A stretch of DNA of 64,000 nucleotides from Strigamia acuminata. Lineage: Eukaryota; Arthropoda; Chilopoda; Geophilomorpha; Linotaeniidae. Shown piece by piece: positions 1-64,000 of this stretch; positions within the stretch are counted from its first letter, which is position 1; the number at the start of each line of letters is the position of its first letter. A program made the position numbers and the translations under genes. The DNA is taken from positions 4,140,501 through 4,204,500 of the forward strand of contig OX442318.1 of NCBI GenBank assembly GCA_949358305.1. Reading direction: 5' to 3'. The notes beneath the pieces were generated by a model. That model saw only the letters and a list, made by a program, of their open reading frames with translations, was not told the origin of the DNA and made no database searches.

Positions 1-336
1 GTTGTCGACCTTTTCTTGTCCAGACATTCGGCGTGATTGGTGTCTGTATAACCAATAACTGTTGAACTTTTTAAAGTTCTGTAAACCAATTTTGAGTTGA
101 TTGTTCCTTGCAAATGTTGCGTGTTGCATGCTTTGCTGCAATCCAATGGAGTGGTTCAAAATTAGAGTTAAATTTACTAACCACTTCCACAGCTTGGGTA
201 ATATCAGGCTTTGTTGCCTGTGCCCCATACAGCAGACTTCATACTGCTTCCTGGTGTGGTATCTTTCTCATATCCGCCCTTTCTTTAGTAGTCTTTGGCG
301 CCAAGAAGTGTGAGTTTTGTGTCTGGATCTGTCGAC
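1..336 (-). pseudogene. copia-like pol fragment (after the RT core)
   Basis: The minus strand reads in broken frames as the segment after the reverse transcriptase core of a Ty1/copia polyprotein. An invariant-like stretch of the type PHQEAV-SLLYGAQATKPDI is followed by SKFNSNFEPLHW, matching the family pattern P-Y-R-x-A-V-G-S-L-x-Y ... T-R-P-D-I ... H-W. An in-frame stop and frame changes show it is dead. It continues the RT piece at 2078-2240; the sequence between them is a later insertion. The upstream edge runs off the window. Confidence 0.65.
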
Positions 337-699
337 AATAGAGGTTTTGCGATTGGACTTTTTTAAACTTATAACTTATAACTTATAAGTTATAAGTTTA
401 AGTTATACGTTCGAAAAATTTAAAAATGAACATATAGATTTGAACAATACGTTGCCCTATACGTTGACCGAGTCTGGGTCACTTCTTCGAATTTCACTTC
501 TCAGACAGTCATTTCGAAGACCACGTTTCTCGAATAGATCGTTCCGCAGACAAATATTTTTCGAAGAAACGACCCATTCGAGAAGTGATTGTCTGAGAAA
601 TGACCCGCAATTTCCAGTTTTTAAAATGTTAAAGTAAGAAATTTTCAATTTTTTAAATGTTAAAGTGGCAATGCTACAAATGAAGGCTAACGAAGACAT

Positions 700-976
700 G
701 GTACGCCTTTCAGTCATCAGTGGCGTATTCTTGCCTCCCTTAGCAGGTCCTTTTGTTTCTTGGGTTACCCCTGTAACGATACCTTTGGTCTGGATTTGGC
801 AAGTGACTGTGTGCAGAAGCTGGCTGGACAGGGTGTGGTTGGATTCGTCCAGCGCATGGCATTTGGAATAAGTCAGACTTCCAGTAAAGGAGATCTCCTC
901 TCCTCTTGTCAATAACATAGGCATAACCATCGAGTTTGGATTTTCCTCTGATAGTCTCTTCCATGTTAACTGCCAT
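700..976 (-). pseudogene. FLYWCH-type zinc finger coding remnant
   Basis: From a Met at 974-976 the minus strand gives a segment with the order G-Y-x-Y, D-K-R-R-G, Y-W, then C-A-G-R-I and two spaced His. This is the layout of FLYWCH zinc fingers (F/Y-x-Y-W-x-C-x-C-H). A neighbouring frame (about 930-700) continues it, so the copy is frameshifted. The expected Cys after YW is replaced (YWKS). It sits between inner inverted repeats near 466 and 1199 that share the core CACTTCTTCGAA. FLYWCH fingers occur in some host regulators and in transposase-associated proteins; here a transposon origin is more likely. Confidence 0.45.
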
Positions 977-1201
977 TGTGTGTCCGGTGCTGTAGTTGCA
1001 GCTGTTTATGCTAAGTCTGTTTATGCTAAGTCTGCCGAAGAACTGAGCCAGTCGAGGACTGAGTGTGGGAGAAACGGAACTGCATCAAAGGGAGTTTAAA
1101 TTTGCTTTTCGAAGTAATGACTGTCGAAGAAATGACCCAAATTTTCGAAAATTCCAATAAACAAAATTCGAAGAAGTGGTGGGGAATCCGTTGACCTATA
1201 C

Positions 1202-1911
1202 GTGTAGTACGTATAGTACGTATAGGGCGCGCATGCCGGTCCCCATTGGCCGAGCCGGGCCCCTCACTCTGGCCTATAAAAGGTAAAGTTTTCCGCCTAA
1301 AGATAGAACTTACACAAACAACACCAAGAACACAGCAACCACCTCACCGTCAGGCCAACTTCAAGTACAAGTTAGGATTGATTGAGGATCGCTGAGTCAA
1401 GTGCAACTGTAACTCTCACGAGTTTACTTGAGTGCAATATCCGCGAAAGCAGGAAAATAGCCCTTGTGAATTCACATCGAATAACCGACCCACGGTTATT
1501 CCGCCACCGAAGTGTCCGAGCGCCCTGTAAGAAACTCCCCGTTTCTGGTCAGAGCCTTGAGACGCTAAAAACCAACCCCTAGACAACAGGCACGGATAGA
1601 AGACTCGAAAGAGCATTCCACCGCGTCCGTGAACGACGAATCCGTGACGAATTTACGACAACTCGAGACGCCACCTTTGTTCCGACGACCACGCGGAACA
1701 GACGACGCTATCTTGAGAAATTCTTTGTTCGACTCTGACCAAGTCGACTCTAGAAGTATACTGTGTGTATTTAAGGCATAAAGCCTATTGAATAAAACCT
1801 ATTTGTTCATTTACATATACTTGGTATTCATTTTGGGTATTTGCATTAAGTAGATCACAGGTAAAGTATTACACGTTAGCATTTAAACCTATACATAGTA
1901 GGACGCGACAA
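1202..1911 (+). mobile_element. probable solo LTR
   Basis: The block begins TGTAGTACG and ends GACAACA. It has a TATA-like CTATAAAAGG near 1273 followed by a GC-rich leader, and an AATAAA near 1791, as in the U3-R-U5 of an LTR. I found no convincing target-site duplication and no coding sequence, so the ends are provisional. Confidence 0.35.
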
Positions 1912-2077
1912 CAGATATCACTTTTAGTTTTTATATGTAAAAGTTACATGTTCCAAAAAAGTTCAATCGAAAAATGAATGAACTTATAACTTATAACTTA
2001 TAACTTTTAGGTCATAAATCTATTAGTTATAAGTTATAAGTTATACTGATAGAAAGTGCAATCGCAAAACCTCTATT

Positions 2078-2240
2078 GAGGCGACCTTGCAATTCCGTAA
2101 ACTGAAACATTTCAATACTTGTTTGATGTATTCCGACTGGTACAAACTAGTTGTTCCTAGCTTTAGCTCTCTAGAAAATTTGAACCCGGGACAGTAGTGG
2201 GCTTCATCAAAATCCGTTGTGCATTTCAAATTCTGCATTC
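2078..2240 (-). pseudogene. copia-like reverse transcriptase fragment
   Basis: The minus-strand product contains LYQSEYIKQVLKCFSLRNCK, matching the copia RT pattern L-x-Q-x-x-Y-I-x-x-L-x-x-F-x-M-x-x-C-K-P. It is cut off upstream of the catalytic YVDD box. It is the N-terminal neighbour of the fragment at 1-336, displaced by the element at 337-2077. Confidence 0.65.
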
Positions 2241-2655
2241 TGAAGCAATATACTGCTCTTCTTCCATTTAGAGATAAAATTAATGTTCCAATGTTTGAAT
2301 TTCACCAAATAATGCAACTACCCATGCTAAGGACAACACCAAATAATCTAAAATATTTAGTTAATTCAATGACAAATAGGTTCATTATTAGAACGAATAG
2401 GAAGCAAACCAAACTTGAGAAATGAAAATTGGTTATATTTTTGATGATTTAGAGCACATGGTCTCAAACTTTTTTCCAGCATGAATGACATTTTTTTTGA
2501 ATAATTTTTTTTATTTTTAAAATTTGATTTGAGTTATTATCTTATAATTTTAAACAATGCTTTATTGTCATGGTATAAACCTGTAAATAAATTTTCAAGT
2601 AAAAATTTGACTTGCAACTAAGAAACCTGTAGTGGTCCCAAACGTTTTTCCACCA
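2241..2655. other. AT-rich spacer with one Tc1-like end
   Basis: No gene is seen. At about 2632-2660 the complement of CAGTGGTGGAAAAACGTTTG resembles the terminal repeat of Tc1/mariner elements, next to a TA. No partner end was found, so it is probably a truncated relic. Confidence 0.3.
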
Positions 2656-3975
2656 CTGTATAAACTTGATTGCCATTACCGATAATACATTTGTACGGAG
2701 GTACTTTATATTCAAGTGAGTGATGAAGCATGTCTATGGACTCGGGAAGGTAAAGATCGCCAGTTTTATGTGTAATAAATTTCTTACCTGCCACAAAAGT
2801 AATAAAGTTGTTTGTGCTTTATTAATTTTCCACGTTGGCGTGATTGAACTCCATTGGTTAACACTGACCATTCAACATTCTGTATGATGCTGACTGCCAG
2901 CAGCGGCCCCTCTGTTTTTCCGTATTCACTTACACTAATTTCTGTATCCAAAATGTCCGCGTACTTATTTCGTGCTAGAACTTCCAGAAAACATACAAAC
3001 ATGCAAACTGCCCGCTCCAAAGTCTCTTGTCATCATTGATTCTGTGCTGTCAACATTACGTGAAAAAAATGTGTAAGTCGTAGGAGGAGAATTCAATTGA
3101 CTTGTATTGGCCGTTGCTCTTACTGTGTAGAAATGAAAATTTCTAATTAAATACCTCATAAACAAAACTTGTAATTGGCTTTAAAAATTGCAAACTATAA
3201 AAGTACCTATAAAGTATAAAATACTTTTATTTCTTTTTTATTGCAGCTTACATTATACACGCCCATTTTGAATTTATTAGTGGCGATGGTCCAAATTTCA
3301 CTTTTTATTAAGTTTCGTGTTGAATTAAACCCGGCATTGATAAACTATAAAATATCACTTTTTTTTTAATTGAAACACGAAATGACTATAAAATGTGTTT
3401 TTTTCAGTTAATAGTGTCTTGTATTTTTATTGCTAGTTATTTAATTAAAAATGCACGCACATTTTTTATTGATACGAATTTTTCCGCTAAAAGAAGCCAT
3501 CTACCGGCGAATTGTGTAAACACTATGTATTTCCTGAGCCAAGTATATCATCTACGAGTGAATGGACTGCGATTGTGAACGACGGACTTCAAACGATTCA
3601 CGAAACATCATCGACTTCTAATGACTTATCGGATAAAAGTACGATCATCGTGGAATTACAGCACCTATTCAGTCAGGTATTTCTTTGTATTTTGAGTTAT
3701 TAAGGTTTTTATTTGGAGTACGGTACCTCGCACGGTAGATTTCTTTGTAAAAGCTGATTGACATATTATTTGATGTATTACACGGTTAAGCAACGAATGT
3801 GTGTGCCATTACAGCAAAATGGACATACAGACACGATTTTATTAAATTATAAGAACATGTCAGAAACCAAGGCAGCAAATGAATATTTAAATTGTTCAAC
3901 AATTGTTTCTAATTTGTTTGACTGAAAAATAAAAGTGCCTAATTACGCTTCGGATATCATTGGTGCATAACTGAA
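2656..3975. repeat. segmental duplicate of the gene D 3' flank
   Basis: This stretch can be aligned by eye along almost its whole length with 9942-11215 and then with the start of gene D's last exon. Shared landmarks include TTTATATTCAAGT, GGGACTCGGGAAGGTAAAG-like sequence, AATAAAGCACAAAC and a TTATTGATACGAATTTTCC block. The partner has an extra insertion (11216-12130) where this copy runs straight on. It marks the truncated edge of a former sixth channel gene beyond gene E. Confidence 0.7.
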
Positions 3976-3982
3976 TTCATTA
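3856..3982 (-). pseudogene. relic of channel exon 11 (second TM2)
   Basis: The minus strand reads NEFSYAPMISEA, stop, then IVEQFKYSFAALVSD, nearly identical to the same part of gene D exon 11. It has an in-frame stop and is cut off before the pore segment. It lies about 130 bp beyond the stop of gene E, so gene E transcription could run into it, but it cannot code. Confidence 0.75.
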
Positions 3983-4109
3983 GAAAATATAACATTGTAA
4001 ACATTTAAAATAATTTATGTTCAATTTAAACACGTTCTGTAAAGTGGCAGTTGTGCTTGTGCATACAGTAAGCTGTTCTGAATAATTATTATCAAGCAGT
4101 ATTTCTAGT

Positions 4110-7100
4110 CTATTTTTTTTGGACAAAGAACTCTTTACAATTACAAACGAAATGTATTGCGGCGAGTACAGAAAGGCCAAGCGTGACGCTTGCGGCATTG
4201 CCAATTTCAGAAACCAATGCAACGAATGAATATTGAAGATTCTCAGCAAAAGTTTCTATTTTATTTGTAGGAAAAACAACCATCACTACTGTTGATCCCT
4301 CATAAAATGTAGGATAACTGAAGTCGGTCATTTTATAGAATGGTTGTTTACAAGGTTGAATGCACATACATTCCTTTTCGACATCGGTATTTGTATGCAT
4401 TTCATAGTACAGTGTTCGAACTGCTTTGGCTGTTTCTGAAGAATCGCAGAAAGGCACGTCTTTCTTAACAGCAAACGGCATACTATTGTATAAATAAAAG
4501 GACGTATTTTTTACTGCAAAGTTTCTGTTAATGTTTTACAATAAATTACCTGCACAATTGTTTGCTTTTTATCTTATTGTCAAAGCATCGGTTTATACAG
4601 TTGTAATAGTTTGTTAAATTTTTGTTGCACGGTTTACGAATGGTGTTGAGATATTGTATCTAAACCAAGAAATGTGCTTTACTATGCAGCCGAGCCTCGT
4701 TATAATTAGACCACGGATATTTATGCCCATAAAATATGCACCAAAAACTCCATTTTATGCAATATAAAAATAAAAATATTCAAAATAAAAAAAAAATTAT
4801 TCCAGTGAAAACAGGCGTTAAATAAAAACTTAATGCCATTTCAAAGTGTTCTTGATGTAAATGAATTATAATTAGTAATTACAATTCATTTTTTTCGTTA
4901 CAGTTTGTTATAACCAGGATCAACTCGCCCTGGGGTGTTCACTACAATACTGTCCATCAATTATTCCAATGTTAAAATTTATTGGGCGTTTGGTTAGTGT
5001 GCAATAATCACCAGACTAATATACTGGATGTTTAAGCAATTAAATATGCAACTGATGTATGTTGAATAATTAGAGAGTAAACATACATTTTGTCTAGTAA
5101 GTAAAGTAGTAGTGGTCATTAATGATGGATAAACTCCACTTAAAGTATATGAAAACTCGGGATTTTCAACTGGAGTGATATAAATCTAAAATTGAAGATA
5201 TGGATTACTAATAAAATGGAAAAAACATTTGCGTATACTCACATTTGTAAACTCTGGTTTACATTTGTTTGGTATTTCCTGGACAGCGTCAACGAATAAG
5301 GTGAATAATCGGTATTTTATTGGACCTGCATGTACGGTTTGTTAACCTTTTTATTTCTTTGTTTCAGAAGTTTAATAAATACCAAAGGAATGTTTAACAC
5401 AAGTTCCGTGGGGATTTGGCAGACTCGTGAAGGTTCGAACGTCAAATAGTATTCCGGGAAATGGATTCTGAAAATTTAAGGTGCATTCAGACTTGAGATT
5501 CAATTGTTATTGTATTTCACTTGCTATTAATTGGATGATTTCAGGTAATATCGGTTTCACATAAGATATATTCCAAAGAGTAGTTACTGTAAATCCTTTC
5601 CAGTTGACAAGATCCAACAAATCTACATTGCATTTTGAAGTCTTCTGTTTCTGCTGTTTAAAATATTGGGCTTTCCGAACCACAAGTCTTGGATTATGCG
5701 GCCCTGAACAGATGATAATGTTTGGAAAAGTCACATTAGCCGGGTCTTCTATTGATACAGTTTTTTGGATCGGTTCACTCATATATAATTGAATTCTATC
5801 TTGGACTACAAATACGCCCAATGCAAACAAGCCGAGATAAATTAAATAAAATAAGATTTTTACATTCAGCTTGCTGATGATTTGTATTTTGGTTATCATT
5901 AGATCTTTAGGATTTCTCACATACGTTTTAATCTGTCTAGTAAGCTTTTTGTGATTGGTGGGCTTTATATTGTGCCATTTTGCAACATCCCAAATCAAGT
6001 CGAGGAAGGAAAGTAGAGAGAGTCCCAACCAAAGACCCAGATTTCCACCAAAGTCAGCCAGGAGACTGATGAAATCATAGATCAAGCGTTCTTTCATAAT
6101 TGTTTTGTGATCATTAAGCAAATACAAAGCAGCTCTAGATAAACCATTATCTGTCTGTTCTAACTCAAATTCAGGGTCAACCTCATCAATTTCACAGCTT
6201 CTTGTACAACCACAATCAACTTGAGGCGTTGGTCCCATAATACCGTGCGTGGTTTCTTTATACATTTCTAATGTAGCCTTAGAATTGTTGCAGGGCTCAA
6301 GGAGACGACCTTTGGAATATCTTGGCCTGTAGGAAAGCCTATTAAAAAGTTAAGGCAAAGAATATTCAATAATTAAAAACTTTAAAATTACACTCTCGTA
6401 CATAGGTATAATGTATGTGAATTTACTTACCAACATTTATTTTTATCTAAAATCCTTTCTGCACAATTTCTAGCACATTCGATGTACTTCTTTAAATCTA
6501 CACAAGGATTATTCTTTGTATTTATGAATTGATTCTGCAACAAATCATAATTTCTTTTTTCAGACAAACACAACTATATTATCGTTAGTTTAACCCTAGC
6601 AGCACCAAGCTAAAATAATCCCTTACTCACTCAACCTGGATCATTTTTTACCACAAGCCGAAAACGTTTTTCCAAAAATAAGTGAAAATGATTTTATTCT
6701 CTGAGTATTTCATGTTTATGAAGAAATTTAAGCAATCGTTATTTGTCAAAAGAGAGCGACAGAAATAATGGACATTATATTCAAAAGTAGTGAGTAAACA
6801 AAGGTAGTTTGTGAAAAACGTATTTGCGATTTTTAAATCTATTATTTTTTTATTGTATGTTATGATTTTAAATGAAAATATGTGAAATTTTAGAATGAAA
6901 ATCCTGATTATTTTCTAGAAAAAATAAATACATTGTCTCAAACACGGCGCTCATAATAATTGTTTGTTTGAATTATAATTGAACTGAGGTAAATTTTGGA
7001 TTCTGTCTAAGGTGGTTTAGAAGTAACATTACTCTAAAACTAAGTCTTACCATTTTAAGTCGAAAACCGATTTGTATGCTGGTTGCCGAAGTCAGGGCGA

Positions 7101-9011
7101 ATGCATATTGAAAATCCAAAGGATATGTTACTGATATCTAAAATTAAATGTAATGAGAGCATTCTGTGTTAACGATCAACTCTTAAGTTTGACTGAGGTT
7201 TGACTGCATTGCATTGTACAGAGAAGCGGCTAAATATGTGCCAAGAAAGAAAAGCAGAAGTAATTGGAATATTCAGCAGTTTTGTCATTAGCCACTACAG
7301 CGCTAGTGTGCTAACAGCAGACACATTCAACAGAAACGATCAGCAGCCGATAGTCTTAATTCCATAATATATTGCATGTGCATATATTTTTTTCTTCAGC
7401 GACACTACCGATCATCCACCCATTACTGATCGCCAGACATTGATAGTGATCATCACACATCATCGTGGCGTATTCTTGGATTTTTTTTCTTTTTTTCTTA
7501 ACAAGGGGGGGGGGGGGGCTAGAGCCCCCTTGACCCCACGCACCTCACCTTAACTGGTTTTTTTAATGTGATGGGAATTGGGCACTTATTGACTCGTCAT
7601 ATGTCTTGGGAAAATTGTGATGATCGCTAGCAATGTCTGGCGATCAGTAATGGGTGGATGATCACATTAGCTAAATAATGCATTTCATAATACAATTTAA
7701 AAAATCATTCGGAAATGCATTTATATTTGAGAAATAATTATAGTATTTTACAAAAGACAGTGGCTATATTCACGTCCGACGTAAACGCATTTTTTTCATT
7801 GACGCGCTGTGATTGGCTGAGATCTATTGATGTCGATTCGTAGCCCCCCTCGACCCCCCCAGACCTAACCTTATCCGTTTTTAGAAAAGTAACTGTTTAT
7901 TTTCAGTTCGTAATTCAATGCATCTCTCAACCAATCACAGCGCGTCATGAAAATAATACGTTCACGTCGGACGTGAACATAGCCACAATGTTTACGAAAT
8001 GTATTATTATTTGCAAACAAATAGAACGTAAAAATGTTTAACAAAATGCATTCTCCTGAAACCCAATGCATTTCAAAATACATCGCAATACATTGCAATA
8101 TAATTTCACTGTATTTTGTAACTATATGGGTGAAGAGTAATGGGATAGTATAGACATAGGACCAGAACTTTGATTGGGTAATTACAACAATAAAGTAAAA
8201 AACTTTGATGATATACAAGTGTTAGGGATTTTCCTTCAATCAATTCTGGGGTTTTTAATTCTGCAGTCCCTTTGTAATAAATTTCAGCGCCACGTGGTGA
8301 GTATCCACCTATGATCGAAACTTATTGTCAAATTATTGCAGAATTAACAAAACATTAATCAATTTTTTAAACCCACTTTTTATTCTGGAACAAGTGCCTT
8401 GTGGATTTATTTCTTGTATTATACGTGCTTCGTACGGATAATATATCTACAATTACAAAACAAGAAAAGAAAAATGTGGTAATATTGCCGGAAACTTCGT
8501 ACTTACTTTGTGTTGATGTCTGTCATCCAACTTGAATACCCTTTGAACAATATTAAAACTGTAGTTTAAATTCCATAATTTAGTAAGATCAGCACCTGGA
8601 TTTTCTACAAGTTTATCCAGTGGGTTTAGGGAATCTGCATCTGTTACTATTATATTAGACGATTGGTAGTAATCCCTTGCATACTGATTTAGCGCGATGC
8701 ATGCATGGATATCAGGAAAGTCGAAAGCGTCAATCTTCTCTCGCACGACATCAACAGTTGTAGGGGTTTTCAGATAATAAGAAATGCGGTCATACATTTG
8801 GTAAGAATAGATGAGAATGCAGGCCACAACTAAAATTGCCCAAAACATACGGAACGATTTAGAGTTTTGTCTATTAATCATCGGTTTAAATTCTTGCGGT
8901 ATGTTGTTTTCTAGGTTTACTGCTGTGAGGCAATCTTTCACCGAACGACGAAGTCTCCGATGAAACTTGGGACGAAATCTAATCTGAGATTGGTGTTTAA
9001 TTATCATCATC
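4110..9011 (-). CDS. gene E: tandem two-module DEG/ENaC channel, 810 aa
   Basis: Coding exons 5' to 3': 8507-9010, 8377-8446, 8217-8320, 7051-7137, 6431-6534, 5525-6338, 5383-5467, 5243-5325, 5087-5185, 4550-4659, 4110-4482. All junctions keep frame and give 810 residues. Module 1 has TM1 (SFRMFWAILVVACILIYSY) in exon 1, the post-TM1 motif FPDIHAC, and TM2 with GGNLGLWLGLS in exon 6. Module 2 starts in the same exon with TM1 LIYLGLFALGVFVV and FPNIIIC, and ends with TLGLS in exon 11. Family members are trimeric cation channels of the plasma membrane; the ligand is unknown. The first ATG of two adjacent ones (9008-9010) directly follows a splice acceptor (TTTGTAG at 9012-9018), so a 5' non-coding exon or trans-spliced leader is likely. 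The exon 6 donor is GCAAGT, not GT. Intron 3 carries two MITEs. Confidence 0.9.
6535..7050. other. gene E intron 4, no feature seen
   Basis: AT-rich intron sequence. I find no repeat ends, coding stretch or structured RNA here. Confidence 0.5.
7410..7663. mobile_element. MITE in gene E intron 3
   Basis: A 33-bp near-perfect inverted repeat begins GATCATCCACCCATTACTGA and closes with its complement ending at 7663. Between them are a run of about 16 G (from 7504) and no coding sequence. A target-site duplication is not evident. Confidence 0.65.
7760..7985. mobile_element. second MITE in gene E intron 3
   Basis: The terminal inverted repeats GTGGCTATATTCACGTCCGA and its counterpart ending CGGACGTGAACATAGCCAC bound 226 bp. 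A second inner pair (ATTGACGCGCTGTGATTGG against CCAATCACAGCGCGTCAT) makes the element a long potential hairpin. It is non-coding. Confidence 0.65.
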
Positions 9012-9533
9012 CTACAAAGAAAGAACATTGAGTTACCAAAGACTTATACTACGTTTACCGGCATGGAATATTTCAAGTGAGATGTTCACAACTGTCATGT
9101 AAACGGGATGATAAGGATTATTCGAGTAGTGAATAATCCCTTGCAGAAGGTTGCTTAATTCGAGCAAACTCGAACTATTTTTACTTAGTGTTAGTAAAAC
9201 CACGTTGTGGCAAAATTGTATCGACTGAAAAATTCGAACACGGGCCGCCGTGTGTGGGTGTGCAGATTGTGCCTTGCATAAAGATGCCAGATCAGGAGTC
9301 ACACCTTCATGCATCATGGGGGTGCCGATATTCAACCCCGAAAATAGGCGCCTTTTACTGTTGTGAGCACAGAAATACAACTTACACGGAGGCGCCTCTC
9401 ACCCATATAAAAACCCTGATTCTAACAATGCAATTGGAACAATCACATATGGTTATATGCTGTAGGAAATGGTTTGCTATTATTTATGATTTTTGTTAAA
9501 TTTTACATTTAGACTGGTTTAAAAATTATAAAC
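9012..9533. other. upstream region of gene E
   Basis: This should hold the 5' UTR exon or promoter of gene E. A TATA-like CCCATATAAAAACC lies near 9404 but on the plus-strand sense. I cannot assign a start of transcription, and no conserved protein is coded. Confidence 0.3.
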
Positions 9534-9876
9534 AAGTTGAACGACTTATTAGGCTTGGAGAATTGGGTGTACTCAGCTCTCATTGACTGACATTTTATGT
9601 GACGTCGGTGGGCGCCAGTTGTGTTGATCAGACTATGAAAATCCACAAATGTCATCAATTCACTCCTAATTAATGATCTAATTTATTCTGGAATTTAGTT
9701 TTGTTTGATTGAATTAATTAACTCAAAAATTAATCTATTTTGTAAGCACACTATGGTATTTTTTACGCTTTGAAAGGGCGCCCACCGACGTCAGAACAAC
9801 GTGGCTCCGCCCCTTCACTCTCAGGAAATGACATCATTTTGGCCAAGTGGCCAAACCTAATAAGTCGCTTAACTTT
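9534..9876. mobile_element. MITE upstream of gene E
   Basis: The outer repeats GTTGAACGACTTATTAGG and CCTAATAAGTCGCTTAAC, with inner repeats GACGTCGGTGGGCGCC and GGGCGCCCACCGACGTC, give a nested foldback of about 340 bp. There is no coding sequence; the exact ends are uncertain by a few bases. Confidence 0.6.
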
Positions 9877-9941
9877 ATGAATGCGCCTATTGTAAATGCG
9901 TAGTCCGGTTCTGTACTTACATAGCTTTAAATTTATTGTAA

Positions 9942-11215
9942 ACTATAAACTTGATCGCCAGTACCGAAAATAAATTTATACGGAGTACTTTATATTCAAG
10001 TTACTGTAGTGATAAAGCTTGTCTAGGGACTCGGGAAGGTAAAGATAGAGAGTTGTATGTGTAATAAGTTTCTTACCTGACAACTGGTGCAATGAAGTTG
10101 TTTGTGCTTTATTAATCTTCCACGCTGGCATGTTTAAATTCCATTGGTTAATACTGACCATTTACCATTATGCTGATCGCCAGCAGCGGCCCCTGTATTT
10201 TTCCGTATTCACTTATGCTAATTTTTGTATCCAAGATGGCCGCGCACTTTTTTCGTGCTAGAACTTTCTGAAAACATACAAACATGCAAACTGCCCACTC
10301 CACAGTCAGTTGTCATCATTGATTCTGTGCTAGCAACATTATATGAAAGAAATTGCTTGTGTGAGTGGTAGGAGGAGAATTCAATAGACCTGTGTTGGGC
10401 GTTGCTCTTACAGTGTAGAAATAAAAATTTCTAATTGAAAAACTCATAAACAAGACTTGTAATTGGCGTTTCAATTCACCAAACAGAAATGTATTTAGTA
10501 TACAATTTTGGCAATTATTTGGAAAGAATAAAATGCTTTTATTTCTTTTTGATTGAAGCTAAACGACCACTCTGAAATTATTAGTGGCAATGGTCCAAAT
10601 TACATTTTTTTTTATTTAGTTTTGTGTTCACCGGGCATTGATACCGGGCATTGATAAAATACCACTTTTTTTTAATTGAAACACGAAATGACTATAAAAT
10701 GTGTTATTTCAGCTAATAGTGTCTTGTATTTTTATTGCTACCGTAGTTATTTAATTAAAAATGCACGCACATTTTTTATTGATACGAATTTTCCCGCTAA
10801 AAGAAGCCATCTAGCGGCGAATTCTGTAAACACTATGTATTTCCTGAGCCAAGTATCATGGCGGCCGTGATTTGCTACGAGTGATGGACTGTGATTGTAA
10901 ACGACGAACTTCAAACGATTCACGAAACATCATCGACTTCATTTGATTTATCGGTTAAAGGTACGATCATCGTGGAAATACAGCACCTATTCAGTCAGGT
11001 ATTTTTTTGTATTTTGAGTTATTTTAGTTTTTATTTGGAGTACGGTACCGCGCATGGTTGATTTCTTTGTAAAAGCTGATTGACATATTATTTGATGTAT
11101 TCCTCGGTGAATTACATACAAAACTGAACCAAATCTGACATTCTCGTTTGTTTGTTAAGCAACGAATGCGTGTGCCATTACAGCTGAATGGACACACAGA
11201 CATGATTGTATTAAC
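9942..11215. repeat. 3' flank of gene D, duplicated at 2656-3975
   Basis: Direct-repeat partner of 2656-3850, in the same orientation. It carries no open coding frame. The shared AATAAAGCACAAAC segment on the minus strand could be a polyadenylation signal for a transcript read in the same direction as the channel genes, but it lies 2 kb past the gene D stop, so this is only a possibility. Confidence 0.7.
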
Positions 11216-11460
11216 GGCGAGGCTGTTTCCACCGATTTTGGTGTGGGTGGAAACAGAAGCATGGGCTGTTTTCACCGATTTCTTTTAAAATGATCACAGA
11301 AATCGGTTAAAATAGACGCATTCCACCGCATTTCACCGATTTCTGCGATTAGTTTGAAAGAAATCGGTGGAAATGGCTAGCCCATGCGTCCATTTTCACC
11401 GATATCGTCCATTTTCACCGATATCAGTGGAAATAGCTTTTCCGCTTTCGGCCTATAATA
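11216..11460. repeat. foldback with repeated TTTCACCGAT motifs
   Basis: The motifs TTCACCGATTTC and its complement GAAATCGGTGRAA recur at least eight times in both orientations, together with CATGGGCTG and GCTAGCCCATG. The stretch is absent from the paralogous flank at 3840, so it was inserted after that duplication. Confidence 0.5.
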
Positions 11461-11640
11461 AGAAAACAAGTGACATCGCTAACTATATTATTACTATTTA
11501 CATTCAGGAAAACTTTATTTTGTCGAAATTTGAAAAAAAAATGTTCTGAATTATTTTTAAAACTACTCTTAAATTTATTTTTATTTTTATTTATTTTAAA
11601 ATTTATTATAATAACTATTAATTATTTGTTTTTTTAAGTA

Positions 11641-11824
11641 CAATTGAAACTCTTTATAACGAATCGCGATGTAACGAATTATTGATATAACGAATATCTC
11701 AAAATGGTTGGTTTGGTTGGCCGGCCATAAAACTCCATGTTAAAAATTTTTGATAAAACGAATTGTCGTTATAATGAATCGATTTTTCAGGTCCTATGCG
11801 ATTTGTTATAAAGAGTTTCGACTG
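11641..11824. mobile_element. 184-bp MITE with TA duplication
   Basis: Begins CAATTGAAACTCTTTATAAC and ends GTTATAAAGAGTTTCGACTG, flanked by TA at 11639-11640 and 11825-11826. The TA target and the end sequence fit a Tc1/pogo-type non-autonomous element. Related TTATAACGAA fragments occur near 15970 and 44640. Confidence 0.65.
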
Positions 11825-11922
11825 TATATATATTTTTTAAATTTAAAAAACCTTTTCTTTATGCCTGACGTCTGTCAGGGGACCCCATAAATGTGCGCCT
11901 GCCTGAATGGCCAAGAGTGAGA

Positions 11923-12111
11923 CAGTAGTGACCACAGTATTTGGACAGTTTTGGCAACAAAAAATAAGTTATTTATGGATTGATTTAATTTTTTGTACGG
12001 ATATTCTATTTAGTGCTGGTAATATGTGGTTAAAATTACAAACTATTTGGTAAATTCAAATCAAAGTTATTCAAGAAAAACCGTTTGGATGCATACTTTT
12101 GACCACTACTG
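11923..12111. mobile_element. small Tc1-like MITE remnant
   Basis: CAGTAGTGACCAC at the left is matched by GACCACTACTG at the right, the style of Tc1 terminal repeats. Flanking TA is present only on the right. It ends about 55 bp downstream of the stop of gene D. Confidence 0.45.
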
Positions 12112-12165
12112 TATGACGACACTACACAGGAAAATGGTTTTGTAGATTAAGAAAATTAAGAATTG

Positions 12166-15100
12166 TTACAATTTTTTAAAACTATTTAACTTATTGACAA
12201 GTAATGTTGCAGTATTAGACAAAAAATATATTCCAGTTAATACTGAAAGACCGAGAGTGAGACTGAAAATGTTCCCAATGTCAGAAACCAAGTCAGCGAA
12301 TGAATATTTAAATTGTTCAACAATTGTTTCTATTTTGTTTGACGGAAAAATAAAACTGCCCATTGACGCTTCGGATATCAGTGGTGCATAACTAAATTCA
12401 TTGATCTTATACAACGCTTGTTTACAAGGTCGATTGCATGAACATTCCTTTTCAACATTGGTGCTTGTGCGGATTTCATAGTACAATGTTCGCACGGCTT
12501 TGGCCGTTGACGAAGAATTGCAGAAGGTTACATCTTTCTTGATTGCAAATGGCATGCTATTGGATGAATAAAAAGAGAGATTAAAACTAAATGAACTCAT
12601 TAGTTGCTTCATCTTCACAAGTCTCCGTTCTCATAGCCAAGTGAATTCAGAATTGAAAATTGAAAATTCAGTTTTGCGTTGTAAACTAGGCTTTAGGTAG
12701 AGTTGTTGCCTACTTTATGTGGGAGTTATTGTTTTACCTGCACATTTGTTTGCTCTTCATTTTGTTGTCCAAACAGCGGCTTTTGCAGTTGTAATAGTCT
12801 GTTATGTTTTGATTGCAAAGTTTCTTTTTGGTATTGAGGTAATGCATCTAAAATTTAAATATATTTTATAAGATGACAACAACAAAATCGACTGTGATTC
12901 AAATTTATTTTTATACATTAAATTTGGTAAGCAGAGTTGAGGTTGTCATGTAAGAAGGAAGATGGGAATTGAAATCAATTGAAAAATTGGGATCTTCAAC
13001 TGGAGTGATATAGGCCTATTTTGATTTTTTTAATACAAATTTTATTTTGTTTTCTAGTTTTCAATTTTTAAACTTACCGGTGTAAAATCCGGTTTACATG
13101 TAGGGTCTTCCATTTCTGGTATATAGTCAAGAAGGATTGAGAACAATCGATATTTTATAGAACCTAATTTCAGATATACACTTTAAATCTTGTTTTTATC
13201 TCTTTAGATGAATAAAAAATTACCGAAGGAATGTTTAACACAAGTGCCGTGAGGATTAGGGAGTTGAGTGTATGTTCGAACATCAAATAGGTGTCCGGAA
13301 AATGGAGACTGCAATTTTTAAAACGAGGTTATGACCATTCAACAAGGGAAAATCTGGTTTTAAATGGTAGATAATACACAGTAGGTGCATTCAAAAACTC
13401 TAAAACGTATGCAAAACTCGTTTCGTGTCTGTACGTGACGTCATTCCCATTGAATAATATTCCCATGTTATTCAATGGGAATGACGTCACGTACAAACAC
13501 GAAACGAGTTTTAGAGGCGTTTTAGAGTTTTTGAATGCATCTAGTTTGTAGCATTTTTTAAAGGCTTTTATTTAACTTGACTTAAACGTTTGTTTGTTTG
13601 TGTGGTCTAACGTCCGGTCACGTAACCTGTAATGTAATTTTAGAACCGAAGCACCACCTGGTGGTACCCGTGTCCTTAAATGGATGCCAAAATTTTCTTT
13701 GCGAAACGATAAATGCTGTTTTCAATGTCAAAATGATATTTGTAAATTTTGTAACCCGTCTCATTCGACTGGAAATCAAAATCTGCACCTGCCTGTATCT
13801 TTTGTTTTTTAATATTATTTAGAAAAAGTACTTTGGGGAAAGTTTTTTGGCACGATACACTCTGCGGTAGTAGCGCACTCTGGCGGCGATTTGAAGCACC
13901 AATATAAAAGCCTTTTTCAAAAACAAGGTTTTTTATATTACTTGTTAAATGTTTTAATACAATGCTGCAACTTTATTATTGTGAATTTAAATGAATTCAT
14001 CGCAGAAACAATTAAGTTAGATAAACCATAGTATGGGCTCTGCACGTGATTGAAGCGGAGAATTCAAAATGGCGACAACAGAGGTCATTGAGGGGTTTTG
14101 AGTGGGGGAAATTGAATCATTTTAAGTGGGTAAATGAGTCAGAAATGGTCGGGAAATAATTTGTCGCCTATTCAGAAGTAGTGTAAGCTCAGATGGAGAT
14201 ACACAGTAAGTATTCCACTATACTTAAAGGCATAACGGGGATTTTTATAAGGGAAAAGTATCTGTCGCAAACTGTGTATTAACAGGAGTAAATTAAGTTA
14301 CTTACTAGTGATTTGATTAAGCTGGAGCTTAAAGGTTTTACATAAGTAATTTTCCATAGTGTTGTTACATTTAATCCTCTCCAGTTGACAAGATCCAATA
14401 TATCGACATTGCACTTTGTATTGTTCAATTTCTGCTGTTTGAAATATTTTTTTTTCTGATTTATAAGTCTTGGATTATGCGGTTCTGCACAAACGATGAT
14501 GTTTGGGAAAGTTATGTTAGCTGGATCCTCAATTGATACAATTGTTTGAATAGGTTCATTCAAATACAACTGGATTTTTTTATGGAGTATAAATCCACTG
14601 AATACAAACAAACAAAGATAAACCAGTGGCTGTAGACGAGCCATGTTTGATTTTGATGTGTCAGTTTTTCGAGTTTTAATGGTTTGTATGTTAGCTTCAA
14701 TTCTTCTGGTTATGTCACTTTTGGGAGTTATAGGCTTCGCCGTGTACCACTGAGCAATAACCAAAACCAGGTTGATTAAGGAGAGAAGAGAGAGTCCTAA
14801 CCAAAGTCCAAGATTGCCACCAAAGTCAGCGAGCAGGCTGATGAAATCGTAGATTAAGCGTTCTTTCAAAATTGTCACATGTCTGTCTTGCATGTATATA
14901 AGGTTCGAGGTTATGTTATTTTTGCTACGTTCCATGTCAAATGTCGGAAGAACATGTGTAATTTTACAGCTCCTGGTACAACCACAGTCAGATTCAGGTG
15001 TTGGTGACAGCATAAAATTCATGTTTTGTTTAAACATGTTTAAAGTAGAATAAGAATGATTGCAGAGCTTAAGGAAACCTCTTTTGGAAAATCTTGACGT

Positions 15101-18039
15101 GTAGGGTAACCTGTTAAATAAATTTAAGCCCATTTATTGTTACTGTTAAAATGAAATGTCTAGTTTAATGTGTACAAATTTTTTACGCCCGTACACCATT
15201 TATTAGCAAAAATGGCGCCTTAAAATGGGGGGTCGCATTATAGGCGGGTCGGATTATAAGCAAGGTTATACGGTATCGTATGAAGCAACATTTATCCCCC
15301 ATAAAGATCTTTTATTTATTGCAATAAATGTATTTCGAAATTCACTTGCCAACAATGATTTTTGCCCAATAATGTTTGAGTGCATCTTTTTCCACATTCT
15401 ATGTATTCCTCCAGTGGTACACAGGGCTGACTTCTGGTGTTTATTAAATGATGCTGAAACAAATATTTTCTAAGTCAATAGCAGAATCTACCTAAACAAG
15501 TTTACTATACTCTGGCCATGTGTAAGTTTGGCCTAACTCCGAGCCTTTTCTCTGGTGTAGTGATACAAGAAAATAGATCCAAACACCAGGATTGCAACCA
15601 AACTACTGAAAATAGTAAGCGAATGTTCTAAGATTTTTGGAAGAAGCAAGCAATAAACTATGAACTAATTTTCCTGGTGGCAGCACAGAGTGAGTTATGA
15701 GGCTCGGAGTTAGGCCAAACTTACACATGGCCAGAGTATAGCTAAAAAGTACACTAGAACTTACCTCTTTTAAACGTAATCCAACTTTGGCAAGCAATCT
15801 TGAAGATAGGATGTATCCATACCGGAAATCAAGTGGATATGTCACTCCTATCTAGAATTAAGTGTATTATTCAAAAATAGTATATAACTTTTTACGGAAT
15901 TTAAATATATTATTCGTGCGTTAAATTATGAATTTCTTAATATTTTTTACAATTACATGATTAAGTATTCGTTATAACGAAAAATTCGTTATATTGCGAT
16001 TTGTTATAACGAGGTTTTGTACCACCCCGTTTAATTGCCTGGCGTCGACCCCGTTTTAGCGCCTGGCAGTTAGCGACTCAAAATTCTATACGCATTGGGC
16101 CCGTGTGGACGCCGGGTTTCAAATTGGCGCCGGGTACCTGATAACGTTCTGTAAGCACTATTTCCGGTCGATCAGATACGTATATAATACCGGTACGCCT
16201 TTATTGTTCAGTTGTTTCATTTTCTCTGGACACCATTATGGCTCCAATAAAAAAAAACATTCTTATGATTTCAAATTTAAATTGCGTGCAGTGCGGTTAA
16301 AATAAAAATGTATTTCCAAAAACATTAATTTTCACATTATTATTATTATTACTAGTCAAATCCATATATCCTCATACCCCTGTGTAAGTGATGGAAAAAA
16401 AATATTTGGATTGACCTGAAATTAAATCTAATTTTAATTAAACCTTGAAATTTTAAACAATTAAATAGTTACATCTAATGAAAGTATAAACAAAATCTTA
16501 TGCCAATCTGGCTTGAAATAATATAAATAGAAACATATTTCGAAATAACATTGGATCCGTATATCTTCATACCACCTTGTACGTGGTACAAAATTCTTCA
16601 TACTCTGTAGTTAAATGGAACAGTATTAACTAAATGTAAATTTTCACAAAAAAGTTTTATGTAAATGTGATCGTGCTAGTCAGATTAGCATAAAACTTTT
16701 CAATTTTTGATCATTTGTCATTAAAATGACACGAGGAAAGGCTGTAGGAAAGGATCTTCGTGAAAAAATTGTGGCTGGGTATACAGCTGGAAAATCTTAC
16801 TCCAAAATTGCAACTAACTTCAGCTTAAGTAAAGCTACAGTGCAATCAATTATAAAAGTATTCAAAACAACAGGAAGCATTGATGTAAAGAAACAAACTG
16901 GGCGTCCACGCTCCACTACCATTCGTGATGATTTAGCACTACACAAAATAATCAAGAAAAATAGACATGCTTCTTCTGCTGAGATCAATTCTGAATGGAG
17001 CCAAACAACTGGCAAAGATGTATCAAATCTTACATGTCGGCGCCGAACACATGAATTAAAATACAGTTTATAGAAGGTAAATAAATGAAATTTGTGTTTA
17101 ATGTGTTAAAATTAAAAAAAAAAAAATTTTTTTTTTAGGCAATGAAAAAACCATTATTAACTCAGGTTCAAATTAAAAATAGACTAAAATGGGGTAAAAT
17201 ACATCGCGAATGGTCTCAAAACAAGTGGAACACAGTCATCTTCAGTGATGAATCAAAGTTTGAAGTTTACACCCACACTGTTTGAAACGTACCGTCAAGT
17301 TTCCAGCAAGCCTAATGATTTGGGGCTGTATGAGCAGCAAGGGCAAAGGTGATCTCCACTTTATAGATGGAACAGTGAATGCTATTAAGTACCAGAAAAT
17401 ACTGAATGACTGTTTACTGCCTTCAATTAAGCGATTATACAAAAGGCGTCGCATCATCTTTCAACAGGATGGCGCTCCATGCCATACAGCAAAAACAACA
17501 AAGACATGGCTTCAAAAAAAGAAGATTCCACTTCTAGACTGGCCCTCAAGTAGTCCTGATATGAGCCCCATTGAGTCATTATGGGGTATTATGAAAAAAG
17601 AAGTTCGGAAGCGTCGTCCCCGGACCAAAGGGATGTTAAAAACCATTCTGCAGGAAACTTGGGACTCAATTCCTCTGAAAATGTGTAGAGATCTTATGGA
17701 GACCATGCCTAAGCGTATAGAAGCATTAATTGTTGCCAGAGGGAATGCTACAAAGTATTAACTACAGAGTATGAAGAATTTTGTACCTAGTACAAGGTGG
17801 TATGAAGATATACGGATCCAATGCTATTTCGAAATATGTTTCTATTTATATTATTTCAAGCCAGATTGGCATAAAATTTTGTTTATACTTTCATTAGATG
17901 TAACTATTTAATTGTTTAAAATTTCAAGGTTTAATTAAAATTAGATTTTATTTCAGGTCAATCCAAATATTTTTTTCCATCACTTACACAGGGGTATGAG
18001 GATATATGGATTTGACTAGTATTATTATTATTATTATTA

Positions 18040-18077
<38 letters not shown>

Positions 18078-19013
18078 TGAGGTTTTTTTGGATAAGAGCT
18101 GGGCCCGTATTAGCGCCGGGCTTCAAATTGGCGCCGGGCGGGGTGGGACAAAAACAGAATTAAATGCCCGGGCTATTAAACGGGGCGGTACGGGAAAAAC
18201 TGAATAGATGAGTATTTACTAAGGTTATGGACGTTCCTGGCAACACTTCTGGTATGTTAAGTTTGTTAGCTACTCTTGTGTAAATTTCAGAGCCGCGCAG
18301 TATAGTTCCAACTAAAATCGCAATAAATTAATTTATTTCAAAGTGGCTACAATTAATTTGCTGAACGTACTTTCCAATCTTGTACAAGTTCCTCTTGGAT
18401 GTAATTCCTGTGTCACAGTTTGGTTCAAAGCAACGGGTGTCTGAAATTACAGTACAAGACATTTATTTAAAATATTAAGGTACAGTCACGAACTGAAAGG
18501 AATTCTCAGGGATGTTTGTGTCAAACATTAAAAACTTACTTTGCGAAGTGATTGCGCGGTTCCATATGCAGGCTCATTTACCTCGAAACTGTAGTTTAAA
18601 TTCCACAATTTAGTAAGATCGATATCTGGTGATGTTATTAGTCTATCCAAAGGGTTCAGAGCATCTCGTTGAGATATGTCTTCTCCCAATGACTTGTAGT
18701 AATCCACAACATACTTATTTAGTGGTACACATGTTTGAGTATCAGGAATTGGCAATTCTTCTATTATCTTTTCGGTAACATCAAGACCTTTTGGGCTGGA
18801 CAGATAATAATAAATGCGGTCTTGCATTTGGTACGAATAGATGAGAATGCAGATGACGACAAGAAGAGCCCAAAAAAGACGAAATAGAATATTGCGTTTC
18901 TTATCGATCATTGGGTGAAATTCTTGAGGAAATGCGCTTCTTTGGTCTTTTTCTGCTATTAAATGTTTTACTGTTGTGCGAATTCTTTTTCGGATTCGAT
19001 GATTAGTTTCCAT
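12166..19013 (-). CDS. gene D: tandem two-module DEG/ENaC channel, 800 aa
   Basis: Coding exons: 18540-19013, 18371-18440, 18220-18311, 15765-15851, 15350-15453, 14306-15110, 13224-13308, 13078-13163, 12917-13015, 12738-12847, 12166-12556; 800 residues with no break. Close paralogue of gene B (shared N-terminus NHRIRKRIRT, linker KSNMARLQPLVYLCL). Module 1 TM2 reads LGLWLGLSLLSL and module 2 TM2 reads SLTLGLSVLTG, so both keep the family's G-x-S selectivity-filter triplet. The exon 5 donor is GCAAGT. Exon 8 uses the acceptor right before GSIKYR; an acceptor 40 bp earlier would shift the frame. Unlike its paralogues, the ATG at 19011-19013 is not directly preceded by an acceptor; the nearest is a CTCAG about 30 bp upstream, so the 5' end is the least certain part. 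Intron 3 holds 2.2 kb of nested transposons. Confidence 0.88.
13382..13543. mobile_element. hairpin MITE in gene D intron 6
   Basis: The left arm GGTGCATTCAAAAACTCTAA and the right arm TTAGAGTTTTTGAATGCATC fold back through TGACGTCATTCCCATTGAAT and its complement, making an almost perfect palindrome. Relatives lie at 21685-21886 and 53674-53825. Confidence 0.65.
16352..18019 (+). mobile_element. Tc1/mariner-type transposon with long TIRs
   Basis: About 260-bp inverted repeats (left about 16352-16611, right about 17760-18019) starting CTAGTCAAATCCATATATCC, with TA at 16350-16351 and 18020-18021. The two arms differ at only a few positions. It encloses one damaged transposase gene. Insertion into a TTA microsatellite explains the TTA run flanking it. 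Confidence 0.85.
16726..17761 (+). pseudogene. Tc1-type transposase, inactivated
   Basis: The N-terminal part (16726-17073, 115 aa) has the paired-like helix-turn-helix (SYSKIATNFSLSKATVQSII) and the GRPR AT-hook-like motif. A gap of about 62 bp with GTAAAT at its start and TTTTTTTTTAG at its end (17077-17138) looks like a short intron. Joining across it keeps frame into KKPLLTQVQIKNRL and the first catalytic Asp (VIFSDESKF), except for one stop codon just before the donor. After YTHTV another stop and a missing segment precede TVKFPASLMIWGCMS. The last part (17282-17761) keeps the second Asp (FQQDGAPCHT) and the Glu (SPIESLWG) of the DDE triad. Two stops and an internal deletion make it non-autonomous. 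Confidence 0.8.
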
Positions 19014-19371
19014 TGCACAAAATGTTAATATTATTGTTTGCTGAGCTAAACTCAGTTTTAGATTCCTGCTAAGCACTTAATTGCATTAAATTTATTCAGA
19101 GCTTTTCACTCAGTTATTACTGTGCCGCAACGTAGAGATACATCCTGGACGGAGCGGAGCTAGGTGTAGTAGGTCTATTGTAAAGCAGTTGAGCACACTA
19201 AAAAAAAAATCATTATTGTATTGTAATACCAGGGGGTACGACAATCAGAATCTGCGTGTCTGAGATTTGAATCTTTCATAGGATTCAAATGGGATTCGGA
19301 TGAGATTCGGTTGGAATTCGGAAAGATTTAGATGATTAGCACAGAAAGCTCAAGTGTGAGATTAGAGAGTT

Positions 19372-19861
19372 TGCGGGATGCATTTTTCCCTTACAGTTAA
19401 AGACTATACGGTATAAAAATAGTGTAAGGGAGAAATGATAAATTAAGTTTTTGCGGGCTGCACTTTTCCCTTATCACTAAACTATTTCAGCCAACTACTG
19501 ACAGTTAGTAATTTTGGGCCTAAAAATTCAATTTGGGGGCGTAAATGTGCAAATTTCTGCATAAAATTTCCATTATTATGCCTATAAAGTATGGTTTTGC
19601 GCCTAAAATTCAAGTTTGGGGCTCACTTATCATTCAATCTACGTACCTATGACTGAGATGTGTTTGATCGGGACAACAAAATAATCGCCATTTGCAATGG
19701 GCGGAGCTCAAAATATAGTGTTCTCAATTCTGATTGGCTGCGCTATATTTTAATTTAGGGTTGAAAACGATACAACTAAAGATTTTTCCCTTACGATATG
19801 GCACTAAAATAGTGTAACGTGGCACAAAATAAGGGAAAAATGCATGCCGCAAACTCTCTAA
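19372..19861. mobile_element. 490-bp MITE
   Basis: TTAGAGAGTTTGCGGGATGC at the left matches GCATGCCGCAAACTCTCTAA at the right, each followed inward by ATTTTTCCCTTA or its complement. A related single end, TAAGGGAAAAGTA with CGCAAACTGTGTA, recurs near 14250 and 50710. Confidence 0.6.
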
Positions 19862-19908
19862 TAATCGTGTTTGCCCTACCCGGCGCGTCTATTTTCAACG
19901 CATCCTAT

Positions 19909-20304
19909 CGTATTACCCCGCATATTGCCACATGCCGGTGTAGTGCGAGTATTACCGGCATGCCGATAAACTCCGTTTTTAACGGCATGCCGGTGTAAAT
20001 GAGTAGGAATTTTTTGCCAATAGTAATATCGGTACATAAACTGTTTGTTTGCATGGACTGCATTCGATTTTCCAATAATGGAAGTGGTTACTACAGCAAC
20101 AAACAAATGCAAAAGGTTTAGCTTTGTGTTTGTGTTGTTAATGTTCTTTTTAAATAAATAAAAAAATAAAATAAAAATTCACTTATACCGGCATGTTTCG
20201 GTCTATACCGGCATGCCGATATAGAGTTTTTATGAGCGATATGAAAATCGTCATAACTCCATGCTGCATGCCCGATGGCATGCGGCAATAGGCGGGGTAA
20301 TATG
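19909..20304. mobile_element. MITE, CGTATTACCCCGC family, copy 1
   Basis: The TIRs CGTATTACCCCGCATATTGC and its counterpart GCAATAGGCGGGGTAATATG enclose repeated CCGGCATGCC motifs in both orientations. A second copy with the same architecture is at 29982-30410. Confidence 0.65.
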
Positions 20305-21090
20305 GTAATTAAGCGCTGGTGTCTTTAACCAAAGCCCTAGAGTTTATTCTCAGTTGGGACACGCCCACATTGGACAGGCACAATTTGAACTTGCCTGAAT
20401 GGAACGCGCCGAGTTGAACTCTGCCAAGAGTAACAGGTTTAACGATTTCAGCCAGAGTTGCATGTCTCTTACCCTGATATCTGGTTTGTCAATGTTTTAA
20501 GTCACAATGTGGATAAAGTTGTTGGTCGTTTTGAAATCCTTCAGTGTATAGTTTTTAAGACCAGTACTGAACTCCTAACACCACAATCACTTAACTATCA
20601 TTGACCATGTGCTGAGCACATAATTTGAACGAAATTGGTTGCGTGAGTAATACTCGTATATGAGAATTCAACAGAACTTTATTAGCCACAATTCATGCGA
20701 ATGAAATGAAATGAGAGTATTTATGTATCGTAAACAATTCCTAGATAAGACTTGTAATTGTGTTTTTAATACTGTACATAAAAGATAAAGTTCTATTAAG
20801 TGGATACGAACTGCAATTTGGGTGTTTATTTGTAAACCATAACATGCTTTAATTTGTTTCTAATTTAATTTGTATTTTACTCTGAAGTTATTAGAGACAA
20901 TTTGGCAAATTACATTATTATTAATTTTGTGGCGAGTTAAAGATCATAGGAAGAGAAATAAATATTTTCTCTGATTTCTTTAAAATACCGTAATCTTAAA
21001 AAAGGTCATGTAACATTTTTAACTGTTCAACATATGGGATATTATTTTAAAGTACTGTCAAACTTCATTGTGATAAATTGGTCATACGGT
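20305..21090. other. spacer with remnants of the channel-gene 3' flank
   Basis: From about 20640 the sequence can be recognised as a diverged version of the flanks at 3070 and 10360 (GAGAATTCAA, ACTTGTAATTG and neighbouring blocks). It accompanies the relic exon at 21091. No intact gene is seen. Confidence 0.4.
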
Positions 21091-21324
21091 TTATACGATT
21101 TCTTTTAGATTTACACAATTTTGGTTAAATAGAGCATTACACTTCTTCTGAACAAAAGGAAACATTTGGTTACATATAATGTGCATTAGAATGAGCAGAG
21201 AAACTTCAAGAGTTAGGCCCAGTGCATTTCCAACGTCGGAAACCAAAGTTCCGAAAGAATACAGAGATTCGTCTTTTATAAACTTGGCTTTATTTGCATA
21301 CATGTTGCAAATTGCGACAAACAA
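21091..21324 (-). pseudogene. isolated relic of channel exon 11
   Basis: The minus strand encodes YSFGTLVSDVGNALGLTLEV followed by SLLILMHIICNQMFPFVQKK, homologous to the end of gene A exon 11. It lacks the upstream half of the exon, and no exons 1-10 lie in the 600 bp before gene C. The pore triplet G-x-S is changed to E-V-S. It is a remnant of a lost array member between genes D and C. Confidence 0.75.
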
Positions 21325-21684
21325 AGGGGCCGGGCTTTATATGCATTACGTCAGGAGTTCCAAAACTTTTTAGCATTGCGAACCATTTTTAAGCAAGGCG
21401 ATCTTCTCTGCGCCACTTCTTTTACCGGTGAATTACATTTTTCAAAAATGAATTTATTAGATAGAATAGACTCTTCTAGGCCAGGGGTCGGCAACCTTTT
21501 GAGACGGAAGAGCCAAAAGTTACAATTTAAAAAATTTCCCAGGTGTTAAAAAGCCACTACAATACTAAATTAAGTCCCATACAGCTGCATCTTGACATCG
21601 AAAGAGCCGCCTGCTGTTGACCCCTGTTCTAGGCGACAAGACAATTGCACTCCTCTAGGGAGGGGGCGTCATGTCTACAAGTTA

Positions 21685-21886
21685 GTAGGTGCATTCAAAA
21701 ACTCTGAAACGTATGCAAAACTAGTTTCGTGTTTGTACGTGACGTCATTCCCATTGAATAACATGGGAATGTCTCCTTGAGAGACGCTGCATTACGTTGT
21801 TCAATCAAGAATTCACTTCTTTAAGTCACTTCTTTAAATGATGTAAGGAGAAGTAAATTAGTCGTTTGAGGCTTGAATGCACCTTA
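21685..21886. mobile_element. MITE related to the TGCATTCAAAAACTC hairpins
   Basis: TAGGTGCATTCAAAAACTC at the left and GAGGCTTGAATGCACCTTA at the right are inverted. The left half matches 13382-13460, while the right half matches 60560-60650, so it looks like a chimera of two element versions. It lies just downstream of gene C. Confidence 0.55.
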
Positions 21887-21969
21887 TATTTCAAAACTGT
21901 TACTGAATATACAGACATCAACAATAACAAGATTAAACTGTAAATTTTAACCTAAGGACATAACGCCCA

Positions 21970-24900
21970 TTAGTCGTTGTTATGTATTGTTGCCATTGCA
22001 AGGAAGAATGCAGTATTACAGAAAAAAGGTATAATGCCCAACACAGATAAGCCAAGAGTGAGGCTTAATGTGTTGCCAATGTCGGAAACTAATGCAACGA
22101 AAGAATATTTAAATTTTTCAGCAATAGTTTCTATTTTATTGGTAACAAAAGCAATATTAATAGTTGATATAGCGGAGAAGAAAGTAGCAGATCTATATTC
22201 GTTTATTTTATAGAATGGTTGTTTACAAGGTGGTTGACATAAACATTCCTTTTCAATGTCGGTGTTTGTCGGAATTTTGTAGTACAATGTTTGGACTGCT
22301 TTGGCTGTTGACGAAGAGTTGCAGAAGGCAACGTTTTCTTTAATTGCAAATGGCATGCTGCCATAAGTAAGAAAATGTTTGTCATTTGTAAACTTACTGT
22401 AAATATCTTTAACTTATACCTACCTGCACAATTGCTTTTTCTTCATTTCCTTGTCAAAGCACTGATTTTTGCAGTTGTAATATTCCGTTAAATTTGCATT
22501 GCATGGTTTAAATTTGGTGTTGAGACGATAAATCTGAGGTAAAAAAAAAATTATATTTAACTTACAAAAAAGTACTAGACCTCATCAGAGAGTACATTAA
22601 TAACTGATAGATGATGTTTTAGTGGTACGTACATTTCGTCTGGTAACCACAACAACTGTACTCATTGCAGATAGATAAGCTATATCTACATCGTACGAAA
22701 AACCAGAATTTTCCTTTGGAGTTAGGTAAACCTGAAATTGAAATACTCTCAAGCAGCATTTTTTACCACAGAAAATTTATGTTTTCAACTATCAAAAGTA
22801 AATGTGGAAGTCTAATTTGTTACTTATAATGTCGTGGAGCCAATTCAGTGTCCACGCTACTCCCTATTCAGCACTGCGATGCTCAGTTGTGAGGTGTTGG
22901 ATCTACCACAGCCTCCTTGAGTGGTTGCATGGGCCGTGCGTAAGTGTGGCAGAATAGTCACATACCGACCACGTCGCTCATGGGGATAATTTCTGTGCGT
23001 GACGGGTTGGTTGCTGGTGTGGTGTGCCCAAGCGACATTTCCAGCACGTGGGTACACTGGGAACTCCGACCCCTAGACTAACGATTAAAGGCCAACAACC
23101 CAACAATCTGGAGTTCTTGTCTTATTTAACGTGAGCATACAACCCACATTAGGGTAGCTCGTCCCTAAGTTGCCCTGGTTAAGACGTTGCAGTCACAATA
23201 AAAGTATTGTAAACTATTACTAGCTGACTCCAAATAAACAAAATGGCGGACCCGCTGGTCCGCGACGCACACACTAGCTTGTTAAATTCAAAGTGATCTT
23301 TATTCAAATCCAATCGGTTTAAATATTACAAAAGTTATCTCTCATTGGTTGACTACAAAAGAACAGCCCCCATTGGCTGTTTGTACTAACGTTCTCGAAA
23401 CGTTCTCGTCTCGATCCCGTTCTCGTTCTCGTTCTCGTCCTCGTAAACCCAAAAAACTCCACACTCGGTCATCCGACTAAATGTCGGCGTCCTCGCCGAC
23501 GCTTATCTTGTTTACAACTTCGTTTTCATCTGCGTTTACATCTCTGTGGTCGTCTGCGTTTACATCTTCGTTTCATCTGCGTTTACATCTGCGTTTACAT
23601 CTGCGTTTACATCTGCGTTTACATCTGCGTTTTCATCTTCTTGGTCATCTGCGTTTACATCTTCGTGGTCATCTGCGTTTACATCTTCGTGGTCATCTGC
23701 GTTTACATCTTCGTGGTCGTCTGCGTTTTCATCTTCGTGGTCATCTGCGTTTTTATCTGCGTTTTTATCTGCGTTTTCATCTGCGTTTTCATCTGCGTTT
23801 TCATCTGCGTTTTCATCTGCGTTTTCATCTTCTTGGTCATCTGCGTTTACATCTTCGTGGTCATCTGCGTTTACATCTTCGTCCGCATCTCGATTTGTTT
23901 CGCTCTTTTCATCAAAATCACCGTTTCTTCGTCTTCATCTCGAATCGTTTCGTCTTCATCTCGAATCGTTTCGTCTTCATTTTGAATCGTTTCGTCTTTG
24001 TCATCGTTTTTGTCATCGCCATTTAATTCATCGCTAACCCCATCGTTCGTCTCCCTCAAACCCGCACCAAACTCCCGCTGTTCCAGGTCAAGTTCGTTAG
24101 GTTGCGCATCCAACTTCGTATCAACTTCGACTGGACTCGCCTCAATCGCTTGCGTCGCATTAACGTCTACTCGTTTCGCATCTAGTTCCGCTTCTCCATC
24201 CGAATCGTCCGAATCGCTGCACGTGCGCCCGTCTATGCCACCCCGCATGTCGTAATTGCTCTTTCGCGCTTTGTCGTCGTTGGCTTCATAATCGCATACT
24301 TTCCTTTCGTAATTTAGCTTGAACCTTCTCGTAACACGTGTTGTCTCGGCAAATCGCTCGTCTGGATTCCCGAACCGTCCACGTGGTTCTTTGTCGTCCC
24401 CGAATTTCGCTTCCGTCCCAAAACAATCGTCGTCTCGTTTTTCTTCAACTTTTCGTCTATTCGTTTAGTCTCAGTCGCATAAATTCGTTTATCGCCGCAT
24501 AGAATTCTTCTATCGTCGCATAGGATCCTTCATCCCACTTCTGATGTAAACTTAGTTAAAAGTTGACTTCGAAAACAATGGCGGACCCGCTGGTCCGCGA
24601 CGCACACACTAGCTTGTTAAATTCAAAGTGATCTTTATTCAAATCCAATCGGTTTAAATATTACAAAAGTTATCTCTCATTGGTTGACTACAAAAGAACA
24701 GCCCCCATTGGCTGTTTGTACTAACGTTCTCGAAACGTTCTCGTCTCGATCCCGTTCTCGTTCTCGTTCTCGTCCTCGTAAACCCAAAAAACTCCACAGT
24801 ATACTTAGATTTAGTTTAGTTACTTACATGAACAAAATCTGGTTTGCAAATATCATTAGTCATTTCCATGACAGAATCTTGAAACATCGTGAACAATTTA

Positions 24901-27900
24901 AATTTTATAGGGCCTAATTAGGAAACAATTTATTCAAATATTTAGTTGTCAATCTTGTACTTATTAGTAAAGTTACCAAACGAATGCTTTACACAAATTC
25001 CATCTGGATGCGGGAGCTGATCTTGGGTTGAAACATCAAATAAGTCTCGTGGGAAAGGAGTCTGGGAAGTAAAAAGTGAGTTTAGTCGCAGAGATTTTAT
25101 TTTTTGCTTTTTTGCTGTTAGAATATTAGTACAAGTGCAGAAAAGCTTGTTGGTAATCAAGAAAAGGGTCAAAATGAGAATTAAGTAGGGGTCAAATAGA
25201 TGTTCAATGGAATTAAAATAAAGTTAGAACAAATCTTGTTAGCTTCTTCGCATAAACGAACAAGCGTTTTACGTACAATCGTGGATAAAAAAAACTTTCT
25301 AGCAGTTTAGCTGTTTTAAGTTTATCTACCAGGTGGCATAAAAATCCATTGTCTTGCCCTAACAACAGTATTAAAAGATGGACCAGGCAAATAATGATGT
25401 CATTAAATCTCAATGGATTTTATGACATCTAGTAGATAAGCTTAAACCTAAAACAGCTCTACTGACGGGAAGTCTTAGGATACTGAATTCACTTACGTAG
25501 CGGTATATGATTTCTGGACTTATTGCCGGCAAGGAAGCCATTTCCCACAGTTTATTAACTGTAAAATTGTTCCAGTTGACAAGGTCCAATATGTCTACAT
25601 TGCATTCTGTATATTCATGTTTTCGCTGTTTGAAATATTTTTTTTTGAAATTTACATATCTTGCATTATGTTGTCCTGCACAGACTATAATGTTTGGAAA
25701 AGTTATTTTAACTGGATCATCTATACGGATAGTTTGTTGAATTGGTTTGCTCAAGTAAAACTGAATTTTATGACAAATCAAAAATCCAGTGAACCCAAGC
25801 AAACAAACATAAACGAGGTAATAGGTCTTTTGCTTCAGGATTTGGGATTTTTGGAACCTTTGTGTTATTATTTGGTTGGCTCTAAAAATGGCTTCAATCT
25901 TTTTGGTCAAATGAGATTTGCGATTGGTTGGCTTCACCACATAGATTTTAAGAGATGACAAAATTAAGTTGAGTAAGGAAAGCAAAGAGAGTCCCAACCA
26001 AAGGCCAAGATTTCCACCAAAATCAGACAGGAGGCTGATTGAGTCATACAGAAAGCGTTCTTGCATAATGGTAATGTGATCGTACTTAAGGTAGGTGGAG
26101 ATTCCATCAATGCGATCACTGCTGTGTCCTAATTGAAATAAACCATCGATTTGTTTGCTTTCACAGCTTCTTATACAACCACAGTCAATCTCAGGGGTTG
26201 GCGCCACAATATCAAGTTTGTTTTTCTTGTACATTTTTAGTGTAATTTCAGAATTATTGCAGAGCTTGAGATTTCCTTTAGAATGCTTTGGCCTATAGGG
26301 TAACCTGTTTTTTTTTTTTGTTTTTTTTTTTAAAAAATGTTTTTAAGTTTATATCTCTTGTTGGCTATAAATTTTGTTTTCTTCTTACCAGCATTCGTTT
26401 TTGTCCAAAATATGTTCCATGCAATTTTTACTACATTCTAAATAAGTCTCCATTTTCACGCAAGGATGATTTTTGGTGTTGAGGAAACGATGCTGAAACA
26501 AAAGTAATTTTGAGATTATCATTCCCAGGAAGGCAGTAGTAGCAGTACAGAAACTCGTTAACGTGCGAACATCTGAGTTGCAAACTAAAGCTAGGTTTAC
26601 ACTTGTGTTCACATTAGACGCAACACAAGAAAACTTGACGCAATGCAAGCTGCTTGCATCCAAAAATTCTTGACGTTGACGCCAATTCCTGCTTCAACTC
26701 CAAGTTGAAGTAAGTGACGCAACGCTAGGAAAGGTCTTGCGGCCAATCAATCACGATCCACTTCAACTCTCGTCGATTCACGTCTGGTTGGCGAGACTTT
26801 GCCACATGCAAACAGGCCGCCATTTTCGGATTCTGAAACTAGTTCTAGAACTAGATCCAATTCCAGGTTTCATTAAAACCGTCTGATTGGCCAGACGCAA
26901 GATCAATTGTTTCAGCTCTGTTCACACCTGCCCTACAGTGTGAACAGACTCTGCATTGCATTTGATTAATTTTTCCTTGCGTCGCGTCTAGTGTGAACAC
27001 AAGTGTGAACTTAGCTTTATGCTGGAGGCGCACTAGGCGAATCGCCCAGCTATTTTGCCAGGCTAACACATCTGGCGATCGAAACGAAAAGTGCTGATAT
27101 TACGATGATATTTGGAACATACTATTGTGATCCAAAATAGAGGAGCCATTGTATCTTTACCGCTCTGAAATGAAATCCTAAGCTTGCATTGGTTTTTGAT
27201 GGTAGAGTAATTCCAAATTGAAAATCCAAAGGGTAGGTGATTGCAACCTGCAATGAAATTTAAGATATTAGTTGCAAGTACACGATTGCAAGCATGCAAG
27301 CTTCTTTTGTAATTTTTCTTGTCAGTGTGAAATTGCTCTACATGAAACTGTACAGTATGTGGGAACTCCAACCCAATCACAGTGAGTCACCAAAAGTGGC
27401 AAAAACAGGTTTGAACGAAAACTTTAGGCTGCTATATAGTACTTGATAGACATTTACTAGTGTCATCGCTACTCCTGGCTTCAATTCTTGTCTTCTTATA
27501 TCAACACTTGTTTTCATATATATTTCAGAACCTTTTAGTGGTCTTCCAACTGCGAGTGACAGTCAATTAATACTTTTAAGCAGCGAATACAGTAGGCGCA
27601 TTCATAAAGTCATTTAAACATGTTTATATTTTGGCCTACAACTACATCCTTAGAGGACCGTCCTTTTTGGTGGAAATGTAAACCAGCACCAGCAACGGAA
27701 ATATAGGGTGTCCCAAAATTAACGCAAGATTTGAATTTGCCGCCATTTGTGCCGTAAATTGTTGGCAACCCTGAAACAACTGAAACTACTATGCCTCTCT
27801 AAATTTTTTAAACTAGTCTAAATGTAAAATTGTACATGTTAAATTTTTATTTAAAAGTTTAAACAAATTTAAATGACTATAAATGCGCCCAGTGTAAGTA

Positions 27901-28535
27901 GTGTGGTCCCGACACACCATTGCTGACCTTTAATTCTGCTGCAAGTACCCCATGGATTTAATTCTTGTGTTACGGTCATGTTTATATGAACACGTATCTA
28001 CGAAATAATGAATTTTTAAACAGATTTTTCGATGCGTTTTATAAAAGAAATTACCTTCTGACGACGTCGCTCATCATACGAGACTAAATTATAAACTGCG
28101 TTAACATTGTCATTTATATTCCACAATTTAGTTAGATCGACATCCGGGTGTTCTATTAGTCCTTCCATTGGGCTCAGACAATCTCTCTCAACTGCTATTC
28201 TGCCAGATGAGTTGAAGTAATCCATCTCATACTGATTTACTGGTATACACACATGGCGATCCGGCAACTTAAACTCTTCAATCTTTTCTTCAAAGACATC
28301 AACTGCAGTTGGGCTTTCCAGATAATAGGATATGCGGTCGTACATTTGATAAGAGTAAATCAGAATGCAAATTGCAACAAGAATGGCCCAAAAAACACGA
28401 AATGCTAGCGAGTGATTTGCGACGTTTATTGGTCTAAACTCGCCTGGAATATTATTTTCTTCGTCTTGTGATTGCAATAAATTTCTTATTTCATGCCGAA
28501 GCCTTTTACGAGATAGGTGAGTCATTTTCAACATC
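21970..28535 (-). CDS. gene C: tandem two-module DEG/ENaC channel, 802 aa
   Basis: Coding exons: 28055-28534, 27928-27997, 27458-27549, 27161-27247, 26389-26492, 25497-26304, 24977-25061, 24828-24913, 22633-22731, 22424-22533, 21970-22357; 802 residues, all frames kept. Module 1 TM1 is AFRVFWAILVAICILIYSY with LPDRHVC after it; TM2 has GGNLGLWLGLSLLSLLNL. Module 2 TM1 is YYLVYVCLLGFTGFLICH with FPNIIVC; the last TM2 reads SLTLGLSVLG. Exons 5 and 10 both encode an L-N-T-K ... C ... Y-x-C-x-x-C block, visible homology between the two modules. The ATG at 28532-28534 is one base after an AACAG acceptor. Intron 8 (22732-24827) has taken a short LTR element and an LTR fragment; intron 4 holds a MITE. 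Confidence 0.9.
22830..23197 (+). mobile_element. 3' part of a TGTGAC...GTCACA LTR-like repeat
   Basis: Shares with 57925-58812 and 59840-60426 the blocks CCCTAGAC(A)AACGATTAAAGGCC, ACCGACCACGTC and the closing AGTCACA. The 5' half is missing or too diverged to call. Lies in gene C intron 8. Confidence 0.55.
23244..24798 (-). mobile_element. short terminal-repeat retroelement (TRIM-like)
   Basis: Two 220-bp direct repeats (23244-23463 and 24579-24798) are nearly identical over their whole length. Read on the minus strand they start TGTGGAGTTTTTTGGG and carry TTGAATAAAGATCAC, as LTRs do. The interior is 1.1 kb with a low-complexity acidic frame and no polymerase, so it could not move by itself. 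A related solo LTR sits at 29710-29964. A target-site duplication is not obvious at this copy. Confidence 0.65.
23500..24248 (-). CDS. acidic repeat-rich reading frame inside the TRIM-like element
   Basis: From Met 24246-24248 the minus strand gives a Glu/Asp-rich product (SDSDDSDGEAELDAKRVDV onward). The region 23520-23890 is a tandem array of 12- and 18-bp units whose minus-strand reading is made of E-D-V-N-A-D-D-H and E-N-A-D repeats, in a frame one step away from the upstream part. It is either a disrupted gag-like protein or non-coding repeat. No domain is recognised, and I would not expect a stable folded protein. Confidence 0.3.
26586..27019. mobile_element. MITE in gene C intron 4
   Basis: Inverted ends TAAAGCTAGGTTTACACTTG and CAAGTGTGAACTTAGCTTTA, followed inward by TGTTCACATTAGACGC and its complement. 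A second inner pair surrounds 26650-26930. Non-coding. Confidence 0.65.
27704..27780. repeat. dispersed 77-bp repeat, mariner-end-like
   Basis: Starts AGGGTGTCCCAAAATTAACG and ends GGCAACCCTGAAACAAC. A nearly identical copy is at 44452-44537 next to exon 1 of gene B. The GGGTGTCCCAAAA start is typical of terminal repeats of mariner-like elements. This copy is in gene C intron 2. Confidence 0.5.
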
Positions 28536-29705
28536 CTGTTGAATTAAAAATTATTTCTTCATTATAGTTGAATTAATTTGAGAAAATTTTGTTCAGGTAA
28601 GTTGTACACAATTGTGGCATTGCAAGATGGTGAATCTACCTCTACCCATTAGTAATCAACATCACAGGTTTCAATGCTATTTGATATGGATTTGACAATT
28701 TTTAAATTATCACCAGTGGAGTGACGGCCCTGGTGCATCTAAAAATATTAAGTATATTACTTTGAAAATGCGGTCAAACTGTTGTCACGTATTCCGGATG
28801 GAATGACAGCTGTATCGCCTGATGGGCGTGGCCTCTAAAAAGTGTGTAATCTAAACTAATGCGTAGATACTTTGGGCTGAAAATCGATTGTATATTTTTA
28901 CTTTTATGTTGAGTTGTCTGACAGTTTGAAGCTTTCTGTTACTTATGTTTTATTCATTTTAATAATGTGAAGTAAGTGAAACCAATATTTGGAGGAAAAA
29001 AAACCTTTTAAAGTTTTATTTATTTTATTGCAGTGAAGTTTGTTTTCGAAAAGCAACGTTGAATGCAATTGAAAATTCGTAAAAAATGTTGTACGGCATC
29101 CGACTATGATAACGACTGCTGCCAATCAAGTTACACATAAAATTTTGAATTTTGAAACTTGATCTTGCGTCACTGAGGGGTTTTGGGTGTTTTCTATTGT
29201 TGAAATTTCTTTGCGACTGTTAGAAATTGTTGTTACAAGTATGTCGCTCAAGCCTAGTACTCCATAACAGGAATCAAAATCTTAAGTTTCCTGCCAAGGG
29301 TGGTACTCATAAAAATATTGTTTAGACTTTCTGGTGACAATTTCATGAGTACCACAAATTTATCAGACTCTGAATAATAAGAGGATAAAACATTCCGCTT
29401 GAAATGGTGCTGTTGAAAAATTAAGTCTGTAAAAATATTTAGACTCTGAAAGCTTATGAGTACTATGCTTTAGAGACGATTAGACCATGCAAGATGACGT
29501 GGAAATAAGAATTCATATTTATTGTGATAAAATAGAGGGTTTACAGAAAATACCCAAATTCACTGTAACGTGTAATAGACGTTACTCAAAAGGATGCGGG
29601 AGTATTTGATTTATTCCAACAGAAATTTACACTCCTGATTTAAACATTATTAGATTTATATATTTTAGGGTTGAATTAATGCTCCAAAAGGTAATCAATG
29701 TATTA
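28536..29705. other. upstream region of gene C
   Basis: From about 29150 it is paralogous to 51692-51990 (CTTGATCTTGCGTCACTGAG, ATGCGGGAGTATTTGATTTA), so part of it was copied with the array. No conserved protein and no clear promoter element can be called. Confidence 0.35.
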
Positions 29706-29709
29706 GTAT

Positions 29710-29964
29710 TGTGGAGTTTTTCGGGTTTTCGACGGGCGACAACGATCGCCAGGGGGCGGGCAGGACATACACGAATATGTCCGACAGACGTTTTGGGGGT
29801 AAACAGCCAATTGGGGGCTGTTCCTTGTAGTCAACCAATCAGGGTTGACCAGTGAGATATTTAAAGAGGGATTGTTTGTTATAAAAATTACTTTTGAATT
29901 GAACTAGCTGTGTTGTGTTATGTTATTCTTTAGTCAGCTGTCAAGTTGTTTTTGATAGTTTACA
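29710..29964 (+). mobile_element. solo LTR related to the TRIM-like element
   Basis: Begins TGTGGAGTTTTTCGGG and shares GGGGGCTGTTC, TAGTCAACCAATC and GAACTAGCTGTGT-like blocks with the 220-bp repeats at 23244 and 24579, in the opposite orientation. GTAT occurs just before (29706-29709) and just after (29965-29968), a fitting 4-bp duplication. The paralogous sequence at 51990 lacks it. Confidence 0.55.
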
Positions 29965-29981
29965 GTATATACATAAAATTG

Positions 29982-30410
29982 CCGTATTATCCCGCTTATT
30001 GCCACATGTCGGTGTAGTGCGAGTATTACCGGCAGGCCGATAAACTCCGTTTATAACGGCCGGTGTAAGTGATTACGAATTTTTTTTTAAAATTTTGAGC
30101 CCAAATCGTGCTTAAAACGCATATTTAAATGTCCAAAATGTAGGAAATTGACCTAAAGTTATAGAAATTTTGCCAAAAATTTAGTATTAATCTTCAGAAT
30201 ATCAAGTAAACTTAAATTTCAGGCCCAAATTTTAACATAATTTATCATCATTTATTATCTTTTAAACAAAACAACAAAAATCCATTTTTTTCACTTATAC
30301 CGGCATGTTTCACTCTATACCGGCATGCCTGTATAGACTTTTTTGACGCAATTTGAAAACGGTCATAAACCCATGACCAACAGCATGCGGCAATAAGCAG
30401 GGTAATACGG
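29982..30410. mobile_element. MITE, CGTATTACCCCGC family, copy 2
   Basis: CCGTATTATCCCGCTTATTG and CAATAAGCAGGGTAATACGG are the inverted ends. The interior contains ACCGGCATG motifs as in the copy at 19909-20304. It lies in a block missing from the paralogue at 51.99 kb. Confidence 0.65.
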
Positions 30411-30486
30411 TGTGTACATTTACGAAAAAGCGAGAGAACATTTTACAATGTGGTAATCAACCATGTACATACAGATTGTAAAATAC

Positions 30487-30860
30487 GGTACGGCGACTAT
30501 TCATTGCGCGACCATTCATCGCGCGACCATTCATCGGCGCTAAGTCATCGCGCGACCAAGTCATCGCGCGGCCAACTCATCGCGCGGCCAACTCACGACA
30601 AGCTGGCTCAAAAAAGTGGTTTGCATCAAAAAACCAGCAAGGTTAGGTTCGCGGGCGGTCAAGGGGGGGCGCAGCCCTTCCTTGTTAGCCCTTCTTAGGA
30701 ATTAGTGTTATTATTAGTGCCGTTTTGTGTCGTGATGAGTTGGCCGCGCGATGAGTTGGCCGCGCGATGAGTTGGCCGCGCGATGACTTGGTCGTGCGAT
30801 GACTTGGCGCCGATGAATGGTTGCGCGATGAATAGTCACGCGATGAATAGTCGTGGATTC
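30487..30860. mobile_element. 374-bp foldback element with 9-bp target duplication
   Basis: Both arms consist of repeated variants of TCATCGCGCGACCA, with CGACTATTCAT near the tips, and face each other around a short spacer (about 30600-30720). GTAAAATAC precedes (30478-30486) and follows (30861-30869) it; the paralogous site near 52065 has a single GTGAAATAC. A 9-bp duplication is the hallmark of Mutator-like transposition. Confidence 0.75.
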
Positions 30861-31030
30861 GTAAAATACATGTGATAAATTACAGTATACTCAAAACCAA
30901 TACAATGTTGTCTTATTTGAGCCAGATTACGCCTAATTATGGACTGTGTTCTACTAAGCTTACGTGGAAAAATGGTTCTGTGTCAAAGCATCACCTTTGA
31001 CAATGAACCATGTATTGTTAATCGATCACA

Positions 31031-31526
31031 ATAGGTGCGTTCAATTTGCAAAAGGAAAGAAGAATCCTTCCTTTCGTTACTTTCGACACCGGAAGTGACG
31101 TCAAAAACGTCATTATTTCCGAAAGGAAAGTAGCCAAAGTCACTTTAGCCAAAGGTAGTGGTCTGGTTACTTTTCTTCCTTTCACTTTTACTTTCGCGAT
31201 CGGCGCATGCGCATTAGTCATTTGTCAGCCAAACCAACAATCAAGCAAAGGTTTATCACTTGAAATAATGGTAAAACATCCATTTTAATCCAAAAAATGT
31301 TCATTTTTATCGAAAAAATGTTCATTAGTTACTAAAAACTGGATTTGTGTATATTAAAACCAGATTAAAATCAGATTACAGCATACTAAAACTAGAATTT
31401 GAGCCTGTGCAAACCGAAGGAAAGTAACAACAAGTAAGTGCATTAATTCTAAAGTACTTTTTCTTCCTTTGCCAAAGTAAGAAAAGGAAAGATTTTTCTT
31501 TCCTTTCGCAAATTGAACGCACCTAT
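31031..31526. mobile_element. MITE with AGGTGCGTTCAATTTGC ends
   Basis: ATAGGTGCGTTCAATTTGCA and its complement TTGCAAATT... (GCAAATTGAACGCACCTAT at the right) bound about 496 bp containing many CTTTCCTTT/AAAGGAAAG blocks. The paralogous site at 45435 (GATCACAATGTCTGG) is uninterrupted, which confirms an insertion. Confidence 0.65.
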
Positions 31527-31734
31527 TGTCTGGAGTTCGCTTACAATTCTTGTGTTTTGGGCTACTTTTTTGGGCCACTACACCAGTGATACGACTGTAA
31601 ATACTGTAGGTCAACTTTGTATTGGTTTTGACTATAGTCATCCAATTTATACAATTGTTACAGACAGTAAGGAAATTTCTTATTCGGAGATTTAGCAAAT
31701 TTTAGTTAAATCGAGTACTTTGACGCCGTTGAAT

Positions 31735-32160
31735 GAAAGGAAATATTCAGTTACACACGATGTGCATTAGAACGAGCAGAGAAACTCCAAGAGTTAGGCC
31801 CACTGCATTTCAAACATCGGAGATCACTGTTCCGAACGAATACAGAAATTCTTCTTTTATGAACTCAACCTTATTTGTATACAGTTGCACATTTCGACGA
31901 AGAAAGGATGGCACAGCTGCACACCATTACTGAATGTAGTAAATGTAGTTAATGTTGGTTAAATAGAGCATTATACATCTTCTGAACTAAAGGAAACATT
32001 TGGTCACACAAAATGTGCACTAGAACGAGCAAAGAAACTACAAGGGTGAGGCTTAATGCATTTTCAACGTCGGAGACCAAATTTCCAAACGAATACAAAA
32101 ATACTTCTTTTATGAACTCGATCTTATTTGTGTACATGCTGAATCCTACAACTAATAAAC
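31735..32160 (-). pseudogene. two relics of channel exon 11, split by BEL/Pao
   Basis: First piece (about 31740-31880) reads YTNKVEFIKEEFLYSFGTVI then SDV, a stop, and NAVGLTLGVSLL. Second piece (31949-32160) reads YTNKIEFIKEVFLYSFGNLV ... LTLVVSLLVLVHILCDQM. The second continues at 38718 on the far side of the retrotransposon. Stops and the loss of the pore Gly in the second copy show both are dead. The same pair of relics recurs downstream of gene A's last exon. Confidence 0.8.
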
Positions 32161-32775
32161 TGTTAAATTTGCATAAGTTTAAATCAATACAAATCTACCA
32201 AACAAATTTCCAAAGTCCTGGTTACAAGTGGATGAATAAAGTTGAGATGGTGGTGAAATTCAAAGATGGCGTTGGAGCAAAGTAAAAGCACAACCACACG
32301 TTTTAGAGGTAAAAGGTACACTGGTCTTTATTCAATTATTTACACAAAAGGAAAAAGTAAAGAATGCAGATGACACGCTCTGAGCACCAATGGAAACGGT
32401 GCACACAAATTTGGAAAAACCCCACCAATTAAAAGATTAACGTGGGGACAAGAACCTTGTACAAACTAGAACAGGTCAATACACTCAAATGACAAATGGT
32501 AATTAATAATAAAAGTGTTACATCTTCAAATCAAAACATAATATTGAAGCCTAAATATGAGAAACAATAAAATCAGCAAATCAATGTTAAATTCAAATCA
32601 AATATCAAAATCAATAATGTTATTATACAACACCTCAAAGCAATGTAAAAAATGGCAAATAAAATTACCCAATCACCAATATAGAAAGGAATAACAAATC
32701 AAGGTGGAAAATAGAAATACAAATGGCAATTTAAATAATGGTTTATTTAACCCGTAAAATCACCCGATTTTCACA
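32161..32775 (-). repeat. 3' LTR of the BEL/Pao element
   Basis: On the minus strand it begins TGTGAAAATCGGGTGATTTT and ends AAATTTAACA (TG...CA). The stop codon of gag-pol (32760-32762) lies inside its first 16 bases. Confidence 0.93.
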
Positions 32776-35700
32776 CTGCCGGCCGGAGGATCACCCAATC
32801 TCACCTCCAACCATACGAGGCGTTGAACTGGTCGACGTAATTTTCCCCCATCCGCGAGCACGAGTTCACATGACCTAACTTTGTCATCGCGACCTCGTCT
32901 GACTTCGACCACTCTCCCCATCTTCCATTTCAAACGGGGTTTAAATTGCTCCTCAATTATCACAACGTCGTCAATTTGCAGCTCACGTTTGTCTGATTTT
33001 CCCGTTTGCACCTTCAGGTCCTTTAAATATTCACGGGACCAGCGTGACCAAAATGTTAACAACATGCGTTGTTGATATTGCCACTGTCGAACGAATTCCT
33101 TTTGAGTCGGTTCGAGTATTTCAGTTGACCCTGAATCCGGCAAGTGTGTTTGCATGGTTCCCGTCAAGAAATGTGCTGGAGTAAGTGGTTCGGCTTCGCT
33201 TGGCTTCTCGTACACGTATGTGATGGGCCTACGGTTGATGACCGCTTCCGTCTGTGCCAAGAAAGTTCCAAATTGATAAAAGTTGAGGTGTGCAGATCCG
33301 ATTACTTTTTTCAAGCAACGTTTAACTGTCTGCACCATCCTCTCCCAGAACCCTCCCCACCACGGTGCATTTTCTACAATGAACTTCCACTCTATTCCCT
33401 TTTGAGCCAGATAATTTTGGAACGCCTCGTCTTTGGTGGAGCGTAAAAGAGATGAAAGTTCTAAATTAGCACGGTGAAAGGTGGACCCGTTGTCGCTGTA
33501 TATCGTCTTTGGGAGGCCTCTACGACTGATGAATCGTTCAAACGCCCCCAAAAAGTCTGTTGTTGACAATGAGGGAACCAGTTCCAAATGCACCGCTCGA
33601 ATGGTTGCGCACGTGAAAAGGGCTATATAAGCCTTGGTCGTTCGTCCCTTTATTATTATCGGTCCAGCAAAATCAACTCCAGTAACCGCGAATGGTTGGC
33701 ACTTAGTCGTCCTGTCTGCTGGGAGGGGGCCTGGCACTTCTCGCATCAACCGTCCTTGAATCTTTTTGCAGACGACGCATTTGTCCAAAATCGATTTTAA
33801 GGTCCTCCTTGCGGATGGTGTCCAGTATAATTCTCGAAATTTAGACAGTGTGGCTGTCAATCCGCAATGAAGGACCTGTAAATGAGAGTGTTGCAAAATT
33901 AATTTCGTGAGTTTATGGTTTGGAGGTAAAATCAAAGGTTGCACAGCGGTGTACAAATCTCGCGATTTTTGCAGTCGAGTTTGCAGTTCGATCAACCCCA
34001 TCTCGTTCAGCTGTGGATTCAGGTCTCGCAATTTTGAATCCCTCTGAATTTGTCTGCCATCTCTCAATTGATTTATTTCCTGGCCATAAGCGTCCGACTG
34101 CGCGATTCGAATCAAGCTGAATTTCGCCCGTTTTATCTCAGCTGCAGTTAATGGACCTCGACCGCGTTGGCTGGCATCTGTCTGTCGCTTTCCAGCATTG
34201 TCAGCAAATCTGTAAACCCATGCCAGTGTTCGGATTGCTTTTGAAAACGATCCAAACCTGGCAAACGGGAAAATATTAGTTACTGCTGTTTGCACGACTT
34301 CGACGTGCGTTTCAGTCGTTTCGTCATCCTCTTCGACCGGCTCTGTTGGCAGGTTTGGCCAATCTCGACGACTTCCACGTAGCCAGTCCGGTCCCTGCCA
34401 CCAAAGTTGCTCGGTTATCAATGCTTCTGCGTCCATTCCTCTTGTCAGGCGGTCAGCAGGATTTTCCACGCCTGGCACGTGTCTCCACTCTTCAATTTTT
34501 GACTTCTCCCTTATCTCCAAAACTCGATTGTGGACGAAGGTTGGTGGTCGTTTGGATGTGTTCTTGATCCAATGGAGACATATCTGAGAGTCCGTCCAAA
34601 AAAATATTTCACCTGGCGTCATCAACTCCTTGATTTGGTCGGAGAGACGTACAGCAACCAGTGCTCCCATGAGCTTGAGTCTTGGCAGTGTAAGTGGTTT
34701 AACAGGAGCTACACGACACTTTGACAAAATGAAATTAGTCTCAATCAAATCACCATTAGAGTTCTGGATGTATGCCACCGCTCCATATGCCTTCGGACTC
34801 GCGTCGCAGAATATGTGTACTTCACATTGGTCAAATTCGTCCTGTCCCAACCATCGTGGGATTTGAATTTTTCTTAGAGTGGGAATTTGGTCGGTCCACT
34901 TCTTCCAATCAGCGCGCAACTCGTTGTCTAATTCGTCATCCCATGGCAAATTCCTCAGCCATAGGGACTGGAAAAACATGCGTGCTGTCACGGTGAATGG
35001 TGTAGCAAATCCTAAGGGGTCAAAAATTTGAGCAGTTATTTTGATTACTTCTCTTTTGGTCGTTTTCTTGCTAGGTGGGCAAGTTTCTACGACTGCTAGT
35101 CCTAATTCGTCCAAATTCGGGTTCCATCTAATTCCCAGCACCTTTGTGTCTTCATTAGACGTCAGTGTCGCGTCAGATGGGCATTCCTCTCGAAATTCAG
35201 TTCTCAGTTCGGGCGAATTGGTTTGCCACTTAGCGAGTTCCATACCGGCTGCTGCAAAAATCAAGTTGGACTGGCGAAATGTCATTAGCGCTTGAGCGAC
35301 GGTCTTGAGCGACGAGATGAAATCGTCCACGTACAGACACCGTAACAACAACTTTACTGTTTCTGGGTATTTTTTTTCGTATTTGCGCAGGTGATGTCGG
35401 ATTGTTGCGCTCAGTAAGAATGGACTCGGTGTAGCTCCAAATAACACTCGAGTCTGGCGCAGCACTTTCAATAATGCTTTTCCTATGCCGTCCCAGCACT
35501 CATCGATCCAGAAAAATCTTGTTGCGTCGCGGTCCTTTAAAGCAATTTCGATCATGTGGAATGCTTTTTTAATGTCACCTATCATGGCCACTCTCCCAAG
35601 ACGAAATCCTAACAATATAAATATTAGTGACGGTAGAAAGTTTATACCTTTTGATAGGCAATCGTTCAAGGAGAGATAGCCCTTTCGATGTGATGAAGCA

Positions 35701-38048
35701 TCAAATACGACTCGCAATTTCGTGGTGACGCGTTCCTCTTTGATCACCGGACTGTGTGGCATGTAGTATACTGGTCCAGTTGAAGTTTGGTTTGGTATCT
35801 CTTCAACAATTCCCATTTTTAACTGTTCATCAATGACTTTCTTGTATTCCAAGTAGAGGTTTGGCTGCTTTCGAAAACGACGAATCAGCGACATGATGCG
35901 TTGTTCAGCTCCTCTGTAGTTGTCATCCAACTGGTTGGTGTCCACTATCCACGGCAGTTCCACGGAATATTTCGAACCCGTCCATTTGATGGTTTTCTCA
36001 AATTTTTGTAACGTTTCTGCGTCGTCGTTGGTTTCGACCGACTCGTGGCGTACTCCAATCGGTTCCAGTTCCCACATCCGGCGCAAAAAGTCATCTGTCG
36101 ATGGGGTAAGTGTAATTTTGTTTATTCTTACCGGTGCAGCAATAACTCTTGTTCCATTTGTGGTCTGTCCATGTAAAGTCCAGCCAAATTTTGTTTTCAC
36201 TGCAATTAGATTTTCTTCTAAATATTCAGTTTGACCTGTCATTACACGCCAGTAATGATCCACTCCAATCAGCAAATCCACTTCTTTTGAATGCAACGCG
36301 ACTTGTTTGCAGGCCACCTCGATTTTCCTTCGTTGTAACTCTGCCCTAAGTTGTCCATTTGGTTGCTCTCCGGGCGTGGATGTGACGTGGGCAGTCTCAA
36401 TGGCCTCGATCGTGACAGCGGGTGACTTCGAATTGGCGGGGCTGAGAATCAATTCGACTCTGTTGCGTATTTCCGACCTCGGCTCTTGTCCAAACACGGC
36501 CAAATTGATGGTTTCTGTTCCTAGAATTTTTAAGTTCAGTTTTTTCACCAATTCAGACCGTATGAAGGTGCGCTGGGCTCCTCCATCGATGTAGCACACT
36601 CCCAACGTGGACAGTTTTGGTCCGGCCATTTTCACCATCTGTACCATCAAAAATTCGGACTTGGGTGGGCAGGTGGTGACCACTGAGTTGGAATGGACGA
36701 TCTCCTCGGCGACCTCCGTAGGTTTTGGAGTGTCGCATATGTGGGTGTGATGTGTTCCTTCACAGCTGTAGCACTTCATTCGGGTCCTGCACTCCTCAGT
36801 CTTGTGGGGCACTTTTCCCAAGCATCGCAGGCAAATTCCCTTTTTTTGCAGCTTTTTGCGTCTCTCCTCCATCGTGAGCGGACATCTTTTTCGGTTATGT
36901 TCTGTGGAATCACAAAATTGGCATTTTATTATCATTACCGACAATTGTGATGCTGATCCAGATCGAGGCTCCTTTTCTTTTCGTTTGAATTTCCCCTTAT
37001 TGTTGTGGGCGTTATCCGTGAATGACGATTTGTTTGTTGTCGCGTCAGGCCTTGTTTGTGTTTTCAACATGTCGTATTTGGCGTGTTTGGCGATGTAGTT
37101 GCCCAGCCAATCCATCAATCTCGTTATCGACCTCTCTCCATCACAGTCCTTGTCGTACTCCATAATCACGTTGCGTGGTATAGCGGACGACAGCACGGGG
37201 AAAATGGTACGCTGAATTTCTGCTAGGGGCACCTCGATGTTCGCCAAATTTTCGATGTTGATCTCCACGTGCCTGTGCAGCTTCTGGAGTCCAATCCTAT
37301 CTCGGTCGCTGTTGACTAAAGGTAGATTGATTAAATTTGACAAATATTTATTCTCAAGAACGATCTTGTCGCCATATTTTTTCTGTAGGCGCGTAATCGC
37401 GATAATATAATTGCCAGCTGTAATCTCCAGCGCCTTGATGTCATCCAACGCCTCTCCAACCAAATATGTTCGTAAATGTAACAGTTTATGTGTTGCATCC
37501 AGTTGTTCGTCGTCGCCAACTTGGATGGAAAATGTTTTCCAGAATCCTCCCCACTCCTCCGGTTTACGCCCGTCGAATTTGGGTATTTCCAGCGGTTTAC
37601 GTTTGATGAACGTTTGGCTGTTGGTCGGGGTCGCACGTGGCGTCGCCGCCGTCACTGCTGCGGTAATGGCCGCCGCCAGTGCGTCGATGTTCGCCGCCGG
37701 TTGAGCGTCCGCGCTCGGTCGTAAATTCTGGGGCGGAACGGGTGGATAATTTATTTGATTATACCTGTTCAAACTTGCTCTTGATGCTGCCAAACGGTCC
37801 TCCAGTGCGTCGAGTGCCTGCACGGTGTCGTCGATTTCCTGGTCGCTTTTTGCTAAGTCCAGGGTGGCGTCGAATGACAGTTGCGCTCGTTTCTGCTTTT
37901 GGTCGAGCTGTTGCAGCCATAATTCGATTGTGGCTTGCGGAATCGCAGCTCGCCCGTTCAGCGCGGTGGTGACCGTGGTCATCAGTGTGTCGGTGACCAA
38001 CATGGCCGCCTGGAAGGCTCTGTTCTTCAACTCGAAGCTTCTCACCAT
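32760..38048 (-). CDS. BEL/Pao gag-pol polyprotein, 1762 aa
   Basis: Single uninterrupted frame. Approximate residues: Gag with coiled-coil-like start (1-330); zinc-knuckle region with C-x2-C-x4-H-x4-C and further Cys/His sets (376-438); aspartic protease with [11 protein letters not shown] (487-497); reverse transcriptase from about 700, with VVFDAS, the catalytic YVDD (906-909); RNase H with CDAS (1081) and WTDS (1151); integrase with an H-H-C-C zinc site (1387-1427) and D-D-E residues in GVDF (about 1459), YSDN (about 1519) and FWER (about 1569); C-terminal DNA-binding segment. The protease active triad is D-G-G rather than the usual D-S/T-G, which may lower or abolish activity. The start Met at 38046-38048 lies 35 bases after the primer site. 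Confidence 0.95.
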
Positions 38049-38083
38049 TTTGTTTAAATTGGATTAAATGGGAAATTAAATAC

Positions 38084-38101
38084 TCCCGGGTTTCGGCACC
38101 A
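38084..38101 (-). promoter_or_regulatory. BEL/Pao primer-binding site
   Basis: On the minus strand TGGTGCCGAAACCCGGGA lies one base after the 5' LTR. The leading TGG pairs with the CCA end of a tRNA, as expected for priming of minus-strand synthesis. I did not assign the tRNA. Confidence 0.8.
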
Positions 38102-38102
38102 A

Positions 38103-38717
38103 TGTTAAATTTGCATAAGTTTAAATCAATACAAATCTACCAAACAAATTTCCAAAGTCCTGGATACAAGTGGATGAATAAAGTTGAGATGGTGGTGAAA
38201 TTCAAAGATGGCGTTGGAGCAAAGTAAAAGCACAACCACACGTTTTAGAGGTAAAAGGTACACTGGTCTTTATTCAATTATTTACACAAAAGGAAAAAGT
38301 AAAGAATGCAGATGACACGCTCTGAGCACCAATGGAAACGGTGCACACAAATTTGGAAAAACCCCACCAATTAAAAGATTAACGTGGGGACAAGAACCTT
38401 GTACAAACTAGAACAGGTCAATACACTCAAATGACAAATGGTAATTAATAATAAAAGTGTTACATCTTCAAATCAAAACATAATATTGAAGCCTAAATAT
38501 GAGAAACAATAAAATCAGCAAATCAATGTTAAATTCAAATCAAATATCAAAATCAATAATGTTATTATACAACACCTCAAAGCAATGTAAAAAATGGCAA
38601 ATAAAATTACCCAATCACCAATATAGAAAGGAATAACAAATCAAGGTGGAAAATAGAAATACAAATGGCAATTTAAATAATGGTTTATTTAACCCGTAAA
38701 ATCACCCGATTTTCACA
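38103..38717 (-). repeat. 5' LTR of the BEL/Pao element
   Basis: Same 615 bp as 32161-32775; the one difference noticed is A for T near 38165. It should contain the promoter for gag-pol transcription toward lower coordinates. Confidence 0.93.
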
Positions 38718-38912
38718 TAAACTCACATAATTGTACGGATCATTGAATGTGGTAAATTTGTAAGTCAATATCTGACAGGGTTGTGGTCATGTGCATTTAT
38801 TTTCAACATCGGTTGATGAATGAATTTTGTAATACAATGTGCGCACATCTTTGGCCATTCATGAAGAATTGCACTGAATCATGTTCTCCTTGGTGGCAAA
38901 GGGCATACTAGC
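38718..38912 (-). pseudogene. upstream half of the exon 11 relic cut by BEL/Pao
   Basis: Reads MPFATKENMIQCNSS, stop, MAKDVRTLYYKIHSSTDVEN, KCT, stop, PQPCQILTYKFTTFND, clearly homologous to gene A exon 11, with two stop codons. It joins 31949-32160 once the retrotransposon and one TAAAC copy are ignored. Confidence 0.85.
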
Positions 38913-39347
38913 AAAAGCAATGCAAAAGGGACTGTTTATAAGGGAGGGATTGAACATGATATACTCAAGTATTAATTGCTGTGTTTGTACTTGTACATTA
39001 CTTGCTGTCTCACTAATTTAGACAAGCATTAAATTATTGATGAGAATCTGCTTTTAGTTGCGGGAGCGAAAGGGTTGAATACTTGTAAGCAGGCGTGGTT
39101 AAAGTTAAAACAGAAGTGCCCGAGTAAAGTTTTTAATAGTATAAAGCGAACGTAGGCGCCAGGTGGCGCTACAAACATGTGTCACCACAGATTACATCAA
39201 TAATTATTCGAGATTTTCTAATAATTGTGTAAAATATTTTTGGGGACCTGTAGAAAACTTTTGAAACTTTGAGTGCGCCGCGAAAAGAAAACGGTTTAGC
39301 TGATTACGAAAATAAAAAATTGTTACAATTTTGTTTGTGGGTTTAGG

Positions 39348-42300
39348 TTATTGACAAGAATTGTTGCAGATTTGTAAAAAAAAATGTATTCCAGTTAAGA
39401 CGGACAAACCGAGAGCGAGACTGAGAGTGTTGCCGATGTCAGAAACCAAGGCAACAAAAGAATATTTATATTCTTCAACAATTGTTTCTATCTTGTTTGA
39501 CGGGAAAACAAAAATAACGGATGTCGAATCAAATATCATTGGTGGTGCACTGAATTCATTGATCTTGTAGAACGCTTGTTTACAAGGACGATTGCACAAA
39601 CATTCCTTCTGAACATTGGTGTTGGTGCGTATTTCATAGTACAATGTTCGCACGGCTTTGGCTGTTGACGAAGAGTTGCAGAAAGTGAGGCCTTTCTTCA
39701 TTGCAAATGGCATGCTATTGGATGAATAAAATGATAAATAAAAATTAGGGTTAAGTTGTTGCATACTTGTGTGGGTTATTGTTTTACCTGCACAGTTGTT
39801 TGCTGTTCATTTTGTTTTGCAAACAGCGGCTTTTACAGATGTAATAGTCTGTTGTGTTTTGATTGCAGCTTTTGGATTTTGTGTTGAGAAAATGCATCTG
39901 GAGTTTAAATATATTTTAATAGTTTACAAGATCAAAGTCACGTGATTGAATTTATCTTTATACATTTTCTTTGGTTAACAAAGATGAGGTTAGCATTGAA
40001 GAAGGGAGCGCTGAATTGAAATCGTATGAAAAATTTGGATCTTCAACTGGTGTGATGTAAGCCTATTGTAAAAAATGTGCAAGTTTAGATTGTGTGGATT
40101 ATTTTGAACTTACGTATGTAAAATCCGGTTTGCATGAGGGGTCTTTCATTTCTGGTATATAATCTCCAAACATTGTGAAAAATCGATATTTTACAGGACC
40201 TGATTTCAAATATAAATTTTTAAATTCTGTTTTTATCTCTTTAGAAGAAAGAAAAATTACCGAAGGAATGTTTAACACATGTACCGTGTGGATTTGGGAG
40301 TGGAGTGTAAGTTCGAACATCAAATATGTCTCCGGAAAATGGATTCTGCAAATTTTAAAGCCAGGAGATAGAAATGCTAGCTCAAAAAAATCGAGTTTCA
40401 AATGGTTAAATTTACTTACAATCATGTTGATGATGCTAGAGCTTAAAGGTTCCAAATAGGCCGTTTCCCACAGTTTAGGTACTGTTAATCCGTTCCAGTT
40501 GACAAGATCCAATAAGTCTACATTGCATTTTGTGTTATTATGATTCTGTTGTTTGAAATATTTGGTTTTCTGGTTTATTAGTTTTCCACTATGCGATCCT
40601 GCACAGATGATGATGTTTGGAAAAGTTATGTTAGCTGGATCCTCAATTGCTACAATTGTTTGAATAGGTTCATTTAAATACAGCCTGATTTTTTGTTGGA
40701 GTATTGACCCACTGAATCCATACAAACAAAGATAAACCAGTGGCTGTAGACGAGCCATGTTAGATTTTGATGTATGAGTTTTTGGAGTTTTAATGGTTTG
40801 TATGTTAGCTTCAATTCTTCTGGTTATGTTGCTTTTAGGAGTTATACGCTTCGCCATGTACCACTGAACAATAACCAAAACCAGGTTGATTAAGGAGAGA
40901 AAAGAGAGTCCTAACCAAAGTCCAAGATTGCCACCAAAGTCAGCGACCAGGCTGATGAAATCGTAGATTAAGCGTTCTTTCACAATTGTCATGTGGATGT
41001 CAAGCAGGTGTATAGTATTTGAAGATATGTCACTTTCGCTACGTTCCATCCGAAATGTCGGATGAACATGTGTAATTTCACAGCTCCTGGTACAACCACA
41101 GTCAGGTTCAGGTGTTGGTGATACCATATCATTCATGTTTTGTTTAAACATTTTTAAAGTTTCTTTAGAATTATTACAGAGCTCAAGGTGATGTCCTCTG
41201 GAAAATCTTGGCATGTAGGGTAACCTGTCAAATATATTAAGATACCTCAGTAAGATTTTTAAGGAAAATTAGAACAGTGTTCAACATTGCAGTCATCTTG
41301 ATCATACTCTTAGGATGGAGGAACGTAAGGCCTAGTTTGTCGGTTTGAGGAACAATTGTGTTAAATGCTACAAATTGTATTGTTTGTTGTTGCTAGTGCT
41401 AATTGTTGGAAACTTTGTAAAACAAGCTCTTTTGAGAGTGCATCTGGTCTTTTATTGTTTGCAATTAATGTATTTCGTAATTGACTTGCCAACAATGATT
41501 TTTGCCCATTAATGTTTCAGTGCATCTTTTGCCACATTCTACGTATTCCTCGAGTGGTACACAGGGCTGACTTCTGGTGTCTATTAAATGATGCTGAAAC
41601 ATAAATATTTAGTAAGTCAATAACAGAATCCACCTGAACAAATTTAACAGTCACCTCTTTTAAACGGAATCCAACTTTGGTATTCGTTGAAGCTGATGTT
41701 ATCGGATATCCATATTGGAAATCAAATGGGAATGTCACTCCTATCTGAAATTAAGCATATTGAAATCATCAGTTCTCAATTCACTAAAATAATCCACTTT
41801 TTGTCATCGACTGGTTGTTTTGCCAGGCCCGTTTCTGGAGTATTGTGCGCTTTTTTGCTTGTGGTACCATCAACCCACTCCTACATGCTAAGCTTAGAGA
41901 GGGTGTGAGGCAGGGAATTTGGAGGGAGTTTCTCCCTTTCTTAGTTTTAGAAATTTGTGATTTTGGATCATAGTTTTGGATTGGTGTTGAGGGTTTGGGG
42001 CAGGGGGCGGATTAAACTTTTAGGGGGCCCGAGAAAAATCTTTTTCTGGGTCCCTTGTAGCAAAAACTAAAACCGTATAATTAATTTTCAGGCCTAACAT
42101 TGGATTTCCCAGCGAAACATTGGATTTCCCAGCGTAACATTGGATTTGCCAGTGTAACATTGGTTTTTCTGGCTTAAAATTTGTATTTCTATGGCCTAAA
42201 ATAGGATTTTCCAGCATAACATTGGTTTTTCAGGCTTAACATTTGTATTTCTCTGGCCTGAAATTGGATTTTCTGGCCTGAAATTGGACTTTCTGTCCTG

Positions 42301-44436
42301 AAATTGGATTTTCTGGCCTGAAATTGGACTTTCTGGCCTGAAATTAGATTTTCTGACCTGAAATTGGATTTTCTGGCCTGAAATTGGATTTTCTGGCCTG
42401 AAATTGGATTTTCTGGCCTGAAATTGGATTTTCTGGCCTGAAATTGGATTTTCTGGCCTGAAATTGGATTTTCTGGCCTGAAATTGGATTTTCTGGCCTG
42501 AAATTGGATTTTCTGGCCTGGAATTGGATTTTCTGGCCTGAAATTGGATTTTCTGGCCTGGAATTGGATTTTCTGGCCTGAAATTGGATTTTCTGGCCTG
42601 AAATTGGATTTTGTGGCCTGAAATTGGATTTTCTGGCCTGAAATTGGATTTTCTGGCCTGAAATTGGATTTTCTGGCCTGAAATTGGATTTTCTGGCCTG
42701 AAATTGGATTTTCTGGCCTGAAATTGGATTTTCTGGCCTGAAATTGGATTTTCTGGCCTGAAATTGGATTTTCTGGCCTGAAATTGGATTTTCAGGCCTG
42801 AAATTGGATTTTCTGGCCTGAAATTGGATTTTCTGGCCTGAAATTGGATTTTCTGGCCTGAAATTGGATTTTCTGGCCTGAAATTGGATTTTCTGGCCTG
42901 AAATTGGATTTTCTGGCCTGAAATTGGATTTTCTGGCCTGAAATTGGATTTTCTGGCCTGAAATTGGATTTTCTGGCCTGAAATTGGATTTTCTGGCCTG
43001 AAATTGGATTTTCTGGCCTGAAATTGGATTTTCTGGCCTGAAATTGGATTTTCTGGCCTGAAATTGGATTTTCTGGCCTGAAATTGGATTTTCTGGCCTG
43101 AAATTGGATTTTCTGGCCTGAAATTGGATTTTCTGGCCTGAAATTGGATTTTCTGGCCTGAAATTGGATTTTCTGGCCTGAAATTGGATTTTCTGGCCTG
43201 AAATTGGATTTTCTGGCCTGAAATTGGATTTTCTGGCCTGAAATTGGATTTTCTGGCCTGAAATTGGATTTTCTGGCCTGAAATTGGATTTTCTGGCCTG
43301 AAATTGGATTTTCTGGCCTGAAATTGGATTTTCTGGCCTGAAATTGGATTTTCTGGCCTGAAATTGGATTTTCTGGCCTGAAATTGGATTTTCTGGCCTG
43401 AAATTGGATTTTCTGGCCTGAAATTGGATTTTCTGGCCTGAAATTGGATTTTCTGGCCTGAAATTGGATTTTCTGGCCTGAAATTGGATTTTCTGGTTTA
43501 AAATTGAATTTTCTGGTTTAATTTTTTTTCTTGGTTCAAGATCTAACTGAGACAAAGCAGTCATAAATATTTACAAAAAGGAGAGACCAATGTTGGCACT
43601 CGGAGGGAAGAGTATTTACTAGGGTTATGGATGGTCCTGGTATCAATTCTGGTATTTTAAAATCGTTTTGTAATCTTGTACTCATTTCCGAACCATGCAG
43701 TATATTTCTTACTGTAATTGAAAGCTGAATGTAACTTATTTAAAAATGTCTACAGTAATTCTGGCAACTGACCTTTCAATCTGGTACATGTACCTCTTGG
43801 CATTAATTCTAATGTCAGAGTGTAGTTCAGAGGAAAGGGTGTCTGAAATTACAATAGAAGAGGTTTACATTAAATATTAACGAATAGTCACAATCTGAGA
43901 AAAATTTATTGGCAGATTTGTGCCAAATGGATGATCCATAAACATCCAGTTATAAACTTACTTTACGATGTGTTTCTGCATATGTAAGTACACGCTGAGT
44001 TATATGGAAACTGTAGTTTAAATTCCATAATTTAGTGAGATCAACATCTGCTCGTGTTATTAATTTATCCAAAGGATTCAGAGCATCTGTTTGAAGTATT
44101 TCTTCTCCGAGCATCTTGTAGTAATCCACAACATACTTATTTAGTGGTATACATGTGTGTGTATCAGGAACTGGAAACTCTTCAATTTCTCTTTCGTAGA
44201 CGTCAAGTCCTTTTGGACTGGACAGATAATAAGAAATGCGGTGATACATTTGGTACGAATAAATGAGAATGCAGATGACGACTAGAAGAGCCCATAAAAC
44301 ACGAAATAGAATATTGCGATTCTTATCGATCATTGGGTGAAATTCTTGAGGGAATGCGCTTCTTTGGTCTTCTTCCGTTATTAAATGTTTTACTATTGTG
44401 CGAATTCTTTTTCGGATTCGATGATTAGCCATGACA
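39348..44436 (-). CDS. gene B: tandem two-module DEG/ENaC channel, 792 aa
   Basis: Coding exons: 43962-44432, 43773-43842, 43620-43711, 41655-41744, 41490-41593, 40420-41224, 40261-40345, 40114-40199, 39964-40062, 39788-39897, 39348-39714; 792 residues. Approximate residues: basic cytosolic N-terminus 1-40; TM1 41-62; FPVPDTHTC 86-94; cysteine-rich ectodomain ending in DCGCTRSC (about 316-323); TM2 371-393 with GGNLGLWLGLS; cytosolic linker 394-434; second TM1 435-456; FPNIIIC 476-482; second ectodomain with ECLCNRPC; second TM2 about 758-782 with LGLS. Family members conduct Na+ or mixed cations as plasma-membrane trimers; the gating stimulus cannot be read here. The His-Gly pair usual before TM1 is not seen in either module. 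Exon 5 uses a GCAAGT donor. The ATG is four bases after a TTTTACAG acceptor. Confidence 0.92.
42085..43530. repeat. 20-bp minisatellite in gene B intron 3
   Basis: The unit GAAATTGGATTTTCTGGCCT is repeated about 63 times from 42240 to 43500 with only a handful of base changes; degenerate related units extend to about 42085. Because 20 is not a multiple of 3 and the unit has no stop in minus-strand reading, a 406-codon open frame runs through it, but it lies wholly in an intron and is not evidence of a gene. Confidence 0.95.
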
Positions 44437-44451
44437 CTGTAAAACATTGTT

Positions 44452-44537
44452 ATTATTAATAAAGGGTATCCCAAAATTGATGCAAGATTTGAATTTGCCG
44501 CCATTTGTGCAGTAAATTGTTGGCAACCCTGAAACAA
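44452..44537. repeat. second copy of the 77-bp mariner-end-like repeat
   Basis: Matches 27704-27780. It lies 15 bp upstream of the exon 1 acceptor of gene B, so it may contribute to the intron or leader sequence there. Confidence 0.5.
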
Positions 44538-44807
44538 CAATGATTTGACAGCTAAGAGTTTAGGGTTCTTTCTGCTGGAATTGGATGATATTGATGTGGC
44601 TAATATGTGGTTTGGACATAGAACACCATGTTAAAAAATTTAGATATAACGAATTGTCGTTATAATGAATCGATTTTTCTTGTTACTTGCGATTCGATTT
44701 GTTAAAAAATTAAAATTAATTAATTAATGTTTTCTAAAAACAAACATAAAATTGCAAACATTAAAATTACTGCTAAAAATAAATAAAAAATTAAAGTAAA
44801 AATTTTC

Positions 44808-44878
44808 ACAGACAGCAGGATTTGAACCTGTGTGGAAATATTCCTAGTCCATTGCCTTAACCACTGGGCCACCACTAC
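44808..44878 (-). pseudogene. tRNA-like sequence (Ser/Leu type), probably SINE-derived
   Basis: On the minus strand GTAGTGGTGGCCCAGTGGTT contains an A-box (TGGCCCAGTGG) and GGTTCAAATCC is a B-box, with end segments that can pair as an acceptor stem. It lacks the long variable arm expected of tRNA-Ser and the anticodon loop is altered. A T-rich tract follows. This is more like a tRNA-derived repeat than a working gene. Confidence 0.6.
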
Positions 44879-44933
44879 AAACTATTGTTGCCTTCATGCA
44901 GGCAGTCATGTTGGTGAACAAAGTTCTGATGTC

Positions 44934-45128
44934 ATGACATCATTGAATCTCAAATGATGAAATGACATCATTGAATCTCAAATGATGAAATGACATCATT
45001 GAATCTCAAATGATGAAATGACATCATTGAATCTCAAATGATGAAATGATATCATTGAATATCAAATGATGAAATGACATCATTGAATATCAAATGATGA
45101 AATGAAATCATTGAATCTCAAATGATAA
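44934..45128. repeat. 28-bp tandem repeat, about 7 units
   Basis: The unit TGACATCATTGAATCTCAAA plus TGATGAAA recurs about seven times with few changes. ATCATTGA and TCAAATGAT within each unit are complementary, so each could form a hairpin. Confidence 0.85.
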
Positions 45129-45852
45129 AATTCAACTTGGATCTTGGAACTATTTTTTACCTACTGTAGCAACTGTTGTTTACTGTATTCATACACTAGG
45201 CCTGATTGCTCAGATTGGATGTATACACAGACAAAATAGTGCAAACTTTGAGCTCATTGTTTACATTGTTGGCTGTTTATCGAATGAAATTATTTTAGGA
45301 TCTCATTCAGCATGATATAACAATCTTTCACGTTTAATATTGCAACAATTTGTGAGTATCTTATACAGGTGCTCCCCTTGTAAACGGAAAAGTAGTTCCG
45401 TGTCAACGCATCACCTTTGTGTTGGTAATCGATCACAATGTCTGGAGTACGACTACAATTCTGGTGTTTTGAACTACATTTTTGTGCCACTACACCAGTG
45501 ATAAGGCTGGAATTAGGACAACGTTATACCAGAACTGACGAGTGAGTATACCAAAGCGTAAGCTTGTACTTACTGTTCTTCTATTCTTGCCCAACGATAT
45601 ACGAGCTATGAAGTTTTAGATGTTTTAATTTCTGTGTTCATAGAATCAATGGAGAATATAAATAATTTATATAATCGGAATGTAGAAACGCAAGTCACGC
45701 TCATTATGTCAACATTGAAATTGAATTGAATGACATTGTGTGATGATTACAAATCGGTATTTATCAATGTTCACAATAGATGGCGCTGTTTAACAAACGC
45801 GCGTAATTCAAACTCGATAAAACTAAAAAGTGTGATAAATCATTACTTTGAC
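45129..45852. other. upstream region of gene B
   Basis: Segment 45360-45560 is paralogous to 30960-31610, and 45540-45735 to 62700-62830 upstream of gene A. No coding exon can be supported; the shared upstream blocks may include promoter or leader exon sequence. Confidence 0.35.
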
Positions 45853-46292
45853 CTAGGACGATTACCTACAGGACTTCACATCCGCCATTTTTTTGAAGTC
45901 TAAGTTGTCCTGTAGAAATGTGAAGGGGGAGCAATCTGTCGTTGCATTGTTAAAACTTTTTGCGGGCAAATGGCGGACAATTGACATCCCACATTTACAT
46001 TTTTGGAGGATGTTATAACATAGTTCAAGTTTATTAAACGTTTGATTTAAAAATAATATCTAAAAATGTAATAAATAATTTTCAGATGTTATTTTTAACT
46101 TAAACATAAAATATAAATGTCCTCTAAAAATGCAAATGCGGGATGTCATGTCAGTTGTCCGCCATTTGCCTGCAAAATGACGTCATTTTGTGCCGTTTCT
46201 GCTGAATGGTGCTACAATCACAAGACAGAATCGCTTTACAGTCTAACAATGAAATTGTGCTAGATGTGAAGTTCTGTAGGTAATCGTCCTAG
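45853..46292. mobile_element. 440-bp MITE with 7-bp target duplication
   Basis: The ends CTAGGACGATTACCTACAG and CTGTAGGTAATCGTCCTAG flank inner repeats carrying GGCAAATGGCGGACAATTGA against TCAGTTGTCCGCCATTTGCC. CTTTGAC is present at 45846-45852 and again at 46293-46299. Confidence 0.75.
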
Positions 46293-46358
46293 CTTTGACA
46301 CAGTGAATAAAATATAACTATTTTATTCAATATAAATTAAGTATTACTTACTTGACAA

Positions 46359-47899
46359 TGTTGATTCTATCGAATCAATATCCACGTTACTTACCTGTTT
46401 GAAGGGAACCAATCGGACGCTTCTTTACCCGAATTGGGCCCATCTGGACATAGTCATATATTAGGTCCGGACTAGTGACCCACGAATCCGCCGATTCGTA
46501 CACTGATTGGCTGTCGCCAATCTAGTAGTTCTCAAGAACTATATAAGCATTAGTTTTCCACCCAGTATCCCCCTGGCTTGATTCTGAATATGTTTATATT
46601 GTTTGTAGTTGATAAGTAGTTATCGTTTGATCTCACTTTCTCTATCGACACATCAGGCCACCTCAGCTCTCCACAATTAGTATTAATACTATATTGTTAT
46701 TGTTGTTGTAGGGCCTTTTTGGGAAGGCTAATTCCGGTAATAGACATGCGTTCGCATGGAATGGCCCCGTAACGTTAGCTTGCTGTTCTACGGGACAGTT
46801 AGAGTTCGTACCGTGGCTTAATATAACGGCCATACACAGTAAGGCCTTGCTAGATGAAAGTAGGTCCCTCAGCTAACTGGCCTCAGTCCGCTGCAGGTTG
46901 GTTGTTGTAAACAGCCCTCTCAGGTTCCCGTCTTTCTGTGACTGGTCCTTCCGCACGTTAAAGGTCGGTAAAGGGCCAATGCACAGGTAACACGCCGGGT
47001 TGGTAGCCCGTGAGTAATATCTAAAAGATGTTGCGATAAATAACTACCTGGATAATGGTAATCCAACAGCAGTGGCTGATTAATATTTTACCCGGTGCTC
47101 GGTTTACTGACCCCGCCATTGTAAGGCATGCTGGCGGATGGAGGAATCAAATCCTCCCGCGATGGTTCTCTCGACCGTCGTGACGGTCCCCGCCCCATTG
47201 TACACTCCGGGTCGGTATCCCGTGAACGGTATTGCAAATACTGTGCTAAATAAAATACCCAGGCATTAGTAATCCTGTAATTGGCAAGTCCATGGTAATG
47301 TTTACTTGGTGGTACCGATAGCGACCTGACGCACGCAAACAAATACCCGGCGCCTGATCACGAGATCTGGTCGTCGTAAGGCATGCTGGCGGATGGAGCC
47401 TCAACAACTCCCGCGACGGTCCTGTCGACTGTCGTGACTGTCCCCGCCCCATTAATATTTATATAACAATTCATTTGTTATATTTCACTAATTACTTTAT
47501 ATTTATTTGATTCGGGAATATTCTACAAGAATATTCCTTTCAATACGAAGGAGTCTTCGTAATATTAGATGTTCGAGCTACGGACCAAATACGTCTCCGT
47601 AGCGATATTTGTGACGATGCCGCAAGTCAGCCGTATCCCTCTGGCTTCGCCCGGATCTTCATCCAGTTGATGCCGCCCGTTTACACGCGCTCAGAACCTC
47701 ATTATGTTATTATGCTTAATAAATGTTATGTCACACTAAAACCGTAAGTTATTTCTCTTGATTCACGTATTCACATTTGTAAGGACTTCCGTAGCTTATC
47801 TCGGTTAGGTTGTTGCTAATCTTAGCAACGTCTTGTATAAACCGATTATTTATCTATCTCAAAGGGCTAATAAATTAGCCTAAAAGTAGAATCGTCACA
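46359..47899 (+). mobile_element. possible long LTR or terminal-repeat element
   Basis: The block is missing from the paralogous flank of gene A (62825), so it arrived by insertion. It has a TATA-like CTATATAAGC near 46540 and AATAAA near 47718, and ends GAATCGTCACA. Inside, two segments (about 47108-47205 and 47379-47453) repeat GTAAGGCATGCTGGCGGATG and GTCCCCGCCCCATT. No protein is coded. The ends are guesses. Confidence 0.3.
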
Positions 47900-48571
47900 A
47901 TTTATTTCATTTTACATTTTACGTTTGATTTCTATAGAGTTCGTGCTGTTAACATTTTATTTTTCTAAAGAGCTTCTGTTTGACTTGGGCGTTTTGTTCA
48001 TCATTTTGAATAATTTGCATTTGAATATAATGAAGACTTTGATGTTTGGCCAGTTTGTTGGAACAAGATTTGTTTCAATGCCTGAATGAATATTAATCTT
48101 GTTTGCTTTTACAATTTTTGAGCTGTGTCAACATCTTTTGTAGAATTAAATTGATTTTCATATGCAAACATAACAGTGCACATTTCCTTGAATTTATTTT
48201 TATGAAACTTTTACGAAAGTTTTTGTTTTTTGGGTTAAAACGGAAGTTCCCTGTTTGAATTTGAATTTCAAAATCAATTTCAATTAAATTTTTTCTTATT
48301 ATTATATTCAATGAAAGAAAAAATCCAAGTTGAAATCCAAAAAAAAACGCTAGGAATGAGTTTTGTTATCTGATAAGGTATTTAACAGTTTTGTCGCTAG
48401 ATAGAATTGTTCAAGTTAAAAGATTGCAATACTCCATAGGATCTTGGGAAAATAAAATGGCCTGTCACAGCTAAAGTTTGGCATTTATACGCGCAAACAA
48501 ACAGGTCCTTGATCAAATTGATTGGGCATTGAAGCAGTTAATTAACATCACTGGGTCGGGATTAATACTGC
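47900..48571. repeat. duplicate of the flank at 62830-63390
   Basis: Shares GAGTTCGTGCTGTTAACATT, AACTTTTACGAAAGTTTTTG, AACGGAAGTTCCCTGTTTGA and AACAGTTTTGTCGCTAGAT with the sequence upstream of gene A. Non-coding. Confidence 0.7.
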
Positions 48572-49390
48572 TGTAATATGCATTACAGTATTACGGCATC
48601 GGTGACGTCATGGTCTCTCCTTGGGGCATCGGGCACAAGCGACTAAACCCTAACATCCTGGTTGCTCTTGATTGGTCCATATTATGACGTATGGAAAAGA
48701 AGGGATATTTTGATTGTTGCGTTTTAAAATGTCGTGTTGTGATTGTCGTATTCCTGTAGTTGGCGACACTGTATTATCACGTGACGCCAGGCAGATATAA
48801 CCAGAATAAAGTACCAACGAGTCATGTTATTGATCTCTAATCACCACAAATGGCGACGAGGATTATGGAAAACACAATCCATGGATATTTGTGAACCTGT
48901 TAGCCATCAATGAACTTTAGTGAGTGCGGAATAATTGTGAGCAACTGGACTAAAGTTTGCCAAGTGTATTTTGTACGGACCGTCAAAAGAGACAATTTGA
49001 CAACGTTGCGGCGAATTTTACTTTGCCAACGATCAAGAAGTTTGAGATTTCGGATGGAAATTCGAATACTATTTATTAGCGGTGGACGTGAAAACACATG
49101 TCCAGAAAAAGGCCATGCTTCTCCATTTGGCTGGTCCCGAAGTACAGAAGATTTTTGCGACGTTTACAAAGGAGGAAAGAGAAGATTATAAGCTGGGCGC
49201 GTATTTTAGCACGAAGAAAAACAACGATGGTAAAGCTGCGCCATATGATTCTGCAGGAAGAGTCGCCAGACAGGTGGAAGCCAAAAAAAAAATTTTTAAC
49301 ACCCACCACAATGATCCTCTGCCACAAATGGCAGCAAAAAAAAAACTGAAATCCCCCAAAAATGCACAAAGCAAAACCGGTTGGTAAAAA
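48572..49390 (+). pseudogene. Ty3/gypsy-like remnant: LTR, primer site and gag start
   Basis: An LTR-like block (48572-48848, TGTAATATG...CACA, AATAAA near 48805) is followed after two bases by TGGCGACGAGGATTATGG (48851-48868), a classic gypsy primer-binding site. The next 500 bp encode, in shifting frames, a gag start: NFTLPTIKKFEISDGN, then VQKKAMLLHLAGPEVQKIFA with ATFTKEE. The frame changes and the body is gone after 49390, where an LTR-like repeat begins. Confidence 0.7.
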
Positions 49391-49430
49391 CAAATTTTTC
49401 CAAATTCAAATCTTGGACAGAGCCCTCAAT

Positions 49431-50016
49431 TGTGACGGGTCATCGCTCTCATGGCAATCTGGGGATTGACTACCATGGGTGGAATCGACTCTCACGTAAA
49501 TAATGGAGACAAGGACTCCGGATTGTTGGATTTTGGCCTTTAATCCGATGTCTAGGGGTCGGAGTACCCATCACCTGTGTCGGGGCCATTAGGCTTATCA
49601 CACCTACAACTGGCCCGTCATCCACAGGGCGATTAGCCCATGAATGACGTGGTCGGTTGGCATAACTCATTCTGCTGCGGTATTACTTACCTAAGCCCAT
49701 GTAACCGCTCATGGAGGCTGCAATAGGGTGATCTCTCTATCACTGAGCGTCACAGTGGTGAATGGGAGAAGAGCAGAGTCAACTGGGGCACTGCACTGCC
49801 CAGGCTGGCTAAGGGAACTCTCTAGCACACGTCCTCGCTCTGTGCTGTCCAAACTCTCTCTCTCTCTCAACTCAATGCTCCTGCTCCCTCACACCTCAGC
49901 TCCCTCGTTCCCCACTGGGTCAGTCCAACTCGCTAGAGGGGGTGATCAGGGGCCTGAGAGCTGTGTGTAGATTGACGTAGGTCACCATGGGTGACCACGG
50001 TGGAAAAATGGTCACA
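49431..50016 (-). mobile_element. TGTGAC...GTCACA LTR-like repeat, copy in minus orientation
   Basis: On the minus strand it begins TGTGACCATTTTTCC and ends CCCGTCACA, 586 bp, with the family blocks GGTGACCTACGTCA, TAGGTAAGTAATACCG and ATTAAAGGCC. No target duplication is visible, unlike the copies in gene A. It abuts the truncated gag remnant. Confidence 0.6.
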
Positions 50017-50267
50017 GCTGTTCTTATTTCAAAATACATGTTTATTCAGTTTATTCACTTTTTTTATTGATTTGTCAGGAAAGCAAGCAAATTTTGATTT
50101 TTTTATTGGTTGTTTTGTCTGGAAAGCACTCAACATGTATTTTGGTCTATTTTTTGGTATCACTGCACAAGTGAAATGGGGGATTTTAATAGACATGGTC
50201 AAAGTGACTGAGGAAATGGGTCAGCTTGACACCAAAATAATGGTTACACTTGGGGAATAATGTGAGT

Positions 50268-50410
50268 ATGTTAAACTACAATAGCCAACAAGTTTGATTT
50301 GGGCATTGAGATACCTGGTGCAGGGCAGACTATATAAACAGAAGGAGCCATTGATAACTTAAACCAAAAGTAACAATATGGAACACCACTCAACATTAAG
50401 AAAAATGAAC
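50268..50410. repeat. block shared with 62545-62705
   Basis: GAGATACCTGGTGCAGG, AGCCATTGATAACTTAAACC and ATGGAACACCACT recur upstream of gene A in the same orientation. Function unknown. Confidence 0.6.
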
Positions 50411-50428
50411 AAATGCGATCACATTGGT

Positions 50429-50581
50429 AAGACAAGAATTCCAACCCTTAGACAACAATTAAAAGCTACAAACCCAACAATCTGGAGTCTGATTATTATT
50501 ATTATTGTTATTACGTGTGGATGCATCCTACATTGGGATGATTAGTCCCTAAATTGCCTATATGGAGACCATGCCCGTCAC
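50429..50581 (+). mobile_element. 3' end fragment of the TGTGAC...GTCACA repeat
   Basis: Shows CCTTAGACAACAATTAAAAG, CAATCTGGAG, ATTACGTGTGGATGCATCC and the closing CCCGTCACA. The 5' part is missing. Confidence 0.5.
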
Positions 50582-50909
50582 AATTACTAGGTTCGGTTAA
50601 CACGTGACTTATGATAGGTTAACTCTAATTTTATGACTATAACTTAAAACTTGAACAGCAACCCACTTTTACCTTACACCATATATAGTGTATAAAATGT
50701 CATAATTGTAAGGGAAAAGTACCTGCTGCAAGCTGTGTAATCAGAACTAAAGTTATTAAAAATAGAAAGTATAAAAAATTAGAATTTTATGCTCATCACA
50801 AACACTTTGGTGAATTAGAAATGACCCTAGGTAGGGTTAATATGACATAATTTTTAATTTTCTTAAAATATTTGAAATGTCTATTTTTTGATTGGCTTTC
50901 TGTACTTAC

Positions 50910-51374
50910 AGTTTCAAAGTTGCATTTCGTGGAACTGCGGCACTCGATCTGCTCATATTGCCACTGCAATGCAGTATATTGATGTTGTGTCTGTTGGAAG
51001 AGTTTTTTAAAAATCAATGACAACTTAAATAAATTATCACAAAGACACGAGTCAACATCATTGAATGTCAGAAAACCAACTATTAAAATATTTTGAAAGA
51101 CATGTGTCAGAAGGTTTAATTATGTTTAATGACTATGGTCGTGGTTCTTCTCCAAACGTGCGGTTGAAAGTTTCTATTGACATTTTTAGATGTCAGCTGA
51201 ATCTAAGACGCAGTACGCAAAGAGCCATTTTTGGCTGTTATGTTTTTGTGGAAATAAAGATGTGACAATGTCGTACCTGCAGCTAAAAATGTTTTGGAAA
51301 CTCTCGGCGCTTCATCGGGCCTGGCGTTAATTAGTAATAGCGTGTGAATTGCACTCAACTCACAATTGAGATTT
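50910..51374 (-). other. two candidate short exons of unknown origin
   Basis: 50910-50990 (81 bp) is bounded by CCAACAG and GTAAGTAC and would encode TQHQYTALQWQYEQIECRSS onward. 51277-51374 (98 bp) lies between AAACAG and GTACGA. Their phases do not join each other, they resemble no channel exon and no domain is recognised. I record them because nothing else explains this 1.5-kb spacer. Confidence 0.15.
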
Positions 51375-51691
51375 CTGTTTGAATGAGATATTAGAACCAA
51401 GAGGTTGGTGATTGGTCAAGTATTTATTAAAAAAAAAAATATTTAATTACATTATACATGGTAGACAAACACAAGACATTTTGTTTGTATTTTTCTAAGT
51501 TCAAAGGAATTTAAAGTCATGATTTAACATTATTTCATCTCAATATGTAGGGTTAAATTAATGCAGAAAATGGATGATTAACATATTATTACCCTTAAAA
51601 ATCGAGTACATTTTTGAAAGGAGGCAAACATTTTGCAATGTGCTAATCAACTAGCTAAATACAGATTTTAAAATGCACACAAATTTTTGAA

Positions 51692-52149
51692 TTAACTTGA
51701 TCTTGCGTCACTGAGGGGTTTTTGGTGTTTTCTATTGTTGTTACAAGTATGTTTCTAACAGACGATTAGACCATGCAAGATGACATGGAAATAAGAATTG
51801 ATATTTATATTGTGGTAACATAGAGGGTTTACAGTATGTACCCAAATTTACTGTAACGTGTAATAAACGTTACTCAAAAGAATGCGGGAGTATTTGATTT
51901 ATTCCCACAAAAATCTACACTCCTGATTTACACATTAATGGATTTCTATATTTTAGGGTTGAATTAATGCACAAAAAGGATAATCAACGTATTAGTGTAT
52001 GTATAAAACCGTATACATTTACGAAAAAGCGAGAGAACATTTTACATGTGGTAACCAACTATGTACAGTTGTGAAATACGTGTGATAAATTACAGTAGTC
52101 ATCCAGTTTATACAATTGTTACAGACGGTAAGGAAAATCCTTATTCGAA
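51692..52149. repeat. paralogue of 29150-30480 and 31590-31735
   Basis: Runs collinear with those segments but lacks the solo LTR, MITE and foldback inserted there, which is how their boundaries could be defined. Non-coding. Confidence 0.7.
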
Positions 52150-52977
52150 GATTTAGCAAATTTCAGTTAAATTGAGTGAAATTGAATGAAAGGAAATATT
52201 CAGTTACACACGATATGCGTTAGAACGAGCAGAGAAATTCTAATTGTGAGGCCCATTGCATTTCTGTGAAAATCGGATGATTTTACGTGTAAAGTGAATA
52301 ATTGTTTGATTATTGTGTCATATTTGTATTTCCATTTTACATTACATTGCTATTTGTATTTCCATTTTTTACTTGATTTGTTGTTTCATTTTATATTGGT
52401 GATTGGATATTTCTAATTAATTGACTGAATTTGATATTGATATATTTCACATTTATACTTTTTAAATATTACATTTTTTGTTGTAGATTTATGTTGATGT
52501 TTTATTTCGAGTGTGGTGACCTGTTTCAAATTCAACTGATGTTTTACCCCCACGTTAATCTCTTAATTGGTGGGGTTTTTCCTAACGTGCAAGCACTGTT
52601 TTCATTGGTGCTCTGAACACGTCATCCACATTCTTCTACCTTTCCTTTTGTGTTTAAAATAAGAATAAAAACCAGTGTACTTTTTACCTCTAAAACGTGT
52701 GGTCGTGTCTTTTCTTCACTCCGACGCCATTTGCAATTTTTATCAAAACCTTCAAGTAACTACATCCATTTGTATCCAGGACTTTGGAAATTTATTGCTA
52801 AGTTTGTACTACATTTATCTTTTGAAAATTTAACAATTTCAAACATCGGAGACCACTGTTCTGAACAGATGCAGAAATTCTTCTTTTATGAACTCAACCT
52901 TATTTGTATACAGTTGCACATTTCGACAAAGAAAGGATGGCACAGCTGCACACCATTACTGAATGTAGTAAATGTAG
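52150..52977 (-). pseudogene. channel exon 11 relic split by a solo LTR
   Basis: Matches the relic at 31735-31930 piece by piece: GTTACACACGAT to GCATTTC before the LTR and ATTTCAAACATCGGAGA to CATTACTGAATG after it. It carries the same stop after SDV, showing the stop predates the duplication. It lies just downstream of gene A. Confidence 0.75.
52265..52835 (+). mobile_element. solo LTR of a BEL/Pao relative
   Basis: Begins TGTGAAAATCGGATGATTTT and ends GAAAATTTAACA, like the BEL/Pao LTRs at 32161 and 38103 but in plus orientation and clearly diverged. The 5-bp duplication ATTTC is at 52260-52264 and 52836-52840. The internal region was lost by LTR recombination. Confidence 0.85.
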
Positions 52978-55900
52978 CTAATGTCGGTTAAATAGAGCAA
53001 CATACTTCTTCTGAACAAAAGGTAGCGTTTGGTCACATAAGATGTGCACTAGAATGAGCAAAGAAACTCCAAGGGTGAGGCTTAAGGCATTTCCAACGTC
53101 GGAGACCAAATTTCCGAACGAATACAAAAATTCTTCTTTTACGAACTCAATCTTATTTGTGTACATGTTGAATCCTACAACTAAGAAAGTCACAACATTG
53201 TTCGGATCAGTGAATGTGGTAAATTTGTAGGTCAATATCTGACAGGGTCGTGGACATGTGCATTCCTTTTCAACATCGGTTGATGAATGGATTTTGTAAT
53301 ACAATGTGCGCACATCTTTGGCCATGGATGAAGAATTGCACTGAATCATGTTCTCCTTGATGGCAAAGGGCATACTAGCAAAAACAATGCAAAAATATCG
53401 GTAAATTATTGATGAATATGTTATTGACTGCAGGTTTTCTTGTGACGATGTTGATGTGGAGGTATCGTCTTTTGAGTGCAGGGATAGGCGATCATATTTT
53501 GGTCACGCTAGCCACCAATGGCCCCATGCATCAGTATGGGGATCACTTCTTGGTGATTAGAGGACATGCACTAGAAAAAATATGGCTTTAAACGTCTTTT
53601 AATTGCTGATAAGTTAATGTAAACTTGAACCTTAAGCTTTGGAAAGGCAGATTGTAAACTTTTGTTTGAAACACTAGCTGCATTCAAAAACTCTAAAACG
53701 CCTCTAAAAGTCGTTTCGTGTCTGTACGTGTGACGTCATTCCTATTGAATAACATGGGAATGACGTCACATGTGCAGACACGAAACGAGTTTTAGAGGCG
53801 TTTTAGAGTTTTTGAATGCAGCTAGTAACTTTACAAAATTAAAAAGACAATTTACATTAAACACGCACAATAACATAACAGTTTTTAAATTTTAAATTTG
53901 TCGGTTTTTATTATAAATTTAATTTTAATTCAATTTTAATTTAAAATTAAAAACTTTAAAAATGTGGTTTTAAATTTCTAAATTCATGGCTTAAAACAAT
54001 AATTCTCATAAAAATAATTTCCATGAAAATAATTCCTATAAAAATAAAATCCATGAAATTTTCATAAAAATCGCACACATCGATAAGATATGTAGAGGAT
54101 TTGTAGCCTCGATAAAAATTTTTAGAAAAAGAAGGCAATGATACAAGCTAGCATTGATGTCATGATGATAAACCCATACAATAACTTTCCAAGTCACTTA
54201 ATTTGTATTCGTGACAGAAATAAACATACTTGTCTTGTACAATCAACCACGCGATTGCCTTTTCTTTCTTTCACTTACATATACACATGAATTTTTGGAT
54301 TATTTATAATTCTTAAAGCCATATTTTATTCCAGTGATGGTAGAATTTAGACTTTCATTCAGTTAGATTTACACTTGTGAATGTATTCATTAATTGAGTA
54401 GATTAATAAAGAAAGTGTGTTCACTTTATTAACACACAAATATCTGACCTGCAGTGTTGAAGTTTTTTGACTTTGTTTTCCAGACAGTTTTGTTTGCAAT
54501 GGTAATATTCACTCGTATTTGAAGTACATGGGTTCTGAAGGGTGTTTAAGTGTTGCATCTGACATACATTAAATCACAACATGTTATTTATCATACATTA
54601 AACTGATGATCTCTTGCCCATTTTATTTACCTTTAATATTTTAAATAAAATGATTGTTACATGTGAAGAGGGAAGTTCTATTTTGTATGTATTTGGAAAA
54701 TTAGGATCTCCAGGTTGTCTGAAATAGATCTGAAATAAAACAGGAAAGCTATTTTGACTGAAAACTTGACAATTGAAATTATCCTTACATTTGAGACGTC
54801 TGGTTTGCAAATGTTATCCACTTCATATGACGCAATTACAGCCTGGGACATTAATGAATACTTTCTTGGTCCTTTCAAGTTTGAAAAATTATTTAGAAAA
54901 TGGCATTAAAAGATTCATGTCATGGGTAATTACCAAATGAATGTTCCATGCAAACACCATCCGTGTAGTTTAATGTGGTCATGATACTTTTATAAATTTC
55001 ATAACGCCCATACTGAAAAATTTGTACAAGTCAATAAGACAGTGGCAGTATGGATGTTGTGATTTTTTTTAAATTTTGTAATTTGTCATTGTCTTTTCAA
55101 ATGCTTTTATTTAACTTGACTTGAATGGGTGTGTTTGTTTTAACTTTCGGTTTTGGTAATTTGTCTGAAAATGTCAGTAGTTGTGGGTGTCGACTTCGCG
55201 GTACCATTATATCAACGAACGGGACAAAAAAGTTATATTGCTTTGTTTACTTGTGCACTGACATGTGCGTTACATCTTGAACTGACTACTACAATGAGTA
55301 CCGAGGATTTTTTTATGTCTTTGCAGCGATTTTTTTCTCGAAGAGGTGTGCCAAGCGTAATTTACTCGGACAACGCCAAAACGTTTAAGCATGCGGACTT
55401 GGAATTGAAAGTTTTAATGAACAATATTTGTAGGCAAGAAATCAGTGGGTATTTAACAAAAAATAGATTAGAATGGAAGTTCATAGTGGAAAGGGCAGCC
55501 TGGTGGGGTGGGATTTTGGGAGAGAATGCTTCGGTCTGTGAAAACATGTCTAAAAAAGATTTTAGGGAAGCAACTTCTCACCCTTGAAGATCTTAACACA
55601 GTATTGTGCGAAGTGGAAGCCATGATCAACTTGCGACCGATATCAGATGTTTACGGAAACACGAATGAGCGAGAGACCTTAACACCCTCACATTTTTCGG
55701 TGGGGAAACGACAGGTGACACTTTCGAGCACTCATCTACTCGACACGAAAAATTTACTGTCCTATTCTACAGAACTTTTTTGAAGTGCTGGAAATTGAGA
55801 GACAGAGTGATGAAACAGATTTGGGCTAGATGGAGAAGGGAATACTTGAATGAACTTAGGGTCTTTTAAACGACCCGAGAACGGAGGGTGTTGCAGAGAG

Positions 55901-58900
55901 ATGATGTGGTTCTCATACAAGATGAGAACCAACCTCGTTCAACGTGACCAATGGGACAAGTAATCGAGGTATTTCCGGTAAGAGACAGGAGAATACGATC
56001 CTGTGAAATTCGCCTAGCCAGCGGCAAATCGTTAAAGCAACCAATTCAGCGATTGGAGTGACACGGAGAAGTTGTTGAAAGGATAATCGACGGGGCCCAA
56101 TGTGAAAATTGAAGAATTTTATAATTGATGGTTATTTTTAGGAGAAAATTGTTTTTGGGATTTTTGGGAGGAAATTGAAGTTTTATTGTGTGTTTTTACT
56201 CAGAAATTGTAACTGTCACCAGATGTGGTGACGTTGGTCATTGTGTGAGGTTTTTGAACCCTTTTGTGTCTTTTGTTTTCCTTTCCTGGAATTCCCTCCC
56301 CCTTTTTCTTTATAACCATAATTTTGAACGAGAATAAACTTGTGCCTTTAAGAAGATGGTTGTCTTTCTTTAGCTGCTGCTAAAATACTGTAACTGCATT
56401 CACCGTCAAAAAGGGGACTCTTTTTGACAAACCAAAAAACTGAACAATTTTTCGAGACTGATTTTATTACTAGTTTCTTGTGGGATTTCACACTCTACTT
56501 CAGGTCCCATTCAATTTAACTTGTATTTTTTTTAAAGTAAACAACTTACCGATGCTGTAATTACTTCATGGTCCAGCTCAGCAGTTTGAAATTCTTCACT
56601 CCAAAGCGTCTCTATGTCGATTTCATTGTAATGAATAAGATCATAAGCGTCTACTTCGCAATTAGTTGAGTTCATCTTGAAGAACTGATCGAAATAGAGT
56701 TTCTTATTGTCATTAAGTTCTCCACTATGTGGCCCTGGACAACCAATGATGTTGGGAAATGTGACGACCGCAGGGTCTTCAATCTTGACTGCTTTCTGAA
56801 TGGGTTCTGATAAATATCTGTTTATACGACTTTGTAGAATATAACAACTGAATAGAGTGCAGCTAAAATAAATTGCATAAATCCATTTGCTTTTGTTTAC
56901 TGATTTTTCCATTTCTATTTTTTGAGCAAACATTTTGAATCGTATTTTGTGTTTGTTGTAATGTTTTTCGAATTCGTTAATGATGCTGTTACGGTTGTTC
57001 CTTTGCCGTCCTTTGGTTCTTTTTGCACAATCAATTAGACAATCAAGTAGAGAAAGTAGCGAAAATCCCAACCAAAGACCGAGATTCCCACCAAAGTCGC
57101 AGAGTAGACTGATTAAGTCATAAAGCAGTCTTTCTTGAAACACGGTTATGTGTTGATCAACTAGGCCTAAATTGAACCGCACTTTGTTTGTTTTTATTTC
57201 ATCTACTCGAAAATCGTAAACTTCATTTTTACAGCTTCTTGTACAGTTGCAGTCATAGGTTGGTGTTATTCCTGTTACTCTCTTCTTGTGTTTCATTACC
57301 AAGTAGTGTTTGTCCTCAGCAGATATGTTGCAGAGTTTGTTGCATGGCCTCAGAAATGAATACTGTATGCTAATAGTTAAATACCACAATAATTCTAATT
57401 TTTAGGTTAAAGCAACGAAGGTGCAACCTCATTAAGGAATATCATATTTTTGTGATAAAGATACTTTGAGAATTTACCACTAGCTACGTCTATAAATAAC
57501 TACGAATGAGTTTAGGCCTAACAAAACAACAATCGTTCTCCTGACAATCCCGACGCGCACAACAAACGGCTTTTGATGTCTCATTGGTTCTTACCAAGAA
57601 GAAATTCCTCTTGCCGTGCATAATTCTCAATTCTCAATTTTGTTCTCTTGCTACTAGCGCCACCTGTTGAGGCTTTACAAACAAAGCATCAAAGGTCACT
57701 ATCTCATTTTCACTATCTCATTTTCACTATCTCATTTTCACTATCTACGTTATTTTATATCGGTAAATTCTCGTATAAAATACACCTCATGCTTGAGTAA
57801 TTGTCGAGATTAGGTGAGCACTCATCTTCTTGTCAGATAAGATCACTCGTGCCCGCTTATCAGGCAAGAAGATTCACGCTGACCTAATTATCCCGTTGAT
57901 TACACATAGCGCTTAGTATATTACTGTGACCGCTTGGCCACCCCTGGTCACCTGCGTCACTCCAAACACCGCCTAGTGGCTTCAAGCCTTCCCCCTCACG
58001 GAGTGGACTGGCCTAGCAAGGGAGGAGGGAGCTGAGTGGTGTGGTCAGAGAGAGACATTGCTGGGAGAGCAGGGGGTGAAGACGTGCAGGGTGAGCTGCC
58101 ATGGTCCTAACTACAGGGTAAGTACGGCAGAATGTTCATCCGAAGTAACCGGCCACGTCACCCATGGGACTTACCGTATATCCCCGTGTATAAGCCGCCC
58201 GATTTATTCCAAAAATTGGACCTCTGATTGGGGGGGTCGGCTTATACGCGCGAAATAAAAAAAAACAAAAAAAAAACGTACGTACAACGTTCGTTACGTT
58301 TTGTATCGACCAACCATCAAACAATTTCATTCATTTTTTACTAAATTGTAGTCAATTTCATCCATTTTTGAAAAAATTGTAGTCAATTTCATCAATTTTT
58401 TACTAAATTGTAGTCAATTTCATCAATTTTTTTACTAAATTGTTGTCAATTTTATCAATTTTCGACTAAATTTCACAACATTTTGACGTACTCGGCTTAT
58501 ATGCGGGAATACCATTTATCAGCAAAATGGTGCCTCAGAATGGGGGGTCGGCTTATACACGGGTCGGCTTATACACGGGTCGGCCTTATACACGGGGATA
58601 TACGGTAGGTTCTGTGTGTGACGGGACAGTTGCCGGTGTAGCGTGCCTAACAGCACTGCCACACAGTGAGATAGGTGACCCCACCCCTAGACAACGATTA
58701 AAGGCCAAAACCCAACAATGTGGAGTTCCTTTCTCGATATTACGTGATGTATGCGTCACTCCCATTGTAGTAAATCCCCATACTGCAGTGGGTAAGATCA
58801 TATCCAGTCACATTACCACTGAAAATTGTTTTATTTAAATATGCAAAAGCAACCATCACTTCTCAATATCAACACATAGGGATAATTTGTAATTGAAAAT

Positions 58901-61676
58901 CTTTATTTATTGTTGTATTTCTTCGATACAAAGATGCACTTTTTTCCCAAATAACCCAGTCTAAAAGTGAGGGGTATGTTTTTTAATTGCACGTTTTCGC
59001 ACATTTTTCCGAGCAGCACGTTTTTCATTTGGAAACGTCGTAGCAATGTACTGTATCACAGGCTGATGAATCAGGTTCACTGATTCAGAGGACAAGATGA
59101 ATAAAATACCTGTACGTGTGGGTACATTTTGAACAAACTTTTTTCTCATTGTTTAAATTTAGTGTTTTCTCTTATTATTGAAATAAAAATGTAAAAAATA
59201 TTACAAATATATGTGCCTTACCAACAGGGATCGTCCGTAAACTTTTGTTCAGTGCATCGTATACCACACGATATAAACTCATCGTTTGGTACACATGGTT
59301 CATTTTTTGTGCTTAAAAAAGAATACTGGAAAGAAATTACATGATACAATAGTCTCTGAAATGACTTCTCCAAACAGGATATGATGTTTGTACATCATAT
59401 CTCTGAGACGTCAACTCAAAACAATTCACATAATAGGATTAAGATTAAGTTAGCTATTGCTACAATACAATAGGGGGTTTCATTATATGAATGATTTTGC
59501 AATTTTGTGATTTTGCATTAATCACAAAATCATTAATTTTTGATTCCTCCAAAAATGGGATTACATTGAATTAACCCAGTCAATTTTGCAATTGTGTGAT
59601 CTGGACAACTTTGTGATTTTTGAGTATTGTCATGTGATATTTGTTCTACCAATCACATTTACATTCACTAAAGTACAAGAGAGTGAAAACACAAAATCCC
59701 AAAAACATCTAAAAGGTGGTTTTTGTGAAATTTTGCATTTCAGTTATACGTATTTCCAAAATATTTTATGGAAGAAAATCTAATTTTTTTTGCAGTGTAC
59801 CTTTGATTTTGTGATTGTGTATTTTTTCTCTTTTGTGTTTGTGACCGTCAGGCCACCTGGGGTGACCTACGTCACTGCCACACACCACCATACGGCCCCA
59901 AGATCACCCCCTGATTGGGCAAGGTGATCTACCCCGGGGGAAGGAGGGAGCTGAGTGGTATGGGGAGGAGTTGCAGAGAGAGAGAGTGCGGATACCGACC
60001 AGGCCGGTCGTGTGTTGACAGAGTTCCAGGGTGTTGTAGTAGACGAGGGGACAAGACGTGTCCCGGCTGAAGAGGACTCTGCACTCCTTCCCATTCACCA
60101 CAGCGATGCTCAGTATCTGGGTTCGCCACCCAATACAGCCTCCATGAGTGGTCACTGCGGGCTGTAGGTAAGTACAGCATGAATGTAATGTTGAACCGAC
60201 CACGTCACCCATTGGGCTCGCGCCCAGTGTGTGACGGGTCGGTTGCCGGTGCGGCGTGCCTTCGTGGCACCCCTGCAACGGGTAACGGGATTCCCCATAC
60301 CCCTAGACAACACAATAAAGGCCAACCAACCAATATTGTGGGATTCCCCGTTATTTACGTGAAGTATGCGTCCCTACCCAGTGTTATCAGTCCCCTGACT
60401 ACACTGGCGAGACCATAGCAGTCACATGTTTTTGCAATTATGCACATGATTGGTGGAACTGATACCACGTGACAAATTCAAAAGTGCAAAATTGCTAAAA
60501 TTGCAAAATTGCCTTAATTAATGAAACCCGCTATTGTTGGTAGCCGTATATTTGGGCAGGTCAGTATTGAGTTAGTTCAATCGAGAATTCACTTCTTTAA
60601 GTGATTTAAGCAGAAGACAATTTGTCTTTTGAGGATTGAATGCACTTAATGTTAAAATAATTATTTTATTTTCATGTTACTAAACGTTATTGAGAACCCA
60701 TAGTCATTATTTTTACTTGTGTAACGGTGAAGCCAATGGATGGTTGAATGTTTGCAGGTACTCGCAGATAGATTGCAAAATCAAACGGTACATCAATTGA
60801 GACCTAAGATGGATTTTGTAAACTACAGTCTCAAATACAGAATAAATATTAAATGTATTTTATACGCCATCTGGTTGAAACGGGCTAGGCATTTCCAATT
60901 TCATTGTCATTCTAAGCTCAGAATGTTCCAATGACCTGTTAACTATGTAACAAATATAATACAGAATAGTTTACACAACAAAATAATTTGGCAATTTTGT
61001 ATTCCATTCTAAGCTAAATGCTGCGTCTCTAATACTTAACTGTTTACTTGCATACATTTGCCATAAGGTGTAGTTCTGTCTTTTTGATGAAACCCCAATG
61101 GTAAGTTTGGCTATGACAACATGCAAAAATGAAATTGAGAAACGGATATAAAAACCTGCACTTTACTTTGTAGTTAGCACTCCCGAATGTCAGCGTTACA
61201 ATTAAATCAATAGGGTCGTTTAAATCTGAACCTTCTGACCAATCTAAATTAAATATTGTTTAGAGTTTGGACCGATCTTCATTTTTTTGTTTCAAATGCT
61301 TTGTTGATTAAGTTTTACCGTCTGTGCAAATGGACGCTGGTGGGAAATGAAAGTGTTCCAATTCTTTCTGATGTACATTAACAGACTTTGGTTCTCCCAA
61401 GTAGAATGAGATGCAATTATACATTTGGTAGCAATAAGTGAGAGAACAGATAACGACAAGAAATGCCCAAAAAATACGAAATGTGTACGAACGTGAGCCG
61501 TCTAGGAGAATATGAAATTCTGGAGCTACATTTTTATCTTTCTCGATGGCCTCAATGATTGAAGATGTTATTAAATGGCGATGTTTTTTGAATCCGCGTT
61601 GAATGAGCAGGCGATGTCTTCTGACACCGTATTCATTGAGCTGGCGATGGCTTCCGATTCTGTATTGATTAAGCAT
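52978..61676 (-). CDS. gene A: tandem two-module DEG/ENaC channel, 778 aa
   Basis: Coding exons: 61319-61676, 61167-61234, 61056-61110, 60866-60942, 60717-60803, 59222-59325, 56550-57369, 54934-55012, 54789-54871, 54631-54729, 54449-54558, 52978-53374; 778 residues. The most divergent member. Its first ectodomain is shorter, and an 84-bp intron (61235-61318) inside the part homologous to exon 1 must be removed to avoid two stops; this is an inference from GTAAAA/GGTCAG signals and frame. Module 1 TM1 is FRIFWAFLVVICSLTYCYQM; TM2 is GGNLGLWLGFSLLSLLDC. Module 2 TM1 lies in KWIYAIYFSCTLFSCYILQS, then FPNIIGC; last TM2 is SLTLGVSLLILVHI. G-x-S is kept in both. Exon 6 starts with C at 57369, giving Cys where the others have Trp at the junction. 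The ATG follows an ATCTAG acceptor. Introns hold several retroelement insertions. Confidence 0.85.
53674..53825. mobile_element. hairpin MITE in gene A last intron
   Basis: CTAGCTGCATTCAAAAACTC and GAGTTTTTGAATGCAGCTAG are perfect inverse copies, and nearly the whole 152 bp pairs with itself around a short loop at ATTGAATAACA. Relative of 13382-13543. Confidence 0.7.
55153..56105 (+). pseudogene. BEL/Pao integrase remnant in gene A intron
   Basis: VVVGVDFAVPLYQRTGQKSY with IALFTCALTCALHLEL, then FFSRRGVPSVIYSDNAKTF and KFIVERAAWWGG show the integrase core with its two Asp. A frameshift near 55510 moves the FWERMLRSVKTCLKKI part to another frame, and the C-terminal piece is stop-ridden. It belongs to a different BEL lineage from the element at 32161. 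Confidence 0.8.
56209..56429 (+). mobile_element. probable 3' LTR of the BEL remnant
   Basis: TGTAACTGTCACCAGATGTG to TTTTTGACA, with GAATAAACTTGTGC inside, lies directly after the integrase remnant where a 3' LTR would be. No second copy is in the window to fix the ends. Confidence 0.45.
57925..58812 (+). mobile_element. TGTGAC...GTCACA LTR-like repeat with a MITE inside
   Basis: TGTGACCGCTTGGCCACC to CCAGTCACA, with 4-bp duplication TTAC at 57921-57924 and 58813-58816. Removing the MITE at 58174-58605 leaves about 450 bp collinear with 59840-60426. Has GGTAAGTACGG and ATTAAAGGCC. In the gene A intron between coding exons 59222-59325 and 56550-57369. Confidence 0.7.
58174..58605. mobile_element. 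MITE with CCGTATATCCCCGTGTATAA ends
   Basis: CCGTATATCCCCGTGTATAA at the left is mirrored by TTATACACGGGGATATACGG at the right, flanked by TA (58172-58173, 58606-58607). The interior has about five units of a 31-bp repeat around TTTACTAAATTGTAGTCAAT. A partial relative is at about 15180-15275. Confidence 0.75.
59840..60426 (+). mobile_element. TGTGAC...GTCACA LTR-like repeat, full copy
   Basis: 587 bp from TGTGACCGTCAGGCCACC to GCAGTCACA, with TGTT duplicated at 59836-59839 and 60427-60430. Contains a purine-rich stretch (GAGAGAGAGAG), a splice-donor-like TAGGTAAGTACAG and ACAATAAAGGCC. These fit a solo LTR. In the gene A intron between coding exons 60717-60803 and 59222-59325. Confidence 0.7.
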
Positions 61677-62544
61677 CTAGATTGAAAAAAATTTGAATGA
61701 ATATGTGGTTGTTTTTCTTACTTTACTACTGAAGACTTATGATTTGATTAATTGTTTGTAGTTTAATGCCATTAATGCTTTTAAACATTGTTTTTACACT
61801 GTTTTGTAAAAATGAGATGAATTCTGGTGGCGATTTATCACATTAATGTCGAATTCAAAAATGTTTTTCATACTGCTTTTGTTCGTACTAAATCATCACC
61901 AAGTACTGAACACATTAAAATTTAATAGGCCGGCTATCAGGAATACATAGAAGCATATTGCTAACAATAGATATTATATAGCAACACTATAATAGTATAT
62001 AAACCAACAATGTAAACTCATATTAATTGTTACATACAAAATATATTTTTCACCAGTTTTGTTAATAATGCGCATTCTGGTGGTGATTTAAAAATTAAAG
62101 TTTTAGTTTCCAAAATCAGATAAGGGCAAGTGATTTTCAGTTGCAAGGAAATTTACACTCTTGGCAAGATTACGAGATTAATCAGTGCCCCAATACGGAC
62201 ACTGCTCTCTGGAATCTCTCCAATCTAGTGACACAGGAACTGGATACTCAGGACACATTCCGGATTAAGTCATTGTCTTAATCTGAACTCTGTGCAGGTG
62301 CGAGGGGTGGCTTAACCCATTCTTAATCCCTTGGTCCAGTTGTTCTAAATTACATGGGAATTTAGTATTTTTGGCCAAAATGTTTTAATATCACATGCAA
62401 ACATACATTAAACAACATTTCTGTTGCTAAAATTACATAAAACTTGAGTTTTATGTATTTACTTAAGTTTTATAGGAATTTAGTCAAATCGACTGCCGTA
62501 ATCTGGTGCCAAATATTGACATTTATTTCCATACTCGAACTGTC
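61677..62544. other. upstream region of gene A
   Basis: AT-rich. A leader exon is expected somewhere here or further up because exon 1 begins at an acceptor, but I cannot place it. No coding frame is recognised. Confidence 0.35.
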
Positions 62545-63400
62545 ACAAGTACTGTATGTTAAACCACGCTAGCCAAGAAGTTTGATTTTGGTTCTAAGAT
62601 ACCTGGTGCAGGCCAGGACAAATTGAAGAAGCCATTGATAACTTAAACCATAAGTATCAATATGGGACACCACTAAAAGTTAAGAAAAATAAACCAAAGC
62701 GTAAGCTATGAAGTTTTAGATGTTGCAATCTGTGTACATAGAATGAATGGAGAGTATGAATAATTTATATAAGCTGAATGTAGATATGCATGTCTCGCCC
62801 ATTTTGTCAACATTGAAATGAATGACATTTATTTCTATAGAGTTCGTGCTGTTTACATTTTATTTCTATTGAGTTTGTTCTGTTTACATTTTCTTTCTAT
62901 AGAGTTTGTGCTGTTTACATTTCATTTTTCTAAACAGTTCATGTTTGATTTGAATGTTTTATTCGTCATTTTGAATAATTTGCATTTGAATGTAATGAAT
63001 AGAAAGTGTGAATTTGTAAGACTTTGATGTTTGATCAGTTTGTTGGAACAAGATTTCTTTCAATGCCTGAATGAACATTAATGTTGTTTGCTTTTCCAAT
63101 TTTTGAGCTATATCAACATCATTTTTAGAATGAGATTGATTTTTATATGTAAACATGACAGTTCACCTTTCCTTGAAATTATTTTTATGAAACTTTTACG
63201 AAAGTTTTGTTTTTTGGGTTAAAACGGACGTCCCCTGTTTGAATTTCAATTTGAATTTCATTTTTCTTATTATTATATTAAATGAAAGAAAAAAAAATTG
63301 GAATCCAAAAGAAAATGCTAGGAATGAGTTTTGTAATCCGATAATTGTTTAACAGTTTTGTTGCTAGATGGAATTGTTGGAGTGAAACCCGATACAGGGA
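62545..63400. repeat. segmental duplicate of gene B upstream sequences
   Basis: Contains in series the blocks found at 50268-50410, 45540-45735 and 47925-48440. Here they are adjacent, which identifies the intervening DNA upstream of gene B as later insertions or rearrangement. Confidence 0.7.
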
Positions 63401-64000
63401 GGAGGCGTGCTGGTGGCCACCGGCAAGCCGAATCTTTACGGGGGATGGGCGGTTACACTACAGCCAATGCGGACATATTCCAATTGCCATGCTGCAGCCA
63501 ATGTTTCCTTTATGGGCTGGGCGAGGAAGCGAGGTGAACTGAGCTTTGAGTGACACCAACTTTCATGGAAGACATTTGTCGCTCAATGCCGGTTCCTACT
63601 TAGGGGACGCTGGCGCAAGAACGATTCAAGTGCGATGAATTTAGGCGTTTGGTAAGTATGATCTGGGTAGGCAGCAAAGTGCTTGCACGCATGGGAGAAC
63701 TGACATGGAAGTTGCTGTGGCATTTCATAAGCTATGAATCGACCTGTGGCTGCTCAAGGCGCTCATTCTGGTTCACATTGTTCAATTCCTACCCTGTCCC
63801 GTGTACTGGTCAGAAGCAATTGCAAGTTGCAAATTACAACTCAAGAATTGTGGAGATTGGGACTCGGACAGTATGGCGAGCTGCTGGAGGTATGGGGATA
63901 CCGATGGTGAAGAGCTCAAATGGTGCAGAGAGTTTGTTAGGGCCTAGGAACGATATCTGTGCGTTTAGGTGGCTACCAGCTTTGAAAAAAGACTGTAACT
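63401..64000. other. GC-richer end segment, nothing recognised
   Basis: Base composition rises compared with its surroundings and there is a donor-like TTTGGTAAGTATG at about 63650 on the plus strand. Reading frames are short and I recognise no protein, repeat end or RNA. It may be the edge of another element or gene outside the window. Confidence 0.25.

What the first reader, a model, noticed from the sequence alone, without database searches (positions are those of the whole stretch)
39348..44436. Channel proteins made of two DEG/ENaC modules in one polypeptide
Seen: gene B splices in frame into 792 residues with TM1-ectodomain-TM2-linker-TM1-ectodomain-TM2; four paralogues do the same. In each, TM2 of module 1 and TM1 of module 2 are in one uninterrupted exon. 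Known: DEG/ENaC subunits have two TM segments and assemble as trimers. I know of no described family with two fused modules. Inference: this would be a naturally concatenated channel.
Basis: partly seen in the sequence, partly recalled or inferred. Interest (0 to 1): 0.93.

Follow-up and report, generated by a model that had tools for sequence, protein, structure and literature searches.

The report
Centipede channel genes with fused subunits
A centipede carries a very large family of genes that each seem to encode two sodium-channel subunits joined in one protein, a fusion that evolution appears to have made once and then copied many times, probably for sensing.

Summary
Confirmed at sequence level. 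Gene B (39348-44432, minus strand) splices into 792 residues with two DEG/ENaC modules; each half passes Pfam ASC alone (3.9e-22, 1.3e-17). Four paralogues in the window do the same (gene A less cleanly), as do further genes elsewhere in this genome (Strigamia acuminata, a centipede) and one S. maritima protein of 805 aa. At least 295 distinct open exons join TM2 of module 1 to TM1 of module 2. Of the 73 intact ones most like gene B, 69 have matching first and last exons in order. Intron phases repeat in the two halves (0,1,0,0,2 twice). Distances among first halves and among second halves agree (r 0.963, 0 of 2000 permutations as high). So one old fusion of tandem single-subunit genes was copied as a unit. 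Nearest solved structures: single-subunit centipede channels BRTNaC1 (heat) and PDPNaC1 (protons, antenna). Best reading: naturally concatenated cation channels, probably sensory. No RNA, current or stoichiometry data were available; the AlphaFold model failed (mean pLDDT 45.5); other centipede orders could not be searched.

The parts
43962..44432 (-). Gene B exon 1: N-terminus, TM1 of module 1, start of ectodomain 1
43773..43842 (-). Gene B exon 2 (module 1 ectodomain)
43620..43711 (-). Gene B exon 3 (module 1 ectodomain)
41655..41744 (-). Gene B exon 4 (module 1 ectodomain)
41490..41593 (-). Gene B exon 5 (module 1 ectodomain), GC donor
40420..41224 (-). Gene B exon 6, the fused exon: end of ectodomain 1, TM2 of module 1, linker, TM1 of module 2, start of ectodomain 2
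40750..40860 (-). Linker between the modules (37 codons), basic
   Evidence: boundaries chosen by eye in the alignment; coordinates worked out from them
40261..40345 (-). Gene B exon 7 (module 2 ectodomain)
40114..40199 (-). Gene B exon 8 (module 2 ectodomain)
39964..40062 (-). Gene B exon 9 (module 2 ectodomain)
39788..39897 (-). Gene B exon 10 (module 2 ectodomain)
39348..39714 (-). Gene B exon 11: end of ectodomain 2, TM2 of module 2, stop
4110..9007 (-). Gene E, double-module paralogue, 805 aa; fused exon 5525-6338
12166..19013 (-). Gene D, double-module paralogue, 800 aa; fused exon 14306-15110
21970..28525 (-). Gene C, double-module paralogue, 799 aa; fused exon 25497-26304
52981..61676 (-). 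Gene A, double-module paralogue, 12 exons in the model, 5' part uncertain; fused exon 56550-57369

Best explanation
Each gene makes one polypeptide that is a natural dimeric concatemer of DEG/ENaC subunits: cytosolic N-terminus, TM1, ectodomain and TM2 of module 1; a basic cytosolic linker of about 34-44 residues; then TM1, ectodomain and TM2 of module 2. It arose when the last exon of one single-subunit gene was joined in frame to the first exon of its tandem neighbour, most likely once, and the double gene was then copied as a unit into hundreds of copies (seen here in Strigamia only). Inferred: the two modules of a chain sit side by side in one trimeric cation channel, and the third seat is filled by another module (a single-subunit DEG/ENaC or a module of a second double chain). 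Inferred: the family works as stimulus-gated sensory receptors.
For: Spliced models of B, C, D, E with intron phases 0,1,0,0,2 in both halves. ASC in each half alone for B and for the S. maritima protein. The two halves of one gene are homologous: C, D, E and P0001 align over 349-397 columns at 20-23%, D with E-value 1.3e-14; B over 182 columns only. Fused exon open in one frame at 295 distinct places. Linker open in 31 of 31 aligned rows (rows with stops had been dropped: L028), while the other two frames carry a stop in 29 and 28 of 31; dN/dS in the linker 0.71 over 15 disjoint pairs, 0.53 and 0.52 beside it. 69 of 73 intact gene-B-like fused exons have exon 1 upstream and exon 11 downstream. 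Second halves group together in the tree (92/93), first halves less firmly (76/64); distances of the halves agree, r 0.963 over 45 pairs of ten genes. An 805-aa S. maritima prediction has the same layout. G-x-S is seen in TM2 of both modules in 11 of 11 proteins inspected (module 2 ends also). Linkers hold 283 K+R against 55 D+E. Engineered ASIC concatemers with 19-residue linkers form functional trimers (PMC10329638 passages). Closest solved relatives are centipede channels with sensory roles.
Against: No transcript spanning exon 6 was seen. A Met lies in the last 15 linker residues in 28 of 31 rows, and AATAAA/ATTAAA in the TM2-linker DNA of 12 of 31 rows, so separate messages are not excluded by these signs. 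Linker constraint is weak (0.71). S. maritima also has a 514-aa prediction, P0002, without the fused exon. The HG motif (recalled as common in the family) is not found before either TM1 in the window genes. The sensory role rests on relatives and family shape only. AlphaFold gave no usable model.
Confidence: 0.75

Rival explanations
1. Alternative splicing between matching introns makes ordinary two-TM subunits the main product. Because both halves use the same phases, joining exon 1 to exon 7, or exon 5 to exon 11, keeps the frame and gives a one-module chimera; the double frame is a minor form.
For: Same phase series in both halves. S. maritima prediction P0002 (514 aa) joins the exon 1-4 part of module 1 to the exon 7-11 part of module 2 and lacks the fused exon.
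Against: P0002 joins non-matching parts, which looks like a prediction error. The linker, of no use in skipped forms, is open in 31 of 31 rows and under weak constraint.
Confidence: 0.1
2. The two halves are separate messages: a poly(A) site and a promoter lie within exon 6.
For: Met near TM1 of module 2 in 28 of 31 rows; poly(A)-like hexamers in 12 of 31.
Against: The frame runs from module 1 into module 2 without a stop at 295 places (chosen for lack of stops; 14 of the 142 transcribed places have a stop or are partial). Linker length stays at 34-44 aa. The halves are co-inherited.
Confidence: 0.05
3. The fused protein is real but is not a channel by itself: one module has become a regulatory or trafficking partner, or the whole is a non-conducting sensor.
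For: Module 1 evolves faster than module 2 in 6 of 6 pairs of B-E (dN/dS 0.41-0.75 against 0.27-0.38; pairs not independent). Module 2 has a single G where module 1 mostly has GG before the pore triplet. HG motif not found in the window genes.
Against: G-x-S is kept in both modules in 11 of 11 proteins; dN/dS is below 1 in both halves.
Confidence: 0.08
4. A decaying array of pseudogenes whose frame survives by youth.
For: 14 of 142 transcribed exon-6 places carry a stop or are partial; gene A needs an unusual intron.
Against: The layout is kept down to 26-30% identity in exon 6 and in another species; splice sites, phases and frame are intact in B, C, D, E.
Confidence: 0.02

Closest known systems
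BRTNaC1 (broad-range thermal receptor 1, PDB 8ymr; single-subunit DEG/ENaC of the centipede Scolopendra)
   Same: Best solved-structure match of the S. maritima double (whole protein E 2.6e-12) and of its module 2 alone (9.7e-9 for entry 8ymw, residues 45-392); similar size per module.
   Different: One module of 431 aa per chain against two modules in about 800 aa; function of the doubles unknown.
PDPNaC1 (PDB 9jf7; proton-gated channel of centipede antennal neurons, PMC12714832)
   Same: DEG/ENaC of 421 aa from a centipede, matched by the whole protein (3.5e-8) and by module 2 (6.5e-6); intron-rich gene.
   Different: Single module, nine exons, homotrimer (abstract, passages and section 7 seen).
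Engineered ASIC concatemers
   Same: Subunits joined tail to head by a cytosolic linker; 19-residue linkers in ASIC2a/3 trimers (PMC10329638 passages); trimeric and tetrameric ASIC1a concatemers functional (PMC4529235 abstract).
   Different: Man-made and of three or four subunits; here natural and of two.
Single-module DEG/ENaC genes of the same genome (L002, L003, L008)
   Same: TM1 exon ends in phase 0 and the last intron is phase 2, as in each half of a double, 3 of 3.
   Different: One module: stop 33-40 residues after GGN and no hydrophobic segment in the open frame before the TM1 exon model, 3 of 3; middle exons were not modelled cleanly.
Pickpocket (ppk) family of insects
   Same: Arthropod DEG/ENaC family with sensory members (salt, water, pheromones; PMC7067487 passages).
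   Different: Two TM per protein and far fewer genes (both recalled).

Membership tests
DEG/ENaC (Pfam ASC, PF00858) | Match to the ASC profile above the curated cut-off, per module | tested here: met
   B module 1 79.3 bits, module 2 64.5; P0001 module 1 72.4, module 2 50.5; cut-off 23.6
DEG/ENaC (Pfam ASC, PF00858) | Two TM segments per polypeptide | tested here: not met
   Four hydrophobic segments per chain, two per module, read from the alignment of spliced proteins; so a double variant, not an ordinary member
DEG/ENaC (Pfam ASC, PF00858) | G-x-S pore triplet in TM2 | tested here: met
   Both modules of 11 of 11 proteins inspected (module 2 ends also)
DEG/ENaC (Pfam ASC, PF00858) | Cysteine-rich ectodomain | tested here: met
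   Invariant Cys columns in both modules of a 7-sequence alignment
DEG/ENaC (Pfam ASC, PF00858) | HG motif before TM1 (recalled as common) | tested here: not met
   Not before either TM1 in the 5 window genes; one distant double, L042, has HG just before TM1 of module 2
DEG/ENaC (Pfam ASC, PF00858) | Trimeric, amiloride-sensitive cation channel | not testable with these tools
   Needs expression and electrophysiology; AlphaFold model unusable
Centipede channels of the BRTNaC1/PDPNaC1 type | Closest relatives among solved structures by sequence | tested here: met
   (S. maritima double as query)
Centipede channels of the BRTNaC1/PDPNaC1 type | One module of about 420-430 aa per chain | tested here: not met
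   Two modules, 792-805 aa
Chemoreceptor-like expanded gene family | Large tandem arrays with some broken copies | tested here: met
   36 intact fused exons on the minus strand of C6 3.72-4.33 Mb (counted); 295 in all; 14 of 142 broken or partial
Chemoreceptor-like expanded gene family | Lineage-specific expansion | tested here: inconclusive
   Only Strigamia proteins were found, by a search of limited sensitivity; no other centipede genome was on hand
Chemoreceptor-like expanded gene family | Expression in sensory neurons | not testable with these tools
   No RNA data for Strigamia on hand

The most novel reading that the evidence does not exclude
A new receptor class: several hundred naturally concatenated channels, each with a faster-evolving first module and a more constant second module as a built-in partner subunit. 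One chain would do what insect receptors do with a tuning subunit plus a shared co-receptor, and the two-module chain would force an assembly (double plus single, or two trimers bridged by three double chains) not described for any DEG/ENaC that I know of. It would be a main sensory repertoire of these centipedes.
Probability: 0.3. Interest if true: 0.95.

Novelty: new variant of a known kind. Interest (0 to 1): 0.86.

Why it matters
Voltage-gated sodium and calcium channels are thought to have arisen by joining subunits (recalled); no natural joined form of the trimeric DEG/ENaC channels turned up in the ten paper searches run here. Two modules do not divide evenly into three seats, so the family makes assembly a direct question. 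With at least 295 open fused exons it would exceed the DEG/ENaC families known to me (recalled) and suggests an overlooked sensory system in centipedes. Chipman et al. 2014 list 'sodium transport' among functions enriched in S. maritima lineage-specific duplicates (PMC4244043 passage); this family may be the reason (inference).

Tried and rejected
AlphaFold of the S. maritima double (P0001) with 17 rows: mean pLDDT 45.5, so no fold search was run. Protein searches with gene B, with a profile of seven doubles and with a region of P0001 found only two Strigamia proteins; the word-based filter is blunt, so this does not show absence elsewhere. A Met in the linker was tried as a test of separate translation of module 2; it did not help the one-chain reading, since 28 of 31 rows have one. 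Poly(A) hexamers decided nothing (12 of 31). The first splice model of B (GT donor at exon 5) broke the frame; the GC donor gives an open frame, is also used in D, while C and E have GT there. Models of distant doubles rest on one template each, and some middle exons are doubtful (L040, L041; L043 lacks most of module 1).

Counts. The 31 exon-6 rows are 27 of 30 fetched loci (L028 dropped for one stop; L023 and L024 as copies) plus window genes A, C, D, E; B was dropped as a copy of L009. Gene D is in twice (as L016 and D), so 30 genes; D was left out of the dN/dS pairs. Coordinates were copied by hand. One row (C6:3877334, with stops) was left out, so 142 of 143; rows with stops or partial cover were not put into the 295, and at least one spanning row (C1:5857155) was missed. 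The searches score only the best candidates, so counts are lower bounds; but a few places share identical scores on different contigs (C4 and C50, C1 and C32) and could be assembly or haplotype copies.
Full report
What was checked. Genes C, D and E give 799, 800 and 805 aa with the same 11 exons. Gene A fits with one additional intron in exon 1 and is less certain at its 5' end. In 5 of 5, one exon of 805-820 nt holds the end of ectodomain 1, TM2, a linker, TM1 and the start of ectodomain 2.

Two modules. Pfam ASC matches spliced B, C and D at 2.3e-37, 3.2e-36 and 1.6e-37 (E and A were not scanned). Cut in two, modules 1 and 2 of B match at 3.9e-22 and 1.3e-17, and those of the S. maritima relative at 4.9e-20 and 2.2e-13. 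The two modules of one gene align with each other: C, D, E, P0001 and L042 over 349-397 columns at 18-23% (D with E-value 1.3e-14), B over 182 columns at 26%. Their introns have the same phases in the same order, 0,1,0,0,2 and again 0,1,0,0,2, in B, C, D and E. That is what tandem duplication of one gene followed by fusion would leave. Single-module genes in the same genome (L002, L003, L008) end the TM1 exon in phase 0 and enter the TM2 exon in phase 2, 3 of 3. They stop 33-40 residues after GGN, and the open frame before their TM1 exon model shows no hydrophobic segment, 3 of 3. The fused exon (805-814 nt in B-E) is about as long as a last exon (367-391 nt) plus a first exon (471-501 nt) without their ends, so the join added little.

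Where it is. The assembly is Strigamia acuminata qcStrAcum1.1: its longest scaffold, 66,985,994 bp, equals contig C1 here (PMC10556566 section 5). The window is C6:4140501-4204500. Its congener S. maritima is called blind in the abstract of the genome paper (passage).

How many. The fused exon of B matched 143 places in the genome; 142 were transcribed, 128 intact and 14 with a stop or partial. Of the 73 intact ones in the upper 79 rows (identity about 35% or more), 71 have a first-exon match upstream, 71 a last-exon match downstream and 69 both, on the same strand within 15 kb with no other fused exon between. Of the 55 more distant intact ones only 19 have both; the short query exons may be too distant for them, so for these the full layout is not shown. 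Two searches with fused exons of distant families raise the total to 295 distinct intact places, on contigs 1, 3, 4, 5, 6, 8, 9, 11, 32 and 50. A few may be assembly copies. Ten genes of this genome were spliced here (A-E, L039-L043); the distant ones show the same order of parts, with doubtful middle exons in some, and module 1 of L043 is mostly missing.

Is it one protein? No transcript data were available. The linker frame is open in 31 of 31 aligned rows (one further row with a stop had been dropped), and the other two frames hold a stop in 29 and 28 of 31. The linker's dN/dS over 15 disjoint pairs is 0.71, against 0.53 and 0.52 in the parts beside it: constraint, but weak. Linker length is 34-44 aa. 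In a tree of 24 rows the second halves form one group (92/93) and the first halves another, less firmly (76/64), and their branching is nearly the same. Distances among ten genes agree between halves, r 0.963, 0 of 2000 permutations as high. So the halves have travelled together since before P0001 of S. maritima parted from its relatives A and L039. P0001 (T1ITL7_STRMM, 805 aa), predicted by others, matches gene B at 35% over 98% of it. Against this: 28 of 31 rows have a Met within the last 15 linker residues, 12 of 31 a poly(A)-like hexamer, and a second S. maritima prediction (P0002, 514 aa) leaves the fused exon out. The last may be an error or a sign of exon skipping, which matching phases would allow.

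How it may work. The 31 linker rows hold 283 K+R against 55 D+E, which fits a cytosolic loop (positive-inside rule, recalled). G-x-S is seen in TM2 of both modules in 11 of 11 proteins inspected (module 2 ends also), so both could line a pore. In laboratory ASIC concatemers a 19-residue linker seats neighbours in one trimer (PMC10329638 passages), so 34-44 residues should do. Two modules per chain do not fill three seats: the third must come from another chain, or three chains must make two tethered trimers. A report of tetrameric ASIC1a exists (PMC4529235 abstract), which two double chains would satisfy; the trimeric centipede relatives make this less likely. Module 1 differs more than module 2: dN/dS 0.41-0.75 against 0.27-0.38 in 6 of 6 pairs of B-E, and a larger distance in 32 of 45 pairs; pairs share genes and are not independent. 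This suggests a variable and a more constant module.

Relatives and role. Among solved structures the best match of P0001 is BRTNaC1, a thermal receptor (2.6e-12), then FaNaC1, PDPNaC1 and ASIC5; module 2 alone matches only BRTNaC1 and PDPNaC1 at E up to 1. PDPNaC1 is a homotrimer of 421 aa in antennal neurons of Scolopendra and responds to protons (PMC12714832 abstract, passages and section 7). The S. maritima genome paper lists 'sodium transport' among functions enriched in lineage-specific duplicates, beside glutamate receptors and taste (passage), and its main text has no occurrence of 'degenerin' or 'sodium channel'. Array layout, copy number, broken copies and these relatives make a sensory role likely, but it is inference.

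Novelty. Ten paper searches listed no title or abstract start that describes a DEG/ENaC protein with two channel modules. Beyond the listings I saw passages, sections or abstracts of seven papers (PMC4244043, PMC10556566, PMC12714832, PMC12804983, PMC10329638, PMC4529235, PMC7067487). The library is partial. Two-domain ASC entries may exist in public databases for other animals (possibility recalled, not tested). I call it a new variant of a known kind: the modules are ordinary, the chain is not.

Noticed in passing
window 32763-38063 (-): BEL/Pao-type retrotransposon frame of 1767 codons: Peptidase_A17 2.8e-46, DUF5641, DUF1759, Integrase_H2C2, and weaker rve and RVT_1.
   Followed up: partly
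window 16711-17758 (+): Two open frames (120 and 165 aa) that look like a Tc1/mariner-type transposase (by eye, recalled), within intron 3 of gene D.
   Followed up: no
window about 42240-43500: Long array of a 20-bp unit (GAAATTGGATTTTCTGGCCT) inside intron 3 of gene B, seen in the raw sequence; it is open in several frames and gives long ORFs of no meaning.
   Followed up: no
window 41489 (gene B intron 5), 15349 (gene D intron 5), 5524 (gene E intron 6): GC-AG introns with GCAAGT donors; intron 5 has a GT donor in C and E.
   Followed up: partly
window 52842-52922 (-) and 3902-3981 (-): Pieces resembling the last exon just downstream of genes A and E, perhaps relics of broken copies.
   Followed up: no
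window 55144-55780 (+): Open frames that look like a retroelement integrase core (by eye), inside an intron of gene A.
   Followed up: no
P0002 (S. maritima T1IS61_STRMM): A 514-aa prediction that joins the exon 1-4 part of module 1 to the exon 7-11 part of module 2: a likely prediction error, or an exon-skipped form that matching intron phases would allow.
   Followed up: partly
L043; C3:1.5-4.8 Mb: A separate divergent cluster of fused exons: 24 intact copies at 56% identity or more to L043 on C3; matches to other families in that search are 24-38% identical where they span the exon.
   Followed up: partly
C4:12025851 and C50:22925; C1:5396613 and C32:58165: Fused-exon matches with identical scores on a chromosome and on a small contig: assembly or haplotype copies, or very recent duplicates.
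   Followed up: no
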